From Flavobacterium sp. CG_23.5 (GTDB taxonomy: Bacteria; Bacteroidota; Bacteroidia; Flavobacteriales; Flavobacteriaceae), in the NCBI RefSeq assembly GCF_017875765.1, contig NZ_JAGGNA010000001.1:3561001-3625000 (forward strand): a DNA stretch of 64,000 nucleotides, read 5' to 3'. The position numbers and the translations under genes were made by a program. The notes beneath the pieces were generated by a model. The model ran no database searches. It was not told the origin of the DNA and saw only the letters and a list, made by a program, of their open reading frames with translations. Below, piece by piece: positions 1 through 64,000 of this stretch (the stretch's first letter is position 1; every line of letters starts with the position of its first letter).

Positions 1-604
1 TGTTTGCAGTTATAGTGTTCTTTGTTTTGTCATTAATGAAACTTTTTGCAGAAGCGGTTAATTGCTGGTCTAATTTCGCTTCAGTATAGGCTTCATTTAG
101 TAAATTTGGACAAGAAAAAGAAGCGCAATTGATAGCAAAATGAATTCTTGGTTCGTCCATTTTTCGAAGTATTTCATGTTCGATTTCTTCTAAACTGTAT
201 TTTTTGTTTCCTAAAGAAAAGAACTTTTTACCCCATGGATCATTGATGTCCTTGATGCTTTTGGTTGGATAATTGTCTAAAATTAACTTCACAGTATAGG
301 CATTGTAAGCATTTATCCAATAGGAAAGTGTAGCGTTTTTAGACCACGATTTTGCTGGAACATTTGCCGATAGCTCATTAAGATACCCTTGCAGTTGGTT
401 GCTGTCTTTTTGAAAGGCTTTATAATTTACTTTTCCGTTTTTAGAAACGTTCTTTTGCAATAAGGCATTCCATTTAGCATGATTCATAGTCTGTTCGACC
501 GCTGTAGTAGTTTGGTATGCTGCAGTTGGAATTTCAGTATTATTTTTATTTTTTCCACAAGAAAGCAGTGGCAAAAGGAGTAGGGCTAAAAAATATTTTT
601 TCAT
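1..604 (-). CDS. DUF547 domain lipoprotein (partial, cut by window edge)
   Basis: About 200 residues are visible and the C-terminus lies beyond position 1. The N-terminus is a lipoprotein signal peptide: a basic start, a Leu-rich core and the lipobox LLSC with the lipidated Cys at residue 16, so the product should be membrane-anchored and periplasmic or surface exposed. The body carries the DUF547 hallmark blocks YWINAYNAYTV and HFAINCASFSCPN. DUF547 has no established biochemical role. The next gene upstream on the same strand ends 66 nt away, so the two may be co-transcribed. Family assignment is firm; function is unknown. Confidence 0.85.
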   Translation of the reverse strand, partial: MKKYFLALLLLPLLSCGKNKNNTEIPTAAYQTTTAVEQTMNHAKWNALLQKNVSKNGKVNYKAFQKDSNQLQGYLNELSANVPAKSWSKNATLSYWINAYNAYTVKLILDNYPTKSIKDINDPWGKKFFSLGNKKYSLEEIEHEILRKMDEPRIHFAINCASFSCPNLLNEAYTEAKLDQQLTASAKSFINDKTKNTITAN

Positions 605-670
605 GGGTACTATTTTTAAATTATACAAGTATAGACAGTGATAGAAGCAATTCCTGACAAAAAAAAGAAA

Positions 671-1543
671 CTATTTTATTAATGGATAGATTTCTTGTTT
701 TATAAAATCATTCGGAAATTCGTTTTCATCCTCAAATCCAAGTTCAATATCTCGTCCGTCTTTAGGTATGTAGTGGGTCTTGAAAATATAATCCCATATA
801 CTTAATGAAATTCCAAAGTTGACTCCATATTTGGTTGGTATTTTTTTACTGTGATGCCAAATATGCATTTTGGGATTGTTGAATATGTATTTTAAAAAGC
901 CGTAGTCCCAGCCCAAATTAGCGTGGTTCAAATGACCTATGGCTATAGACATAAAATGGACAATAAAGACATCTTCAAGGTTGACACCTCCAATAAGAAT
1001 GATTGGAATGTAGAGTATGGATCTGTAAACAATAGGTTCCATCCAATTGTATCTAAAATGTGCCGCAAAACCCATTTCCTTTACGCTGTGGTGGGTTTTG
1101 TGAATTTTCCATAAAAAAGGAATCGTATGCAATAAACGATGTACATTCCATTGAATGAAATCGCTAATGATGAAGAAAATGAATAAAGCCAAGGGTTTTG
1201 GTAATGTTGATATAGAAAACAGCTGAATAGTCGTTAATTCGAGCCCAAATACTTGGAGTACATTATTACTAAACTGTTCCACAATATTAGATAATGCAAT
1301 GAGAAGAATTAAATTGAGCAAGAAAAAATTGAAAAAGAGATAAAACAAATCTAGCCAGAAATCTTTGCGAAAAATAGCTTGTTGTTTTCGCCAAGGAAAA
1401 ATAATTTCGAGTAACCATACGAACAAAGAAATGGCAATTAATCCATAAAAATAGTTATCCCATTTCCAATACAAAATTTCATCAATTAAGTAATTGAAAT
1501 AACCACTGTAGGAGTTTTTAATGATTTCTATATATTTGTCCAT
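671..1543 (-). CDS. Sterol desaturase / fatty acid hydroxylase family membrane protein
   Basis: A 290-residue integral membrane protein with several hydrophobic segments (about residues 30-50, 65-90 and 110-130). It carries the eight-histidine signature of the fatty acid hydroxylase superfamily: HRLLH near residue 134, HKTHH near 147 and HIWHH near 228. In this family the histidines bind a di-iron centre that oxidises a lipid acyl chain or a sterol-like ring at the membrane. The substrate cannot be read from the sequence. The start ATG at 1543 lies 15 nt from the end of the broken gene upstream (1559-2363), which suggests one transcript. Confidence 0.85.
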   Translation of the reverse strand: MDKYIEIIKNSYSGYFNYLIDEILYWKWDNYFYGLIAISLFVWLLEIIFPWRKQQAIFRKDFWLDLFYLFFNFFLLNLILLIALSNIVEQFSNNVLQVFGLELTTIQLFSISTLPKPLALFIFFIISDFIQWNVHRLLHTIPFLWKIHKTHHSVKEMGFAAHFRYNWMEPIVYRSILYIPIILIGGVNLEDVFIVHFMSIAIGHLNHANLGWDYGFLKYIFNNPKMHIWHHSKKIPTKYGVNFGISLSIWDYIFKTHYIPKDGRDIELGFEDENEFPNDFIKQEIYPLIK

Positions 1544-1558
1544 GTAAGCGTAAGAGTT

Positions 1559-2363
1559 TTATAACTTTGTATACAGCCCTAAATTAAATGTGGGAGCTAA
1601 TGGGGCATTGTTTATTCCTGTTGCACCAATAATTGCAAAATTAGCACCCAATTTATCTTTTTTAAATTCATAATTTGTTTTTAGTCCAATTGCATTATAA
1701 GTTTGTCTGTCTAAATAAGATGCCCATTGTGCATTGTCATTATTAAATGCACTCTCTTTCGAAATAATATTTCTCGTATCTAAAACAAAAATAAGATGTC
1801 CTTTAGGAATAACTTCGTATCCTACTTCAAAAGTAGCCTTTAAATAATCAGAATAGTTATTATTCATATAACCATATCCAATATTACCATAATAGTACAT
1901 TTTTGTATTGCTTGATCCAATAGCAACATACGGTACTATTGTTGTGGCATTAAACCCAGTTGATAATCCTATTGCTTCATCAATTTTTATTGAATTGACA
2001 GAAAATGAAACTCCCGAACTAACTTTCCATTTTTTGTCATATATTTTGTACTTTAAACCTAAAGTAGTATTGCCAATTCCTGACAAATTTTGAGAGGTAT
2101 TCAAATTTGTATTATCATAATGGATAATTTTATATGGCACTATTATTTGTGCTTCTAATTTATCAGTAATCCCATATTCAGCATAAGCTTGAATTGAGAT
2201 CACTTATTTTTCCAAAATTCTCTACCTTATTTCCATCAAGTTGAAAGGAATTATAATTTAAACTTGTAAAACCAAGTTGCAGATAAGATTTTCCTTTTTC
2301 TTTTGTCCAAGGGCTTTGTGCCATTGAAATGCTGGTAACTAGAAGTAAAATTATAAATTTCAT
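1559..2363 (-). pseudogene. Frameshifted outer-membrane beta-barrel-like protein
   Basis: Two overlapping frames together make one protein of about 265 residues. The first part (2178-2363) has a signal peptide (MKFIILLLVTSISMAQ) and ends LNSSLC. The second part (1559-2203) starts only at a GTG and continues with QAYAEYGITDKLEAQ, then alternating hydrophobic strands, tyrosines and a C-terminal aromatic/Leu ending, as in secreted or outer-membrane barrel proteins. The frames meet near 2195-2205, where a +1 shift (one extra base or two missing) would join them in the order expected of an intact gene. Function is unknown. It could be a sequencing error rather than a dead gene, particularly because the next gene also carries a frameshift. 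Confidence 0.7.
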
Positions 2364-2480
2364 GGCATTATTCGTTTATTAATTTTTATGTTTTTTTACT
2401 ATCGCTATTTATTATTTCGATAAATTAAATTCTACATTTAAAATTTACAATAAAATGAGTAGTGTATCTATAACTATAAT

Positions 2481-3538
2481 TTATTTCAACAATTCAGGAA
2501 ATTTTTCAATTGCATTTTTATACCGTGGAATTGAAACTCCTTTGATATATTCTTCTTCTGGATGAAGATTTGCATAATTTTGATGATATTGCTCCGCAGA
2601 ATAGAACTTTTTATGTGCAACTACTTCAACAGCTATTTTATTAGAATATATTCCAGACTTATTTAATTTATTTATGTAATCTTCGGCTAATTTTTTTGTT
2701 CAAGATTATTATAAAAAATTATGGATCTATATTGTCTTCCAATGTCGTTTCCTTGCCCATTAACCTGAGTAATATCTCCTGAATTAAAATATACTTTTAG
2801 TAATTGTTCATATGAAATTTTAGCAGGATCATATAGTACTTCAATTGACTCAGCATGCCCAGTGCTACCGCCACCCACTTCTTCATACGTCGGGTTTAGT
2901 TCATCGCCACCTGAATATCCAGATATTACTTCTTTTACTCCTTTGATTGATTCAAAAATATGTTCGGTACACCAAAAACAACCTTCTGCAAAAACTACTT
3001 TTTCTAATTTCTGTTCAGGTATAAATTTTAGAGCTACTCCATCCATACAATATCTCAAGCCTGTTGGTTGAGGACCATCGTTAAAAACATGGCCTAAATG
3101 AGCATTACATCTGGCACAACTTACCTCATCTCTGGTCATTCCATCAGAGTTATCAGTACTTACAGCGATACTTTTTTTGGAATAAGGCTTGAAAAAACTT
3201 GGCCAACCTGTTCCAGAATCAAATTTTGTGTCTTTGCTGAAAAGAGGATTATTACAAGAAACGCAAACAAAAATTCCATTTTCTTTTATATCATGAAATT
3301 CATGCGTGAATGGCGGTTCAGTGCCTTGCTCTCTTGTTATTTTGTATTGTTCGAGGGTTAAAATATCTTTCCATTGTGCATCTGTTTTAATTATTTTTTG
3401 CGTCCAATTTGTATCAATTATTATAGAATAAGATGATAAAGTGGCAGCTAAATCAGTATTTTTTTTAGGGCTTTGAGTACAACTTAAAATGCTGAACGCG
3501 GTAAAAAGGGATAATAGTGTCTTTTTTAGTGTTTCCAT
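2481..3538 (-). pseudogene. msrBA: Peptide-methionine sulfoxide reductase MsrB-MsrA fusion, frameshifted in a poly-A run
   Basis: The product is a lipoprotein (lipobox SILSC after [15 protein letters not shown]) that reduces both epimers of methionine sulfoxide in damaged envelope proteins. The MsrB domain comes first, with CVSC and CARC zinc pairs, GTGWPSFF and the catalytic Cys in RYCMDG. MsrA follows with the catalytic motif GCFWC. The frame stops at 2687 inside MsrA. One extra A in the run of seven (2691-2697) restores the conserved tail containing FYSAEQYHQNY, and the restored frame ends at 2481. An upstream in-frame start at 3556 is a TTG inside the neighbouring gene, so the ATG at 3538 is preferred. 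The shift could be real, translationally bypassed, or a homopolymer read error. Confidence 0.85.
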
Positions 3539-3542
3539 TTTT

Positions 3543-3992
3543 CTATTTTTTTTCAATTTTCATCCAATTTGCATCGGCAGTTTTGATAAGTTTTTTTTGG
3601 TCTTTAAGCCACATTCCTTTTACTTCTGAATTGTAGTTTAAGTATAATTTGTTATCCACGATAGAGAATTGTTCAGGTTGTATAGGTGCTTTATGGTTTT
3701 CGGATATTCCGTAGGCACAATAACCACCATATTGAGGTTCGTAAGCCGTGGGGTTTTTCAAAAATAAAGCTTTGTTCTTTTCTGATGAAAAATAATACGT
3801 TTTATCTCCTTTAATTGAAGCGATAGATTTTTTCCCTATCACTGCTTTCGATTCTGTAAAATAGGCAACAAGATCATATCCTTTAATAGCCACTTTATCG
3901 TCCTTTCCTTTTGCTTCTTTGTATTTGGCGGTTTGTGCAAATGTTGCTGCAGATAAAAGAGTCATTACTAGTATTAAAATTTGTTTTTTCAT
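3543..3992 (-). CDS. Secreted YHS domain-containing protein
   Basis: A 149-residue protein with a cleavable signal peptide ([20 protein letters not shown]). The central GYDLVAYF and the later [17 protein letters not shown] are typical of YHS-domain proteins, in which the Cys-containing segment is thought to bind a metal. It is exported, probably to the periplasm. It sits directly upstream of the msrBA gene with a 4-nt gap and downstream of a DUF1223 protein, so a co-transcribed periplasmic redox or metal-handling group is plausible. The exact substrate is unknown. Confidence 0.8.
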
Positions 3993-4010
3993 TTTTATTT
4001 AGTGTTATGT

Positions 4011-4790
4011 TTAATTAATTTCTTTTTTTGAAGCGGCAATTATTTTTCCATTGCTATTGTTTTGCAAGTACACCACAATCATAAAATCTGAAGCCTTCCA
4101 GTCACTTTTAAAGTCAAAAATTGTTTGATTTTCAGTACCATTAGTTAACGATTTGCTTTTAAAATCATATACAATATTATAACTTGTTTGTTTTAATCCA
4201 GTATTTTCTCCTCGCTTTATACTTGTAAACTCCTTCTTTTTTACTAGCGCCACGTTTACTGTTTTATTTGCAGACAAATCAGTTGTGCTACATTTTACAA
4301 CTAATTTATTTCCTACAAGAGTTATTGCATAAATATCAATTCTAGCGGGGTTTTTAATTAATAATTCTTGATTAACAAGCGTTTTAATCGAATTTTCATT
4401 GCTGCCAACCACTTGATATTTTCCATTAATTATTAATTGAGGAGTATAAATGGTACCAGAATTGAAATTTCGCGAATAATCTCTTTGTCTATTAGTAAAT
4501 TCAGCTCTGCTAAATGGGTCTTTCCAACCAATATAATTCCAATAATCAATATGAAAAGCTATCGGAATAATATTGGGATTGTTAGTTAAAACATATTTTT
4601 CTAAGACCCTGTCAGCCGGAGGACAGCTGCTACAACCTTGAGATGTAAAAAGTTCTAGAATTACAATTCCTTGTGAATCAGAATGAGTTTTTTTTTGAGT
4701 TTTAGCATTGCTGGTAGTGAAACCTGAAATGCAAAAACCAATGGAAATAATAATTAAAAACAGAGTTATTATATAAAATGATTTTTTCAT
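4011..4790 (-). CDS. DUF1223 family thioredoxin-like secreted protein
   Basis: A 259-residue protein with an N-terminal hydrophobic export segment (residues 5-24). Residues 43-62 contain ELFTSQGCSSCPPAD, the DUF1223 signature, with a CxxC pair at Cys53 and Cys56. The region continues in a thioredoxin-like pattern (FHIDYWNYIGWKDPF, YTPQLIINGK). The C-terminal third is beta-rich. Its role is presumed to be thiol redox chemistry outside the cytoplasm, but no reaction is established. It lies 18 nt upstream of the YHS gene on the same strand. Confidence 0.85.
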   Translation of the reverse strand: MKKSFYIITLFLIIISIGFCISGFTTSNAKTQKKTHSDSQGIVILELFTSQGCSSCPPADRVLEKYVLTNNPNIIPIAFHIDYWNYIGWKDPFSRAEFTNRQRDYSRNFNSGTIYTPQLIINGKYQVVGSNENSIKTLVNQELLIKNPARIDIYAITLVGNKLVVKCSTTDLSANKTVNVALVKKKEFTSIKRGENTGLKQTSYNIVYDFKSKSLTNGTENQTIFDFKSDWKASDFMIVVYLQNNSNGKIIAASKKEIN

Positions 4791-4925
4791 AAGATTTTGT
4801 TTTGCGTATTAAACTATTCTGAAACAAATTTATAAAAGTGAGGATGATGAAAATGTCATCTAGTTTGCAATTGCTGTTTTTTTATTTAAATATTAACATA
4901 TGGAAGAATTATGAAGTCACAATCG

Positions 4926-5528
4926 TTATACTTTTTTAGGAGTATAATAATTACTTTTTTCTAAATCTTCGAAGGTATCAATGTCATTTAAAATTTCTAA
5001 AAAATCGACTTTGGTAGTCATTAAGTTGTTTACCGTGTCTTCTAAAACAGTTTTTGTTCCCCAATTTTTATTTGTAAACAATGCGGGAATTATTTTCTTT
5101 AACCCTAATAAGTAATATCCGCCATCTTCTGCCGGACCTATCACTACATCATTACTTTCTAAATTAGCGAATGCTTCCTTGATATGTTTGGATTGGAGGT
5201 CGAATAAATCACTTCCTACAATTATGCAATTCTTATACCCTAAATGAAATAATTCTTGAAAAGCATTTTGCATTCGTTCCCCTAAATCATTTCCGATTTG
5301 CAGTTTTTTGTGATATATATTATTTTTCCAAATATCATTTTTAAGTATTTGATTATCATAAAAAACGAATTTGTCACATTCTAAACTCTGGGTCACCGAA
5401 AAAGTATGTTGTAATAAATCCCTATAAACCTCTAATGCTTTCTCTTCGCCAATGGTTTTTGCTAAACGGGTTTTTACTTTTCCTAATTCAGGATTTCGGA
5501 TAAAAATTATTAGTGCATTAGTCTTCAT
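4926..5528 (-). CDS. TIGR04282-type glycosyltransferase (DUF2064)
   Basis: A 200-residue cytoplasmic protein. The N-terminal IIFIRNPELGKVKTRLA is a nucleotidyl/glycosyltransferase loop of the DUF2064 group. IIVGSDLFDL and VVIGPAEDGGYYLLGL follow, as expected for a GT-A-like fold with a metal-binding Asp. TIGR04282 members are named after arsenosugar clusters, but no arsM or radical-SAM partner is visible here, so that role stays open. The start ATG (5528) overlaps the end of the rhodanese gene (5518) by 11 nt, showing tight coupling of the two. Confidence 0.8.
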   Translation of the reverse strand: MKTNALIIFIRNPELGKVKTRLAKTIGEEKALEVYRDLLQHTFSVTQSLECDKFVFYDNQILKNDIWKNNIYHKKLQIGNDLGERMQNAFQELFHLGYKNCIIVGSDLFDLQSKHIKEAFANLESNDVVIGPAEDGGYYLLGLKKIIPALFTNKNWGTKTVLEDTVNNLMTTKVDFLEILNDIDTFEDLEKSNYYTPKKV

Positions 5529-6012
5529 AAACTTTATTTCCTTTTTTTAAATATTGGCTCCATTCTTTATTGAAAGTATGAACATTATTGGTCTCGACTC
5601 CTTTATTGTCTATTAGTTTACCGCCATTATTTTTCCATTCAAAAATACCACCATAAAGATTAAAAACATTTTTGTAACCCATTTTGAGAAGTTTTTCTCC
5701 AATTTTTTCACTGCGAACTCCGATGGAACAATATACAATTATGGTTGCATCTTTATTAGGTATTTTCATAGAAATACCATTTTTATCAAAATGATCAAAC
5801 CCAACATTAATTGCATTTTTGATATGACTTACATTGAACTCTTTAGTTTCTCTAGCGTCCAATAAAACAATTCTGGCTCTTTCGGGAAGTTGTGCAACTG
5901 TAATGTAGGGAACCGTTTTTTTGTTTAGTTTATCTAGTGCTTTTGGAATAGTATTTTGTGCCAAACAAAGAGTGGTTGCTACTATTGTAAGTATCGTAAT
6001 CAGAAATTTCAT
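5518..6012 (-). CDS. Periplasmic rhodanese-like sulfurtransferase
   Basis: About 164 residues from the preferred start at 6012. The reading frame is open up to 6168, but the ATG at 6012 begins a clean signal peptide (MKFLITILTIVATTLCLAQ), and residues upstream of it are low-complexity. The single rhodanese domain contains LLDARETKEFNVSHIKNA and the active-site loop VYCSIGVRS, whose Cys would carry the persulfide. NLYGGIFEWKN is the usual rhodanese C-terminal block. Export suggests a role in envelope sulfur or thiol chemistry. It overlaps the TIGR04282 gene by 11 nt and is the first gene of this minus-strand run. Confidence 0.85.
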   Translation of the reverse strand: MKFLITILTIVATTLCLAQNTIPKALDKLNKKTVPYITVAQLPERARIVLLDARETKEFNVSHIKNAINVGFDHFDKNGISMKIPNKDATIIVYCSIGVRSEKIGEKLLKMGYKNVFNLYGGIFEWKNNGGKLIDNKGVETNNVHTFNKEWSQYLKKGNKVYED

Positions 6013-6492
6013 AGTGCTTGCTTTATATGATTGTATAATGTGAGACGAAGGAAATGCAAATTCCTGACAAAAAATATTGATTTTTTTAAATTTTTGGCTG
6101 TTAGTCAGATTTATATTAATTTTATTCAAAGATAATCGAACTTCAAGACGTAGGTATAAATTATTCAATTTTTAAGGATAATAGAAAGGAAGAATGTATT
6201 GAAATATTTATTAATGATATTCCTGTGATTTTAGCATGGGTAGTAAATAGCAATTTATTTGATCTAGCGGCTATAGCTCGAAAGGGGATATGAAAGACTA
6301 ATTCTTATGGATTGAAAAAAGAGAATTAAGAATACGCTTATTACCATCTCTTACCTCAAAACTACAACATACAATCAGAATGCATTGAAATCGTTACTAA
6401 AACAATTAAATCTTAATAATAGACTTAGGTTAAACCCATTTCTACTATATTAAATTCTATTGTGGGCTAAATGTGGACTAGGAGTAAAATAA
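6013..6492. other. Gene-poor stretch, probable remnants
   Basis: No intact gene was found. A plus-strand frame around 6145-6293 is open for about 50 codons, then shattered by stops, which looks like a decayed fragment. The stretch ends at the hairpin that marks the left border of the integrative element. Confidence 0.4.
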
Positions 6493-6532
6493 AAAAACCC
6501 TAACTTACTGCATTACAGTTGTTAGGGTTTTT
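6493..6532. terminator. Bidirectional hairpin terminator
   Basis: AAAAACCCTAAC pairs perfectly with GTTAGGGTTTTT around a 16-nt loop. There is an A-run on one side and a T-run on the other, so it can terminate on both strands. It lies just outside the left border repeat. A similar hairpin (18645-18680) lies about 30 nt to the left of the right border repeat. Confidence 0.75.
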
Positions 6533-6537
6533 ACTGT

Positions 6538-6550
6538 GCGGAGAAAGAGG
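6538..6550 (+). repeat. Left border direct repeat (putative attL)
   Basis: GCGGAGAAAGAGG occurs here and again at 18713-18725 in the same orientation; the flanks differ. The motif resembles the 3' end of several Bacteroidota tRNA genes, a usual integration target, but no tRNA folds at either place. Together with the integrase near the right copy it marks the likely limits of an integrative element. Confidence 0.5.
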
Positions 6551-6738
6551 TTCTTCCACCTACCTTAAAACGTTAACGTTTACTATACTTCCCAGAGGTT
6601 ACTTTTATAGGGTAATCCATAGAGTAACTCTCATTTTGTTTTACTATTAATTTATGTTAATATTTATTTCATGTTACAAATATATAAATTAATCAACCAC
6701 ACATTAAATTAGTTTTAATATTGTTCCAATGTGCTGTA

Positions 6739-6760
6739 GGGAATCCTTGGGAATCCCTCG
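6739..6760 (+). promoter_or_regulatory. Left-end GGATTCCC iteron pair (arm-type site)
   Basis: Two copies of GGGAATCC (the complement of GGATTCCC) repeat at 10-bp spacing and end in CTCG. The whole 22 bp is the exact reverse complement of 18524-18545 near the integrase. Sites of this kind at both ends of an element suit binding by integrase or excisionase. Confidence 0.65.
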
Positions 6761-6817
6761 CTATTCCTTATAAAAACTCAGAATTTTGCAATGTTAATTT
6801 AAAAATGTAAAAAAAAA

Positions 6818-6952
6818 ATGAGTAAGACAAGTATCGAGTGGACACAAGACAAATTGGATAGAGCACTATTTGAATATAGTAATTCAATATCGTACATTAA
6901 TCACACAAAAGCTTATGGTTATCAATTTCCGTTAGTTATTTTCAAGAAATAA
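6818..6952 (+). CDS. Small ORF, 44 residues, probably a remnant
   Basis: An ATG frame beginning MSKTSIEWTQDKLDR follows an A-rich leader and ends at 6952. A second tiny frame (6958-7038) follows. The residues look protein-like but match no family I can name. A decayed accessory gene at the left end of the element is likely. Confidence 0.3.
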   Translation: MSKTSIEWTQDKLDRALFEYSNSISYINHTKAYGYQFPLVIFKK

Positions 6953-7165
6953 GCAAAATGCACCAACGAGAAACAGACAAAGTAGATGTTTGTTTCCAAA
7001 CTGATTTTCTAAACGAATTAATTAAAGATTTCTTGTAAAATGAAAGACCAATTCTAGCAACTTTAAAAAAGCTTAATAAATGGGTTAATGACTTAATCTG
7101 AACACAAAAAAATAACAACTATTAGTATCAAAAATGGATATAGCACAATATAAATAAATAAAAAT

Positions 7166-7459
7166 ATGAAAACAAAAATTAAAAAACATGATCCAATTAT
7201 TTGGATGAAAGAGAAAACTCAATTAAAAGAATTTTTGGTAATGGCCAGAGAGCTTAAATTAAACTATATAATATATGTAAAAGACTCCGAAGGAATTATT
7301 AACAGTGTCTGGGCAACAAGTAAACAAGACCTAATAAGATGCTTTACTTTTTTTTCAAAAAATAATTATTTTGGAAGAATCGAAATATTAGAAACTGCAA
7401 TGCAATCTGGATTTGCAGATTTAGTAGATAATAATTTAAACAAAAAGAACCTATGTTAA
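7166..7459 (+). CDS. Hypothetical protein of the integrative element
   Basis: A 97-residue soluble protein that I do not recognise. It starts MKTKIKKHDPIIW after the A-rich sequence AATAAATAAAAAT and contains a likely alpha/beta core (YIIYVKDSEGIINSVW, then FGRIEILETAM). The stop overlaps the start of the next gene (7453) by 7 nt, so the two are translationally coupled. Its place inside the element suggests an accessory function. Confidence 0.65.
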   Translation: MKTKIKKHDPIIWMKEKTQLKEFLVMARELKLNYIIYVKDSEGIINSVWATSKQDLIRCFTFFSKNNYFGRIEILETAMQSGFADLVDNNLNKKNLC

Positions 7460-7911
7460 TTAACGAAAAAAAAATAGCCTCAATTCATGAGGCTGGACAC
7501 GCAATTATCTATCACATATACGGATATAATATTGATTTAATTTCACTAACAGATGATGGAAGCAGAATGGTAAATGCACTTAGCTATAAGCCGACTACCG
7601 ACATGATTAATTCAGACCTTAATATTTTATGGAATAAGATGGACATATACGGAATGATATGTTTAAGTGGCTATTGCGCAGAACTTAAATTTAAAAATAA
7701 AAGATTAAATGGACTGATGACAATTTCAAATCCGAATAAGGATCTTTATTTGGAAAATGATATTGACAGTTTAAGAAATGAGATGAAAAAAGGAAATGAA
7801 ATTTTAGGCAAAGAACATTTCAATGATTTATATTTTTATTTTAATCAAACTGATACAAGAAAATTTATTGGTAAAAAAAATATTTGGAATGCTATTGGTT
7901 TAGCCCCCTAA
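7453..7911 (+). CDS. HEXXH-type (M41-like) metallopeptidase homologue, truncated by IS insertion
   Basis: The first 147 residues are native. IASIHEAGHAIIYH near residues 9-22 is the zinc-binding helix of FtsH-like M41 peptidases, where two His and a Glu bind metal and activate water. LSGYCAELKF could provide the next helix of that fold. The ATPase half of FtsH is absent, so this is a small stand-alone domain of the kind seen on mobile elements. From 7896 the sequence is IS DNA, which adds four foreign residues and a stop. The original C-terminus probably ran on for about 20 residues into 9453 onward. Activity is uncertain. Confidence 0.6.
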   Translation: MLINEKKIASIHEAGHAIIYHIYGYNIDLISLTDDGSRMVNALSYKPTTDMINSDLNILWNKMDIYGMICLSGYCAELKFKNKRLNGLMTISNPNKDLYLENDIDSLRNEMKKGNEILGKEHFNDLYFYFNQTDTRKFIGKKNIWNAIGLAP

Positions 7912-7996
7912 TAATCGGACTTTAACATTTTAAGTTTTACAAACATACGCAATTAGTCAATATCTTTGTCTTGCAAGGAACAAACGAAGGCGAGTT

Positions 7997-9082
7997 TTAC
8001 ACCGATGTTTGTAGAAATGTTTCAGGCCTGGTCATTTCGATTTCACTAAAATTTAGTTCACCCACAAAAAAAGGCGGAATCTCTAAATTTTGCAAGGAAC
8101 TGCACTTCAGACTCGTATTGCCCGATATTTGTTGGTATGGGATTTTGAGTTTGAATGTTATTTTTCGTTTTATTTCATCTCTTTTTTGTTCGATTAGCCC
8201 TTTATTCCAGCATTCTAAAAAGATATTTGGAGGTAAATTACAAACTGAGGAATGTAGACGTTCATTATTGTATTTCTCATAAAAAATGGTCAAAACACCT
8301 TCCAATTCATCGATTGTCCAAAAATGAAAAGGTCTTAGTTTTTTTGCTAAAATAGCATGAAAACTCTCAATATGTCCATTTTCCTGTGGGGTATATGGAT
8401 GTGTAAAGACTTGATTCAGGTAGTTATCTTTGAAGAAATTTTGAATCATTTTTGCCGAAAATCGACTGTCATTATCATTGCGAACCTCAATATGAATCCC
8501 TTTTTCTAGGCAATTATTTGGTTGTAAATGATTTATTATAATATGTTCCCATGCCCTTTTAACATCTTCTTTTTTGATGGAATAGGCAACCGTCCAATGC
8601 AAAACAAGTCTGGTAAAAGTGTCAATAGTTGTTAGCACATAGCTATGCATTTTATACTCCTCGACCCACACAAATTTAATGTCCATTTCCAAAACTTCAA
8701 AGGGCTGACTTGGAAAAACCTTACGGTATTTTACCCTGGTTTTACTAGGCTTTTGATGTTGTTCCTTCAATAATTGTGCGCCTTTCATCAATCGATATAC
8801 TTTCTTATGATTAATATCGTAACCCATCAGTTGTAATCTAGTTTCCATTTTCCGATGACCATAATCTGTGTCGAGATCTTGATGAGCTTGCTTTATTTCT
8901 TCAATAATCACATCATTTGAAACTTCAAATTTTTGCCCGTACTTGTCAGTGTAAAAAGTCGTCGTAGAAGGACTTCTTCCTTGATTAGTCCGCTTGTTTT
9001 GATAATAATACTGGTGCTTGGTTATTGCTGAAATTTGAAATGCTACTTCTTTCTTCAAGCCCTGAAAAATGTAGCCTCTCAC
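7997..9082 (-). CDS. IS3-family transposase OrfB (DDE integrase core), copy 1
   Basis: A 361-residue catalytic subunit. An N-terminal HTH_21-like region (KQAHQDLDTDYGHRKMETRL) precedes the rve core with catalytic acids in EMDIKF, RNDNDSRF and NGHIESFH. The listed start is a GTG overlapping the orfA stop. The functional product is more likely an OrfAB fusion made by slippage on a seven-A run at 9090-9096 just before the orfA stop, as is usual for IS3. It cuts and joins the IS ends. Confidence 0.9.
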   Translation of the reverse strand: MRGYIFQGLKKEVAFQISAITKHQYYYQNKRTNQGRSPSTTTFYTDKYGQKFEVSNDVIIEEIKQAHQDLDTDYGHRKMETRLQLMGYDINHKKVYRLMKGAQLLKEQHQKPSKTRVKYRKVFPSQPFEVLEMDIKFVWVEEYKMHSYVLTTIDTFTRLVLHWTVAYSIKKEDVKRAWEHIIINHLQPNNCLEKGIHIEVRNDNDSRFSAKMIQNFFKDNYLNQVFTHPYTPQENGHIESFHAILAKKLRPFHFWTIDELEGVLTIFYEKYNNERLHSSVCNLPPNIFLECWNKGLIEQKRDEIKRKITFKLKIPYQQISGNTSLKCSSLQNLEIPPFFVGELNFSEIEMTRPETFLQTSV

Positions 9083-9393
9083 GAGTTCCTTTTTTTCTCC
9101 AAGGCGAATTTCTTTTTTAGCAATTCGTCTTTTAACTTGCCTTCAAGCTCTTTTTGAATAACAATTTCTTTGAGTAGCTTGTTTTCTTTTTCCAGTTCTC
9201 TGATTCGTTTAAGCTGCGCGGGGGTCATTCCATGTGCGAAGCCCTCTTCGCCCATAGTATCCATCTTCTTCTTCCATGAGTAATAACTCGCAGGAAATAC
9301 CGAATATTTCTCTAATGTAGGTTTAACACCTTGTTCTGAAGCTTCCTTTATGATCTTTAGCTTCTCTTCTTTGGTAAATTTTCTCTTTTCCAT
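9079..9393 (-). CDS. IS3-family transposase OrfA (HTH), copy 1
   Basis: A 104-residue DNA-binding subunit. A helix-turn-helix (FTKEEKLKIIKEASEQGVKP, then PASYYSWKKKM) is followed by a leucine-zipper-like coiled coil (RIRELEKENKLLKEIVI). It recognises the terminal repeats and regulates transposition. The stop overlaps the start of orfB. Confidence 0.9.
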   Translation of the reverse strand: MEKRKFTKEEKLKIIKEASEQGVKPTLEKYSVFPASYYSWKKKMDTMGEEGFAHGMTPAQLKRIRELEKENKLLKEIVIQKELEGKLKDELLKKKFALEKKRNS

Positions 9394-9612
9394 CGTACAA
9401 AATTATAGATTTCTATTTATAATTGTGTCCGATTATTTAAGGGGCTGAAACAAATACTATTATGTTTCAAAAAAGTGGAATCAATTAAAATTTTCATTTT
9501 CAAGAATTAAAGAGAATTAACTCATCAAAATTCTGTTGCTGGAGGGTTGCTCCTCCAGCGTGGGTTACAGACTTAACCACTATTAATAAAGAATACCCAA
9601 TAAAAAAATATA

Positions 9613-10401
9613 ATGAAACAAGATTTACAAGTTAAAAAGTTTTACCATGATGTCCTATTTATGGCATCAGCTCGCCAAAATAAAGGAAAAGTATTTCATA
9701 TCAACCCAACGCAGTTTAAGATTCTCCTTAAATTAGTCCACTATGAAAAAATGGATAAAAATATTACCTTCCAGAACAAAGATATAGCTAAGCATATATA
9801 TCTGGCTGAATCAACCGTTAAAGACGCTATTGAAGAAATAAGGAAAATGGGCTACATAACTTCCGAATTAAAAAAATATAATGATCGATTGGGTTTTAAA
9901 TCAAAACGCACTATTAATTTAGATTGGGATTTTATTCAAAAATTATATGACGAATATATTTTAACGAATTCTAAGATAGACATCACCTCATCAATTCCTA
10001 CAGAAATTTTAAGTAAAACTGCAATAATAGATAGTGATGAGATTGATCCAGTCATCACAGCAGAAATAATTGAACCATTAAAATTTGAAAAACTTACCTC
10101 TACTACAGATAAAACATTAAGCACTCAGGAAGAAATCACAACCGTTACGGAAGTTGCTCCAGTTACTAATAATAAAATATCTACTGAAGAAACACTACTT
10201 CTGACGGAAGTTAAAAGTGATAAAAAAATTAAAGAAGAATTAGAAGAAAGATTTGATATAGTAAAACGCAAGATGGCCAAAAATAAACATTATGAAGATT
10301 ACAATGATATTACAGAAATGGAAAAAATATCAGATCAATATTCTCCAGAAGATTTAAATTTATTCCTTGATCGGTATGAAAATAAAAAAGAAGACAATTA
10401 G
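9613..10401 (+). CDS. Winged-helix protein, replication-initiator-like (X segment, copy 1)
   Basis: A 262-residue protein. Residues 1-110 form a winged-helix domain: PTQFKILLKLVHYEK, then NKDIAKHIYLAESTVKDAI as the recognition helix and a wing leading to RTINLDWDF. The rest is acidic and Thr/Glu-rich and ends in a short helical tail (QYSPEDLNLFLDRYENK). Proteins of this build on Bacteroidota elements act as regulators or initiators. I cannot name the family. A small hairpin (CTGGAGGGTTGCTCCTCCAG) lies 55 nt upstream. An identical copy is at 12826-13614. Confidence 0.6.
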   Translation: MKQDLQVKKFYHDVLFMASARQNKGKVFHINPTQFKILLKLVHYEKMDKNITFQNKDIAKHIYLAESTVKDAIEEIRKMGYITSELKKYNDRLGFKSKRTINLDWDFIQKLYDEYILTNSKIDITSSIPTEILSKTAIIDSDEIDPVITAEIIEPLKFEKLTSTTDKTLSTQEEITTVTEVAPVTNNKISTEETLLLTEVKSDKKIKEELEERFDIVKRKMAKNKHYEDYNDITEMEKISDQYSPEDLNLFLDRYENKKEDN

Positions 10402-10757
10402 TCTAGATATGCATTCATCAACATTAAGATAAATTTTATCAAAAATTGAATTTTTAATAAACTAATCCTTAACTAGAAACTGTAAAATAGAAAATATAAT
10501 TGTTTACGATTTTTTTACGATGGTAATTATACTATACTTATTTTTCATCCAATCCCTAAAAAAAAGAGGTGGAGCGAATTTTCGTCCCACCTTAGCCCAT
10601 TAAAATTCAGTTTGTTACCTTTAAAACAATATGGCAAACAATAATAACCGATTCACATTAATTCTGGACTATTTTAATCACCTCTTTCAATATATATGCC
10701 AACTGGTCTAATATATATTGACGTTGATGATACTTTATTGATTTGACTAATCCTTAG
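10402..10757. other. Spacer with hairpin and debris (X segment)
   Basis: Contains a strong hairpin at 10567-10592 (AGGTGG...CCACCT) followed by CTTAGCCC without a long T-run, then a short frame (10631-10708, MANNNNRFTLILDYF) that stops early. It probably belongs to the broken gene whose tail is at 10758-10946. The same sequence recurs 3213 bp further on. Confidence 0.45.
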
Positions 10758-10946
10758 ATGCTTATGCTAGATTTTCCTCCTATTGCTTTATTCAATCTAA
10801 GAGCTGGAGATAGGGCTAAAGAACTTTGGATAACCAGAAAAATTATACTTGAAACAATATCCAATCTGGTTGAAGTTGGATATATCATAACCAAGGATGT
10901 CGCTTCATCTTATTCAAGAAAAACTCAATTAACTCCAGAATTTTAG
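10758..10946 (+). pseudogene. Remnant of a winged-helix gene (X segment, copy 1)
   Basis: A 62-residue frame whose centre (RAGDRAKELWITRKIILETI, then VEVGYIITKDV) looks like a recognition helix and wing of an HTH protein. It lacks a convincing start and the preceding 130 nt carry stops in this frame. A short open piece at 10631 (MANNNNRF) could be its former N-terminus. I treat it as a decayed gene. The identical copy is at 13971-14159. Confidence 0.4.
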
Positions 10947-11011
10947 TTGCTTATAAACGATGGGTAATAAAGTTTTTAAAATATTTGGTACAAATGTTTG
11001 ATAAATGACCT

Positions 11012-11108
11012 CTAACTAGGTTTGTTTTGGAATAAATCCCAGTTAGAGTTCTTTTTAAGGATGATGTCAAATTGAGCTTTAGGATACAAGTATAATTCCC
11101 CAATCATG
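11012..11108 (-). pseudogene. 3' end of the split excisionase-like gene (duplicated copy)
   Basis: Encodes the tail IGELYLYPKAQFDIILKKN and about 13 more residues before TAG at 11012-11014. It is a passive duplicate of 14225-14321 carried along when segment X was duplicated, and has no 5' portion of its own beside it. Confidence 0.75.
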
Positions 11109-11209
11109 TGGTTTAGCCCCCTAATAATCGGACTTTAACATTTTAAGTTTTACAAACATACGCAATTAGTCAATATCTTTGTCTTGCAAGGAACAAACGA
11201 AGGCGAGTT

Positions 11210-12295
11210 TTACACCGATGTTTGTAGAAATGTTTCAGGCCTGGTCATTTCGATTTCACTAAAATTTAGTTCACCCACAAAAAAAGGCGGAATCTCTAAA
11301 TTTTGCAAGGAACTGCACTTCAGACTCGTATTGCCCGATATTTGTTGGTATGGGATTTTGAGTTTGAATGTTATTTTTCGTTTTATTTCATCTCTTTTTT
11401 GTTCGATTAGCCCTTTATTCCAGCATTCTAAAAAGATATTTGGAGGTAAATTACAAACTGAGGAATGTAGACGTTCATTATTGTATTTCTCATAAAAAAT
11501 GGTCAAAACACCTTCCAATTCATCGATTGTCCAAAAATGAAAAGGTCTTAGTTTTTTTGCTAAAATAGCATGAAAACTCTCAATATGTCCATTTTCCTGT
11601 GGGGTATATGGATGTGTAAAGACTTGATTCAGGTAGTTATCTTTGAAGAAATTTTGAATCATTTTTGCCGAAAATCGACTGTCATTATCATTGCGAACCT
11701 CAATATGAATCCCTTTTTCTAGGCAATTATTTGGTTGTAAATGATTTATTATAATATGTTCCCATGCCCTTTTAACATCTTCTTTTTTGATGGAATAGGC
11801 AACCGTCCAATGCAAAACAAGTCTGGTAAAAGTGTCAATAGTTGTTAGCACATAGCTATGCATTTTATACTCCTCGACCCACACAAATTTAATGTCCATT
11901 TCCAAAACTTCAAAGGGCTGACTTGGAAAAACCTTACGGTATTTTACCCTGGTTTTACTAGGCTTTTGATGTTGTTCCTTCAATAATTGTGCGCCTTTCA
12001 TCAATCGATATACTTTCTTATGATTAATATCGTAACCCATCAGTTGTAATCTAGTTTCCATTTTCCGATGACCATAATCTGTGTCGAGATCTTGATGAGC
12101 TTGCTTTATTTCTTCAATAATCACATCATTTGAAACTTCAAATTTTTGCCCGTACTTGTCAGTGTAAAAAGTCGTCGTAGAAGGACTTCTTCCTTGATTA
12201 GTCCGCTTGTTTTGATAATAATACTGGTGCTTGGTTATTGCTGAAATTTGAAATGCTACTTCTTTCTTCAAGCCCTGAAAAATGTAGCCTCTCAC
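11210..12295 (-). CDS. IS3-family transposase OrfB, copy 2
   Basis: Identical in sequence to the OrfB at 7997-9082; DDE core intact and presumably active. Confidence 0.9.
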   Translation of the reverse strand: MRGYIFQGLKKEVAFQISAITKHQYYYQNKRTNQGRSPSTTTFYTDKYGQKFEVSNDVIIEEIKQAHQDLDTDYGHRKMETRLQLMGYDINHKKVYRLMKGAQLLKEQHQKPSKTRVKYRKVFPSQPFEVLEMDIKFVWVEEYKMHSYVLTTIDTFTRLVLHWTVAYSIKKEDVKRAWEHIIINHLQPNNCLEKGIHIEVRNDNDSRFSAKMIQNFFKDNYLNQVFTHPYTPQENGHIESFHAILAKKLRPFHFWTIDELEGVLTIFYEKYNNERLHSSVCNLPPNIFLECWNKGLIEQKRDEIKRKITFKLKIPYQQISGNTSLKCSSLQNLEIPPFFVGELNFSEIEMTRPETFLQTSV

Positions 12296-12606
12296 GAGTT
12301 CCTTTTTTTCTCCAAGGCGAATTTCTTTTTTAGCAATTCGTCTTTTAACTTGCCTTCAAGCTCTTTTTGAATAACAATTTCTTTGAGTAGCTTGTTTTCT
12401 TTTTCCAGTTCTCTGATTCGTTTAAGCTGCGCGGGGGTCATTCCATGTGCGAAGCCCTCTTCGCCCATAGTATCCATCTTCTTCTTCCATGAGTAATAAC
12501 TCGCAGGAAATACCGAATATTTCTCTAATGTAGGTTTAACACCTTGTTCTGAAGCTTCCTTTATGATCTTTAGCTTCTCTTCTTTGGTAAATTTTCTCTT
12601 TTCCAT
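12292..12606 (-). CDS. IS3-family transposase OrfA, copy 2
   Basis: Identical to the OrfA at 9079-9393, with the HTH and zipper intact. Confidence 0.9.
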   Translation of the reverse strand: MEKRKFTKEEKLKIIKEASEQGVKPTLEKYSVFPASYYSWKKKMDTMGEEGFAHGMTPAQLKRIRELEKENKLLKEIVIQKELEGKLKDELLKKKFALEKKRNS

Positions 12607-12825
12607 CGTACAAAATTATAGATTTCTATTTATAATTGTGTCCGATTATTTAAGGGGCTGAAACAAATACTATTATGTTTCAAAAAAGTGGAATCAATTA
12701 AAATTTTCATTTTCAAGAATTAAAGAGAATTAACTCATCAAAATTCTGTTGCTGGAGGGTTGCTCCTCCAGCGTGGGTTACAGACTTAACCACTATTAAT
12801 AAAGAATACCCAATAAAAAAATATA

Positions 12826-13614
12826 ATGAAACAAGATTTACAAGTTAAAAAGTTTTACCATGATGTCCTATTTATGGCATCAGCTCGCCAAAATAAAGGA
12901 AAAGTATTTCATATCAACCCAACGCAGTTTAAGATTCTCCTTAAATTAGTCCACTATGAAAAAATGGATAAAAATATTACCTTCCAGAACAAAGATATAG
13001 CTAAGCATATATATCTGGCTGAATCAACCGTTAAAGACGCTATTGAAGAAATAAGGAAAATGGGCTACATAACTTCCGAATTAAAAAAATATAATGATCG
13101 ATTGGGTTTTAAATCAAAACGCACTATTAATTTAGATTGGGATTTTATTCAAAAATTATATGACGAATATATTTTAACGAATTCTAAGATAGACATCACC
13201 TCATCAATTCCTACAGAAATTTTAAGTAAAACTGCAATAATAGATAGTGATGAGATTGATCCAGTCATCACAGCAGAAATAATTGAACCATTAAAATTTG
13301 AAAAACTTACCTCTACTACAGATAAAACATTAAGCACTCAGGAAGAAATCACAACCGTTACGGAAGTTGCTCCAGTTACTAATAATAAAATATCTACTGA
13401 AGAAACACTACTTCTGACGGAAGTTAAAAGTGATAAAAAAATTAAAGAAGAATTAGAAGAAAGATTTGATATAGTAAAACGCAAGATGGCCAAAAATAAA
13501 CATTATGAAGATTACAATGATATTACAGAAATGGAAAAAATATCAGATCAATATTCTCCAGAAGATTTAAATTTATTCCTTGATCGGTATGAAAATAAAA
13601 AAGAAGACAATTAG
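12826..13614 (+). CDS. Winged-helix protein, replication-initiator-like (X segment, copy 2)
   Basis: An exact duplicate of the 262-residue protein at 9613-10401, created by the 3213-bp tandem duplication. Two identical copies double the gene dose; no divergence is visible, so the event is recent or the copies are kept equal by gene conversion. Confidence 0.6.
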   Translation: MKQDLQVKKFYHDVLFMASARQNKGKVFHINPTQFKILLKLVHYEKMDKNITFQNKDIAKHIYLAESTVKDAIEEIRKMGYITSELKKYNDRLGFKSKRTINLDWDFIQKLYDEYILTNSKIDITSSIPTEILSKTAIIDSDEIDPVITAEIIEPLKFEKLTSTTDKTLSTQEEITTVTEVAPVTNNKISTEETLLLTEVKSDKKIKEELEERFDIVKRKMAKNKHYEDYNDITEMEKISDQYSPEDLNLFLDRYENKKEDN

Positions 13615-13970
13615 TCTAGATATGCATTCATCAACATTAAGATAAATTTTATCAAAAATTGAATTTTTAATAAACTAATCCTTAACTAGAAACTGTAAAA
13701 TAGAAAATATAATTGTTTACGATTTTTTTACGATGGTAATTATACTATACTTATTTTTCATCCAATCCCTAAAAAAAAGAGGTGGAGCGAATTTTCGTCC
13801 CACCTTAGCCCATTAAAATTCAGTTTGTTACCTTTAAAACAATATGGCAAACAATAATAACCGATTCACATTAATTCTGGACTATTTTAATCACCTCTTT
13901 CAATATATATGCCAACTGGTCTAATATATATTGACGTTGATGATACTTTATTGATTTGACTAATCCTTAG

Positions 13971-14159
13971 ATGCTTATGCTAGATTTTCCTCCTATTGCT
14001 TTATTCAATCTAAGAGCTGGAGATAGGGCTAAAGAACTTTGGATAACCAGAAAAATTATACTTGAAACAATATCCAATCTGGTTGAAGTTGGATATATCA
14101 TAACCAAGGATGTCGCTTCATCTTATTCAAGAAAAACTCAATTAACTCCAGAATTTTAG
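13971..14159 (+). pseudogene. Remnant of a winged-helix gene (X segment, copy 2)
   Basis: Exact duplicate of 10758-10946. The hairpin of the first copy recurs upstream at 13780-13805. Confidence 0.4.
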
Positions 14160-14224
14160 TTGCTTATAAACGATGGGTAATAAAGTTTTTAAAATATTTG
14201 GTACAAATGTTTGATAAATGACCT

Positions 14225-14321
14225 CTAACTAGGTTTGTTTTGGAATAAATCCCAGTTAGAGTTCTTTTTAAGGATGATGTCAAATTGAGCTTTAGGATAC
14301 AAGTATAATTCCCCAATCATG
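14225..14321 (-). pseudogene. 3' end of the excisionase-like gene split by IS copy 3
   Basis: Reads IGELYLYPKAQFDIILKKN and about 13 more residues to TAG. Joining it to 15883-16103 after removal of the IS and one CATG gives an unbroken frame (GIIPYTM followed by IGELYLYPK), so this is the true C-terminus of the interrupted gene. Confidence 0.85.
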
Positions 14322-14422
14322 TGGTTTAGCCCCCTAATAATCGGACTTTAACATTTTAAGTTTTACAAACATACGCAATTAGTCAATATCTTTGTCTTGC
14401 AAGGAACAAACGAAGGCGAGTT

Positions 14423-15508
14423 TTACACCGATGTTTGTAGAAATGTTTCAGGCCTGGTCATTTCGATTTCACTAAAATTTAGTTCACCCACAAAAAAAGG
14501 CGGAATCTCTAAATTTTGCAAGGAACTGCACTTCAGACTCGTATTGCCCGATATTTGTTGGTATGGGATTTTGAGTTTGAATGTTATTTTTCGTTTTATT
14601 TCATCTCTTTTTTGTTCGATTAGCCCTTTATTCCAGCATTCTAAAAAGATATTTGGAGGTAAATTACAAACTGAGGAATGTAGACGTTCATTATTGTATT
14701 TCTCATAAAAAATGGTCAAAACACCTTCCAATTCATCGATTGTCCAAAAATGAAAAGGTCTTAGTTTTTTTGCTAAAATAGCATGAAAACTCTCAATATG
14801 TCCATTTTCCTGTGGGGTATATGGATGTGTAAAGACTTGATTCAGGTAGTTATCTTTGAAGAAATTTTGAATCATTTTTGCCGAAAATCGACTGTCATTA
14901 TCATTGCGAACCTCAATATGAATCCCTTTTTCTAGGCAATTATTTGGTTGTAAATGATTTATTATAATATGTTCCCATGCCCTTTTAACATCTTCTTTTT
15001 TGATGGAATAGGCAACCGTCCAATGCAAAACAAGTCTGGTAAAAGTGTCAATAGTTGTTAGCACATAGCTATGCATTTTATACTCCTCGACCCACACAAA
15101 TTTAATGTCCATTTCCAAAACTTCAAAGGGCTGACTTGGAAAAACCTTACGGTATTTTACCCTGGTTTTACTAGGCTTTTGATGTTGTTCCTTCAATAAT
15201 TGTGCGCCTTTCATCAATCGATATACTTTCTTATGATTAATATCGTAACCCATCAGTTGTAATCTAGTTTCCATTTTCCGATGACCATAATCTGTGTCGA
15301 GATCTTGATGAGCTTGCTTTATTTCTTCAATAATCACATCATTTGAAACTTCAAATTTTTGCCCGTACTTGTCAGTGTAAAAAGTCGTCGTAGAAGGACT
15401 TCTTCCTTGATTAGTCCGCTTGTTTTGATAATAATACTGGTGCTTGGTTATTGCTGAAATTTGAAATGCTACTTCTTTCTTCAAGCCCTGAAAAATGTAG
15501 CCTCTCAC
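14423..15508 (-). CDS. IS3-family transposase OrfB, copy 3
   Basis: Identical to the OrfB at 7997-9082; DDE core intact. Confidence 0.9.
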   Translation of the reverse strand: MRGYIFQGLKKEVAFQISAITKHQYYYQNKRTNQGRSPSTTTFYTDKYGQKFEVSNDVIIEEIKQAHQDLDTDYGHRKMETRLQLMGYDINHKKVYRLMKGAQLLKEQHQKPSKTRVKYRKVFPSQPFEVLEMDIKFVWVEEYKMHSYVLTTIDTFTRLVLHWTVAYSIKKEDVKRAWEHIIINHLQPNNCLEKGIHIEVRNDNDSRFSAKMIQNFFKDNYLNQVFTHPYTPQENGHIESFHAILAKKLRPFHFWTIDELEGVLTIFYEKYNNERLHSSVCNLPPNIFLECWNKGLIEQKRDEIKRKITFKLKIPYQQISGNTSLKCSSLQNLEIPPFFVGELNFSEIEMTRPETFLQTSV

Positions 15509-15819
15509 GAGTTCCTTTTTTTCTCCAAGGCGAATTTCTTTTTTAGCAATTCGTCTTTTAACTTGCCTTCAAGCTCTTTTTGAATAACAATTTCTTTGAG
15601 TAGCTTGTTTTCTTTTTCCAGTTCTCTGATTCGTTTAAGCTGCGCGGGGGTCATTCCATGTGCGAAGCCCTCTTCGCCCATAGTATCCATCTTCTTCTTC
15701 CATGAGTAATAACTCGCAGGAAATACCGAATATTTCTCTAATGTAGGTTTAACACCTTGTTCTGAAGCTTCCTTTATGATCTTTAGCTTCTCTTCTTTGG
15801 TAAATTTTCTCTTTTCCAT
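15505..15819 (-). CDS. IS3-family transposase OrfA, copy 3
   Basis: Identical to the OrfA at 9079-9393. Confidence 0.9.
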   Translation of the reverse strand: MEKRKFTKEEKLKIIKEASEQGVKPTLEKYSVFPASYYSWKKKMDTMGEEGFAHGMTPAQLKRIRELEKENKLLKEIVIQKELEGKLKDELLKKKFALEKKRNS

Positions 15820-15842
15820 CGTACAAAATTATAGATTTCTAT

Positions 15843-16103
15843 TTATAATTGTGTCCGATTATTTAAGGGGCTGAAACACATGGTATAGGGTATTATTCCA
15901 GATTCCCTATATTTGATTATAGTATTAGGTGAAAGACCAAATTTTGCTTTAAGGTCGGTATTTCTGTAATAGTCATCTTCATGCTTTGCTTTTTCTTTTT
16001 TGAGTTTTTCCTCGATACTATTTACTTTATTGAAAATAGGATGTAATATACTTTCAAGTTTCTCCACTGAAAGTAAAATTAATTGTGAATTATTGTTTTC
16101 CAT
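15843..16103 (-). pseudogene. Excisionase-like HTH protein, N-terminal part, interrupted by IS copy 3
   Basis: From the ATG at 16103 (MENNNSQLILLSVEKLESIL) the product has a helical N-terminus, a charged linker and the HTH block NTDLKAKFGLSPNTIIKYR, then ESGIIPYTM. Native sequence ends at 15883 and the last dozen residues up to 15843 are IS-encoded. The missing wing (YLYPKAQFDIILKK) lies beyond the IS at 14225-14321. The intact protein of about 107 residues resembles the MerR/HTH_17 excisionase-like proteins of Bacteroidota integrative elements, which help the integrase excise the element. Losing the wing probably locks the element in place. Confidence 0.75.
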
Positions 16104-16162
16104 AAGATGCTTTTTATAATTATTATAAAGCAAAATTATGGGGTTTCCTCAAGTATATCGAA

Positions 16163-16180
16163 GGATTCCTTGGGATTCCC
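16163..16180 (+). promoter_or_regulatory. Internal GGATTCC iteron pair upstream of the excisionase-like gene
   Basis: GGATTCC-TT-GGGATTCCC repeats the end-site motif at the same 10-bp spacing, in the short gap between the hypothetical gene and the split excisionase-like gene. It could be the operator through which an element-encoded protein regulates that gene. Confidence 0.55.
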
Positions 16181-16190
16181 AACATTGCAA

Positions 16191-17189
16191 TTAGTGACCC
16201 CTCTTGACTAATTCTGCTTTGATTTTTGTTAACGAATCAATTCTCTGACTTAGTTTTTCAACCATGTCATTAAGAAAAGTGATTTCGTTTTCAAGAAGTT
16301 TAGAATCTAGATTTCTGTCGACAGGCATGGCTCTAGTCATTTTTTGTACCTTCGTGAATGTTGACTTATCGAAATAATAGATATTGGCGTGATTAATATA
16401 ATTTTTAAGATTTGTTCTCTCATCTTTTACATCTTTTTTATCTTTAGCAATTATTCCAATTTCATATAGATTGTAAAATAGATGTCCTAGGTTAGTTTTA
16501 GAAAGGTTAAATTCCAGTTTCAAATCTTCAGGTATAAAACTAATTAACTTTTCTTCTACCTGAGCTTTTCTGCGTTTGTACGTTTGAATTATACTGTCAA
16601 AAAATCCAGCTACCTCATAAATCATTTCTAGGTGTAAAATCAGTGCATAAACTAGATGTGCTTTTGCGAAAATTAATTCTAATTCGTAATCGTCATAACC
16701 AGTAACTATATTTTTTTCTATTAAAACATCAATTAAACTATCGTCTAATGTATCTTCTATTTTGAAAAATTCCCTAACTATTTGAAGAATTACAGGTGTT
16801 TTAGATTCTGAATTGTTACTTGGTAAGGGCGTAGGTAATTCAGTCGTTAAATTTTCAGGAGGATTATCTGGAAAATCAAAAGAAACAGACCATTCAATTT
16901 TTGAAAAATCATAGGAAGAATAATTTAATAAACGATTGTTTAAGGATTTAATTAATTCTTGAATATCTTCTAAAACACTTTCAATGAAGTAAATGTTTTG
17001 TTCGTCATTGTAATCAATATTCTTATCGATTAATTTTTCAATTTTCGAGATAGTTGGTTTGAAATAATTTGATGGAATTTCATTAACCCACATTTTGTTG
17101 TATGAGAAATTATTAATGGATTCATTAAAATCAATATCGAAATTAAGTAGTTCGGATATCTTTTGATTGAGTTTGACTAGTTTTAGCAT
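16191..17189 (-). CDS. Hypothetical protein of the integrative element
   Basis: A 332-residue, mostly helical soluble protein that I do not recognise. Residues 190-215 are hydrophobic (LIFAKAHLVYALILHLEMIY). The region LSKTNLGHLFYNLYEIGII looks like a DNA-binding or dimerising helix pair, and the C-terminus (EITFLNDMVEKLSQRIDSLT) predicts a coiled coil. RteC-like regulators have a similar overall build, but I see no decisive motif. It lies 62 nt downstream of the integrase gene, beyond a terminator hairpin. Confidence 0.6.
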   Translation of the reverse strand: MLKLVKLNQKISELLNFDIDFNESINNFSYNKMWVNEIPSNYFKPTISKIEKLIDKNIDYNDEQNIYFIESVLEDIQELIKSLNNRLLNYSSYDFSKIEWSVSFDFPDNPPENLTTELPTPLPSNNSESKTPVILQIVREFFKIEDTLDDSLIDVLIEKNIVTGYDDYELELIFAKAHLVYALILHLEMIYEVAGFFDSIIQTYKRRKAQVEEKLISFIPEDLKLEFNLSKTNLGHLFYNLYEIGIIAKDKKDVKDERTNLKNYINHANIYYFDKSTFTKVQKMTRAMPVDRNLDSKLLENEITFLNDMVEKLSQRIDSLTKIKAELVKRGH

Positions 17190-17201
17190 ATAATTTTTTT
17201 C

Positions 17202-17229
17202 TTAAAAAAAAGCCCTACTAAGAGGGCTT
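17202..17229 (-). terminator. Terminator of the integrase gene
   Basis: On the minus strand AAGCCCT-CTTAGT-AGGGCTT is followed by a run of eight T. It lies 23 nt after the integrase stop. Confidence 0.75.
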
Positions 17230-17251
17230 CTAAAATAAATAAAATATTTGA

Positions 17252-18472
17252 TTAAACGAATTTAGTTTTCAATTTATCCATGTCTTCCATTACATTAATA
17301 TCTAGTACTTTGGCGTAGTGTTGGGTCATTGTAATTCTTGTATGTCCCATCATTTTGGAAACATTTTCAATTCCAACACCATTACCTAGGGTAACTGTAG
17401 TTGCAAACGTATGTCTGGCTACGTAATGGGTAAGCTTTTTATCGATACCGCACAAATCAGCTATCTCTTTAAGATATTCGTTGATTTTCTGATTACTGAT
17501 ATTTGGAAGTAGTTTATCACTATCTAAACTAGAGTATTTGTCAATAATTCTTTTAACTGGTGGTAATACGGGAACATTTGACTTTGTTTTTGTTTTGGCA
17601 CGATTCGTTACTATCCAGTAATTTTCTTTATTATCTTTAATAATATTTTTTTTAGTTAGGTTTTCAACATCTATAGGAGCGTAGCTAGTATAGCACGAGA
17701 ATAAAAAAATGTCCTTGACCTTATTAAGACGTTCTGTACTAAATTCTTTAGCCTCGATTCTTTCAAGTTCATCTTTAGTTAGGAATATAGCATCCTTAAT
17801 TACTAACTTTTCATCATAGCACAGAAAAGGATTAGTAGTAATTATATTTCTTTTGATTCCATATATGCATACAGTTTTGAAGCATTGAAAATATTTAACC
17901 ACAGAATTATGACTTATACCTAATTTGTTATTAAAAGAGGAATCGTACTTTAAAAAATTTTCTAAATCATAAATAAAGCCATTGTCTATTTCATTGATAT
18001 TACATGATGTTTTACCATGTTTTATTTTAATAAAATTGGATAATAAATCTTTTGCTCTGTTATATTTTTGAAGTGAGGCTTTACTGCGTTCACCAACTTC
18101 GGATTTCTTTTTAAAATAATCATTATGTTTTTTGAATAATTTAAGAACATCATACTCTCCAGTTTTTGATGATTTTCCGTTTAGATTATCTTTTACATCA
18201 GAAAGGGTTGTATTATGGTTGTGGCGAGTCAGTTCAAAATAAATAGACTCGATCTTATTTTCGAGTATATCGATTGCTATTTTGCAGTTGACTTCACTAT
18301 TTAAACGAAGTTTATTTCTAAGTTTATTTGTGAATTCCCATCTTTCTCTGCTAATAAATTTACCAGTACATAAGGTTGTGGATTTACCTTGTAGTTTAAT
18401 TTTAGCATAAATAGGAGATTCTCCTTCACTATTTTGCTTGTCAGTTTTCAGATAAAAAAAAGTCTTAATCAT
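17252..18472 (-). CDS. Tyrosine-type site-specific integrase
   Basis: A 406-residue recombinase that would integrate and excise the surrounding element. Residues 1-100 form an arm-binding domain (FFYLKTDKQNSEGESPIYAK, IKLQGKSTTL), 105-205 a SAM-like core-binding domain, and 215-400 the catalytic domain. The second catalytic box HYVARHTFAT, the HxxxH-type GHTRITMTQHYAK and its nucleophilic Tyr are present. The first box reads CYTSYAPIDVENL, without the usual Arg, as in IntDOT-like integrases of Bacteroidota conjugative elements. It sits at the right end of the element beside the end-site iterons. Confidence 0.9.
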   Translation of the reverse strand: MIKTFFYLKTDKQNSEGESPIYAKIKLQGKSTTLCTGKFISRERWEFTNKLRNKLRLNSEVNCKIAIDILENKIESIYFELTRHNHNTTLSDVKDNLNGKSSKTGEYDVLKLFKKHNDYFKKKSEVGERSKASLQKYNRAKDLLSNFIKIKHGKTSCNINEIDNGFIYDLENFLKYDSSFNNKLGISHNSVVKYFQCFKTVCIYGIKRNIITTNPFLCYDEKLVIKDAIFLTKDELERIEAKEFSTERLNKVKDIFLFSCYTSYAPIDVENLTKKNIIKDNKENYWIVTNRAKTKTKSNVPVLPPVKRIIDKYSSLDSDKLLPNISNQKINEYLKEIADLCGIDKKLTHYVARHTFATTVTLGNGVGIENVSKMMGHTRITMTQHYAKVLDINVMEDMDKLKTKFV

Positions 18473-18523
18473 AATGTTACATTTTTAATTTGTTGTAAAA
18501 TTATCAGTAAAACAAAAGGTTGC

Positions 18524-18546
18524 CGAGGGATTCCCAAGGATTCCCC
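18524..18546 (+). promoter_or_regulatory. Right-end GGATTCCC iteron pair (arm-type site)
   Basis: GGATTCCC-AA-GGATTCCCC, preceded by CGAG; the reverse complement of 18524-18545 equals 6739-6760 exactly. It lies just upstream of the integrase start. Nearby AGGGTAAC repeats (18580-18602) resemble AGGGTAA/AGAGTAAC repeats at 6608-6630 on the left, suggesting further arm sites. Confidence 0.65.
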
Positions 18547-18644
18547 AGAAATTCGGTTACCCTAATTTTGAATAATTTCAAGGGTAACCTATAGGGTAAC
18601 TTAGCTTTGATATATAATGTGTATTTTGACTATATACCAAAAAC

Positions 18645-18680
18645 AAAAAACCCTCTAAACGTTTATGTTTAAAGGGTTTT
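18645..18680. terminator. Hairpin terminator at the right border
   Basis: AAAACCCT-CTAAAC pairs with GTTTAA-AGGGTTTT with one internal mismatch. A-runs and T-runs on both sides permit bidirectional use. Confidence 0.6.
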
Positions 18681-18712
18681 GACTTTTAAAGTGTCATTTG
18701 ACATCTTTATCA

Positions 18713-18725
18713 GCGGAGAAAGAGG
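18713..18725 (+). repeat. Right border direct repeat (putative attR)
   Basis: GCGGAGAAAGAGG, identical to 6538-6550. Beyond it the sequence (GATTTGCATCGCC) does not match the left side. Confidence 0.5.
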
Positions 18726-18967
18726 GATTTGCATCGCCTACTTAATGTGCTAATATATAGCTTGTTATGAAGCTGTTTAAAACTAGGGTCTCGATTTTGC
18801 TCCTGTAAATTTTAGCGCAAAAATCATGTAATCTTATCCCCGTAAAAGTAGTGATTTTAGCCGTTTAATCAAAGAGAATTTATCCTTTTATTAATAAAAT
18901 TTGAACTGGTTTACTATTATTATTTGAACATGTAAAGTTCAAAATTTGAATAGGTTAATCACAGTTT

Positions 18968-19171
18968 TTATCCAATAATTAATGGTTCAACCTGTTCCAT
19001 TTTTAGGCTTGTATATTGGCAAAACTCTTCTATTGATACTAATTCATTTTGAAGCTTGTTGAGCTCCTTTCTGATGTTTTGCAGCATTCTAATGCTTTGT
19101 CGATAACTCTTCCCGGTTATGCGTTGTATGTCCTTCGGGTAGATACACAATCTCTTGTTTTCTGTTTTCAT
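18968..19171 (-). CDS. Small hypothetical HTH-like protein
   Basis: A 67-residue basic protein. LCIYPKDIQRITGKSYRQSI has the spacing of an excisionase- or MerR-type helix-turn-helix (a helix, then a turn before a recognition helix), followed by a helix pair ending SIEEFCQYTSLKMEQV. No family name can be given with confidence. It stands alone between the integrative element and the DUF5675 cassette, reading away from the latter. Confidence 0.55.
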   Translation of the reverse strand: MKTENKRLCIYPKDIQRITGKSYRQSIRMLQNIRKELNKLQNELVSIEEFCQYTSLKMEQVEPLIIG

Positions 19172-19481
19172 ACTCTATCTATAGCTTTGATTAGGCTTTG
19201 ACTTACTTGAAGCTCCTGTTATCCAATTTATTGAATTCAATAAAATTAGTAAAAAATATCTTTCATTCAGAAGCAGTGATTTATTTCAATTTTGAGGTTT
19301 TAAAAGTGTCATTTAAGACGATTTATGCCATTTATGTCTGATACTGACATATGGAATAGGGGAGTCTTTTTTATGCGATTTAATTAGCTAAAATTTGTTT
19401 TGAAATCCATCGGAATCGTTGCAACGGAAAGTGGACTGAAAGACGATTTAAAAACAAATATTAATCTAAATTTTAGGAATT
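19172..19481. other. Upstream region of the DUF5675 cassette
   Basis: No gene seen. TTTTAAAAGTGTCATTT at about 19299 closely repeats TTTTAAAGTGTCATTTG at about 18685. Further partial repeats (TTATGCCATTTATGTC) follow. This is probably promoter and control DNA for the plus-strand cassette, but no promoter box is clear. Confidence 0.35.
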
Positions 19482-20237
19482 ATGGCAAGACAGAAAGGTA
19501 TAATTAAATTGAAAGGTACTATCGGGGATATTACTTTTTACAAAACGAAAGACGGGCATTTGGCCAGAGAAAAAGGAGGTATCGATGCAAGCAGAATTGC
19601 CAGCGATCCGGCATTTCAAAGAACCCGCGAGAATGGAGCCGAATTTGGAAGAGCTGGGAAGGCGGGTAAAACGTTACGAACTGCAATGCGAACTTTGCTC
19701 ATTAATTCTGCTGATAGCAGAATGGTAAGCCGATTAACTCAATCTATGATTAAAGTCATTCAGGCGGATCTGGTAAGTGAACGTGGATTGCGTAATGTGA
19801 TTGATGGAGAGGCAGAATTGCTTGCCGGTTTCGAATTCAACATTAGAGGCAAACTGGGCACTTCTTTATTTGCTCCTTTTGTGGGGACAATTGACCGTGC
19901 TTCGGGTGACATCATGGTTGATTTGGTGCCGTTTGTTCCTGCGAACATGATTGCGGCTGCCAGCGGAACCACGCATTTCAAAATCATATCTGCAGGTGCG
20001 GAAATTGATTTTGAAGCGGAAACCTTTGTGGTTGCGACTTCGGAAACGGATATTCTTGCGTGGGATTCGAATCAAACCGTCGATATCAATCATATCAATT
20101 CAGTTACTCCGGGCAGTACAAAACCATTGTTTTTGGCTTTGGGAATTGAATTTTATCAAGAGGTAAATGGAAGAATGTATCCTTTGAAAAACGGGTCATA
20201 CAATCCATTAGCATTGGTGCAGGTAAGCGGTCTGTAA
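19482..20237 (+). CDS. Hypothetical protein, first gene of the DUF5675 cassette
   Basis: A 251-residue soluble protein. Its N-terminus (MARQKGIIKLKGTIGDITFY) is basic and beta-rich, residues 30-100 are rich in Arg, Ala and Gly, and the C-terminal half is beta-rich (PGSTKPLFLALGIEFYQEVN). It has no signal peptide or membrane segment. I know similar proteins only as Flavobacteriia hypotheticals in this gene arrangement. The build would suit a structural or DNA-binding protein of phage origin, but that is a guess. The next gene starts 2 nt after its stop codon. Confidence 0.65.
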   Translation: MARQKGIIKLKGTIGDITFYKTKDGHLAREKGGIDASRIASDPAFQRTRENGAEFGRAGKAGKTLRTAMRTLLINSADSRMVSRLTQSMIKVIQADLVSERGLRNVIDGEAELLAGFEFNIRGKLGTSLFAPFVGTIDRASGDIMVDLVPFVPANMIAAASGTTHFKIISAGAEIDFEAETFVVATSETDILAWDSNQTVDINHINSVTPGSTKPLFLALGIEFYQEVNGRMYPLKNGSYNPLALVQVSGL

Positions 20238-20238
20238 G

Positions 20239-20694
20239 ATGGTTTTAGTGTTGAATAGAACTTATTTTCCCGAGGGAACGCAAGGGGTTTTGGAATGGAA
20301 CGGCACAATAGTTTGTTATACCATCGAATTGCCCTGGTTGGGAAACCAAAAGCGTATTTCTTGTATTCCCGAAGGAGAATATCTTTTGCAGAAGCGATTT
20401 AGCCCCAAGTTCCAATGGCACTTGCATTTGAGAAATGTTCCGGGAAGAGATTTGATATTAATCCATCCCGCCAATGACGCTAAAACCGAATTATTGGGCT
20501 GTATCGCAACTGTAACACTGCACACCGGAATAGGGAAGGGCAGTTCTTCCCGAAAAGCGTTAGAAAAGTTAAAGGCTATAGTTTATAAAGCTATGACCTA
20601 TAATGAAGAAGTAAAAATAAGAATCCAAACTAACCCTTCGATCCTTCGACAAGATCAGGACAGGCTTGCTCAGGATGACAAGGTAAAAAAGTAA
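20239..20694 (+). CDS. DUF5675 family protein
   Basis: A 151-residue protein. LNRTYFPEGTQGVLEW, YTIELPWLGNQKRISCIPEG, LILIHPANDA and the final GCI...TLHTG segment are the conserved DUF5675 blocks; the His-Pro and Gly-Cys positions recall a small L,D-transpeptidase-like active site, though no activity is established to my knowledge. Homologues occur in prophages and in Bacteroidota genomes. The last 20 or so residues (after QTNPS) are encoded by a palindromic REP-like sequence (20637-20680), so the native C-terminus has been extended or replaced by a repeat. Confidence 0.8.
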   Translation: MVLVLNRTYFPEGTQGVLEWNGTIVCYTIELPWLGNQKRISCIPEGEYLLQKRFSPKFQWHLHLRNVPGRDLILIHPANDAKTELLGCIATVTLHTGIGKGSSSRKALEKLKAIVYKAMTYNEEVKIRIQTNPSILRQDQDRLAQDDKVKK

Positions 20695-20701
20695 AGAAAT
20701 T

Positions 20702-20980
20702 ATGAATATAATTGAACGTGCGAAAGCACCAACCCCAAAGTTTTTTAGGGTTTTGAGAAGTATTGGAATGGCTCTATTGGCTATCAGTGGTAGTATTATT
20801 GCAGCACCGGTAGTTTTACCTGTAGCCGTTGTCAGTATTGCCGGTTATGCAGCCCTTGCGGGAGGTGTCATTTCGGTAATCAGCCAGATCACGGTTGACG
20901 ATACGGCGAACCGAGAGCAAGTCATAGTGAATCGGTTGAAAAAAGACAATCAAAATTTACCGCGAGATGGAATCAAATAA
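20702..20980 (+). CDS. Small membrane protein of the DUF5675 cassette
   Basis: A 92-residue protein with two adjoining hydrophobic segments (residues 20-38 and 40-63) separated by Pro/Val-rich turns, and a charged C-terminus (NREQVIVNRLKKDNQN). Size and topology would fit a holin-like or other small inner-membrane protein. No family is recognised. The last 14 nt overlap the start of the next gene. Confidence 0.6.
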   Translation: MNIIERAKAPTPKFFRVLRSIGMALLAISGSIIAAPVVLPVAVVSIAGYAALAGGVISVISQITVDDTANREQVIVNRLKKDNQNLPRDGIK

Positions 20981-21146
20981 CACCTTGCAAATCGGAACCG
21001 CATCCGGAACTTTATTAAGTGTGATGCCAAATATTGTTTCTGAAGATATTCTAAAAACGATTATCTTAGCGGTAATTGGAGCTATTATTAGTTTCATTAT
21101 TTCGCTCCTTTTAAAAGGATTGACAAAATTTAAAAAGAAACACTGA
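20967..21146 (+). CDS. Small membrane protein, 59 residues, overlapping the previous gene
   Basis: Starts MESNNTLQIGTASGT at an ATG preceded by CGCGAG and ends GLTKFKKKH. One transmembrane helix (residues 25-48, IILAVIGAIISFIISLLL) is followed by a basic tail, so the C-terminus should be cytoplasmic. It overlaps the preceding gene by 14 nt in another frame and is followed by a good terminator, which supports it as the last gene of the cassette. Together with its neighbour it resembles a two-component holin arrangement. Confidence 0.6.
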   Translation: MESNNTLQIGTASGTLLSVMPNIVSEDILKTIILAVIGAIISFIISLLLKGLTKFKKKH

Positions 21147-21206
21147 AATAAATTCAGCGTAAAATAATTCGGGTTTGGATTGGTAACCTTTTCCTGAATT
21201 TAAAAG

Positions 21207-21236
21207 AAGGCCTAATCGCGAGATCAGGCTTTTTTT
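21207..21236 (+). terminator. Terminator of the DUF5675 cassette
   Basis: GCCTAATC-GCGA-GATCAGGC followed by seven T, 60 nt after the last stop codon of the cassette. Confidence 0.8.
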
Positions 21237-21408
21237 GTTTATATTTCGGTGCTAAGTATCGTGGAAGGAAGCACAAGATTATTTTTTAGTTGCTGCAGCA
21301 TAAGTTACGTAAAAGAGAAAAACAATTTTAGAAAAAATAGGAATGAGAATTAGCCACTTATCGAGATGTTGACTCATACAACCGACAATAAGAAACAGTG
21401 ATAAAAAG

Positions 21409-21455
21409 AAAAACGCTTATAACGGATCTTTAAAATCCTGTTACAAGCGTTTTTT
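21409..21455. terminator. Bidirectional terminator between convergent genes
   Basis: AAAAACGCTTATAACGGAT pairs with ATCCTGTTACAAGCGTTTTT. It has long A and T runs at its two sides. It separates the plus-strand cassette from the minus-strand nuclease gene. Confidence 0.75.
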
Positions 21456-21553
21456 TTGTTGCTTAAAAATCGACTCTAATCAAAATACGGGCTGTTTTTG
21501 CATGACCTCATGAAAATTATGTGGATTTTTGAACCTATGTATTTCGACATTGA

Positions 21554-23368
21554 TTATTTTGTCGGTCCGTTATCAACAGTTGATTCAATAGCGGCTTGAA
21601 TAGAAGTCGACAAGTTACTCAATATATCATATCCTGTTGTAGCTTCAATTGCATCTACACTTGTACGGTAGGTTCCCCATGCGCCGGTAGTGTTTATATT
21701 AGGAGTATTAACTGCAATTACACGAGTGCTTGAAGTTACTCTGCTAACATCATTGGTACCCTGTGGAATTACAACAAGTACTTTCCAAATATTGCTTGGA
21801 ACAGTGATTTTACCATTGTCAATTGTGTTTGCACTACCGGCAGAACCTGTTCCACCTGTACCATAACAACCCATAATGATATATACTTCATTACCTTGGC
21901 TTACAAGTGTTCTTCCATAAGCTTCCAGGTTAGCCCAAGTTTGTTGGTTATTAACAGGTGCCTGAGGAATCATGTTCGTCATCAGGAAAGTCTCTGAATT
22001 ATCAGCCACAGAACTAGTTCTATCCGCTGAAGGGCAATTATGGCCTCTGTCGAAACCGCTTCCAGAATAGCTTGTAGAACCTACGTGATACCAAGCTGCG
22101 GGCAAAGTATTATCAGCTCTGAAATCATCCTGGCGTGTTGCAGTTCCTATCCATGACGGGTCTAAATGCCAGCTTACCCAGTTAGCAGTTGCTTTTGAAC
22201 GATTGTATGAAAGTTTAAACTGGACTTTCTCCATTAAATAATTATTTTCATTGGTTATATCTGCAGTTGCACCACTAGGGTTACCCATAGCTATGTGGTC
22301 TCCATCAAGGCCACCAGCGCCTCCACCAGTACCTCCACCACCATTATAAGCTGTAATTGAAAAATCGTCAATATTAATACGAATAGATATTCCGCTAATT
22401 TTTCTGATTTCAAAACGAATATTTCCCTGAACACTCATTGGAAAAGTTGCAGTTTGCAATGTAGTGGAAGATGAAGTAATTGTACTTCCTGTTTGAGTCC
22501 AGCTAATTCCGCTATTAGTGGAATACCAAAGCTGCCATGTACTAGAAGCATCAGTTCCGTAATTAGCATGTTTAATATCCACACTTGAAGCACCGGTTGT
22601 AACATCAAACTGCATGGTTATTTTACCAGTGTCGGTTATCCTTGCTGAGTTAAGGCCGTTCTTCATATCGCTTGCAGATGTTCCTAGTAATGCATTGTCG
22701 AAATACCAGCTACCTGTAGAGAGCATCACAGCCCCAGCAGTATAAGATGTTTTGCTTGCGGATTCATAGGTTTCAGGAAAAGAACCGCTTATAACAGTGC
22801 CATTGTCGTTAATAGTTATATCGTCAATATTGATACGATTAGTGCCACCTGATATTTTTCTGATTTCAAAACGGACATTTCCGGTGATCATCATTGGAAA
22901 GTTTGCAGTTTGCAGTGTGGTAGAAGAAGTAGTAATTGTACCACCGCTTTGAGTCCAGCTGCTTCCACTATTGGTCGAATACCAGAGCTGCCACGTACTA
23001 GAAGCATCCGTACCATACTTCGCATGTAAAACAGAGACACTACTTGCACCATTACTACTATTAAACTTCATAGTTAAAGTACCCGTATTCTGAATACGAA
23101 CTGACTTAGTACCATTTTTTCTATCACCAGAAAGAGTACCGATTAAAGCATTGTTCAAATTCCAGATACCTGTTGGCAAAGTAACATCTGCGGCTGTGTA
23201 AGAAGTTTTAATGGCTGATTCAAACGTTTCAGGAAAGCCGGTATAAATTTTTAAAGTTTGGCTTGAGGTTTTAGCTTTAGGAACTGAATAATCGAGATCC
23301 TCGGTTGCACACGAATTAGCGAGAAGCCCAAAAAGAACTATACTAACTAATAATTTAATTTTTTTCAT
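21554..23368 (-). CDS. Secreted DNA/RNA non-specific endonuclease lipoprotein with duplicated beta-sandwich domains
   Basis: A 604-residue protein. The signal peptide ends LLANSC with the lipidated Cys at residue 20, so it is anchored outside the cytoplasm. Two homologous domains of about 145 residues follow (roughly 45-190 and 195-345), each with TWQLWYSTNSG and RINIDD, resembling Ca-binding jelly-roll domains of secreted Bacteroidota proteins. After a Gly-rich linker (GGGGTGGGAGG) comes the ßßα-metal nuclease domain with the DRGHNCPSADRT motif near residue 437, where the His is the general base and a later Asn (MTNMIPQ) binds the metal. It probably digests extracellular nucleic acid for nutrients. 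The gene stands alone. Confidence 0.88.
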   Translation of the reverse strand: MKKIKLLVSIVLFGLLANSCATEDLDYSVPKAKTSSQTLKIYTGFPETFESAIKTSYTAADVTLPTGIWNLNNALIGTLSGDRKNGTKSVRIQNTGTLTMKFNSSNGASSVSVLHAKYGTDASSTWQLWYSTNSGSSWTQSGGTITTSSTTLQTANFPMMITGNVRFEIRKISGGTNRINIDDITINDNGTVISGSFPETYESASKTSYTAGAVMLSTGSWYFDNALLGTSASDMKNGLNSARITDTGKITMQFDVTTGASSVDIKHANYGTDASSTWQLWYSTNSGISWTQTGSTITSSSTTLQTATFPMSVQGNIRFEIRKISGISIRINIDDFSITAYNGGGGTGGGAGGLDGDHIAMGNPSGATADITNENNYLMEKVQFKLSYNRSKATANWVSWHLDPSWIGTATRQDDFRADNTLPAAWYHVGSTSYSGSGFDRGHNCPSADRTSSVADNSETFLMTNMIPQAPVNNQQTWANLEAYGRTLVSQGNEVYIIMGCYGTGGTGSAGSANTIDNGKITVPSNIWKVLVVIPQGTNDVSRVTSSTRVIAVNTPNINTTGAWGTYRTSVDAIEATTGYDILSNLSTSIQAAIESTVDNGPTK

Positions 23369-23677
23369 AATTGTTTGTTGATTTTTATTGGTCCAAAATT
23401 ATAGTAACAGTGGAGCGAAGCGATTACTAAATCGTTAACATATCTTTAACATATTCTTAAAGTCTTTACTGTAATCAACCTACTGATTGCAGCAGTAAAT
23501 TGAAAAGCATTCCAATAATTAATGTATTGTACTTACATTCAATGGAGTAAAACAAATACCCCCAAATAGCGTCTAACTTTTTAGGGGCAGTGTATATACA
23601 TTTGGACTTTTTTGATTTCCAACTGTCGGATTGGAATATTAAAAATAAGCTGATTAGTATCGCTTATAAGTTAAGCA
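23369..23677. other. Non-coding gap
   Basis: Holds the upstream region of the nuclease gene, with a direct repeat TTAACATATCTTTAACATAT at about 23437-23456. The remainder shows no gene or convincing hairpin. Confidence 0.35.
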
Positions 23678-24103
23678 TCAATGTTTCTTGCAATAGCGAT
23701 GCAAAATAACCCTTCTCATTTCAGAAATTAAGGCAATATTCTGATGGAAATGATTTTCTTGTTGTTCCAGCAACCTCAACGCCTTAACTTCTTTTTGATG
23801 CTGCTCAAAATCGTGTAGCATTTCATTGACTTTAGTCGAGAAATCTTTTTTAAAATCTTGAATTCGCAAAAAAGGAATTACAGAACCATAAAGGGATTGG
23901 TGCCAGAATTTGGATTTCCAAAGGCTATAGGCCAGCCAATATACTGTTTCAGTATCCTCTTTGTTTGCGAAAATAATCACAAAACTATTGGTGAACGGTT
24001 CTTTTTGAGGCTTTCCACTATTCAACCCTTTGTTAAGGATAAAGATTTGTTCGCCTTTGTAACAGGTGTCTTTCTGATGTGTTTTAATTATAAAGTTTGG
24101 CAT
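23678..24103 (-). CDS. Conserved hypothetical protein, DUF6943-like
   Basis: A 141-residue soluble protein. GEQIFILNKGLNSGKPQKEP followed by ETVYWLAYSLWKSKFWHQ matches my memory of the DUF6943 family, which occurs in Bacteroidota accessory regions; the C-terminal half (HDFEQHQKEVKALRLLEQQ) should be a long helix. Function is unknown. It is preceded by an unusual purine-rich non-coding stretch of about 900 bp, which may be its leader or an unrelated RNA. Confidence 0.65.
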   Translation of the reverse strand: MPNFIIKTHQKDTCYKGEQIFILNKGLNSGKPQKEPFTNSFVIIFANKEDTETVYWLAYSLWKSKFWHQSLYGSVIPFLRIQDFKKDFSTKVNEMLHDFEQHQKEVKALRLLEQQENHFHQNIALISEMRRVILHRYCKKH

Positions 24104-25051
24104 GGCTTTGTTGTTTTGGTTATACTTTTTTTATGCTGAAATTTTTCGAAAAGAAAAAAGAGAAAAAAAGAAAGCCATCTAAAAAGCGGAAATGACGAAC
24201 GGAAATGGAGGGAGGAACGACCGACTGAAAGTGAGGAATGGACGCTAATATTGCTGGTTTTTTATCTCTTTCTTTTCGATAAAATTCAGGGTCGTTCTGG
24301 ATTCTTTTTGAAGAATTTCTTATGGAAACAGCAATCAAACACCCCCAAGCACCGCAGAAAATGATAATTGTAGCGAAAGCGGAAATTATTGTTTTTCGAG
24401 GAGCGAAGTTGGCGGTGTTGCGGCAATCGAACAGCTACCATAAATGCGGGAATTGAGCGAAGGAACGTAGCGAAATGGAGCAGGTATGAGCGTGAAACGG
24501 CGGGGAAGAAATATGACACAGCCTTTGGCTATCCTTGATTTAGGGCAAAGTGAGGTTATTACCGAACGGAGCCAACCCCGATAGCTGTGCGAAGGAGCAA
24601 CCGCTGAAAAAACAGAGGGCTATAACCAGAATATGGCTGGAATGCAGTGCAGCGGAGGAACGGAGCGAAACGGAATGAAGCGGTATTGTGGTTATGGTAG
24701 CCCGACCGAACGCAGGAAGTGACCGTGTGAAGACGAGGAGCGAGATGGCGCAATAAAAACAGCTGTCCTGCCTTTTGCCGGGACTGCTGTTTTTGTTGTG
24801 GCCATATTGCGGCGGTGGAATGGAGGGGAACCTATATTGCTTCTTATGAAAAAAAGTATGCCTAAAATACCCTGAAAGATGTTATGAAAATATATGGTTG
24901 ACCGACTGGAACCGCGGAGCGGAACAAAGGAAGCGACCGTAGGGAGACCTATTGATTGCCCGTAGTGGTGATTCGCTAAATTACCTTATAGAAATTTTTC
25001 TAATCTTGAGTTAAATTGGATAATCGTGTTCGTCATTGTTTCTAAATTCTA
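24104..25051. other. Purine-rich, relatively GC-rich non-coding stretch
   Basis: The plus strand is dominated by A and G with recurring words such as GGAGCGAA, GAACGGAG and GAAGCGG, and its composition differs from all neighbouring genes. Minus-strand open frames here have low-complexity Ser/Phe/Arg-rich products and are not credible genes. It contains a hairpin terminator at 24755-24796. It might be an RNA gene, a leader of the DUF6943-like gene, or degraded repeat DNA. Confidence 0.5.
24755..24796. terminator. Hairpin terminator inside the purine-rich region
   Basis: AAAAACAGC-TGTCC pairs with GGGAC-TGCTGTTTTT around GCCTTTTGCC. Both strands have T-runs. Confidence 0.65.
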
Positions 25052-25354
25052 TTATTTTTTGCTTTGGAGATTATGTGTCAGAACTGAAATGTATGTTGTC
25101 AACGATATATTGAGCCAAAACTGCCAATTTGAAAGATCTATGATGCTTACAATTATTACTATAGTAGCGATAGTCAATAATGCGATACTACTTTTTTGTC
25201 GTTTTTTAACTTTATTGACTGGAGTTGATTGTTTATTTTTAAAACCATTGTTATAAATTTTCACTCCACAATTAATCGTATGATTTGTATCATTGTCAAT
25301 TATAGCCCAACCAATTGAACTTGTGCCTAAATCAAGTCCTAAATACTTTCCCAT
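25052..25354 (-). CDS. Small membrane protein with a Cas9-like RuvC-I N-terminus
   Basis: A 100-residue protein. Residues 4-20 (YLGLDLGTSSIGWAIID) followed by CGVKIYNNG are the RuvC-I segment of type II Cas9, including the catalytic Asp (GLDLG). A short basic stretch (NKVKKRQK) stands where Cas9 would begin its Arg-rich bridge helix. From residue 59 the sequence is unlike Cas9: two hydrophobic segments (IALLTIATIVIIVSII and FWLNISLTTYISVLT) and a basic end. No HNH, RuvC-II/III or PAM-binding parts follow, and no CRISPR repeats were seen nearby. It starts 14 nt after the nucleotidyltransferase gene ends, so it is the third gene of that operon. It could be a remnant of cas9 fused to a membrane protein or a kept membrane protein with a borrowed RNase H-like segment. 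Confidence 0.7.
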   Translation of the reverse strand: MGKYLGLDLGTSSIGWAIIDNDTNHTINCGVKIYNNGFKNKQSTPVNKVKKRQKSSIALLTIATIVIIVSIIDLSNWQFWLNISLTTYISVLTHNLQSKK

Positions 25355-25368
25355 TTATTTTTTTATTT

Positions 25369-26133
25369 TTAAATATTAAAAGCACTAATTAATTGTTCAA
25401 ATAACTCCTTTACATTCACATTTCCTGCACCCATTTCTTTAAAAATTTGTTTGTCTGGCAAATCATTCTTTACTGCTTCAGCAAAATTTGCTATATCCGT
25501 TTTTACGCTTGTTGGAATTGTAAAATTATCTTCGGGAGCTAGTAGTAATAACAATCTGAAAACATCCATTTTATGTTTTCTTAATTGTCGTTCATCAATT
25601 TTTTCTCCGTTTTCTTTGCGCGTTTTATAATCGAGGAATGCTTTGGCTTTTAATCCTATTAAAGCTTCACTATTGGCGAGATGTATACCGTTATCTAATT
25701 GGCTGTGTTTGATCGTGAAGTTGTAATAATCATCATCCATCAGTATGGCCGATAAACTTGAAATTTCTGTATCTACTGGAATTGGAGTTAAATGTGTTCC
25801 TTCCGCTAAATCTAATAAATCGGGGATTCTTGAGAATAATTCTATTTGAAATGGAAATTCTTCTGCTTGTGGTTTTTGGAAACGATAGTACTTTCTGTCT
25901 TCTTCACTTTTCTCTTTGACATCATAATTTCCTTGTTTGATAAACTCCCAAAAATGAGTTACAAATTCCGGGCTTAATGCTTCAATGACTAAAATTATAT
26001 CAATATCTTTTGTTGCTCTTGGTGTAAGCCCAACATTATCAATTACAATATCACAAGCAGTTCCACCAATGATGATGTAGTTATCTGTGAATTCTTTGAA
26101 ATGCTGTCTGAAAATTTCTAAACCTCTTACCAT
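25369..26133 (-). CDS. AbiEii-like nucleotidyltransferase
   Basis: A 254-residue soluble protein. YIIIGGTACDIVIDN and then ATKDIDIILV form the nucleotidyltransferase signature (GG, then DxD for metal binding). The C-terminal half is helical with ALIGLKAKAFLDYKTR, as in the AbiEii/AbiGii toxin group. Such enzymes transfer nucleotides to RNA or proteins; type IV toxin-antitoxin systems pair one with a winged-helix regulator. That arrangement is seen here: the upstream gene encodes an HTH protein and overlaps this one by 7 nt. The start at 26133 uses the overlapping ATG. Confidence 0.75.
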   Translation of the reverse strand: MVRGLEIFRQHFKEFTDNYIIIGGTACDIVIDNVGLTPRATKDIDIILVIEALSPEFVTHFWEFIKQGNYDVKEKSEEDRKYYRFQKPQAEEFPFQIELFSRIPDLLDLAEGTHLTPIPVDTEISSLSAILMDDDYYNFTIKHSQLDNGIHLANSEALIGLKAKAFLDYKTRKENGEKIDERQLRKHKMDVFRLLLLLAPEDNFTIPTSVKTDIANFAEAVKNDLPDKQIFKEMGAGNVNVKELFEQLISAFNI

Positions 26134-27116
26134 ACGTATTTTTCTATTATTTGGTCTAATGCCATATCTGTTCGTTCATCAATAAATCCGTCTTTTAAAC
26201 TTAAATATAAAGACAATGGATCTACATTATTTTTCTTCGTTATTCCTTTTGTGATTCGTTCCGGATTATATTTCCAAACTTCTAATGCATAGTTGCCATT
26301 TTCATTATTTAGGTTTACTAACTGATTATTTTTTTCCAATGCATAAAATTGGTTTTTTTCTATGGCAAAATAATCCAACTTGCTGGGGTTCATATCCGTA
26401 TATTCTTCTAATGCTGTTGTATTAGATTTTAATAATCCTTTTGGTTTTTCATCGATATAGACCGTTTTCATCACTGGATTAACTAATTGCTTTTCTACTT
26501 GTTTCCAAAGTTTTTGAATGTCTTTTTCGAATATGATATTCTTCTCTTTTGTCCCTTCAACTTCTACGATAGCCAATCGTTTCAAATTTTCTATTGCCTT
26601 GGTAATTCCCATTTGTGTGTATTGGAATTTTTCTGCCAGTTCCTTGAATGTATAGTGGCTTAAATCATCTTGCCTATGTAAAATGTGGTATAATAAGATT
26701 AATTGTGCTGAAGGCAACAATAAAAATTCTTTTTGAAATTCTTTGCCTTTATTAAAATCCTGAATATCAATTAAAAGTTCTGTCAGGTACATTTGTTTGC
26801 CAGGAATGATGAAACTAATTTTTTGGTCGATTAGTCTTTTTCGATTTATTGCTGTAATATCATCCGTAACAACTACAATTCTTTTATCTATGGCATTTTG
26901 AATACTAACAAGTTGTTTTCGCAATTGTGCAGCATTAAGCGCTTCTTCTTTGTTCAGCTCTAATAGTATCAATTCCCGATTAAATAATAGGGTAGTATAA
27001 AAAGTATAATTGTTCTTGAATATAAAAGGCAATTTATTCAAAACTTCTTTTGGCAACTCTTTTAAAACAAGTTGTTCGCCAAGTATTTGCTGGATATATT
27101 CTTTTAATTTTTCCAT
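26127..27116 (-). CDS. Winged-helix regulator, probable partner of the nucleotidyltransferase
   Basis: A 329-residue protein. Residues 150-200 form a MarR/IclR-like winged helix: AQLILLYHILHRQDD, then FKELAEKFQYTQMGITKAIE as helix-turn-helix and KRLAIVEVEG as wing. The N-terminal half (residues 60-130) has alternating hydrophobic strands and resembles the restriction-enzyme-like fold found in related proteins. The C-terminal part (PSKLDYFAIEKNQFYAL) is beta-rich and may contact the nucleotidyltransferase. It is the first gene of the operon and is preceded by a promoter embedded in repeats, so it probably represses its own transcription. Confidence 0.7.
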   Translation of the reverse strand: MEKLKEYIQQILGEQLVLKELPKEVLNKLPFIFKNNYTFYTTLLFNRELILLELNKEEALNAAQLRKQLVSIQNAIDKRIVVVTDDITAINRKRLIDQKISFIIPGKQMYLTELLIDIQDFNKGKEFQKEFLLLPSAQLILLYHILHRQDDLSHYTFKELAEKFQYTQMGITKAIENLKRLAIVEVEGTKEKNIIFEKDIQKLWKQVEKQLVNPVMKTVYIDEKPKGLLKSNTTALEEYTDMNPSKLDYFAIEKNQFYALEKNNQLVNLNNENGNYALEVWKYNPERITKGITKKNNVDPLSLYLSLKDGFIDERTDMALDQIIEKYVW

Positions 27117-27190
27117 AATAAACTAATAAAATTTATAATAAACTTGATAGGTTTATTATGCAAATATAGGTTTATTATACTAAATGTCAA
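27115..27190 (-). promoter_or_regulatory. Promoter and four-copy operator of the HTH/nucleotidyltransferase operon
   Basis: On the minus strand TTG (27188-27190), a 19-nt spacer and TATATTTG (27161-27168) match the Bacteroidota sigma-A promoter. The ATAATAAAC(C/T) word occurs four times around it: two copies as GTTTATTAT at 27149-27159 and 27168-27178, and two in the opposite orientation at 27115-27124 and 27135-27144. The boxes overlap the promoter and the start codon, as expected for an autorepressed toxin-antitoxin operon. Confidence 0.75.
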
Positions 27191-27238
27191 TTTATTAATG
27201 TATAAATACAGTGATTAATGTATAAAACATCAACTTAT

Positions 27239-27997
27239 TTATACTGAAATAATAGCTTTGTCATTAAATCCCATATTTTCATTGTATTTGATATATCCCA
27301 ATTGATTGGTTAACAGTTTTGTGTTTCCAATTTCAAAATCACCAACATTGCAATGATGATGTCCATAAATCCAATAATCGATAGTGTTGTTTTCTATAAA
27401 GACATCTAAGTTTGTTGCGAAGGCTTCATTGATTTTGCTGTCGGCATATTTTTCAGGGAAATTGATAAATGTTGGCGTATGATGTGTTACTACAATTGTT
27501 TTCTTATTAGCAGTTTCTTGTACTGCTTTTGTTATAAATGCCAAACTTTCTTGATGCAGCAGATTATAGTCATCCGGATTGAATAAGCGATTCTTGTATT
27601 TAATTACTTTAAAGTCAGAGAGACTTTCTTTTATAAGCCACTGTTTTGAGGGAGAAATGTTTGACCATAAAGTTGAAAAAATCAGATTGACACCTGAAAT
27701 TTCTTTAACGCAATTGTTTACTAAAAAAATATTGTCACGGATTTGCTCCTCTAAGACGCCACTTTTTTCTGCAATGTTGTAATAGTAATATTCGTGATTT
27801 CCAGGTATCCAAAAAGTCATTTTAAAATGCTCTGAAATATAATCGAAGAAATCCTGATGTTTATCCATTATGGCAAACGGTACTATATCTCCAGCTAAAA
27901 TTAGAATATCCGCTTTTGGCTTAATAGGGTTTTGAAGGATAAACTTTTTATTTTCTGGGAACTCTAGGTGTAGGTCTGAACAATATTGGATCTTCAT
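27239..27997 (-). CDS. Calcineurin-like metallophosphoesterase
   Basis: A 252-residue cytoplasmic protein. All the binuclear metal motifs are present: YCSDLHLE (residues 4-11), ILAGDIVPF, WIPGNHEYYY, VVTHHTP and YGHHHCN. These coordinate two metal ions that hydrolyse a phosphoester; the substrate (nucleotide, nucleic acid or phosphoprotein) cannot be told. No signal peptide is present. It is separated by about 120 nt from the promoter of the operon described next to it and is probably transcribed separately, though in the same direction. Confidence 0.88.
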   Translation of the reverse strand: MKIQYCSDLHLEFPENKKFILQNPIKPKADILILAGDIVPFAIMDKHQDFFDYISEHFKMTFWIPGNHEYYYYNIAEKSGVLEEQIRDNIFLVNNCVKEISGVNLIFSTLWSNISPSKQWLIKESLSDFKVIKYKNRLFNPDDYNLLHQESLAFITKAVQETANKKTIVVTHHTPTFINFPEKYADSKINEAFATNLDVFIENNTIDYWIYGHHHCNVGDFEIGNTKLLTNQLGYIKYNENMGFNDKAIISV

Positions 27998-28083
27998 ACG
28001 GAGGTATTATTTAGTTTTCAATAAATAAGAAATTTTCATTTCGTAAATACAGGATTTAAAATACTTTACTGAATCAAAATTCT

Positions 28084-28575
28084 TTAGTCTTCTTCATCAA
28101 AAAAGTCATCACTATTAAAATCATCTTCTTCAAAACCATCAATCTCTGTAGAACGGATAGCACCGGGTGGATTGAATAAACCCCATTCGTCCCAGATGTG
28201 ATTGTTGGTGTCAAAACTATTTACCCAGTCTAGGAATAGCACCCGGAATTCATCGAGTTCTTTTCGGATGAGCGTTACATATTCTAAATCTTTGTAGCTT
28301 TCATGAAATCGTAAACTACCCACTTGCACATACAAATGCATCGCGTGTTCTCTTATGAGAGCGGCGTTTTGCATGCGAATGCTGTATAGATCACCCCCTT
28401 CGGCCCCAGCTATTTTAGCCGGAATGATCATTGCATCGGCTCGTATCAATTCTTTGGTGTCTTGAATATATTCATCTTCTTCAGGTAAAGAAGCCATCAA
28501 GCTTTCCACTAATTGGTAAATCAGCATTGCTTTTTGATAGATGGGTAAGTTTTTGGTTTTGTCTAGGCGTGACAT
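28084..28575 (-). CDS. Four-helix-bundle protein (S23/IVP-like)
   Basis: A 163-residue protein. LPIYQKAMLIYQLVESLMAS opens the first helix, ELIRADAMIIPAKIAGAEGG the second; further helices end in FRVLFLDWVNSF, and the last 30 residues are very acidic (DDFNSDDFFDEED). This is the pattern of the four-helix-bundle proteins first known from intervening sequences of 23S rRNA. Stand-alone copies such as this are common in Bacteroidota and have no proven role; nucleic-acid binding has been suggested for the family. Confidence 0.7.
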   Translation of the reverse strand: MSRLDKTKNLPIYQKAMLIYQLVESLMASLPEEDEYIQDTKELIRADAMIIPAKIAGAEGGDLYSIRMQNAALIREHAMHLYVQVGSLRFHESYKDLEYVTLIRKELDEFRVLFLDWVNSFDTNNHIWDEWGLFNPPGAIRSTEIDGFEEDDFNSDDFFDEED

Positions 28576-29064
28576 AGCTGTTTAATTTATGATTTTGGAA
28601 CGGATTATAGATCAGCTCCATCTAGGATTTTGGTAGAATATGTTCAAATGTAAGCTCTCTGAATTCTCCACATAAACGGCAATTTCCTTTTTTACTTTTC
28701 ATGTTGTAAATAATATTATTTCCTTATGATAATTTTAATGTTAATAATTGGTACTGATATTCTATTGATTTGAAATAATATTTATTTGGTCGCAATATTG
28801 AATTTGCATTGAATTTGATCTACTCTTCAATTCTATAACCGTAGTTTTTTGATCTATTACATTTTGTTTATTGGCTATGTAAGCGCCCTGAAGGATGTGA
28901 TGTTTGTAGCCAATTTTAAAATCTAAATTGTGTAAATTAAGAATCGATAATTCTTGATTTGAATAGAAAAACGCTCATTCATTTTTGCTTAATTATACCA
29001 TATAATTCATATCTTTTAATTTGTATAGATTTTGCATTATTGCGTTTATACTTTAAATTCTACT
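28576..29064. other. Gap with an HNH nuclease remnant
   Basis: AT-rich DNA. The only recognisable content is the 26-codon HNH fragment at 28622-28702. Nothing resembling the small antitoxin RNA known from AvcID systems could be discerned downstream of the deaminase gene. Confidence 0.4.
28622..28702 (-). pseudogene. N-terminal fragment of an HNH endonuclease
   Basis: From ATG at 28702 the frame reads KKGNCRLCGEFRELTFEHIL followed by PKS and a stop. The CxxCG zinc knuckle and the LTFEHIxPKS block are the start of an HNH domain of the kind seen in defence-associated HNH proteins; the rest is gone. A leftover of a lost gene in the defence region. Confidence 0.55.
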
Positions 29065-31116
29065 TTATGAATTTTCAACTTCATCCTCAATATTTTCAAA
29101 ATTTGAAAGGCCTTGATTTATAATCAATTCAACATCTTCTAATGTTTTTATGTTTTTAATTAACTCATATTTGGGATATATTTTTTTTAGTATATTTTTA
29201 AATTGATTTATGTTGATGTTTTTATTATCCATTTCTAGAGTCATAGTTATTTCATCTTTAGGGGATAAATAAGGTTCATATAATTTATGATACGAATTAC
29301 CAATAGCGCCTGAAAAAGGAAATAAAATTGGTTTAATTCTTCCTCCATGAAGTATTTGGTCAACAGCAATTCCTGGATAAGGGTCAATGTAAAAAATAAT
29401 TCTAATACCTAATTGATATGCTTTTTTTGAACAAAGTTCGCAAGGACTAGCAGTTGTAAAAAGAATACCATTTTCAACACCTAATCCACCTGATTTAGTA
29501 AGTTGCAACATAGCATTTTCTTCGGCATGTAATGATCTTGTATGAACTTGATTTGATTCTCCTTCATAATGATTATGGATAGATTTAAAACAAAATGAGC
29601 AATTTTTACCATTAAGCTCATCTTTTTTAAGTTTATAATCTTCTTCGAAGTAATCAACGATTGCGTCTTTAAAAGTGGAAACGGAAGTGTCTTTATATTT
29701 GTAATCAGATGTACTTGTTATGTTTCCTTTCTCAAATTCACTGTAATGAACACTATTCACTATGGCGCCATTAAAATAATCCTCAACATTTCTAAGATTA
29801 CATGGTGTATGCCCTTTTGCTACGTCATTCCAACCAATAGACTTTGCAATAAAATTCTTATCAGTAATCACTGCACCTACTTGTCTTGAAATACATCCAG
29901 AATTTAATTTTGCAGTGTAAGCTATCTGCATATTTCTTTCACTAGCGCTAGGTGTAATTAATCCCGGCTGATAAATAAGAGAAACTAGTTTCATCAATTG
30001 TTCTTCTCTTGTTAAGAAAGTATTAGAAATTTTTTCTTTTTCAATAATGGTTGCTCCATGATCTTTTTCAAATAATTCTAAAAAAGAATCAATTTGATCA
30101 ACTTTAAGGTTAAAAATATGATAATCACTTTTTTGAATACAGTTTTCTACGTTTGGTGAAGTAAATATTCCTTTTGAGAAATCTTTATTTTTATATTCAG
30201 TTTCATCTAAGTCAATTAATTTTTCTACTAATTCTAAACGTTCAGATTCATTAGTTATCTTATTGAAAAATCTTTCATCTAACCTTTCCTTTGAGTTCTC
30301 AAGAATATCTTTAGTTGCAACCATATAAAATGCAGAATAACGTTCTTTGAAAAAAGTAATTTCTAATGAGTTTCTAAGTGAATCAATAACAATTTTTGTA
30401 GATTTAGATTCCGTACTATTAAATTTCTTTCTTGCTTTTATTATTTTATTTATTAACTCAGCAATTGTATAAACATTATTAGGATCGGTATTGTTTTCAA
30501 TACCCGATTTTCTAGATTTTCGAATGTTACATGAAACAGAATGAAATAAACAGGTCCTTCTAAAATAGTTTCCTTCAGCTTCTAGAATTTGCATAAAATC
30601 ATTTGTAAATTCTATAAATTCTTCACCAAAAAAAATCTTATTTAATAGCAATAAACTTTCAGTGTTCTTTATGTTTTCAAAACTTACTAACTTGTTAATA
30701 TTCTCTAATAAAGTTTTATGCTTAACAAAAGTTTCTTCTAATTTCACAAATTTTTTTTTAACTAACTCTTTATTGTCTTCAGCGTTACTTTGTCTATAAT
30801 ATTTATTTAAAAGATTCCTAATTTTAAAAAAATCACTTCCTGTTTTTTTTACAATGTATAATAATAAAACTTTTTTGTACTCAATAATATCGTATTGTTG
30901 CCAATTGTTTCCATAGGATAAATAATTCTTAGTAATCTCAAATTTTCTTTTAAATACTGGGTCTGAAAAACTATTAGCTTCTCTTAGACCATTGCTCAAA
31001 TTATTAAAATCTTTACTCAATAAATCTGAAATTTGTGAGCATCCTGAACCAGTTCTGCCAGTAAGTCCAATTATTGTAAAATCTGTCCTATGTTTATAAA
31101 GTTCTTTTAATTTCAT
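29065..31116 (-). CDS. dCTP-deaminase-type antiphage protein
   Basis: A 683-residue two-domain protein. The N-terminus has a P-loop (IIGLTGRTGSGCSQ, residues 15-28; the usual GKS is GCS here) as in nucleotide kinases. The C-terminal half is a zinc-dependent deaminase: SRQVGAVITDKN, HAEENAML near residue 530 (His ligand and catalytic Glu) and SPCELCSKKA near 563 (two Cys ligands). This build is that of AvcD and other antiphage dCTP deaminases, which deplete dCTP during infection. It follows the type IIG enzyme by 9 nt, so the two form one operon, unlike AvcID where an antitoxin RNA precedes the gene. Confidence 0.82.
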   Translation of the reverse strand: MKLKELYKHRTDFTIIGLTGRTGSGCSQISDLLSKDFNNLSNGLREANSFSDPVFKRKFEITKNYLSYGNNWQQYDIIEYKKVLLLYIVKKTGSDFFKIRNLLNKYYRQSNAEDNKELVKKKFVKLEETFVKHKTLLENINKLVSFENIKNTESLLLLNKIFFGEEFIEFTNDFMQILEAEGNYFRRTCLFHSVSCNIRKSRKSGIENNTDPNNVYTIAELINKIIKARKKFNSTESKSTKIVIDSLRNSLEITFFKERYSAFYMVATKDILENSKERLDERFFNKITNESERLELVEKLIDLDETEYKNKDFSKGIFTSPNVENCIQKSDYHIFNLKVDQIDSFLELFEKDHGATIIEKEKISNTFLTREEQLMKLVSLIYQPGLITPSASERNMQIAYTAKLNSGCISRQVGAVITDKNFIAKSIGWNDVAKGHTPCNLRNVEDYFNGAIVNSVHYSEFEKGNITSTSDYKYKDTSVSTFKDAIVDYFEEDYKLKKDELNGKNCSFCFKSIHNHYEGESNQVHTRSLHAEENAMLQLTKSGGLGVENGILFTTASPCELCSKKAYQLGIRIIFYIDPYPGIAVDQILHGGRIKPILFPFSGAIGNSYHKLYEPYLSPKDEITMTLEMDNKNININQFKNILKKIYPKYELIKNIKTLEDVELIINQGLSNFENIEDEVENS

Positions 31117-31125
31117 ATTTATTTT

Positions 31126-34100
31126 CTAATTATTTTCTATTATCCCAATTTCTTCCTCACTCAACCCATACAACTCATACACCATTTTATCAATTGCTTT
31201 TTCAGTGGTTTCTATTTGTGATTTTAGGGTTTGGGCTTTGGTTTTGTTTTCTTCAAATAGATCCAACCATTCGAACTCGTCTTTTTTGGTGAGTGGCGTT
31301 TGTCCAGCTATTTTAATGGCTTTGTTGAGTTCTGTAATGAAATCAGCAAAGGATAATAGGTGCCAGTTTTGGAGTTTTTTTGAGAGTTTGTCCAAAGAAA
31401 ACTTTGAAGAAAAGTATTTTTGAAATTTAGATTCTAACTGTTGAAAAGATGAGATATAATCAATCATTAAATCAGCTATATTTTCAAATTCAATTTCGTT
31501 TTTAAATTCAGGTATTGGGATTTGTTCAAAATATTGTGGTTTCACTTCAATGTAGCCACCACTTCGAACTACACAAATAGACAATAGAAATTTCCATACA
31601 ACTTTTGAGTTTAAAATACATAAAAGTGTTTTACTTGAATTAGGTAAAAATACTGCTGGAGCATTTATGTAAACACCTTCTGAGTCTAAAGCAAATTTGT
31701 TTGAATTTTGAAGGTTCGGAAATATAATCTTTGGTTTTTCAAATAAATCGTAATAGGCGCAATTTCTCAATTCCCACCAAAAATCTCCTTTATCGAATCG
31801 TTTTTTTGCCAAATTTTCAAAAGGTAAAAGATGATTCATAATTTGAGGAAAATCTTTTTTTAAAATCGTCAAAGCTTCTTGTTCAGAAATATCATTTCCG
31901 TAGGTTGATTTTGTCCATTTACTTTTAAACAGAATCAATTGTTGTGCAGCAGCAGGAACTACCCACTTTTTTATTTCTTTCCCTTCGAAAATAGGTTTTA
32001 TATGTTCTGCAACTATTTTGTCATCTACTATGAATGCTTCATTAAGAGCAGTTTTAACACCGTAATAACACTTCCCAAATTTTTGTCTTACAGATGGGAA
32101 AGTTGATATTTTTTTTAAGAATACAGCTTCATTTGAAGAAGAAAAAGACCAAGTATCCTTTGAAAGCGTATTTTGATCTACAATTACATTTTTATGAAAT
32201 TCAATATCAATTATTTTTGACTGACTTAACTTTGGAATTTTTATATATTCAAATTTATTAGTATTCGATAAAGTATTTTTATTTAGAGTTATAATTACAG
32301 GATAAGTTGTTGCTCCTTCAAATATTTGTACTTCTGTAAAATCGATATATTTTTTGAACGAAATATTTTGTTGGAGATAATTTCTTAAAACATTCCCTGC
32401 ATTAGTTTTATCAAATGTATTTGAAATGAATCCCATACTTCCCGTTTTATTTATAATGGAAACACCCAATTCATAGAAATAAGCAAACAAATCACTTGCA
32501 GGATGAAACACACTAAAGTTTTTACTAAAATAATCTCTGTAATCTCCTAAAAGTTCCGCTCTGACATAAGGCGGATTACCAATAATCACATCAAAACCAC
32601 CTTTGGCAAATACTTCAGGGAATTCTTCTTTCCAGTTAAAGGCTTTGTCGCCAGCAACGGTTTTGCTTTCAATCAGCGAGTTGCCACACTTGATGTTGTT
32701 GTTCAGGCTGGTGAGTTTTCGTTTGGGTTGGGCAGTGCGTAGCCACAAAGAGAGTTTCGCGATCTCTATACTTTCCTCATTAAGATCTACACCGTATATA
32801 TTATGTTCTAAGATTTGGTTTTCGATATCCGGAAAGGTGAATCCACCACCAAAAAGTTGTTTAGTAAGTTCATCTACATAACCGTGTTCTTTTATCAGGA
32901 AATCCAATGCTTGATTCAGGAACGCACCAGAGCCGCAAGCAGGGTCACAAATAGTAAGGTCTAAAAGCCATTCGCGGTAGTCCTTGAGCTGCTGATCCAG
33001 TTTTATAATGATGGTTGCCTGACGGTTTTTTCGTCCCTTGGCATATTCCTCGTCTATAATGCCGAGTTCTAGTTTTTTCTCTGTACACAATTTACCAACG
33101 GTGTTATCTACGATGTATTTGGTAATGTATTTCGGGGTATAGAAAACACCGTCTTTCTTGCGTTTGGATTTTTGTTTGTCGAAATCAGCGCCTTCAATCT
33201 CTGCATTGACACTTTCTATTTCGTTTAGGGAATGCTCGAAAATGTGTCCCAAAATATTCACGTCAACTTGGCTTTCAAAATCGTAAGTCGATAATTTTTT
33301 GGTATGACGATAGAGTAGATCATCGTCTATGATAATGGCGTCCAAAATAGTATCAGGTAGAAAAAGTCCGCCGTTGTAGGCAAAAATTTCTTCTTTTTTG
33401 TCGGTGCCTTTGCGACCGGTATCGAGATAATTGAAATATTGTTTGTAGCGATCATATAAAGGAACAGTCATATCCAAGTCTCCCAATGCTTTCCACTCTT
33501 TTAATATAGTAGCGATAGAGTTTGGCGCAAGTAATCCACGGTCTTCGGCAAAGAGAATAAAAAGAAAACGGTCGATGAGTTTTTGTGACTTTTTAAAAAG
33601 CATTAGTTTAGAAGTCTTCTCCGGTAACTCCATTAACATCACATTATTCCTGTTTTGTTTTACTAAATCCCTATATAATTCGCGTTTGAAGAGCGAATAA
33701 TCGGCATAGAATTTTTTGGTAATATTTTCCTCTTCTACAATTGATGCTTCTTTTATACTCAGCGGTTTGTTTGAAAGAATATTGTCTTTGGCCAGACAGA
33801 GGTAGAATATTTCAAATTCAACATGAGTTAATGTAAAGAGATTGAATTCTTCATAGTCCACGGCATTGTTGATGTATAACCTTAACTTCTCGAAATTGGA
33901 TGTAATGACATAGATACAACCTGTTTGGTTGGCTTTGTAATCAAATGCTTGTTGGCGAATGCTTTCGAGATCTTTGGTATTGGTTCCTTTGAGTTCAATA
34001 ACTGCCAATGCATTTCCGTCTTTCAGGATGGCACCATCTACTTTCTTGGAACCTTTTATGTTTTTGAGTTCGGTTGTGAGGTTGAATCTTGGGCTAGGGT

Positions 34101-34299
34101 TGAGGGTATATCCCAAAATATCCACAAATAATTCCCGCATAAATCCCTCCTGGAATTGTTCCTCTTTACTGTTGCGTATGTTTTCCTGAATAGAGGTATT
34201 GTGGAAATACTTGATGTATTTTTTATATGCTTTCAGAACTTGATCCGAACTTTGTTGACTTAAATATTTTTTGAGAACAGAAGGCTGGAATAATGACAT
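31126..34299 (-). CDS. Type IIG restriction-modification enzyme (Eco57I-like)
   Basis: About 1057 residues combining cutting and N6-adenine methylation. Near residues 80-110 (ELKN, VDGAILKDG, AVIELKGTN) lies a PD-(D/E)XK-type nuclease. The helical connector contains RFLFILFAEDRGLLAP. The methyltransferase has DPACGSGAFL (motif I, about residue 452) and GNPPYVRAEL (motif IV, about residue 575). A C-terminal target-recognition domain follows. The open frame begins with a GTG at 34308; the ATG at 34299 (MSLFQPSVLKKYL) is preferred. No separate methylase or specificity gene is present, as expected for IIG. It leads an operon with the deaminase gene. Confidence 0.88.
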   Translation of the reverse strand: MSLFQPSVLKKYLSQQSSDQVLKAYKKYIKYFHNTSIQENIRNSKEEQFQEGFMRELFVDILGYTLNPSPRFNLTTELKNIKGSKKVDGAILKDGNALAVIELKGTNTKDLESIRQQAFDYKANQTGCIYVITSNFEKLRLYINNAVDYEEFNLFTLTHVEFEIFYLCLAKDNILSNKPLSIKEASIVEEENITKKFYADYSLFKRELYRDLVKQNRNNVMLMELPEKTSKLMLFKKSQKLIDRFLFILFAEDRGLLAPNSIATILKEWKALGDLDMTVPLYDRYKQYFNYLDTGRKGTDKKEEIFAYNGGLFLPDTILDAIIIDDDLLYRHTKKLSTYDFESQVDVNILGHIFEHSLNEIESVNAEIEGADFDKQKSKRKKDGVFYTPKYITKYIVDNTVGKLCTEKKLELGIIDEEYAKGRKNRQATIIIKLDQQLKDYREWLLDLTICDPACGSGAFLNQALDFLIKEHGYVDELTKQLFGGGFTFPDIENQILEHNIYGVDLNEESIEIAKLSLWLRTAQPKRKLTSLNNNIKCGNSLIESKTVAGDKAFNWKEEFPEVFAKGGFDVIIGNPPYVRAELLGDYRDYFSKNFSVFHPASDLFAYFYELGVSIINKTGSMGFISNTFDKTNAGNVLRNYLQQNISFKKYIDFTEVQIFEGATTYPVIITLNKNTLSNTNKFEYIKIPKLSQSKIIDIEFHKNVIVDQNTLSKDTWSFSSSNEAVFLKKISTFPSVRQKFGKCYYGVKTALNEAFIVDDKIVAEHIKPIFEGKEIKKWVVPAAAQQLILFKSKWTKSTYGNDISEQEALTILKKDFPQIMNHLLPFENLAKKRFDKGDFWWELRNCAYYDLFEKPKIIFPNLQNSNKFALDSEGVYINAPAVFLPNSSKTLLCILNSKVVWKFLLSICVVRSGGYIEVKPQYFEQIPIPEFKNEIEFENIADLMIDYISSFQQLESKFQKYFSSKFSLDKLSKKLQNWHLLSFADFITELNKAIKIAGQTPLTKKDEFEWLDLFEENKTKAQTLKSQIETTEKAIDKMVYELYGLSEEEIGIIENN

Positions 34300-34540
34300 T
34301 TGGAACACTTTTATTAAAAGTGGAAATTAGGGATTTTTTCTGAATAATATTGGGTTGATTGTCGTGAGTTTTGAACAGGTTTATGAAATTTTAAATTACA
34401 ATTATTAATTACTAAAATGAACTGTTGATTTGCAACAACTTGTTTCGTAATCAATAAAGTATCAGCCTTTGGAATAATAGCTAAATTCTTGAATTAAATT
34501 CGAGCTATTTAAATTGCGATAAGTTATAAAGGTTCAAAAA

Positions 34541-34900
34541 TTACGTTTTTGAAAAATACTCCTTGATAAAATTATGTCTATGATTTTCTATTATTTTATC
34601 ATTGTTTTTGATTTCAATTTTAATTTTAACGAAACGATTATCTTCACTCAAAATATCAAAAAGTTCTATTTTTGCATTAGTGGGACCAAAGAGTATAACT
34701 TGGTTGTAATTTTTAATTATATCACTTATATTTTTATAATAGAGGGAAAGTTGTTGTTGTTGTTGTAAGTTATCTAAAACTTGTTTTTTTTCCTTATTTC
34801 TGAATTTTGATTCAATGGTTTCAATTTCAAAATGATTGGGTTTGCATACCATGATATACGCAATTGAGTGATCCATCCAAATAGTCAATTTTTTTTTCAT
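34541..34900 (-). CDS. Conserved hypothetical protein
   Basis: 119 residues from the preferred start at 34900 (MKKKLTIWMDHSIAYIM); the longer frame to 34942 adds 14 unlike residues. The N-terminal IWMDHSIAYIM, a Gln-rich middle (LQQQQQLS) and the VILFGPTNAKIELFDIL block recur in Bacteroidota and other bacteria in small proteins that resemble the ribosome-factor eRF1 or host-attachment-type folds. No role is known. It is separated from the IIG operon by 241 nt of non-coding DNA. Confidence 0.6.
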   Translation of the reverse strand: MKKKLTIWMDHSIAYIMVCKPNHFEIETIESKFRNKEKKQVLDNLQQQQQLSLYYKNISDIIKNYNQVILFGPTNAKIELFDILSEDNRFVKIKIEIKNNDKIIENHRHNFIKEYFSKT

Positions 34901-35047
34901 AGTATTTCTTTTTATAATTTGAACAGAGATATGCTTTTCCAAGTATAGAAGCTTTTAAAAAAAAATGGGTTTAAAGTCCTTAGTTTATTTAATTCAAATT
35001 TTTTTAAAATAACTCACATATATCTAATTTAACCTTAAATCAAAATG

Positions 35048-35272
35048 TTAATTCCCATGATTTTTTTTAAATATATAAACAGCAAATAAAACCCCTATAA
35101 TAATCATTGGCACGAGATAGGAATCAATAGGTACCGCTGTTGGCTCTACTAAACCAGGAGGAGGAGGTTCGGAATAAAGGAACGGGGCCGTGAAAGATTT
35201 TGTAGAAGACAAAAGCGCTATTGTGAGAAATATTACTAATTTGTGAATAGCGAAAGTGTTAGATTTTTTCAT
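35048..35272 (-). CDS. Small secreted single-pass membrane protein with Pro-rich segment
   Basis: 74 residues from the ATG at 35272 (MKKSNTFAIHKLVIFLTIAL). A signal peptide is followed by SEPPPPGLVEPTAVPIDSYL and a C-terminal transmembrane helix (VPMIIIGVLFAVYIF) with the basic end KKNHGN. Small proteins of this shape (Pro run, IDSY, terminal helix) are frequent in Flavobacteriia and of unknown function. The longer frame to 35305 is less likely because it lacks a signal peptide at its start. Confidence 0.55.
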   Translation of the reverse strand: MKKSNTFAIHKLVIFLTIALLSSTKSFTAPFLYSEPPPPGLVEPTAVPIDSYLVPMIIIGVLFAVYIFKKNHGN

Positions 35273-35666
35273 ACCGAAGGTTAAAGTTGGATCGCAAATT
35301 AGCATCTCTTATTTTATTTAATTTATCGCCGAAATCAATATTTAGAATTCTTTTTAAGTTCTTAGTGAGCAAGCAATTTGAGCGTAATATTGCTTAACTA
35401 ATAGTAACTAAAAACAAATTACGAGGATTGTTTTTGAAATGTAAAACGAGAAGTAATAACTGAAACTTTAGGGGAATAAATGGTTCCTAATTGCGGTTTT
35501 AAGGGTAACGGAAAGTCAATTATACACTGTCAAATGTGTATAGTATTGCAATGAGTAAATTATGCGCTTTTTTAGGAAAAATGACTTTACCAATAGGAAT
35601 AGGAAATTAAGTCTAAAACGTTGTGTTTTAAAATCCTATTTTTAAAAATAATTTGCGAACTGAGGT
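35273..35666. other. Non-coding gap
   Basis: AT-rich, no gene recognised. This is upstream DNA of the small membrane protein gene and downstream DNA of the response-regulator gene, with no clear promoter box or terminator. Confidence 0.35.
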
Positions 35667-36077
35667 CTAATCAGCAATAATACGAGTTAGGAATTCTTTT
35701 GTAATTGGTTTTACATGAAAGAAAACTACGTTTTGATTGGTTCGTGCGCGTATAATATCATAATCATCGATAGTTGATGATATAATGAATGTCTTGCAGT
35801 ATTTTTTTAAAGTGGGGGAAAGTTTATTGTATTCTTCCAAAAATTCAAATCCGGACATTCCTGGCATATATATATCTATAAAAATTACTTTTGGTAGTAA
35901 TTGAACATTTTCCTGATTTTCCTGAAGGTATTTTAATGCTTCTTTTCCGGAGGAATATTCTAAAACTTTTTTCCCAAAGTTATTTTTAATAATGATGCGC
36001 GATGAAATATAGAGATCTGTGAGGTTGTCATCAATGATCATCACTTTTTTAAATTTTGGTTGTAATTCGGCTATCAT
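35667..36077 (-). CDS. Single-domain response regulator
   Basis: 136 residues from the ATG at 36077 (MIAELQPKFKKVMIIDDN); the open frame extends to 36107. The only domain is a CheY-like receiver: acidic pair in MIIDDN, phosphorylated Asp in VIFIDIYMPGMSG, the conserved Ser/Thr in FIISST and Lys in HVKPIT. With no output domain it must act by protein-protein contact, probably passing phosphate from the multi-PAS kinase encoded at 37478-40210. Its paralogue at 37080-37481 lies directly after that kinase. Confidence 0.85.
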   Translation of the reverse strand: MIAELQPKFKKVMIIDDNLTDLYISSRIIIKNNFGKKVLEYSSGKEALKYLQENQENVQLLPKVIFIDIYMPGMSGFEFLEEYNKLSPTLKKYCKTFIISSTIDDYDIIRARTNQNVVFFHVKPITKEFLTRIIAD

Positions 36078-36181
36078 AATTTTTATTTTTATTTTTACTA
36101 AAAACACTAATTAAAATTCCTTTTTTTAGAGAGAACCTTAATTAAACCTTGTAATTTTTGAACTTTTTATTATTGTGTTTT

Positions 36182-36943
36182 CTAATCTTTCAGCTTTATA
36201 AATTTGTTAAATTCCTCTTGTCGTCTTTTCGCTACTGGCAAAATAATTCCGTTTGAAAATTCACAAAAGTACCCATCTTTTTTGGAGATTTTCGCAATCT
36301 GCCGAAGGTTAATAATGTACGAATGATGAATTCTGAAAAAATAATTATTGTCTAGAATCCCACTGTATTCTCCTAAATTTCTACTTGACATTATCATTTT
36401 ACCATCTATTAGATGAAAACACGTATATTTTCCATCTGCTTTGCAAAAAATGATTTCGGACATTCGAATCAATTCAATTTTATCTAATGATGAAACGGCT
36501 ATATATTCATTACTCTGGTTTTGCTCATTCAGAATATTGATGTTGTTGATTTTTTGATCCTGAAAACTACGTTCCATTTGAATTATTTTAATCACTTTAT
36601 AAATTGCCAATATAACGTTATTGAATTCTATTGGTTTTAATATAAAATCTATAGCATTGTATTTGAATGCTTTGACTGCATGATGTTCCTGTTCAGATAT
36701 AAATACCAATTTGGGACTATTGAATTCTAACTGATGTAGCATTTCAAAAAAAGAATCGTCGTTGAAGGATAGGTCTAGGAATACAACTTCCGGTTTTTTT
36801 AATTTAATTAAGTTTATTCCCTCATTTGCCGAAGTCGCATCCCCAATTATTTTCATAATCATAAAGTTTTCTTCAACAAATTTTTCTAAAAGTGTTAAAG
36901 TATCTTTATTCTCGTAAATAATTATGGCATTGATTTGAATCAT
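36182..36943 (-). CDS. LytTR-family response regulator
   Basis: A 253-residue protein. Residues 1-125 are a receiver domain with the phosphorylated Asp in VVFLDLSFNDD and the Lys in DFILKPIEF. The C-terminal 100 residues are a LytTR DNA-binding domain (KIELIRMSEIIFCKADGKYT, FFRIHHSYIINLRQI). This binds DNA directly and controls transcription in response to a sensor kinase. Genes on both sides are single-domain response regulators, making a signalling cluster. Confidence 0.88.
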   Translation of the reverse strand: MIQINAIIIYENKDTLTLLEKFVEENFMIMKIIGDATSANEGINLIKLKKPEVVFLDLSFNDDSFFEMLHQLEFNSPKLVFISEQEHHAVKAFKYNAIDFILKPIEFNNVILAIYKVIKIIQMERSFQDQKINNINILNEQNQSNEYIAVSSLDKIELIRMSEIIFCKADGKYTCFHLIDGKMIMSSRNLGEYSGILDNNYFFRIHHSYIINLRQIAKISKKDGYFCEFSNGIILPVAKRRQEEFNKFIKLKD

Positions 36944-37079
36944 ATTTTGGTTTTATTTTATCTCGAGAATATTATAATAACGCTTGGTTCTTATTTATTA
37001 TTTTGGGTGTATTGCAAGAAAGCGAAGTCGATTCTTTTTTCCTGACTAAATATTTTAGGATGACACTCCGTATTACTAT

Positions 37080-37481
37080 TTACGAAATGTTATTCAAAAA
37101 TTCTTTTGTAATAGTTTTGACCTGAAATGCAACAACATTTAAATCATCGTTGGCACGTTTAATATCGTTTTCATCAATCGAAGACGAAATAATATATACT
37201 TTACAATGTTTTTTTAAATCAGAAGATAGTTTATCGTATTTTACCATAAATTCAAATCCTGACATTCGGGGCATATAGATATCTACAAAAATTATTTGTG
37301 GCAATTCTGTAAAATTGTCTTGATTTCTTTTTAAGAACTTCAACGCTTTTTTAGCAGAGGTGTACTTGTCAATAATCTCTCCAAAATTATTTTTTTTAAT
37401 CATCGCGGAAGTAACATACAGATCAATAGTATTGTCATCGATAAGCATCACTCTTTGAAATTTTGATTTAATATCTGTCAT
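37080..37481 (-). CDS. Single-domain response regulator
   Basis: A 133-residue CheY-like receiver with VMLIDDN, the phosphorylated Asp in IIFVDIYMPRMSG, IISSSI and QVKTIT; the Lys-Pro of typical receivers is Lys-Thr. It is about half identical to the protein at 35667-36077 by eye. The start overlaps the kinase gene (37478) by 4 nt (ATGA), so the two are translationally coupled and very likely form a kinase-regulator pair. Confidence 0.85.
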   Translation of the reverse strand: MTDIKSKFQRVMLIDDNTIDLYVTSAMIKKNNFGEIIDKYTSAKKALKFLKRNQDNFTELPQIIFVDIYMPRMSGFEFMVKYDKLSSDLKKHCKVYIISSSIDENDIKRANDDLNVVAFQVKTITKEFLNNIS

Positions 37482-40210
37482 AAAGTAAAATTTTTTAAAA
37501 TGATATCAAAAGTGGTACCATCATTAATTTGAGAATGAACCTGAATGGATCCTTCTAATTTTTCGACAGTGTCCTTTACAATATATAAACCAATTCCAGA
37601 ACCTTCTGATTTACTGGATATTCGAAAAAACATATCGAATATTTTATCCTGATACTTTGTTGCAATACCTATTCCGTTATCAGATATTTGGAGTTGAAGC
37701 ATTTCTTCATCTACCTTTCCTATCACTTTAATAAATCTTTCGGTGTCAATAGGTTTATGGTATTTAATTGCGTTGGAAATAAGGTTTTCCAGAATTGTAT
37801 TGAAACGTAACTGATCCGAAGAAAAAGTGGTATCCTCATGAATGTCAATTTCAAAATTTATCCCCTTAGCTTGCTCCATGTTTTGAAGTGAATCGACAAT
37901 ATTCATAATAGTTTTTTTTACTGTGATTGTCTCTACTTCTATACCTGTCCGGTTGTTTTGCGAATAAATTAAAATTTTTCTGATAAATTCATCGAGACGG
38001 TTGATACTACTTTTAATCATCTGTACGTGCGCCAGCGTTTCCGGTTCTTTACTTTCGTCCTCGATGATTGAAACGAGTCCTTGAATTGACGTTAAGGGGG
38101 AACGTAAATCGTGAGAGACGCTATATACAAAACGGTCTAATTCTTTGTTCGTTTTTAGTAGGTCCGTGTTAGCTAGGATTAATGCTACGGCTTGTTTTTC
38201 CTGATCGTCGTGTTGAAAGGCGAGTTCTTCGTTACGAAGTTCCAATGCTTGCTGTACCTCTTTGCTTTCCGTGATATCCGTCAGCATATTTACAGCGCCT
38301 GTAACCTTGCCAGCAGCATCGATATAGGGAACGGCATGGGGAAGCACATAACGTCTTTCTCCATTTTCTCGTTCGATAATAATCTCCATACCAGACATGG
38401 TCCTACCTTCTTTCATTGCGATTGCCATAGGACATAAATTTAAAGGTATTTCTTGCCCAGCATTACTTAAAATATTCCATGAACCGCACCACAAATCCTT
38501 TCCTATTTCGGGTTCTCTACCCCATAAAGCAGCTGCTGCCTTATTAAAAATTGTTATTTTCCCCTCGGCATCGCAAGAGTATGCTGCCACAGGCAATTCT
38601 CTTATCAATTCTCGATATAGTTTTTCACTTTCTTCAATTTTCATGCGTGATAATACTTGTTCTGTAACGTCTACCGCAAAAAATAAAATACCATCAATCG
38701 AACCATCCGAATCTCTGTGCGCTTGATACAGAATATTCAGATACTTATCTACAAGGTTTCCATTGCCTAGAAAATCGAATTTAAACAGCATTTCGTTGGA
38801 GATGAATGGTTCTCCTGTGTTATAAACGGAATCTAGAAGTTCAAAAATTCCCTGACTCTTTAATTCAGGTAATACTTCCATAATTGTTTTACCAATAATG
38901 TCCTTTTTATCAATTAATTTTAAATACAATGGATTTGCCAATTCATATACATAATCAGGACCTTTTATAATACCCATTGCGGAGGGCGCCTGATCATATA
39001 TGTCTAGAAATCGCTGTCTCTCTACTAGGTACGCTTTTTCTAATTTTTTTTTCTCGGTGATATCCTTAGCGGTACAATAAATCAATTTGTCAACTTCATC
39101 CCATTGAGCGCTCAACAGAATGTAAACAATAGCTCCATTTTTATGGATAATTCTGGTCTCGAATATTTTCACGGGATTGCCATTTCTAACATCCTGATCA
39201 ATATTAAATATAGTTTCTTGATCTTCCGGATGTATAAATTCACTATATTTTTTACCTATTAATTCATGCGGTTCATATCCCCAAATGCTTTTTGAGGCTG
39301 CATTTATCTGTACTATTCTTTCTTCTGCATCAATGGAACAAATTAGATCCATTGAAGCGTTCAATATTTTATGCAAACCGTTGAGGGCTTCTTGTAACTC
39401 TAAGGCTGTTTTTGCTAATTGTTGTTCCGCTTTTTTATGTTCAGACAAATCCTTAATGGTCATCGAAGTCATTTCACAGCCATTCACATCCTTAAATACC
39501 ACTGAGGTCACTTCGCCGGGAAAGCAACTACCATCTTTACGTTTAAAAGTAAGTTCGCCCTTCGCTCGTCCCGTATTATTGCGTTCCGATAAAAGTATTG
39601 CTAATCGTGGATCTGTAATGTCAACAATATCAAATCTTCCCGATTTGCAAATCTCTTCTTGTGTCATTTTAAAAATTCCACAGGCCGCAGCATTGGCCTC
39701 AAGTATTTGTCCATCCTTTACAGTAAGGAGAATTGCGTCCATACTGTTCTCGATTAAACTACGGTATTTTGATTCATTTCGCCATAGTTCATCCTTAAAA
39801 ACTTCTTCACTTTGCTGGGAGAGGACATTGGATTTTATTAGCGAAACTTCTTTTAATGCTTGAGAAATTTTTTGATCTAGAGCAGAAATGTTATGTTTAA
39901 ATACGATATCCGACACGCCTTTTTTGATGAGTTTAATACCATTTTCCGCATCTATGTTATCTGAAAAAAAAATAATTGGGATTAATGGATAGCGTTTATT
40001 TCTAAATTTTAAAGCTTTTTTCCAAGTGGTGTCGAGCAAAGAATAGCCAGCGATTATAATATTAGGGTGGAAAATTTGCAATGTACTCTCGAAGTCATCG
40101 ATAGATTCTATATTTACGCATGTGTAGTTGAAACCGGTACGATCTAATTCTTGATTAATCAAACTAATTTCGAAAGAGGCACTTTTTAAAATTGCTATTT
40201 TAGTTATCAT
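37478..40210 (-). CDS. Multi-PAS sensor histidine kinase with degenerate receiver
   Basis: 910 residues, no signal peptide and no membrane helix, so probably a cytoplasmic sensor. Residues 1-125 look like a receiver that lost its phosphorylated Asp (IIIAGYSLLD where VLLDLxMP is expected). PAS domains follow at about 150-265, 275-390, 400-515 and 530-650, with PAC-type segments such as SMTIKDLSEH and TAKDITEKK. HisKA (FVYSVSHDLRSPLTSIQGL) has the phosphorylated His near residue 697, and the HATPase has LISNAIKYHKP, ISDNGIGI and EGSGIGLYIV. Inputs may be redox state or ligands bound by PAS. It is coupled to the receiver gene downstream. Confidence 0.87.
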   Translation of the reverse strand: MITKIAILKSASFEISLINQELDRTGFNYTCVNIESIDDFESTLQIFHPNIIIAGYSLLDTTWKKALKFRNKRYPLIPIIFFSDNIDAENGIKLIKKGVSDIVFKHNISALDQKISQALKEVSLIKSNVLSQQSEEVFKDELWRNESKYRSLIENSMDAILLTVKDGQILEANAAACGIFKMTQEEICKSGRFDIVDITDPRLAILLSERNNTGRAKGELTFKRKDGSCFPGEVTSVVFKDVNGCEMTSMTIKDLSEHKKAEQQLAKTALELQEALNGLHKILNASMDLICSIDAEERIVQINAASKSIWGYEPHELIGKKYSEFIHPEDQETIFNIDQDVRNGNPVKIFETRIIHKNGAIVYILLSAQWDEVDKLIYCTAKDITEKKKLEKAYLVERQRFLDIYDQAPSAMGIIKGPDYVYELANPLYLKLIDKKDIIGKTIMEVLPELKSQGIFELLDSVYNTGEPFISNEMLFKFDFLGNGNLVDKYLNILYQAHRDSDGSIDGILFFAVDVTEQVLSRMKIEESEKLYRELIRELPVAAYSCDAEGKITIFNKAAAALWGREPEIGKDLWCGSWNILSNAGQEIPLNLCPMAIAMKEGRTMSGMEIIIERENGERRYVLPHAVPYIDAAGKVTGAVNMLTDITESKEVQQALELRNEELAFQHDDQEKQAVALILANTDLLKTNKELDRFVYSVSHDLRSPLTSIQGLVSIIEDESKEPETLAHVQMIKSSINRLDEFIRKILIYSQNNRTGIEVETITVKKTIMNIVDSLQNMEQAKGINFEIDIHEDTTFSSDQLRFNTILENLISNAIKYHKPIDTERFIKVIGKVDEEMLQLQISDNGIGIATKYQDKIFDMFFRISSKSEGSGIGLYIVKDTVEKLEGSIQVHSQINDGTTFDIILKNFTL

Positions 40211-40708
40211 AATGTAAGTTTATCAGTATTGATAATTGATTTTAAAACTCTAAGCAACTTTGACGAAGTTAAAACTAAATTTTTTTATTGAATTAATAAA
40301 TTCAAATATAAGTAAAGCTATTTATTTATATCAAGAGTAGTTTTTTTTTGTCAACGAATAAAATACTATGCAATGTTGAAAATTAACCTAAATAGTACAA
40401 AATTATCTTACTCCTTCCTTAAGAGAAAGTTAAAAGTAATAACTATGGGGTTTTAAGGAATAAGTGTGTTGAAATGTAAGTATGGCGTTGAAATTTTATT
40501 TAAAAAATGTAATTTTTTGGAAATTAAATTAGAGTGATCATGAAGACCAAGCGCTCTTTTTCATTATCATGTAAAGCATATTTTTCTTTTTACAATGAAG
40601 AGTTCACTATTTTAACTACTGATAGCTTTGCCCATCATTTCGATTTAACCATAATTAGGAGTTGGTAACCTATAATTTTTGAATACTTTCTACGATAGTG
40701 CTACCTTT
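40211..40708. other. Non-coding gap upstream of the kinase
   Basis: AT-rich with no open frame of note and no clear hairpin. It should contain the promoter of the kinase-regulator operon. Confidence 0.35.
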
Positions 40709-41335
40709 TCAATTGATCATTTCGTCAATAAAATATTGTAAATCATAGATATGAATTAAATTTTCATCATTTTCAGGCATTTGTGCCAGTTGAACAAAAT
40801 TAATGTTTTGAAACAATGATTTTTCTCCCAGAAGGTCTTGCATTATTATGAAAATGGCTTGGGGAAGTGTTTTACTATCGCAATAAATATAATAGTTTTT
40901 TAAAAAAATTATTATGTCTGTTTTAGCCGTGTTTTCATCATAATTCAATGTCAAAAATTTGAGGTCACTGATTTTTAGCGTGAGGTCTTCAAAAATATAG
41001 GGCTCGTCCAGACCATCAATAATTTTATCAACTTCAGCTGTTGGCTGAATAAAGGCGGTGAATTTCCAAGTTTTTAATTGAGGAGCGTTATCCACTAAAG
41101 TAATTACCTGATTGAAATAGTCGAGGTTGCCATTGGCCGTGATAATGAATTCGGATTTAGATGTTAAGTTCTTTGGAAAGACAATTATAAAATCTATTTC
41201 CCTGCAATAGTAGTTGAGGTTTTTGTTTATCCAAAAAGCGATATGCTTTTGGTTCTTAGGAGTTTCGTTGACGATATTTTTTATGGCGTGGTGGTTGTCT
41301 TGGAACCAGTTCCAGAAGGTGTTGATTTTTTTCAT
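40709..41335 (-). CDS. Hypothetical protein
   Basis: A 208-residue soluble protein with conserved-looking blocks KINTFWNWFQDNHHAIKN, FIIVFPKNLT, EFIITANGNLDYF and WKFTAFIQPT. Similar proteins occur as singletons in Flavobacteriia and other Bacteroidota; I know no function. It has no signal peptide. Its upstream region (41336-41470) contains a palindromic repeat. Confidence 0.65.
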   Translation of the reverse strand: MKKINTFWNWFQDNHHAIKNIVNETPKNQKHIAFWINKNLNYYCREIDFIIVFPKNLTSKSEFIITANGNLDYFNQVITLVDNAPQLKTWKFTAFIQPTAEVDKIIDGLDEPYIFEDLTLKISDLKFLTLNYDENTAKTDIIIFLKNYYIYCDSKTLPQAIFIIMQDLLGEKSLFQNINFVQLAQMPENDENLIHIYDLQYFIDEMIN

Positions 41336-41408
41336 TTTGAGTTATGGTTATGAGTTATGGATTGTTCTCGATACATTTTTTGTTTCGTTTCACTGCACAA
41401 AAAATACT

Positions 41409-41430
41409 TCCCGAAGCAAGTTCGGGATAA
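41409..41430. repeat. REP-like palindrome
   Basis: TCCCGAAGCAAGTTCGGGA is a perfect 7-bp stem with a 5-nt loop, embedded in a sequence that also contains CTCGATACATTTTTTG and CTGAACTGACGGTGA, a composite repeat common in flavobacterial intergenic DNA. Confidence 0.55.
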
Positions 41431-41471
41431 ACTGAACTGACGGTGACTTCTAGACATTGCTTTCGATGACA

Positions 41472-42092
41472 TTATCGTTTGTCTTTAATCGTTTTATCGT
41501 AAGCAATCAGATTCACCATTTCGCGCAATCGGCTGCGGACTCGATTACCGTAATGGGTTTCGATTTCTGATGCAGAAAGGTTGGTGGTTATGTGGGTTTG
41601 TAGTTTTTTGGAAGTGAATAAATCATAACGAGATAATAGTATTTCTGCCATTACATTGCATTCGTTGCCAAAGTATTTTAGATTGTTTTCTATACCTAAA
41701 TCGTCAAAGCAAATTGTTTTGGCTTCGGATTGATATTGGCGGCCCTTGCTATATTTATGGATAATTTCATAACCGTCCTGGATAAATTCGAAACTAATGT
41801 CACGGCACGGCTTTACATAAAATTTATGTTCGATAGGAGTGAGGTGTTTCATGATATTCATCAAAGAGGTTTTGCCACAACCCACTGGACCCGAAAGCAT
41901 AATTCCTTTATTAAGATTTATATTGAATTGAAAACAAGTTTGTTCATCTTTTAGGAAATAGGCAATGAGTTTGAAAATTATAGGATGGTCGCTTTCTAAG
42001 ATTTTAAAATGATTTCCGTATAATTCGACACCTTTTTTTTCGAGCCAAAGGATTATTTCCGGATAATTGTGTTGGTATTTTATTTCGTTCAT
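41472..42092 (-). CDS. DnaC/IstB-like AAA+ ATPase
   Basis: 206 residues from the ATG at 42092 (MNEIKYQHNYPE); the frame extends to 42140 with 16 low-complexity residues. Walker A is GIMLSGPVGCGKTSLM, Walker B TICFDDLGIE, and ITTNLSASEIE with RVRSRLREM give sensor 1 and the arginine finger. The build matches helicase loaders (DnaC) and IstB. With the two genes upstream (a DnaD-like initiator and an HTH protein) it forms a replication module like those of phages and integrative elements in this phylum. Confidence 0.8.
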   Translation of the reverse strand: MNEIKYQHNYPEIILWLEKKGVELYGNHFKILESDHPIIFKLIAYFLKDEQTCFQFNINLNKGIMLSGPVGCGKTSLMNIMKHLTPIEHKFYVKPCRDISFEFIQDGYEIIHKYSKGRQYQSEAKTICFDDLGIENNLKYFGNECNVMAEILLSRYDLFTSKKLQTHITTNLSASEIETHYGNRVRSRLREMVNLIAYDKTIKDKR

Positions 42093-42134
42093 AATTTCCT
42101 TTTCTTTTTTTCTTGATAAAAAAAGAAACAAAAA

Positions 42135-42290
42135 AATCAAGCCTGATAAATAAAAAGGGTGAAAACTACCTTGAAGTTCCGTTCCGCAGCCCGAGCCGTT
42201 CGCCGTTCAGGCTCAACTCGCGGACTGCTGCCACTATACTTCTTCGTTGTTTTTTTACCCTTTTTATTTAAGGGCATGCATTAAAAAATT
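42135..42290 (+). repeat. Dispersed hairpin repeat, copy A
   Basis: Begins TCAAGCCTGA, carries the core AGCCCGAGCCGTTCGCC...AACTCGCGGACTGCTGCCAC and ends TTTAAGGG. Four relatives are at 43860-44050, 47100-47310, 47380-47530 and 47635-47775. Within the core AGCC and GGCT and also CCGAG and CTCG can pair, so an RNA copy would fold. Confidence 0.65.
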
Positions 42291-42297
42291 TCAGTAT

Positions 42298-43128
42298 TTA
42301 CAGAGGCTCTCCGTAGTCTTTGTCTGTAGATGTGGTCAGCTGTTTTGCCTTGTGCGGAAGTTCTACATTTGGAATGAATTTAGGTGCGTTTAACATCCAG
42401 TTTTGTGTTGCTGCCTTCCAATCGACCATTGGGCTTTTGCCACCGACCAGCCATCCGTTGCTGGAAAAGTAATTGAAGAATTTTTGTGCTTCGAGTTCCG
42501 GGAAGCTTTGTTCGAGAAAATGCGCCTTGACTTCGTCATTTGTCGGAGTTGAGATATTCTTCTTTTTTTCGCGCAACTTTTTTTCTTCTTCTATTTTTTC
42601 TTTTGTGAATAAATTATCATTTTCAAAATTTTGTGCTTGCTCATCCAAGTTTACAATATTTAAAATGTTTGGTTTGTTTGTAATGTTTGTATTGTTTATA
42701 TAAGGTACCATCGCTTGTTCAGTGCCTGTACCACTGCTAGTACAGGACTTGTTCACTACTTGTTCATCAACTGGTTTAAAAACAGGTTCAGTATTTGAAC
42801 TGGTATTTTTTTCGCTTTTGGGCATTGGTTTTAATTCGTCAGATAAATTAAATAGGTACACCTGGCTTCCTTTGAATGGATTATATGACGGTTCGTAATT
42901 GATGTAGCCCAAAGCATGCAAGTTTTTTAAGCACTTGTGATAAGTTGCTTTGGAACTAATTTTGCTGATTCGCATCACCTCATCACGAGAAATGCTTATT
43001 GGATTTTTGAATCGATTGCAATTCCAAAATTGGAATAATGCAATGTATAAACTAACGTGTGTTGGATTGAGTATTTTGTCTTTTGACACTTTATCAAAAA
43101 ATCCGGTTAGGTGTTTTATGTAATTCAT
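42298..43128 (-). CDS. Replication-initiator-like winged-helix protein
   Basis: A 276-residue protein. The first 95 residues are a winged helix: HVSLYIALFQFWNCNRF, ISRDEVMRISKISSKATYHK (helix-turn-helix) and YINYEPSYNPFKGSQVYLF (wing). A low-complexity linker follows, then a DnaD-like tail (HFLEQSFPELEAQKFFNYF, DWKAATQNWML) similar to that of phage and element initiators that recruit a helicase loader. The DnaC-like gene downstream supports this. The start ATG at 43128 is the first in frame. Confidence 0.75.
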   Translation of the reverse strand: MNYIKHLTGFFDKVSKDKILNPTHVSLYIALFQFWNCNRFKNPISISRDEVMRISKISSKATYHKCLKNLHALGYINYEPSYNPFKGSQVYLFNLSDELKPMPKSEKNTSSNTEPVFKPVDEQVVNKSCTSSGTGTEQAMVPYINNTNITNKPNILNIVNLDEQAQNFENDNLFTKEKIEEEKKLREKKKNISTPTNDEVKAHFLEQSFPELEAQKFFNYFSSNGWLVGGKSPMVDWKAATQNWMLNAPKFIPNVELPHKAKQLTTSTDKDYGEPL

Positions 43129-43198
43129 TCGGAAGTATTAAGATTGGAGTATTAAGTATTAAGACTTTTTAAGATGGTTTTGCTCTCACAATGATCGT

Positions 43199-43486
43199 TT
43201 ACTTAAAAAGAGTAGGTTGTGCATGGATCTTGTTTCCAATTAATAATTTATCAATGGCAGAATTATCATAATATATGATACCGCCAACCTTTGTATAGGA
43301 AAGTGTTCCGTTGATGCGAAGATTTTGGAGTGTTCCATTTGAAATATTCAGCAGTTGACGGACTTCGGTTGAGCGCAACCACTTTTTGGGTTGCTCATTT
43401 GTGCCTTTAAGTAATTCCCTTATATCCTCTAAAAGAGATTTATGGAATTCTTGTAGGTCTTCTTTGGTAAGGATTTCGATTGCCAT
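43199..43486 (-). CDS. Helix-turn-helix (excisionase-like) protein
   Basis: A 95-residue protein. After a charged helix, WLRSTEVRQLLNISNGTLQN is an HTH_17/MerR-type helix-turn-helix and YTKVGGIIYYDNSAIDKLL its wing. Such proteins accompany Bacteroidota integrative elements as excision or regulatory factors. It lies 70 nt upstream of the initiator-like gene and in the same direction, and completes a three-gene replication and control module. No integrase is found next to it, so the element is probably incomplete. Confidence 0.78.
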   Translation of the reverse strand: MAIEILTKEDLQEFHKSLLEDIRELLKGTNEQPKKWLRSTEVRQLLNISNGTLQNLRINGTLSYTKVGGIIYYDNSAIDKLLIGNKIHAQPTLFK

Positions 43487-43596
43487 AACTTGAGTTTTTA
43501 AATTGTTATGGTGTAAAATTGTAGGTTTTGGTTGTTTTTATATCACAAGGGTTCACAAGTTGTGATAGAAAAAAGTGGAATTATCGAAGGTTTTAC

Positions 43597-44050
43597 TTTT
43601 TTCCTTGATGAAAAAAGTAACAAAAAAATCACTGCTTGACGATTTTTATCCCAAAAATCATCGGACAAATTTTTTCTATCGTGACGCCAACCGCTCGTCG
43701 TTCCTCCTCGTCTCCGGGGTCACTCCCGCCGGCCAATGCAAAAAATCCGCGCCGCGATTTTCAGGTATAAAAATAGTAGGGCGAATCGAAGACGGTGTTT
43801 ATTTTAATTTTACTTTTTTTCTTGATAAACCCTTTGACTTCGCTCAGGGTGTCGGTAACAAAAAAATCCCTTAAAATTTAAAACTTAAAAACGAGTTTTA
43901 ATTTAATTTACAGCCACGGGCAGTCCTCCTCTAAATCTCTAATGTTCCAGCCCGAGCCGGTTGCCTTTCAAAGGCACCTTGCGGACTGCTACCATTTCGT
44001 TTTATCGTTGTTTTTATCGTTGTTTTCCAACGTTTTTAATTTAAGGGATA
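43597..44050 (+). repeat. Composite dispersed repeats (REP-like insertion and copy B)
   Basis: Contains a CTTGATGAAAAAAGTAAC lead and a divergent GC-rich unit (43660-43770), then CTTGATAAACCCTTTGACTT and a palindromic GCTCAGGGT insertion, then copy B of the hairpin repeat (core CAGCCCGAGCCGGTTGCC) ending TTTAAGGG. No gene is visible; an open plus-strand frame here translates the repeat and is not credible. Confidence 0.55.
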
Positions 44051-44110
44051 TCTGAGCCAGGGTTTATATTATATTTTGTTTCGAGTGCAAACAAAATGAT
44101 TTTAAAAATA

Positions 44111-45778
44111 TTATTGTAAAGTTGCCATAGAAACTGATTTGTTTAATTTCTCACTGAAGTAGGTAGGGGATATGCCCGTACGGGTTTTAAATGCTCTTGT
44201 GAAATTTTGAGTAGAACCAAAGCCAGCTTCGTCTCCTAGTGCTTTGTTTGTGTAATTCCGGTACTTATTTTCACTTTTAAGCAGTTCTATGATATGATCA
44301 ATCTTAAGATCAGTGATATATTCTATGATTCCTTTGTCACGGTACTTTGCAATGATTTTTGAAGCATATTTGGTATTTGTATTTAATAAGGAAGCCAATT
44401 TGAACAAGTTCATCTCTTTTTCGAGATATTTTTTATTGGATTCAAATTTTTCTAATTTTTTTAGAATTGCTGTAACCACTTCAGGGCTTAAATCAAGAAA
44501 GGAATCTTTACTCACGTTTGGTACAAATTGTTTGGAAGTTTCCGGTTGGCGGTTCATCAGCTCATCGAATAATTTTTTAGATCTAAAATGTCTGTAAATA
44601 AGGAATGAAATTATTAATATCAAGATTGCTGTTGTACTAATGGCAATTACAGTTATGGAATTATTGGAGTTTTCTAAATTACGTTGCGTTTGCAGTAGTT
44701 TTTCGGTATCGTATACTTTAGTTATTTTTCCTGAAAGGTATTTGTAATTGAGTTCTAATAATTGATCTGCCTTTAGTAGTCTGTTAACATAGTATAAATG
44801 TGCTTTTGTATCATTTTTAGTTAAATAATAATCGATCATTAGTTCATAAGCCTCCCTTAATTCGGGACTTATATAGTTTTGTTGTTGAAAAATTATATCT
44901 ACTTTTTTGAAATAGAATACCGCTTTTTCTTTTTGGTTTTGAGACCAGTAATTTTTACCTATATAAAAATAGGCGAGCGTTTCATTTGCAAAATCTTTAT
45001 TACTCTTAAGATCCGGTAATGCCATTGATAATTTTTTTATAGCATCGACATAGTTGTGTTTAAAAGATTGGTTTACACCTTCAGAAAATAGAAAGTATGA
45101 TTTCATTCTAAAAATTTCAAATTGGTTTGCAGCTTTTATTCCTATTTGATTTATTTGACTGCATAATTGATATTTATTAACTCTGCTATAGCTCTGACCC
45201 AAAGAATATAATGAATTGACGTAGGCGTGATCATTTTGCTCTTTGAAATAAGTAACGCACTCTTTGAATAAAGCTATTGCCTCGTGATAAAATCCAAGGT
45301 AATATTTAGTCAGCGCTTTGCAGTATTTTAATTTGTAAATGAGATATTCGTCTTTTGTCTTAAAAATATAATCCTCTGCGATGAGGTAATTATCCAGTGC
45401 TTTCATCATCTCTTTATGATCATAATACACTATTCCTTTTGTCATGTAAGCGGATCCAATCAATTCTGGATTGGCTGTTCTTTTAGCCGCAGTAACCGAA
45501 CTGTCAGCATACAGGTATCGGAGTTTTTTATCGAATTTATAGATTAAGGATTTATAGGCAAGAGCCATTTGCTTATAGTTTTTTTCGGATTTAGCTTTAG
45601 CTAACCAGGACTGTGCATATAAGCGTTCTTTAATACTATCACTTTCCTTATAATTTATTTTTTCATTGAAGTAGTTGCAGTCTTTATTTGAGAGACTATC
45701 TGGAATTATAAACTTTTTTTGAGCGTTTAAGCCCATGAAAAACAAAAGAAATAGTAGGATTAAGTAATTTTTTTTCAT
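44111..45778 (-). CDS. TPR sensor with C-terminal AraC-type DNA-binding domain
   Basis: A 555-residue membrane regulator. A signal peptide (MKKNYLILLFLLFFMGLNA) is followed by about 300 residues of tetratricopeptide repeats outside the cytoplasm (for example KALDNYLIAEDYIF, HEAIALFKECVTYF), one transmembrane helix (ITVIAISTTAILILIISFLI, near residue 380), and the cytoplasmic HTH_18 domain with FKLASLLNTNTKYASKIIA and GFGSTQNFTRAFKTRTGISP. This TPR-TM-AraC architecture is common in Bacteroidota. A periplasmic signal probably changes DNA binding; the target genes are unknown. Confidence 0.85.
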   Translation of the reverse strand: MKKNYLILLFLLFFMGLNAQKKFIIPDSLSNKDCNYFNEKINYKESDSIKERLYAQSWLAKAKSEKNYKQMALAYKSLIYKFDKKLRYLYADSSVTAAKRTANPELIGSAYMTKGIVYYDHKEMMKALDNYLIAEDYIFKTKDEYLIYKLKYCKALTKYYLGFYHEAIALFKECVTYFKEQNDHAYVNSLYSLGQSYSRVNKYQLCSQINQIGIKAANQFEIFRMKSYFLFSEGVNQSFKHNYVDAIKKLSMALPDLKSNKDFANETLAYFYIGKNYWSQNQKEKAVFYFKKVDIIFQQQNYISPELREAYELMIDYYLTKNDTKAHLYYVNRLLKADQLLELNYKYLSGKITKVYDTEKLLQTQRNLENSNNSITVIAISTTAILILIISFLIYRHFRSKKLFDELMNRQPETSKQFVPNVSKDSFLDLSPEVVTAILKKLEKFESNKKYLEKEMNLFKLASLLNTNTKYASKIIAKYRDKGIIEYITDLKIDHIIELLKSENKYRNYTNKALGDEAGFGSTQNFTRAFKTRTGISPTYFSEKLNKSVSMATLQ

Positions 45779-46150
45779 GTTCTAAAAATGGAAATTATAG
45801 CGTTTTAAAATAAATTAACGCAGTTATGTCTGCATTTATCAGGAATAAATGTAGCTAAAAAACTTCAATATAAAGGATAGTAACCGTGAGAGACCCAAAA
45901 TGTATTTTTTGAATGTTAAGTTATTGGCTATGTATGAATTGTTTATGAATTGACTGTTGTCAATTCGGGAATTACACATGTTTAATTCCCGAATTGAACA
46001 GCAGTTGCGTTGTTTGTTACGGACTACACATTTAGTTTTGCCCTGAATTCAATTGGTTTTGTTATGAGCAAAATCGCCACTGTTCCCATTACCCCGGGTG
46101 AAAAGAACTGATGAAAAAAGTAATCAGTAACATTTAAAACATTAACAATA
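45779..46150. other. Non-coding gap with an inverted repeat
   Basis: Contains the inverted repeat at 45961-45996 and the leader of the lipoprotein gene at 46151. No other feature was seen. Confidence 0.4.
45961..45996. repeat. Perfect inverted repeat of the TTCCCGAATTG motif
   Basis: CAATTCGGGAATTA and TAATTCCCGAATTG are perfect complements (14 bp) around an 8-nt spacer. The arm ATTCCCGAATTG recurs twice in front of the RteC gene (48778, 48799), and a variant ATTCGCGAATTG lies at 54381. A shared binding site for a regulator or a boundary mark is possible. Confidence 0.6.
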
Positions 46151-46792
46151 ATGAAAAAAATATTTTTATTCCTAGCCATTTTAATGTGCTATTCCATTTC
46201 GCTTGTCCTGCAGTCTTGTAGTACCGATGCTGAATCAACTATTGACAAAATACCCAATAGTTTTGAAAAGAGAACCCACAAACCTAATTACAGCACAAAA
46301 AGTAGTCGTACAATGCCAGCCAATAACGCTAATCCTTATGATGAGGCAGGAAGAAGACTATATAAGCAAAAGTCTTATGTGGTTATTCAAAACCTTCAAA
46401 AAGGTAGCGTAATCAGCGGAGTGAAGAGTAGTGATACGCCTTCTTTATCCTCAGGCAAAGTATCGTCCATTCTTGCGGATAGTCTGTCTGAGACAATTGC
46501 TAATTGGGATGCAACAGCAGAAGCCAAATTAAGTTTTAGTCGGTTTATTAATTCCTTGCTGTTTCTTTCAAAAACGGAAGAACAATATGAAATTCTATAT
46601 GATTTTATAGTCGATTATGAAGCGAGTATTTTGACTAATGAGACATATTCGGAAAAGGATAAAGAAGTTATGCTAACGAATTCATCCGTTGTTCGGTTTG
46701 AAACTTATGAAGAGTCAATAACACCCCCAAAGAATAAAGATCCTGATTGGACTATACTTTTTAGGGAAGTAAGTTCATCAAAAAGGTATTAG
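46151..46792 (+). CDS. Hypothetical lipoprotein
   Basis: A 213-residue protein with a lipoprotein signal peptide (MKKIFLFLAILMCYSISLVL, then QSC with the Cys at residue 23). The stretch NPYDEAGRRL near residue 62 recurs in secreted Bacteroidota lipoproteins. The middle is Ser-rich and the C-terminal 80 residues look helical (RFINSLLFLSKTEEQYEIL). No function can be assigned. The gene is alone on the plus strand and followed by a terminator. Confidence 0.6.
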   Translation: MKKIFLFLAILMCYSISLVLQSCSTDAESTIDKIPNSFEKRTHKPNYSTKSSRTMPANNANPYDEAGRRLYKQKSYVVIQNLQKGSVISGVKSSDTPSLSSGKVSSILADSLSETIANWDATAEAKLSFSRFINSLLFLSKTEEQYEILYDFIVDYEASILTNETYSEKDKEVMLTNSSVVRFETYEESITPPKNKDPDWTILFREVSSSKRY

Positions 46793-46837
46793 CTGTTGGT
46801 TTATAACATAAATTTTATTTTTAAATAAGTAGGTTTA

Positions 46838-46867
46838 AAGGGCTGTCCGATAGGGCAGCCTTTTCTT
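46838..46867 (+). terminator. Terminator of the lipoprotein gene
   Basis: GGCTGTCC-GATA-GGGCAGCC followed by TTTTCTT, 43 nt after the stop codon. Confidence 0.7.
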
Positions 46868-46929
46868 AGTTTGTTAGATTTTTATTTCAAATGGTGTTCG
46901 CAGGATCTTTGATTTGTATCTTCAATAAC

Positions 46930-47790
46930 GAATGGGCTCTGATTCTAGATTTTACTTTTTTAGCTCACTTGACTTTTATTTTTATTGGTGTTTGCTTCGC
47001 CTGTTCGCTTCGCTCGGGTGTCTGAATCTTCGATTTGCCTTGATGAACCCTTCGACTCCGCTCAGGGTCACAGTAACAAAAAAATATTCACGGTTTATTA
47101 TTGTTTTTTTGTATTCATGAATCTTCGATCTCACATGCTTGAAACTTAAAAATTTAAAAACTGTCTTTTGTAATTAAGCTGACAACCGCTGGCTGTCCTC
47201 TTTTTAATTTCAAATATTACGTGCGGTGAGCCGTTCGTCTTTCAAGCTCAACTTGCGGAGCACTGTCATTCCTTTTCTTCGTTGTTTTTTACTTTATTAA
47301 TTTAAGTACGGGTTTAAGGGTATTGAATGGCGAGTGGTTTTCTTGAGGTTATTCTTTTCTTTTTTGCTTGATCAAAAAATAAACAAAAAAATCAAGCCTG
47401 AAAATTAAAAACTTAATAACTACCTCAAAACTCTGTTCCACAGCCCGAGCCGTTCGCCTTTCAGGCTCAACTCGCGGACTGCTGCCACTCCGTTTTTTCG
47501 TTGTTTTTTACGTTTTGAATTTAAGGGCGGGTTTACGAATCTTGGTTACTGATAGCGAGTAGTTTTCATTAAGATAATCTCTTTTTTTGTCTTGATACAT
47601 CCTACGACTGCGCTCAGGAGGACGGAAACAAAAGATCAAGCCTGAAAATTAAAAACTTAAGAACTACCTCAAAACTCTGTTCCACAGCCCGAGCTGTTCG
47701 CCTTTCAGCCTCAACTCGCGGACTGCTGCCACTCCGTTTTTTCATTGTTTTTTTACGTTTTTAATTTAAGGGCGAATCTAAACTGGTGAT
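46930..47790 (+). repeat. Dispersed hairpin repeats, copies C, D and E
   Basis: Three tandemly arranged copies with cores near 47222-47270, 47441-47489 and 47685-47733. D and E are nearly identical over about 130 bp (CTGAAAATTAAAAACTTAA at the left, TTTTTACGTTTT at the right). Copies C and E carry REP-like insertions (ACCCTTCGACTCCGCTCAGG, CATCCTACGACTGCGCTCAG) between CTTGAT and AACAAAA, where copies A and D have plain A-rich sequence. No gene is present here. Confidence 0.65.
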
Positions 47791-47844
47791 TTTAGAGATT
47801 AAAATAGCAGGGCGGGTGGAAAAACTTAGAAGTGTTTTTTGATT

Positions 47845-48690
47845 TTAATTCTCATCTGCTTCGTCCATGCGGGTGATGAGTTTGTTTTTGAGGGTGTTCA
47901 GGAATTTAGTTCTTTCCGTTTTTCTGTTTCGGATTTCGAGAAAAACCCGGTGAAATTGACCTAAATCAATTTCAAAAGCGGATTCGAAGAAGCTTGCGAT
48001 TTCTTTTAGTCCTGATGCCCCATTATTGAGAACACCTTCTGTATGAAGTGCATAAATTAATTCGATTAGCTCTACTTTTGAGCCAGTCCATTTTTGGTTT
48101 TTTGATAGAAGAGTAGCGGACTGCATCTGCTCTGTGTTATTCTCTAGTTTTACAATTTCAGATTCCAAGCTGTTTTTAAGTAAATCATTGGCCATGATTT
48201 TTGCCAATTTATAGTCATGTGAAGTTGAGAAACTCTGATCTGCTTGAAAGTAAAAACTATCCAATGTGAGTTTAATATCATACTTACCTCTTATAAAATA
48301 CCTTTTGTCAAGGCATCGATTATTTGTGCGGTAGTACCGGTAAAATTCCTGATTTTCGTCGAAGAAGTTTTTTAATTTTAACAATTCAGAGTTGTAGTAT
48401 TTACGAAGTGTTTTTTTAGAACCGTAGGGTTTATTGGTTTCAATATTATAAATTTCGTTATAGTAAATGAGCTTTCCCGCAAAAATAGGTTTGATATTTC
48501 GGAAAAATTCAATCTCTTCATTTTTATCTTGGAATTTGTATTTTATAAAGAAGGTTTTTAATTTTTCTAAACCCGCAATCATGATTTTTATGGCCTCTTC
48601 GTAATAATGAACTGTATGTGGACATTCTACAGGTATCAATTCTAATTGTCGGTCTAATTCCGACTGGAGGGATTGAGAAAATAATTTCAT
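47845..48690 (-). CDS. rteC: RteC family protein
   Basis: About 281 residues from the ATG at 48690 (MKLFSQSLQSELDRQLELI). The C-terminal KWTGSKVELIELIYALHTEG with EIASFFESAFEIDLGQFHRV and RKTERTKFLNTLK matches RteC, the protein that controls excision of CTnDOT-like conjugative transposons. The frame could start at 48813, but those extra 41 residues encode TTCCCGAATTG repeats, so the region is better read as promoter. A transfer gene set is not visible, so this is probably a remnant of, or a homologue apart from, a conjugative element. Confidence 0.85.
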   Translation of the reverse strand: MKLFSQSLQSELDRQLELIPVECPHTVHYYEEAIKIMIAGLEKLKTFFIKYKFQDKNEEIEFFRNIKPIFAGKLIYYNEIYNIETNKPYGSKKTLRKYYNSELLKLKNFFDENQEFYRYYRTNNRCLDKRYFIRGKYDIKLTLDSFYFQADQSFSTSHDYKLAKIMANDLLKNSLESEIVKLENNTEQMQSATLLSKNQKWTGSKVELIELIYALHTEGVLNNGASGLKEIASFFESAFEIDLGQFHRVFLEIRNRKTERTKFLNTLKNKLITRMDEADEN

Positions 48691-48777
48691 TGCAGGACTT
48701 TTAGATTGTGTGATCTTGATTGAATCAGAAACAAATCTATAGGGTGATTGTATTCGGTGCAAATTATCTAGTGTTGT

Positions 48778-48810
48778 ATTCCCGAATTGAATAGTGAAAT
48801 TCCCGAATTG
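48778..48810 (-). promoter_or_regulatory. Direct repeats upstream of rteC, 21 bp apart
   Basis: ATTCCCGAATTG at 48778-48789 and again at 48799-48810. The 21-bp period is two helical turns, so proteins bound there would lie on the same face. It is the same word as in the inverted repeat at 45961-45996. Confidence 0.6.
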
Positions 48811-48947
48811 CATACTAGTAATTTGAGTGAAATATTGGACGACAACTGGTTTAGCCCCCTAATAATCGGACTTTAACATTTTAAGTTTTACAAACATACG
48901 CAATTAGTCAATATCTTTGTCTTGCAAGGAACAAACGAAGGCGAGTT

Positions 48948-50033
48948 TTACACCGATGTTTGTAGAAATGTTTCAGGCCTGGTCATTTCGATTTCACTAA
49001 AATTTAGTTCACCCACAAAAAAAGGCGGAATCTCTAAATTTTGCAAGGAACTGCACTTCAGACTCGTATTGCCCGATATTTGTTGGTATGGGATTTTGAG
49101 TTTGAATGTTATTTTTCGTTTTATTTCATCTCTTTTTTGTTCGATTAGCCCTTTATTCCAGCATTCTAAAAAGATATTTGGAGGTAAATTACAAACTGAG
49201 GAATGTAGACGTTCATTATTGTATTTCTCATAAAAAATGGTCAAAACACCTTCCAATTCATCGATTGTCCAAAAATGAAAAGGTCTTAGTTTTTTTGCTA
49301 AAATAGCATGAAAACTCTCAATATGTCCATTTTCCTGTGGGGTATATGGATGTGTAAAGACTTGATTCAGGTAGTTATCTTTGAAGAAATTTTGAATCAT
49401 TTTTGCCGAAAATCGACTGTCATTATCATTGCGAACCTCAATATGAATCCCTTTTTCTAGGCAATTATTTGGTTGTAAATGATTTATTATAATATGTTCC
49501 CATGCCCTTTTAACATCTTCTTTTTTGATGGAATAGGCAACCGTCCAATGCAAAACAAGTCTGGTAAAAGTGTCAATAGTTGTTAGCACATAGCTATGCA
49601 TTTTATACTCCTCGACCCACACAAATTTAATGTCCATTTCCAAAACTTCAAAGGGCTGACTTGGAAAAACCTTACGGTATTTTACCCTGGTTTTACTAGG
49701 CTTTTGATGTTGTTCCTTCAATAATTGTGCGCCTTTCATCAATCGATATACTTTCTTATGATTAATATTGTAACCCATCAGTTGTAAACTAGTTTCCATT
49801 TTCCGATGACCATAATCTGTGTCGAGATCTTGATGAGCTTGCTTTATTTCTTCAATAATCACATCATTTGAAACTTCAAATTTTTGCCCGTACTTGTCAG
49901 TGTAAAAAGTCGTCGTAGAGGGACTTCTTCCTTGATTAGTCCGCTTGTTTTGATAATAATACTGGTGTTTGGTTATTGCTGAAATTTGAAATGCCACTTC
50001 TTTCTTCAAGCCCTGAAAAATGTAGCCTCTCAC
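48948..50033 (-). CDS. IS3-family transposase OrfB, copy 4
   Basis: As the other OrfB proteins but with METSLQLMGYNIN in place of METRLQLMGYDIN. The DDE residues are unchanged, so it should be functional. Confidence 0.9.
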   Translation of the reverse strand: MRGYIFQGLKKEVAFQISAITKHQYYYQNKRTNQGRSPSTTTFYTDKYGQKFEVSNDVIIEEIKQAHQDLDTDYGHRKMETSLQLMGYNINHKKVYRLMKGAQLLKEQHQKPSKTRVKYRKVFPSQPFEVLEMDIKFVWVEEYKMHSYVLTTIDTFTRLVLHWTVAYSIKKEDVKRAWEHIIINHLQPNNCLEKGIHIEVRNDNDSRFSAKMIQNFFKDNYLNQVFTHPYTPQENGHIESFHAILAKKLRPFHFWTIDELEGVLTIFYEKYNNERLHSSVCNLPPNIFLECWNKGLIEQKRDEIKRKITFKLKIPYQQISGNTSLKCSSLQNLEIPPFFVGELNFSEIEMTRPETFLQTSV

Positions 50034-50344
50034 GAGTTCCTTTTTTTCTCCAAGGCAAATTTCTTTTTTAGCAATTCGTCTTTTAACTTGCCTTCAAGCT
50101 CTTTTTGAATAACAATTTCTTTGAGTAGCTTGTTTTCTTTTTCCAGTTCTCTGATTCGTTTAAGCTGTGCGGGGGTCATTCCATGCGCAAAGCCCTCTTC
50201 GCCCATAGTATCCATCTTCTTCTTCCATGAATAATAACTCGCAGGAAATACCGAATATTTCTCTAATGTAGGTTTAACACCTTGTTCTGAAGCTTCCTTT
50301 ATGATCTTTAGCTTCTCTTCTTTGGTAAATTTTCTCTTTTCCAT
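50030..50344 (-). CDS. IS3-family transposase OrfA, copy 4
   Basis: Protein identical to the other OrfA copies despite silent base changes. Confidence 0.9.
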   Translation of the reverse strand: MEKRKFTKEEKLKIIKEASEQGVKPTLEKYSVFPASYYSWKKKMDTMGEEGFAHGMTPAQLKRIRELEKENKLLKEIVIQKELEGKLKDELLKKKFALEKKRNS

Positions 50345-50403
50345 CGTACAAAATTATAGATTTCTATTTATAATTGTGTCCGATTATTTAAGGGGCTGAA
50401 ACA

Positions 50404-50750
50404 CCACGCTAAAGCATAGGGTAAAAGTAGCATTAATTATGCTCCAGTTTGATAATGGTTCTATCAAAAGCTTTATGGATCGGGTAAAAATTACAAAAAA
50501 GGATTTCAGCAAAGACAGACAATTGCATGATGGGTCATTGTATAATGACATACTTAACCTTGGGATGACGCATATGACAAGTGCAAATAAGAATGAATTG
50601 GATTTAAAACTATACCAATATTGCCAGTATAAATTCAATCAGTTAGATGCCGATGTGTGGGTAGGAATTGCAGATATGAGTGCAGACAAGAATAAATTTG
50701 ATTTCACAGGGCTTTTTTTTATGAGTAAAAAAAAGCCACAGCTACTATAA
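50404..50750 (+). pseudogene. C-terminal fragment of an unknown protein cut by IS copy 4
   Basis: The frame is open from the IS end through an internal ATG at 50439 to the stop at 50750, and reads LKHRVKVALIMLQFDNGSIK, later YQYCQYKFNQLDADVWVGIA and SKKKPQLL. The upstream part of the gene is missing, having been lost to the left of the IS. No family was recognised. Confidence 0.5.
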
Positions 50751-50754
50751 ACTT

Positions 50755-50841
50755 ATGTACAGATTCAGATTGATTAATAATGTCTTGGATAGACACCATG
50801 AATTGGAAAACGAGGAAATTTATTTTGCGCCTACGGGTTAA
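50755..50841 (+). pseudogene. N-terminal fragment resembling DUF2971 proteins
   Basis: A 28-residue frame from ATG at 50755: FRLINNVLDRHHELENEEIY then FAPTG and a stop. The ELENxEIYFA block is the beginning of DUF2971-type proteins. The rest of the gene is absent. Confidence 0.4.
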
Positions 50842-50922
50842 TGTTTAGGGACAGTCACGGAATGCAATTCCGCGCCAACGGGGTATCACTGTTACTGGAC
50901 AATCTTAAATTAATTTTCAAAA

Positions 50923-53900
50923 TCACTTTAATTTACCTTTCTTGTTTTCTACAATCTGCTTAATAAATTCTCCTTTGTTTTTACTTTTTAATTTTCCTAA
51001 TTTCATTTTTATCTCAGCCATCAGCTTTAAATAAAGTTCATCAACTTGAGGGCTATTTTTTCTTAAGTGGTAGTAAGACATTATTTTTAGGAATGACAAA
51101 TCCTTTATGTAATTATAGCTTGACTTTTTTACAAATACTTTAATAATTTCAGGGTAATTATTTCCTTTAATATCACCATATAAAAAAACAGACATAAATT
51201 TTTCATATTCAGAAATGTTAAGAGTGAGTATATCATTCTTTATTTTGTCCTCGATTACTGGTCTCATTTTTTGACTTCCCATCCATTTGTGCATAACATT
51301 TTGGTGCATAACAGGTAAAACAGTTATGAATAGATTGAAATCAATATTCTTTGGAAAAAAATCAGGTTCTTTTTTATGCTTTAGATAAAATGTGATCAAC
51401 GAATCTCGATATTGCATTAAAAATGAAATTGAACTTTCTAAGATATTTTTGTATGATTGTAATTTTACCTCAAAATCATCAATATCTTCAGAGTTTTTAA
51501 GTACCACACTCGCTAATTTTAAGATAGTATCAATATTCTTTTTGGTTTCTAAATTATTCTGTGATGCAGTGAAATTATCATTTGATTTCTTAGGAATGTC
51601 TTTTTCTATTGGGGTTCTAGACAAGGTTCTATCAAAAATTTGATCTAATTTTTTTTCGTCAAATTTTGTTTTTGATCTTTTCTCATCAATATGAAATGTT
51701 AGTGATTTTTCTTTTTTTGATTCTAGAACAGAATCTATTTTAACATAGTTCTCTCGAATATCGTCATTAAAATCTGAAAATGCGACATTTAGTTTTTCTT
51801 GCGTGAACAAAAGTATATCTAAACAATCTCTTTTCAGACCTGTGTAATACTCGATTTCTTCGGTGTAATTTAGATAATTATCATTTGATAATACGATTTG
51901 TTTAAATTTGAGATCATAGTCGAATTGCAATGCTAAAAAGAAATGAAACATAAATGCAGTCTTAAATCTTAATTTAGTATCATCGTCTTCATAAGAGAAA
52001 ATCCCCCTTTTTATAAAATCCTCAAGAATCTTTTCAGGTTTTCCAGAGAATTTATTTTTAAGATAAGTAGTTATGAACTTTAGAAGGTCGGCGTATTCTA
52101 TATTGTAACTTAAGTCAGAATCTCCATTGTCTTTCATAAATCTTGCTATGTACGACAAAAGCCTTTTTTTATTTGTAAAATCAAATGTATCTGAGTATAT
52201 GTTTTCAATATTTGTTTTCTCTAAAATATTTTCTATAAATAGTTCTACAAGCACAGAATTATTTATAGGTTTTTTTTCTTGTCTTTCAAAAATCCATAAA
52301 AATAGAGTAACCGATAAAGGGGTTTTAGGCAATTTAAAATCGGTAAAACTTTTCAATAACTTTTCCATGTTACCTTGCATGTCGACATCTTTTCCTTCAA
52401 ACCATTTTGATATTAATAATTTAATTTCCTTACTCGTAAAATCTTGAATAAAACAAAGATTAAAGTTAAATATTTCATTATGAGTTAAGTATTCAGTTGG
52501 AACTGTGTTGTCTAGTGTATGTGTAGAAGTTCCAATAATTCTTATGTTTCTGTATTTTTTAACGAACTCTTTCAAAATAAATATGAGTTGATTATGTTCA
52601 GACTTAAATGAAATATCATCAATCAAAAGGACTATCTTATTTGTATTTAAGAAAGATTCTATTTCTGATGCAGAAATAGAGAAAAACTCCCTGAATATTC
52701 TTTTAAGATCCTTATTTTTAATATCTGCAAATTTCAAAAGTATAGGAAGACAATCAGAAGAAGAAAACTTGCTAATTGCTTCGATGAATATTTTATCAAT
52801 TAGAAGAGTTTTTCCTGATTCTCTACTGCCATATATCAAGTAGTTAGAATTGTCATTTAAGATACTATCAATTGTATAAGACTTAGTTTCTTCTTTTTTA
52901 AAAGAATCTTTGGGGTTGTTGAGAATTCTGGGTTCTACAAATATATTTTCAATTGAACACTTAACGCTTGTATTATTATTTGACATAATAATATGATCAT
53001 TTAAACTTTCAACTACTCTGTTTTCAATAGCTTGTACTAAATCAATTTTCCTGTAATAATCGGCTAATTTATCATCTTTTAAAATTTCAAATATCTTTTT
53101 TCCATCTTCTGTTCCAATATCTGTATTAGGCACAAATTTTTCATGCACTTCAATATATTTCCTATATTCAACTTGAATGTTTGAGTGGTTATTGAAATCG
53201 ATTATAGTATAGCCGTTTACATATAAAGATTCTTTTGGAGCGTCCGCAATTGTTGAATTGGCAACGGAGATAAATATACGCCCGTTTAAATTTTGAGCAT
53301 ACTCTGAATCTAATTTATGAACATGACCAGTTAAAAGAGTATCATAATTTTTGTAAATCAAAGGTTTTATATCCACGAAATCAAATTCTTTAAAAAATTC
53401 TAATGGATGATGAATTAAAGCTATCTTAAAGTCACATTCATTTAAGAAAACTAGCGAATTTTCTATTTGATTTTTCCCTAGTAAAATATTTCCTTTATCA
53501 TCTTCATTTTTACAAAGCCATGATGAGTTTAAACAAGAAATTCCAATGCTTCTATTATCTATATTAAGTTTAAAACTATTTTCGAAATTGGATAATTGCG
53601 AATTAGGATAGTCTTTATAAAATGTTTTTTCCCAATCTTTATAATTTTCTAATCTTTTTAAATAAATTGAACCCTCTCTATTTGACGAGATGAATTTATC
53701 TAAGTTGTGCGTATTGATAAGATTGCCTTTAATACCAGTTTCAATAATTTCATCTATTTTACTCCTATAAACATCATGATTTCCCGAAATTATAAAGATT
53801 TTGTTTTTTAATGAAGGATTGCTTTTTAATATTGTATTGATAAAAATATCTTCAAAGGACAAGAAACATAATTCAGAATCTTTAAAACCAATACCCCCCT

Positions 53901-54048
53901 TATCGATTAAATCTCCAGTAAATAGTAATATTGTATCATTGTTTACATGTTTTTTTAAATCTTCGGCAAGAGATTCTATGATCTTATTTTTTTTTGGAGT
54001 AGATATTTCCGATTCTAAGTGAAAATCTGAAATGTGTATAAGTCTTAC
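50923..54048 (-). CDS. Metallophosphoesterase-STAND NTPase fusion, putative defence protein
   Basis: A protein of about 1041 residues from the ATG at 54048 (MVRLIHISDFHLE). Residues 1-310 are a calcineurin-like phosphoesterase: HISDFHLE, FTGDLIDKG, ISGNHDVYR, ALIHHPLEF and TGHVHKLDS. After a linker, residues 410-600 form a STAND/NACHT-like NTPase with Walker A YGSRESGKTLLI and Walker B KIVLLIDDISF. The remaining 440 residues are helical and would be the sensor. In STAND defence proteins, binding of a phage protein to the C-terminus releases the N-terminal effector. Here the effector would be a phosphoesterase or nuclease. It is preceded upstream by a small membrane-protein frame and an XRE regulator. 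Confidence 0.8.
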   Translation of the reverse strand, partial: VRLIHISDFHLESEISTPKKNKIIESLAEDLKKHVNNDTILLFTGDLIDKGGIGFKDSELCFLSFEDIFINTILKSNPSLKNKIFIISGNHDVYRSKIDEIIETGIKGNLINTHNLDKFISSNREGSIYLKRLENYKDWEKTFYKDYPNSQLSNFENSFKLNIDNRSIGISCLNSSWLCKNEDDKGNILLGKNQIENSLVFLNECDFKIALIHHPLEFFKEFDFVDIKPLIYKNYDTLLTGHVHKLDSEYAQNLNGRIFISVANSTIADAPKESLYVNGYTIIDFNNHSNIQVEYRKYIEVHEKFVPNTDIGTEDGKKIFEILKDDKLADYYRKIDLVQAIENRVVESLNDHIIMSNNNTSVKCSIENIFVEPRILNNPKDSFKKEETKSYTIDSILNDNSNYLIYGSRESGKTLLIDKIFIEAISKFSSSDCLPILLKFADIKNKDLKRIFREFFSISASEIESFLNTNKIVLLIDDISFKSEHNQLIFILKEFVKKYRNIRIIGTSTHTLDNTVPTEYLTHNEIFNFNLCFIQDFTSKEIKLLISKWFEGKDVDMQGNMEKLLKSFTDFKLPKTPLSVTLFLWIFERQEKKPINNSVLVELFIENILEKTNIENIYSDTFDFTNKKRLLSYIARFMKDNGDSDLSYNIEYADLLKFITTYLKNKFSGKPEKILEDFIKRGIFSYEDDDTKLRFKTAFMFHFFLALQFDYDLKFKQIVLSNDNYLNYTEEIEYYTGLKRDCLDILLFTQEKLNVAFSDFNDDIRENYVKIDSVLESKKEKSLTFHIDEKRSKTKFDEKKLDQIFDRTLSRTPIEKDIPKKSNDNFTASQNNLETKKNIDTILKLASVVLKNSEDIDDFEVKLQSYKNILESSISFLMQYRDSLITFYLKHKKEPDFFPKNIDFNLFITVLPVMHQNVMHKWMGSQKMRPVIEDKIKNDILTLNISEYEKFMSVFLYGDIKGNNYPEIIKVFVKKSSYNYIKDLSFLKIMSYYHLRKNSPQVDELYLKLMAEIKMKLGKLKSKNKGEFIKQIVENKKGKLK

Positions 54049-54183
54049 CATAATTAAAGTTGGTTCAATATTTATTTGCAATATATGAAAAAAAGCATTT
54101 GTATTTTAACAATGAAAACTTCCAGAATTATTTTTTATTGGTTTGGCCCTAAAACGAAAAAAGACACCTTAATACAGCACCTT

Positions 54184-54309
54184 TCATTTATTCCCATTCC
54201 TCCAGCTATCATTAAAATGCCTATTTCTCATACGCTCATAAAATCCCCCTCTCAAGTAAAGGCCTACAACCCAAACCACAACCAGATCAATTATTTCATA
54301 CCATTCCAT
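54184..54309 (-). CDS. Small single-pass membrane protein, 41 residues
   Basis: Starts MEWYEIIDLVVVWVVGLYLR and continues GGFYERMRNRHFNDSWRNG. One transmembrane helix followed by a strongly basic, aromatic tail. It is too short for most gene callers but its composition is protein-like, and similar small proteins occur on Bacteroidota accessory elements. It sits between the STAND gene and the XRE regulator, all on the minus strand. Confidence 0.45.
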   Translation of the reverse strand: MEWYEIIDLVVVWVVGLYLRGGFYERMRNRHFNDSWRNGNK

Positions 54310-54420
54310 AGTTATTATAAAATTGATTAATTGTCAAACCTATATTTTTATGTAGTTAGTTGCAAATAGTATAGTGTGTGATTCGCGAATTGAATACTAT
54401 AGTTTATGTCTTTTTCATAA

Positions 54421-54448
54421 AAAAAGACGCCCATAGTAGGCATCTTTT
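54421..54448 (-). terminator. Terminator of the XRE regulator gene
   Basis: On the minus strand AAAAGATGCC-TACTATG-GGCGTCTTTTTTT forms a stem with one mismatch and a T-run. Confidence 0.7.
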
Positions 54449-54504
54449 AAATTTAATATATAGCGGTTTATCTAGGTGGAAATCTTATGAAGAACAATTT
54501 AAAA

Positions 54505-54807
54505 TTACTGCTTTCCGCTACAAATTTTATTTTTTTCTGAATTATCAGCAGAGTCTAATTCGTCATAATATCTTTCAAAATCGAAATCTATATCAAATAG
54601 TTCTTTAGGGTGCACACGAAGACCTTTTGCAAGCTCTATAAGACTTGAAAGTTGACAATCAATTCTATTATTGGCAATATTACTTATCTTTCCACTATGA
54701 ATTTCACATTTAGTAGCAATCTTTGCATAAGTAGTTTCTCCTTTTAAAGATTTTACTTTTTGTGCAATCAATTCTTTAATTTCTTTTGTTTTATTTTCAT
54801 TCTTCAT
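54505..54807 (-). CDS. XRE-family transcriptional regulator
   Basis: A 100-residue protein with a Cro/C1-type domain: TYAKIATKCEIHSGKISNIA as helix-turn-helix, followed by SSLIELAKGLRVHPKELFDI. The C-terminal 25 residues are acidic and unlike the domain. Forty-two nt upstream of its start begins a perfect 20-bp palindrome, a likely operator for this protein. The gene reads toward the STAND gene but a terminator separates them. Confidence 0.82.
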   Translation of the reverse strand: MKNENKTKEIKELIAQKVKSLKGETTYAKIATKCEIHSGKISNIANNRIDCQLSSLIELAKGLRVHPKELFDIDFDFERYYDELDSADNSEKNKICSGKQ

Positions 54808-54849
54808 TATTATCTTTTAATGCAATTTGAATAAAACTCGAAAAATATT

Positions 54850-54869
54850 CATTACCGAATTCGGTAATG
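54850..54869. promoter_or_regulatory. Perfect 20-bp palindrome (putative operator)
   Basis: CATTACCGAATTCGGTAATG is fully self-complementary. It lies in the divergent region between the XRE gene (minus strand) and the plus-strand promoter at 54883, overlapping the latter's -33 region. Confidence 0.7.
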
Positions 54870-54882
54870 TAAATAAAATAAT

Positions 54883-54890
54883 TATCTTTG
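54883..54890 (+). promoter_or_regulatory. Putative -7 box of a plus-strand promoter
   Basis: TATCTTTG matches TAnnTTTG. The expected -33 TTG is replaced by TTCGG inside the palindrome, so regulation by a protein bound there is plausible. Confidence 0.5.
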
Positions 54891-54899
54891 TCTTAAGAT

Positions 54900-55160
54900 T
54901 ACAGTTCAAAATTGTAATTTTGCGACTCTTCAAAAAATATTGAAGCATTCGCTTTGAATCTCGTATCAGAAAACTGGTAATTTTATAGGAACGAGAAGAT
55001 AAGTAAGATGCTCACGTCCCATGGCGTGGGCTCACTTATTGTTCCCCGGTATACCAGTACCTCTGATACGATAAGCTGAGTTCCATGCCATTTTTTATTG
55101 GCACAAACCCAGTTGCCATTCTTAGCCAATCTTCCTTCTTATTTAAAGTCTCGCAAACAA
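54900..55160 (+). ncRNA. Strongly structured putative RNA
   Basis: No protein frame, but many nested stems: TTTGCG (54919) with CGCAAA (55152) as closing helix; CTTCAA/TTGAAG hairpin at 54927-54943; CGTATCAG (54962) with CTGATACG (55063) and ACTGGTA (54973) with TACCAGT (55052) as a long central helix; ATAAGT/ACTTAT and GCTCACG/CGTGGGC (54999-55039) as the terminal arm; and TGCCA/TGGCA within CTGAGTT...AACCCAG (55075-55111). A promoter box lies just upstream. A 6S-like RNA is one possibility; the family was not recognised. Confidence 0.55.
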
Positions 55161-55192
55161 ATTAATTTGTTGAATTAGTTAGTTTGGAAATG

Positions 55193-55229
55193 CACTGCCT
55201 GCGTCGGGCTGAAACTTTCAAGGGCAGTG
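55193..55229 (+). repeat. Hairpin CACTGCC...GGCAGTG
   Basis: A 7-bp perfect stem with a 23-nt loop that itself contains TGAAACTTTCA. It follows the putative RNA and is followed by TACTTTCCTTT, so it may end that transcript. Confidence 0.45.
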
Positions 55230-55290
55230 TACTTTCCTTTAAAAAAAAACTTTAAAACCAAGTTGCCTATGCAATAAAAACACAATAAGA

Positions 55291-55397
55291 ATAGCAATGT
55301 CAATGACAATAGCAATGTTAATAGCAATAGCAATTACAATGTCAATGACAATAGCAATTACAATGACAATAGCAATTTTAATAGCAATGTCAATAAT
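55291..55397 (+). repeat. Hexamer-like low-complexity repeat (CAATNN)n
   Basis: More than 15 hexamers of the form CAATAG, CAATGT, CAATGA or CAATTA follow one another with a few irregular units. It is non-coding DNA between the putative RNA and the susC promoter. No spacer-repeat structure is present, so it is not CRISPR. Confidence 0.7.
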
Positions 55398-55470
55398 AGA
55401 AAATAGCCAACATTGGTCAGATTGCAGATTGCAGTGATCAGATAACCCATAACATACAAAAATTGCAAAG

Positions 55471-55560
55471 ATGAAATACTATAAACAAATACAAATTGCA
55501 TTAATAGTGGCTTTAATAGCAATAATATGCCTGTGGTTATATGGTTGCAACTGTTTTTAA
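55471..55560 (+). CDS. Small membrane ORF, 29 residues
   Basis: MKYYKQIQIALIVALIAIIC followed by LWLYGCNCF. Short basic start, one hydrophobic helix and a Cys-rich end; AAAG precedes the ATG. Could be a leader peptide or chance; no homologue is known to me. Confidence 0.3.
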   Translation: MKYYKQIQIALIVALIAIICLWLYGCNCF

Positions 55561-55750
55561 AGATTTAAAAACAGCTAAAGCTTATTTAGTATTAACACCA
55601 ACTCATAACTCTAAAAATCGCCTATGATCAAATAAAAAAACAAAATCCTTCGTGGCTAAACACATAAAAAAGGCCCTCTCACCGTCTGGACAACTGTATA
55701 GAGGACCAATAGCTAACAAAAACATTATTTACATTAACTAAATCAATATT

Positions 55751-58700
55751 ATGAAAAATATTTCATTAAACAAGGGTAGGGCGGTATTTTGGTATCTGCT
55801 TATTTGCATACTGCTGAATACTAGTGTTGCTCTTGCTAATAAACCAGTAATCCCTTTGACTATGTTTAAAGAGGGCAATAGCTTGCAAAAGGAGAATCTG
55901 AAACAAGTTCAGATTAAACAAGTTCAGATTAAGCAAATTACCGGAACCGTTACTGATAATCAGGGTCAAATGCCCGGAGTAATCGTTTCTATTAAAGGAA
56001 AAAACACGACTGTCATTACTGGTTTTGATGGGAAGTATGTAATAGATGCTTCTCCTACAGATACACTGGTTTTTTCCTTTATGGGCTACAAAACTATAGA
56101 AATGCCTGTACAGGGTAATGCTGTTATTAATGTACGACTGCAAGAGGATGCCACCCAACTTCAAGAAGTGAAAATTAATGCCGGTTATTATTCAGTAAAA
56201 GAAAGCGAGCGCACCGGAAGTATTGCTAAAATATCTGCGAAGGATATTGAAAAACAACCTGTAGCGAATGTCCTTGCCACGATGCAGGGTAGGATGGCAG
56301 GAGTTGATATTGTACAAGACAGTGGTTCTCCCGGTGGTTCTTTTACCATTAAAATAAGAGGGCAAAACAGTTTGCGTGGTGATGGTAACCAGCCGTTGTA
56401 TATTATTGATGGAGTTCCCTATTCATCCGAAGCCATTGGTTCCATTGCTACCTCCGGTACTGCACCGAGTTTGACTAGTCCGTTGAATTCTATAAATCCG
56501 TCGGATATTGAGAGTATTGAGGTGCTTAAAGATGCTGATGCTACAGCGATTTATGGTTCGCGTGGTGCTAATGGTGTGGTGCTGATTACCACCAAAAAAG
56601 GTAAAATAGGAAAAACCACCTTTATGGTGAATGGTTCTACAAATGTAGGAAGTGTTACAAAAACGCCGAAATTGATGAATACGCCACAGTATTTAGCGAT
56701 GCGCCAACAGGCATTTGCTAATGATGGTATTAGTACTTATCCTGATTTTGCCTATGATGTCAATGGCACATGGGATGCAACCCGCTATACTGATTGGCAG
56801 AAAGCGTTTATAGGTGGAACAGCCACCGTTAACAATTTACAAGCTTCAGTATCTGGCGGCAATGCTAAAACGCAATATTTATTGAGTGGTAATTATAGAA
56901 CGGAGACCACTGTTTTTCCGGGCGATTTTCAATATAATAAAGGTGCGGCACATTTTAACATGAATCATACTTCGGATGATGACAAGTTTAAATTGGTGTT
57001 TTCTGCCAATTATACAGCTCAAAAGAATAATCAACCCGCTACGGATTTGACTGCGGTATCGAGAACTCTTGCACCTAATGCGCCTGAATTGTATGACGCA
57101 GATGGAAATTTGAATTGGGCGAACAGCACTTGGGATAATCCGTTGGCGTTACTGGAATCGGAATTTGATTCGAGGATTAAAGATTTGAATGCGAATACTG
57201 TATTGTCGTATCAGATTTTGAAAAATTTAGAAGCGAAGTCGAGTTTAGGTTATTCGGATTTGAAAAATACTGAAAGCAGAACGCAACCTCATACGATGTA
57301 TAATCCCGCTTATGGGTTGGGAAGCGAATTTTCGGGATTGAGTGTTAGCCAAACCGATAGAAGCAATTGGATATTTGAGCCACAATTTAATTGGAATACT
57401 ACCCTTGGCAAAGGTAAAATTGAGGCTTTGGTCGGTAGTACTTTTCAGCAACAGAAAACCAATCGGCTGTTTATGAACGGTTTTGGGTATTCGAGTAATA
57501 GTTTGATTAACGACTTGGCTTCGGCATCGATAAAAACGATTGACCTCAGTGAAGAAACCGTTTATAAGTATCAGGCCTTTTTTGTCCGAATCAACTACAA
57601 TTGGAATGCCCGTTATATAATTAATATTACTGGTCGCCGTGATGGTTCGAGCCGATTTGGACCAGGAAAGCAGTTTGCTACTTTTGGAGCGGTAGGAGCG
57701 GCATGGATTTTTTCGAATGAAACTTTCTTGAAAGATAACTCGATACTTAGTTTTGGAAAATTACGGACGAGTTACGGAACGACTGGTAATGATCAAATAG
57801 GAGACTATCAGTTTTTGGATACGTATACTTCTTCGGGTAATACGTATCAAGGGGTGATAGGATTGCAACCGATTCGGCTGTTTAACCCCGAATTCGGCTG
57901 GGAAACGAATAGAAAGTTTGAGGCTGCTTTGGAAACAGGTTTTTTGAAAGACAGACTGTTTTTGACCACTGCTTACTACTTAAATCGTTCATCGAATCAG
58001 TTGGTTGGTTTACCGTTGCCGGGGACTACTGGGTTTAGTTCGTTGAATGCTAATCTTGATGCTACGGTTCAAAATAATGGATTGGAGTTTACATTAAGAA
58101 CCGTTAATTTTCAGTGCATGGATTTTGAATGGACTACTAATTTTAATATTTCGGTTAATAGCAATAAATTGGTTTCATATCCTGGTTTGGAAAGCTCTAC
58201 CAACGCGAACCGTTATGTGGTTGGCGAACCCATAAACATAGTAAAAGTTTATAATTATATCGGCATGAACCCAACAACTGGTGTTTATGATTTTGAGGAT
58301 GTTAACGGCGATGGTGTGATTACTTCACTTGGCGATAGAACTCAAATTGCCGATCTGAGTCCGGATTTCTTTGGTGGCTTGCAAAACCAGTTTACCTATA
58401 AAAATTTGCAATTGGATTTCTTGTTTCAATTTGTGAAGCAAGAAACGTTTGGAGCAACACCCGGTGTTCCCGGAACTCCAGTCAATCAATTGACAAGTGT
58501 CAGCAACCCGGATGGGCAACAACCATTTACTACAGGACTTAATGGCGATATAATTAATGCGTATTACCGCTATGCACTGAGTACAGGCAACATAGAAGAT
58601 GCTTCTTATTTGCGCTTGAAAAACATATCGTTGACGTATAATTTGCCTTTGAAAATGAGTAAAGGAGTTCGTTGTCAATTGTATTTGCAAGGCCAAAACC

Positions 58701-58804
58701 TTTTGACTTTTACCAATTATTCTAACGGAGATCCCGAATTTAAGTTTAGTAACCTTTTGCCACCGTTGAAAGTGTATTCGGCTGGAGTTAAACTGACTTT
58801 ATAA
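55751..58804 (+). CDS. SusC/RagA family TonB-linked outer-membrane protein
   Basis: A 1017-residue nutrient importer. A signal peptide is followed by a carboxypeptidase-regulatory-like domain (ITGTVTDNQGQMPGVIVSI, residues 62-130), the plug domain (LRGDGNQPLYIIDGVPYSSE, then IESIEVLKDADATAIYGSRG with the SusC-specific signature) and a beta-barrel ending in an aromatic-rich strand (VYSAGVKLTL). SusC channels work with a SusD lid, whose gene follows 11 to 17 nt downstream. A 15-bp direct repeat (55901-55930) inserts QVQIK twice before the first domain. The cargo is not known; the coupled peptidase suggests peptides. Confidence 0.92.
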   Translation: MKNISLNKGRAVFWYLLICILLNTSVALANKPVIPLTMFKEGNSLQKENLKQVQIKQVQIKQITGTVTDNQGQMPGVIVSIKGKNTTVITGFDGKYVIDASPTDTLVFSFMGYKTIEMPVQGNAVINVRLQEDATQLQEVKINAGYYSVKESERTGSIAKISAKDIEKQPVANVLATMQGRMAGVDIVQDSGSPGGSFTIKIRGQNSLRGDGNQPLYIIDGVPYSSEAIGSIATSGTAPSLTSPLNSINPSDIESIEVLKDADATAIYGSRGANGVVLITTKKGKIGKTTFMVNGSTNVGSVTKTPKLMNTPQYLAMRQQAFANDGISTYPDFAYDVNGTWDATRYTDWQKAFIGGTATVNNLQASVSGGNAKTQYLLSGNYRTETTVFPGDFQYNKGAAHFNMNHTSDDDKFKLVFSANYTAQKNNQPATDLTAVSRTLAPNAPELYDADGNLNWANSTWDNPLALLESEFDSRIKDLNANTVLSYQILKNLEAKSSLGYSDLKNTESRTQPHTMYNPAYGLGSEFSGLSVSQTDRSNWIFEPQFNWNTTLGKGKIEALVGSTFQQQKTNRLFMNGFGYSSNSLINDLASASIKTIDLSEETVYKYQAFFVRINYNWNARYIINITGRRDGSSRFGPGKQFATFGAVGAAWIFSNETFLKDNSILSFGKLRTSYGTTGNDQIGDYQFLDTYTSSGNTYQGVIGLQPIRLFNPEFGWETNRKFEAALETGFLKDRLFLTTAYYLNRSSNQLVGLPLPGTTGFSSLNANLDATVQNNGLEFTLRTVNFQCMDFEWTTNFNISVNSNKLVSYPGLESSTNANRYVVGEPINIVKVYNYIGMNPTTGVYDFEDVNGDGVITSLGDRTQIADLSPDFFGGLQNQFTYKNLQLDFLFQFVKQETFGATPGVPGTPVNQLTSVSNPDGQQPFTTGLNGDIINAYYRYALSTGNIEDASYLRLKNISLTYNLPLKMSKGVRCQLYLQGQNLLTFTNYSNGDPEFKFSNLLPPLKVYSAGVKLTL

Positions 58805-58821
58805 TCTTAATTTATATGACT

Positions 58822-60195
58822 ATGAAAAATTTTAAAATAACACTACTGAGTTTATTTGTATTACTAAGTTTGATGGGTTGCGATAGCTTTGTGGATGTGA
58901 AAACTCCGAGTTCACAATTGACTGGAGTAACTGTTTTTGAGGACAGAACAACCGCTAATGCGGCATTGATTGACATTTATTCGAAATTGAGAGATACAGG
59001 ATTGTTGGCAGGATTAACCACTGGCTCCAGTGTAAGTTTGGGATTGTATGCTGACGAGCTTACTTATTATGGCACCACTGATGATAATATTTCGTTTATT
59101 TTTAATAATTCTATGCAGTCCACCACATCGATTGCATCACAATTGTGGAATGAAAGTTACCATCAGATTTATTGTGCTAATGCTGTGATTTATGGTTGTG
59201 AGAATTCGACTGGACTTTCAACTGCTGATAAAAATCAGTTTATTGGTGAAGCGTTATTTGTTAGAGCTTTGGTGCATTTTTATTTGCTTAATTTGTACGG
59301 CGATGTGCCTTACATTACTACCACTGATTATGAGGTAAACCGCTTGGTTAACAGAATGCCAACAGCTCAGGTTTATACTGCTATTATTGCCGATTTGGAG
59401 CAGGCAGTTGCGTTATTGCCCGAGGCTTATATTGTACCTAACCGTGTTCGACCAAATCGTTCGACTGCAATGGCTTTACTGGCACGCACGTATTTGTATA
59501 ACGGTAATTGGGCACAAGCTTCCAATGCAGCTTCGGCTGTTTTGAATAATGCTGAGTATGTTTGGGAAACGGATATTGACAAGGTATTTTTGAAGGATTG
59601 TACTGCAACGATTTGGCAGTTTTATCCAAAGTTGGAAGGTAATAATGCCGATGAAGGTTCGGTATTTGTATTTCAGACTGGACCACCGCCGTTTATTGGC
59701 TTGCGGGCTGAGTTGTATAATTCGTTTGCGAATGATGACCTTAGAAAAAGTCATTGGATTGCGAGCGTTACCGATGGTTCCAACACTTGGTATCATGCTA
59801 ATAAATACAAGCAAAATACCAATACTGGAACATCTGCTGAATATTCTATTGTGTTTAGATTGTCGGAACAATATCTTATTCGTGCCGAAGCAAGAGCGCG
59901 CCAAGGTGAATTGATCAATGCGAAACAAGATTTGAATACGGTTCGAAGTTTGGCTGGTTTGCCAAATACTACAGCAACTACCGAAGCTGAAATTATAGAT
60001 GCAGTTCAACAAGAACGACGCTATGAATTGTTTACAGAATATGGGCATCGTTTTTTTGATTTGAAACGAAATGGAACATTAAATACTGTTTTACCGATTG
60101 TGAAATTGGGTTGGAATAATACCGATGCTCATTGGCCAATTCCGGAGACGGAATTATCAGCTAATCCGAACATTTCTCAAAATCCGGGTTACTAA
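58822..60195 (+). CDS. SusD/RagB family substrate-binding lipoprotein
   Basis: About 457 residues from the ATG at 58822 (MKNFKITLLSLFVLLSLMGC); a start at 58816 adds two residues. The lipobox LMGC puts the lipidated Cys at residue 20. TPR-like helices follow (ALFVRALVHFYLLNLYGDVP, the SusD signature) and the C-terminus has EQYLIRAEARARQG and QQERRYELFTEYGHRFFDLK, both typical. It forms the lid over the SusC channel and captures the substrate. The stop codon shares one base with the start of the next gene. Confidence 0.92.
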   Translation: MKNFKITLLSLFVLLSLMGCDSFVDVKTPSSQLTGVTVFEDRTTANAALIDIYSKLRDTGLLAGLTTGSSVSLGLYADELTYYGTTDDNISFIFNNSMQSTTSIASQLWNESYHQIYCANAVIYGCENSTGLSTADKNQFIGEALFVRALVHFYLLNLYGDVPYITTTDYEVNRLVNRMPTAQVYTAIIADLEQAVALLPEAYIVPNRVRPNRSTAMALLARTYLYNGNWAQASNAASAVLNNAEYVWETDIDKVFLKDCTATIWQFYPKLEGNNADEGSVFVFQTGPPPFIGLRAELYNSFANDDLRKSHWIASVTDGSNTWYHANKYKQNTNTGTSAEYSIVFRLSEQYLIRAEARARQGELINAKQDLNTVRSLAGLPNTTATTEAEIIDAVQQERRYELFTEYGHRFFDLKRNGTLNTVLPIVKLGWNNTDAHWPIPETELSANPNISQNPGY

Positions 60196-62810
60196 TGATG
60201 CGCTCTTTTTTATCAACATTTTATGGCGTGATCGCCCTAATTTTAGTTGGGTTAGTTCCATGTCCTGTTTTGGGACAGGCACTAACTAAGAAAAATTTGA
60301 CCGAAGCTGATTATGGTTTGTGGCATACGATGGCAAGCGAGCAATTGTCTGAAAATGGTGCTTGGGTCAGTTACGGATTTTCTTACGAAAATAATTTAGA
60401 TACTACATTTGTGGTGCACACTAAAAGCTTAAAGAAGTTCGTATTTCCAAATGTGATTACTGGCACATTTAATGGTGAAAAAGATTTTGCTTTTATCAAA
60501 AAGGAAGGTTTGGTACTGTTTGATTTGAATAGCGGAACTGAAAAATTATATCCGAATGTTAGTAGTTATTCGTTTTCGGCAGATGGACAGTATTTAGTTA
60601 CATTGGAAGACGCTTCTACGCTTGTTGTCAGAAAAAATGGAGCAACAATTCAACGTATTGAAAATGTGAGTGGGTATGAATGGAATGTTGATAAGACAAA
60701 GTTGGTTTATACTACGGTGGTGAATGGAAAAGGTTCGGTTGGATTTTTGAGTTTTAAAAATTCTTTTAGTAATCAGCTATTCATACAGCCGACTCAACAA
60801 ACTTTTGAAGTACTAAAGTGGCAACTTAATGGTAATTCTGTTGCATTTTATGGCGTTGACAAAGGTAATAGGGAAGTGTACTATTATGATTTTTTAAATA
60901 CTAAACTATTTACTCTAAAATCTTCTGATGTTACTTTTCCATCGCATATGATAGTTGCTCCCGAACAAAATATTGAATTAAAAGTTTCCCGTGATGGAAA
61001 GAAAGTATTTTTTGGAGTTACCACTATTGCAGCTAAAGACACAACTGTATATTCCAGTGGTATTGAAGTTTGGCATTCTAAGGACCTTTCGCTATATCGT
61101 GAACGAAAGATGAAAGCAAGTGTTGCTTATCCTCAGTTTTTGGCTGTTTGGTTACCAAAAGAAGCAATAGTTACCCAACTTAATTCTGAAAAATATTCTT
61201 GGGTTGCTTTGAACGGTAGTCAAGATTATGCTGTTATAGCCGATAAATATCAGTATGAACCGCAATATAAAGTGTATGCTGATATGGATTATTACTTAAT
61301 GAATGTTAGGACTGGAGCGAAAGACTTATTTTTAGAAGAACAGTCCGGGGTAGACAGTCAAATGGATTTTTCTCCGGATGGAAGGTATATCAGTTATTAT
61401 AAAGAAAGTAATTGGTGGGTTTATGATATTGTAAAGAAAACACATCTCAATTTAACAAAGGATTTGAATGTTACCTGGGATAATCGTGCAGTTGATCCTG
61501 GTAATGAATTGCGGGTTTGGGGTCAGACTGACTGGAGTAAAGACGGAAAATTTATATTATGTTATGACCACTATGATATTTGGGCGATTTCGAATGATGG
61601 CAAACAACGCAAACGATTAACCAATGGTAAGGAAAAGCAGCTGCGTTTTCGATTTGATAAATCTGCAATTTCTAATGTTCAAGAATTTAATTATGGAGAT
61701 AGCGGTACTTATATTTATGATTTATCTAAAAATAGTGTACTGACTGCTATTGATATGTATGGTGGTGCAGTTGGTTATTATCAATGGCAACCCAATAAAG
61801 CAATTACTTCCCTTGTTTTTGAAAATGCTATGATTACCAAATACATGAAATCTAAAACAGGAAGTGCTTTTATTTGTGTTAAAGAAAGGTATGACTCATC
61901 GCCTGCTATTTTGTATGTTGCTGATGGCTCTGAGCGCGTAATTGTTCAAAGTAATGAACAACAAAAGAAGTATCAGTGGGGCAAATCGGAAATGATTCAT
62001 TATACCGATAGTAAGGGAACTCTATTGAATGGGGCATTGTTTTATCCTGCGAATTACGATGCTGCCAAAAAAGTTCCTTTGATTGTTTATATTTATGAGA
62101 CAGTTTCCAATGACGTCCACAAATATGTAAATCCTACCAATCAAAATATGTTAGGTTTTAATATCACAAACTTGACCGCCAGTGGATATGCGGTTTTGTT
62201 AGCGGATATTGCTTATGGAAAAGGAGATACAGGTATTTTAGCAACTGATTGTGTGACTGGGGCCGCTAATAAAGTGATTCAAATGGGAGTTGCAGATGCT
62301 CATAAAATTGGATTATTTGGACATTCATTTGGTGGTTATGAAACTAATTTTATCATTACACAAACAGATTTATTTGCCACTGCAATAAGTGGAGCAGGCG
62401 TTTCTGATATCGTTGGGAATTATTTTAATTATAATAATGATTGGGGGGCTATTGATAGTTTCCGTTATGAAAACCAACAGTTTCGAATGGGCGTACCCTT
62501 TTTTGAAAATAACCAAGCTTATTACCGAAATTCCCCTTTGCAAAATGCTAAAAAGATTACAGCTCCATTACTGACATGGTCCGCAAAATTGGATGAAAAT
62601 ATTAAACCTGAACAAGGAGAACTATTTTATGCTGCTTTGAGACGATTGGAAAAGGAGCATGTCATGTTGGTTTATCCTAATGATGGGCATGTTTTATTTA
62701 ATCATAAAAATCAGGAAGATTTGACTTTTAAGGTTGAAGACTGGTTTGGTCATTATTTGAAAGATTCTCCAAAGAAAAAATGGATGAAGTCGGATTTTGA
62801 AACAAATTAA
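60195..62810 (+). CDS. S9-family (prolyl oligopeptidase-like) peptidase
   Basis: An 871-residue protein with a signal peptide (FLSTFYGVIALILVGLVP), so it acts in the periplasm or at the cell surface. Residues 40-580 are a beta-propeller of repeated strands (FSADGQYLVTLEDASTLVV, FSPDGRYISYY). The C-terminal alpha/beta-hydrolase domain has the nucleophile elbow GLFGHSFGGY with Ser near residue 707, an Asp (KLDENIKPEQGE) near 799 and the His of YPNDGHVLFNH near 831. The start ATG overlaps the susD stop by one base (TAATG). Such peptidases beside SusC/SusD point to peptide capture and breakdown. Confidence 0.9.
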   Translation: MMRSFLSTFYGVIALILVGLVPCPVLGQALTKKNLTEADYGLWHTMASEQLSENGAWVSYGFSYENNLDTTFVVHTKSLKKFVFPNVITGTFNGEKDFAFIKKEGLVLFDLNSGTEKLYPNVSSYSFSADGQYLVTLEDASTLVVRKNGATIQRIENVSGYEWNVDKTKLVYTTVVNGKGSVGFLSFKNSFSNQLFIQPTQQTFEVLKWQLNGNSVAFYGVDKGNREVYYYDFLNTKLFTLKSSDVTFPSHMIVAPEQNIELKVSRDGKKVFFGVTTIAAKDTTVYSSGIEVWHSKDLSLYRERKMKASVAYPQFLAVWLPKEAIVTQLNSEKYSWVALNGSQDYAVIADKYQYEPQYKVYADMDYYLMNVRTGAKDLFLEEQSGVDSQMDFSPDGRYISYYKESNWWVYDIVKKTHLNLTKDLNVTWDNRAVDPGNELRVWGQTDWSKDGKFILCYDHYDIWAISNDGKQRKRLTNGKEKQLRFRFDKSAISNVQEFNYGDSGTYIYDLSKNSVLTAIDMYGGAVGYYQWQPNKAITSLVFENAMITKYMKSKTGSAFICVKERYDSSPAILYVADGSERVIVQSNEQQKKYQWGKSEMIHYTDSKGTLLNGALFYPANYDAAKKVPLIVYIYETVSNDVHKYVNPTNQNMLGFNITNLTASGYAVLLADIAYGKGDTGILATDCVTGAANKVIQMGVADAHKIGLFGHSFGGYETNFIITQTDLFATAISGAGVSDIVGNYFNYNNDWGAIDSFRYENQQFRMGVPFFENNQAYYRNSPLQNAKKITAPLLTWSAKLDENIKPEQGELFYAALRRLEKEHVMLVYPNDGHVLFNHKNQEDLTFKVEDWFGHYLKDSPKKKWMKSDFETN

Positions 62811-62814
62811 AATA

Positions 62815-62844
62815 ATATGCAGTTTCCAACAGGAAACTGCATAT
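62815..62844 (+). terminator. Terminator of the susC-susD-S9 operon
   Basis: ATATGCAGTTTCC-AACA-GGAAACTGCATAT is a perfect 13-bp stem followed by TCCTTTTTT, right after the S9 stop codon; it may also serve the converging DUF6520 gene. Confidence 0.85.
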
Positions 62845-62858
62845 TCCTTTTTTACTGC

Positions 62859-63140
62859 TTAATGGGCCACTTTGTATAAGTTTACACTACAAGCATTTGC
62901 AGCATTTTTTAACCAAACTTGTCTTGGAATTGCTTCATTAGACATACATGTCTGACCGCCAGTTGTAGTACAATCTACAGAGACCGGAAGACAGTTAGCC
63001 GGTGAAGGATTTTGGATAAATCCTGAGATTAGCACCGATTTTTTAGCATCTTTAATTTTAGCATCTTTTGTCATAACTGCTCCGGCACTTGCCATTGTGA
63101 ATGCCAAAACTGGCAAAATCACTTTAAAAATAGTTTTCAT
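62859..63140 (-). CDS. DUF6520 family peptide
   Basis: A 93-residue protein. The first 22 residues (MKTIFKVILPVLAFTMASAG) are an export signal; the mature part has ISGFIQNPSPANCLPVSVDC and four further Cys positions in all, and ends NAANACSVNLYKVAH. The GFIQNPSP and NAAN blocks are those of DUF6520. Such short Cys-containing exported proteins occur in multiple copies in flavobacteria beside SusC/SusD and peptidase genes. Whether the peptide is matured, or is a ligand or immunity factor, is unknown. Confidence 0.82.
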   Translation of the reverse strand: MKTIFKVILPVLAFTMASAGAVMTKDAKIKDAKKSVLISGFIQNPSPANCLPVSVDCTTTGGQTCMSNEAIPRQVWLKNAANACSVNLYKVAH

Positions 63141-63236
63141 GATAATAGAATTTTAATTACTTTTTTTGACTTACTCTTTTTTACAGGTTTTCAGTCTCGT
63201 TCCTGCTACTGATCAGAATAGATGTTGATATTGTTA

Positions 63237-64000
63237 TTAGTTTTTGAAATGTTTTTTACTCAATTGATACTTGTGAACTCGATGTCCAATTATTGCATAG
63301 AGATTGTTGTCAACCACAAACATTTCCTTCAACTTAGTTTTGTTTATATCATAGATGTAGATACTTGACAAGTAGGTGTTTTTTTTGATATTGTACACAT
63401 CAATGATAGCCGCTTGTTTCCACATTTCTTTGGGTTCGTATCGCCCGATAAGCATAGAATTTACAAATAGCAAATTATTTGAAACAGCGGTTAGTTGATT
63501 TACCGTTGTCGGAAGTGAAGCTATTTTTCGTTGCCCTGTTTCTTTGATATGAGCTACTTTTAGTTTTGCTTTGGTAGTGGTGTCAATGGTATTTCCGCGA
63601 TGGATTAAGTTGCCGTTATTATCCGCGACAATGTATTGATTGCGGTAGTAATAGGTGTAGATTAATTTTTGAGATCTATTGTCAAATCGCATCATTCCAT
63701 CGGTATCAAAAAAGCCATCTATTTGTTTTTGCAACAGTTGAGGTGCATACTGCACTTGTAAAGTGTGTTTGAAAGTAAAAGTTCCTAAAATATTATAAAG
63801 CGTTTTTTGTTGTTGCGCACGAAAAGCAATTTTATCAGCAGCAATGATTTCGGCTTGTGAGAAATAGTAGTTGTTGTCATACATTAGTAATTTGGCTTTC
63901 CAATCGGATTTATTTCCTTTATAAATAACTGGTACCGTGCCATCCATTAGATAAAAATAAGGCGGTGCAATTCTGACTTGTACTGAAGTGAATGGAAAGT
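63237..64000 (-). CDS. Hypothetical beta-propeller-like protein (partial, runs off right edge)
   Basis: The frame is open to the edge (FPFTSVQVRIAPPYFYL precedes the internal Met at 63947), so the N-terminus lies outside. About 254 residues are visible: alternating beta strands and repeated motifs (KLIYTYYYRNQYIVADNNG, LFVNSMLIGRYEP, NLYAIIGHRVHKYQL) suggesting propeller blades. The gene is on the same strand as, and 96 nt upstream of, the DUF6520 gene, and similar arrangements occur in flavobacteria. Its function is unknown. Confidence 0.6.
   Translation of the reverse strand, partial: FPFTSVQVRIAPPYFYLMDGTVPVIYKGNKSDWKAKLLMYDNNYYFSQAEIIAADKIAFRAQQQKTLYNILGTFTFKHTLQVQYAPQLLQKQIDGFFDTDGMMRFDNRSQKLIYTYYYRNQYIVADNNGNLIHRGNTIDTTTKAKLKVAHIKETGQRKIASLPTTVNQLTAVSNNLLFVNSMLIGRYEPKEMWKQAAIIDVYNIKKNTYLSSIYIYDINKTKLKEMFVVDNNLYAIIGHRVHKYQLSKKHFKN

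Follow-up and report, generated by a model that had tools for sequence, protein, structure and literature searches.

A conserved family of small proteins joins the RuvC-I segment of Cas9 to a predicted membrane hairpin

In this study, we describe a conserved family of small proteins in which the first RuvC segment (RuvC-I) of Cas9 is followed by two hydrophobic helices. One member is encoded in the window, by which we mean the whole stretch of 64,000 nucleotides from Flavobacterium sp. CG_23.5 that was analysed. The same fusion was found in 15 loci, all of them open frames, in about nine gene contexts and with 29-80% identity to the window's protein. The gene thus represents a conserved small-protein family and not cas9 debris. 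What is new is the architecture and its conservation, and the function is putative. A conserved stand-alone piece of Cas9, apparently tied to the membrane, would be a new way of reusing CRISPR parts.

Results

The gene lies on the minus strand at 25052..25354 and comprises 100 codons plus the stop, with an ATG start and no internal stop. An earlier sequence-only reading had described, at exactly this place, an intact 100-residue frame with a RuvC-I motif and two hydrophobic segments, which was borne out. Residues 1-36 (25247..25354, minus strand) form the RuvC-I beta-meander of Cas9, as seen in model matches and predicted strands, and include YLGLDLGTSSIGWAIID (residues 4-20) and CGVKIYNNG (residues 29-37). 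In place of the Cas9 bridge helix, alignment and predicted structure reveal a lysine-rich linker (residues 37-56; 25187..25246, minus strand), a region that is helix-like in member L075. Hydrophobic helix 1 (residues 57-75; 25130..25186, minus strand) was assigned by hydropathy and AlphaFold, and hydrophobic helix 2 with the sequence NWQFWLN (residues 76-95; 25070..25129, minus strand) by alignment, hydropathy and AlphaFold. The first segment is strong (mean hydropathy of 2.55 in the best 19-mer, from residue 57) and the second weaker (0.73; the remaining 12 members of the alignment range from 0.68 to 1.64). From an input of 13 sequences, AlphaFold modelled the RuvC-I segment as three strands (3-9, 13-20 and 25-33), as the sequence-only reading had proposed to check, and both hydrophobic segments as helices (46-72 and 74-99); the model is modest, because its mean pLDDT is 69.5. 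The predicted two-helix hairpin may anchor the protein in the membrane.

The RuvC-I motif, including the catalytic Asp, had been called specific to Cas9, and profile searches agree: the NCBIfam model TIGR01865 (Csn1) matched the window's protein with E=1.6e-10 (residues 4-43) and the PADLOC Cas9 model with E=1.2e-10, whereas non-Cas9 models were far weaker (Pfam RuvX 0.021, NCBIfam RuvC 0.067). A general RNase H-fold or RuvX motif was therefore ruled out for this protein, the Cas9 model being about eight orders of magnitude better. In its own complete, single-contig genome, this ORF is the sole match of TIGR01865 (E=1.3e-9, positions 2-35). The best match to a solved structure is a Cas9 (E=0.0017), and the first 21 PDB matches of the model in Foldseek are all Cas9 chains, none with E<0.001. 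Both TIGR01865 (best 8e-17) and the PADLOC Cas9 model match all 13 aligned members, and residues 1-21 of the family track the consensus of 62 Cas9 N-termini, those in register among 68 collected. The REC, HNH, RuvC-II/III and PAM-interacting parts are absent from the aligned members, which are only 93-121 aa long (n=13), in agreement with the earlier remark that the window's protein carries no other Cas9 part.

The bridge-helix region varies within the family, from a bridge-helix-like stretch in L075 and an Arg-rich stretch in L038 to the Lys-rich linker of the window's protein. L075 (genome G546, 121 aa) matched the Csn1 model over positions 2-61 with 59 bits and aligns to SaCas9 through residue 58. 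Its predicted structure (mean pLDDT 82; 90-93 in the first 30 residues) consists of the meander, a basic 35-residue helix (37-71) at the place of the bridge helix, and helices 74-92 and 97-120, and its first 24 PDB matches are Cas9, the best with E=7.4e-4. As the simplest history, we infer that the first ~60 codons of a cas9 gene were joined to the hairpin and that the bridge helix eroded later. In a tree of N-termini built on 60 columns, with 42 of 77 branches left open, a single family clade was neither rejected (p-AU 0.80) nor supported.

The gene is rare and occurs mainly in one genus. A pattern scan of genome contigs yielded five Flavobacterium loci (L032-L036) with 78-80% identity over all 100 residues, hosted by F. 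fryxellicola, F. gillisiae, F. frigoris, F. flabelliforme and a MAG. G329 (34%, residues 2-97) and G169 (39%, residues 1-93) were added by a family-level scan of 397 genomes, which with the alignment as query again gave 3 of 397, own genome included. At the genus level, members were present in 11 of 299 genomes (the own genome, the hosts of L032-L036, G628, G436, G546, G406 and G462), and at the phylum level in two of 395 (the own genome and G546). The IMG/VR contigs L071 and L072 hold one member each, and further viral-contig scans returned these two again, plus two Cas9. No member was found in plasmids (queries: the window's protein and L075) or in phages (queries: the window's protein and L074), and Rfam gave three matches, every one below the gathering score. 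Thus the fusion does recur in other genomes, which the sequence-only reading had proposed as a check.

Among the other matches of these scans, most are long Cas9 frames. Shorter frames align only to RuvC-I, and all that were read proved to be Cas9 or Cas9 ends. Rejected as members were L113 and L114 (long Cas9 frames), match H1 on a Phocaeicola plasmid (a Cas9 frame of 1504 aa), L055, L056, L058, L065 and L068 of the genus scan (Cas9, 297-561 aa as read), and G371, G787 and G877, in which the frames run towards contig ends and the tail is absent. G367 has a frame of 46 aa near a contig end, and the weak matches in G350 and G694, which contain internal stops, may be decayed members or chance. 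A class scan of 395 genomes with the hairpin as query gave no convincing case of this hairpin on other proteins: 33 genomes, own included, matched at E<=0.05, the best other match (5.7e-4) was a frame with stops, and none of the five weak matches read (L117, L119, L121-L123) resembles the family.

The alignment contains 13 members, L032 and L036 having been left out as near-copies. M1, D8, G10, S13, I14, G15, W16, D20, L59 and W77 are invariant in all 13, D8 (25331-25333, minus strand) being the residue aligned with the catalytic Asp of Cas9. L5, G6, L7, L9, G30, F79, W80 and N82 are near-invariant, and so is the tail motif WxFWxN. Whole-protein identity to the window's protein is 29-45% in the nine members outside its group, and DNA similarity between dissimilar loci spans about the first 50-90 bases of the gene. 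Whole-gene dN/dS was 0.20-0.59 in 17 pairs (own group and two other pairs), and the pooled value was ~0.4 (ratio of proportions 0.40, p=3e-8, from three independent pairs with sites taken as independent). For the first 50 codons alone, where the close group shows 0-6 synonymous changes, dN/dS ranged from 0.08 to 2.0 with one value undefined, and several close pairs did not fall below 1; in residues 1-22 the sole difference within the close group is at residue 12. In related genomes, two cas9 genes are genuinely broken (L078, 234 aa; L081, 155 aa); they retain bridge-helix sequence, and no WxFWxN-type tail was present in the frame read. Because the same fusion occurs in other genomes and is under purifying selection over the whole gene, it is not a one-off chimera, and the earlier suggestion that the gene is kept and no mere fragment holds.

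For the gene neighbourhood, nine contexts were distinguished, the window and L032-L036 being counted once and L074 and L077 likewise. In the first, variable genes (an Eco57I-like enzyme in the window, SIR2 in L033, HsdR in L034) are followed by a metallophosphoesterase, an HTH protein, an AbiEii-like nucleotidyltransferase and the RuvC-I gene. All of these are on the minus strand in the window: the AbiEii-like gene (25369..26133; Pfam AbiEii E=5e-4, below cut-off, and no PADLOC match) is located 14 nt upstream of the RuvC-I gene (6-14 nt across the window and L032-L036), and the two are likely on one transcript. It is overlapped by the gene of the HTH protein (26127..27116; ORF list and family scan), and family scans identified the metallophosphoesterase (27239..27997), a neighbour conserved in L032-L036, and, in the same island, the Eco57I-like restriction-modification enzyme (31126..34308). 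This island also contains a gene (29065-31116), possibly for nucleotide-based defence, whose 683-aa product carries a cytidine/dCMP deaminase domain (1.4e-12) at its C-terminus. The mobility-gene scan detected a tyrosine integrase at 17252..18472 (minus strand).

Downstream of the RuvC-I gene, a non-coding stretch (24317..24800, minus strand) matches L073 at 75% over 517 columns and is partly similar to L034. It contains many short repeated words, the downstream stretch of L076 also resembles that of L034, and it could be element backbone or a transfer region. A DUF6943 gene (2e-54; 23678-24103) lies 0.9 kb downstream, and by reading, similar frames follow the gene in L073, L074, L076 and L077. 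Elsewhere in the window, an IS3-type two-frame transposase unit occurs three times within 7997-15819 at a spacing of 3213 bases and once more at 48948-50344; a 262-aa gene separates the three spaced copies. A 1052-aa protein encoded at 50923-54081 has a metallophosphoesterase-like start, seemingly followed by an NTPase (by reading), and looks like a defence gene.

In the second context (L076), AbiEi (2e-78) and AbiEii (1e-116) precede the RuvC-I gene, and in the third (L038) a PDC-M68B/LmuB-like ATPase lies upstream and an FRG-domain protein, an HTH protein and AbiEii follow. In L075 (context 4), a CBASS cyclase (8e-140) and a 4TM effector (2e-150) are followed by the RuvC-I gene and DUF6994, and in L073 (context 5) a Schlafen/AlbA gene is located upstream. 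Context 6 (L074) has HATPase and PDC-M04A (1.7e-82) genes upstream and, 8 nt downstream, a UPF0489-like gene that is also present in L077 (L074 5880-6668 and L077 9787-10575; 262 aa, E=4e-5, below cut-off), a possible local partner in these two loci. The remaining contexts contain MksE and a marginal JetD (1.9e-4) in L071 (context 7; Wadjet-like by reading), a downstream 214-aa gene matching no family in L072 (context 8) and an adjoining integrase in L037 (context 9). PADLOC matched 11 of 20 neighbours at 1e-3 or better, which is not a rate, as the neighbours were hand-picked. No partner gene common to all nine contexts was seen among the neighbours read.

Mobility genes (integrases, a coupling protein and ICE-type genes) are near the gene in six of the nine contexts, in a scan that left out L072, L073 and L076. 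Integrases were found near the window's gene, L037, L071, L074 and L077, with a partial one near L075, and a coupling protein in L038; L032 has a topoisomerase and a DUF4099/DUF3945 gene. AbiEii-like genes are nearby in three of the nine contexts and are of different kinds: PADLOC assigns PDLC02299 in L076 and PDLC02307 in L038 and has no match for the window's. L035, a close relative, has an in-frame stop in its AbiEii-like frame beside an intact RuvC-I gene. The surroundings of the gene are more aptly called defence-island cargo of integrative elements.

Type II-C Cas9 was present above the curated cut-off in six of 13 carrier genomes, with Cas1 in the same six, and both were absent from the other seven, the window's genome among them. 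Where carriers possess cas9, it sits on another contig than the RuvC-I gene, and no CRISPR genes were found beside the latter in the loci read. Arrays near cas9 in the six II-C carriers contain 7-76 spacers. In a spacer test with one array chain per genome (that of G462 ends at a contig end), none of the 184 spacers of these six genomes had a near-full match in ~793 kb around the gene; short partial matches were the only ones. At E<0.05, real spacers gave 53 rows over all loci against 26 for mono-nucleotide-shuffled ones, counts inflated by duplicate loci; when each spacer is compared with its own genome only, the numbers are 4 and 5. In the genus sample, Cas9 was not significantly commoner in carriers (5/11 vs 92/288, p=0.34); the non-carrier count is a minimum, because the search overlooked the Cas9 that G546 carries.

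Discussion

In the Cas9 chain the three RuvC pieces are widely separated, so that synthesis of RuvC-I is long complete when RuvC-II and RuvC-III appear. A RuvC-I that is tethered to the membrane and acts in trans might pair with RuvC-II and RuvC-III of Cas9. Such pairing would either disrupt the RuvC domain or keep Cas9 membrane-bound, and a mobile element would thereby be shielded from the type II-C CRISPR of its host. We put forward only tentatively that the family acts in this way: the protein would be a free-standing mimic of Cas9 that impairs the type II-C enzyme, and hence an anti-CRISPR derived from a piece of Cas9. Action through the likeness to Cas9 is suggested by the persistence of the Cas9 consensus in a protein that otherwise drifts: Cas9 models match 13 of 13 aligned members, and D8, G10, S13-I-G-W16 and D20 are invariant despite identities of 29-45%. 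The kept residues presumably belong to the fold core and the active-site Asp rather than to the exposed surface, and this pattern would fit pairing with RuvC-II/III in trans while the hairpin holds the complex at the membrane. Further points in favour are the whole-gene dN/dS of 0.20-0.59 in the own group and two other pairs, mobility genes in six of nine contexts, and type II-C cas9 and cas1 with arrays in six of 13 carriers. Moreover, there are precedents, as far as the consulted parts of the sources go: AcrIB3 resembles Cas5 and AcrIB4, of 9.1 kDa, resembles the C-terminus of Cas8b (PMC13131331), and a II-C Cas9 with a dead RuvC domain, carried by a phage, was proposed as an anti-CRISPR (PMC10910872). 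Against the Cas9 mimic, the spacer self-targeting test was negative (184 spacers, ~793 kb), Cas9 and Cas1 are both missing from seven of 13 carriers, and carriers do not have Cas9 significantly more often than other genomes of the genus sample (p=0.34). In addition, the neighbours are defence genes, a text search of an anti-CRISPR review (PMC13131331) did not return the word 'membrane', and in the first 50 codons, with 0-6 synonymous changes, several close pairs do not show a dN/dS below 1.

Because half of the carriers are without Cas9, an effector or sensor at the membrane that works independently of Cas9 is about as likely. Here the meander would have been exapted for binding or oligomerisation, and the membrane would be the target of the hairpin, either in abortive defence or in a function of the element itself such as exclusion. 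Besides the seven of 13 carriers without Cas9 and Cas1, the defence neighbours (AbiE, a CBASS cyclase with its 4TM effector, FRG, PDC-M04A, MksE/JetD, Schlafen and restriction) point in this direction, as does a weak SLATT_4 likeness of the hairpin in four of 13 members (best E=0.02). However, the SLATT_4 match is below cut-off and DUF3784 matches equally many members, and the strict keeping of the Cas9 consensus, including the active-site Asp, would be left unexplained.

Less probably, the protein is a bait that mimics the Cas9 N-terminus, so that binding of a phage or plasmid anti-CRISPR triggers the hairpin and membrane harm aborts the infection, also in cells without Cas9. In this boldest reading, the first 40-60 residues of Cas9 would have been converted into a decoy by mobile elements or by their hosts, and an attack on CRISPR would itself be detected. 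The defence-island context would suit such a role. In the consulted part of the source, crystals of AcrIIC2-Nme1Cas9 held only Cas9 residues 16-77, that is the bridge helix and part of RuvC-I (PMC6594998), and L075 has its basic 35-residue helix at just the bridge-helix place. Yet AcrIIC2 reads bridge-helix arginines and most members have lost the sequence of that helix, and the best-kept part would be buried in folded Cas9.

The sequence-only reading had placed the gene in an operon with a nucleotidyltransferase. This link stood insofar as an AbiEii-like gene is adjacent in the window, 6-14 nt before the gene there and in L032-L036, and AbiEii is also near in L076 and L038. It did not stand as a general partnership, for AbiEii is absent among the neighbours read in six of nine contexts, its kinds differ, and the AbiEii-like frame of L035 is broken beside an intact RuvC-I gene. 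We therefore regard it as improbable that the protein serves an AbiE-type toxin-antitoxin operon as an accessory part, such as an anchor that ties the nucleotidyltransferase to the membrane. The window's protein contains no further part of Cas9, and Cas9 is missing from its genome, but it is scarcely credible that the gene is what a deleted cas9 left behind after chance fusion to a hydrophobic frame, the one-off chimera that the earlier reading had also considered, since the same fusion and tail motif occur in 15 intact loci, the pooled dN/dS is ~0.4, and the broken cas9 genes L078 and L081 keep bridge-helix sequence with no such tail in the frame read.

If the family does spoil Cas9, it would be an off-switch with a new design, built out of the RuvC-I of Cas9 itself; a bait function would reveal how anti-CRISPRs are sensed by cells. 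Either reading lends itself to direct testing, as the protein has only ~100 residues and no common partner was seen.

No family of the same architecture was found in Pfam, NCBIfam, PADLOC, PHROGs or the PDB, and no described protein of this kind was recognised in the open text of PubMed Central, a search that leaves preprints and most subscription papers outside. The family is neither Cas9, nor a proven anti-CRISPR, nor an AbiE component. AbiEii-like neighbours in three of nine contexts recall the AbiE type IV toxin-antitoxin system, but the family is neither AbiEi nor AbiEii and occurs without both, and among the matches shown for the 13 members there is no AbiE model. With the 2TM/4TM effectors of the SLATT and S_4TM type it has in common a small membrane hairpin and the defence-island context, and an S_4TM effector is close by in L075; however, there is no significant match (SLATT_4 in 4/13, best 0.02), and the remaining contexts, as far as read, show neither a cyclase nor a SLOG partner. 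The Cas-homologous anti-CRISPRs AcrIB3 and AcrIB4 and the phage RuvC-dead Cas9 likewise represent Cas effectors, in part or as copies, and are carried by mobile elements (PMC13131331, PMC10910872). In the consulted parts of these sources, AcrIB3 and AcrIB4 act on type I-B Cascade, the phage Cas9 is whole and membrane helices are described for none, whereas inhibition by the present family is only putative. Finally, the family shares with the N-terminus of type II-C Cas9 the same RuvC-I sequence and predicted fold, but carries a hydrophobic hairpin instead of the REC, HNH, RuvC-II/III and PAM-interacting parts.
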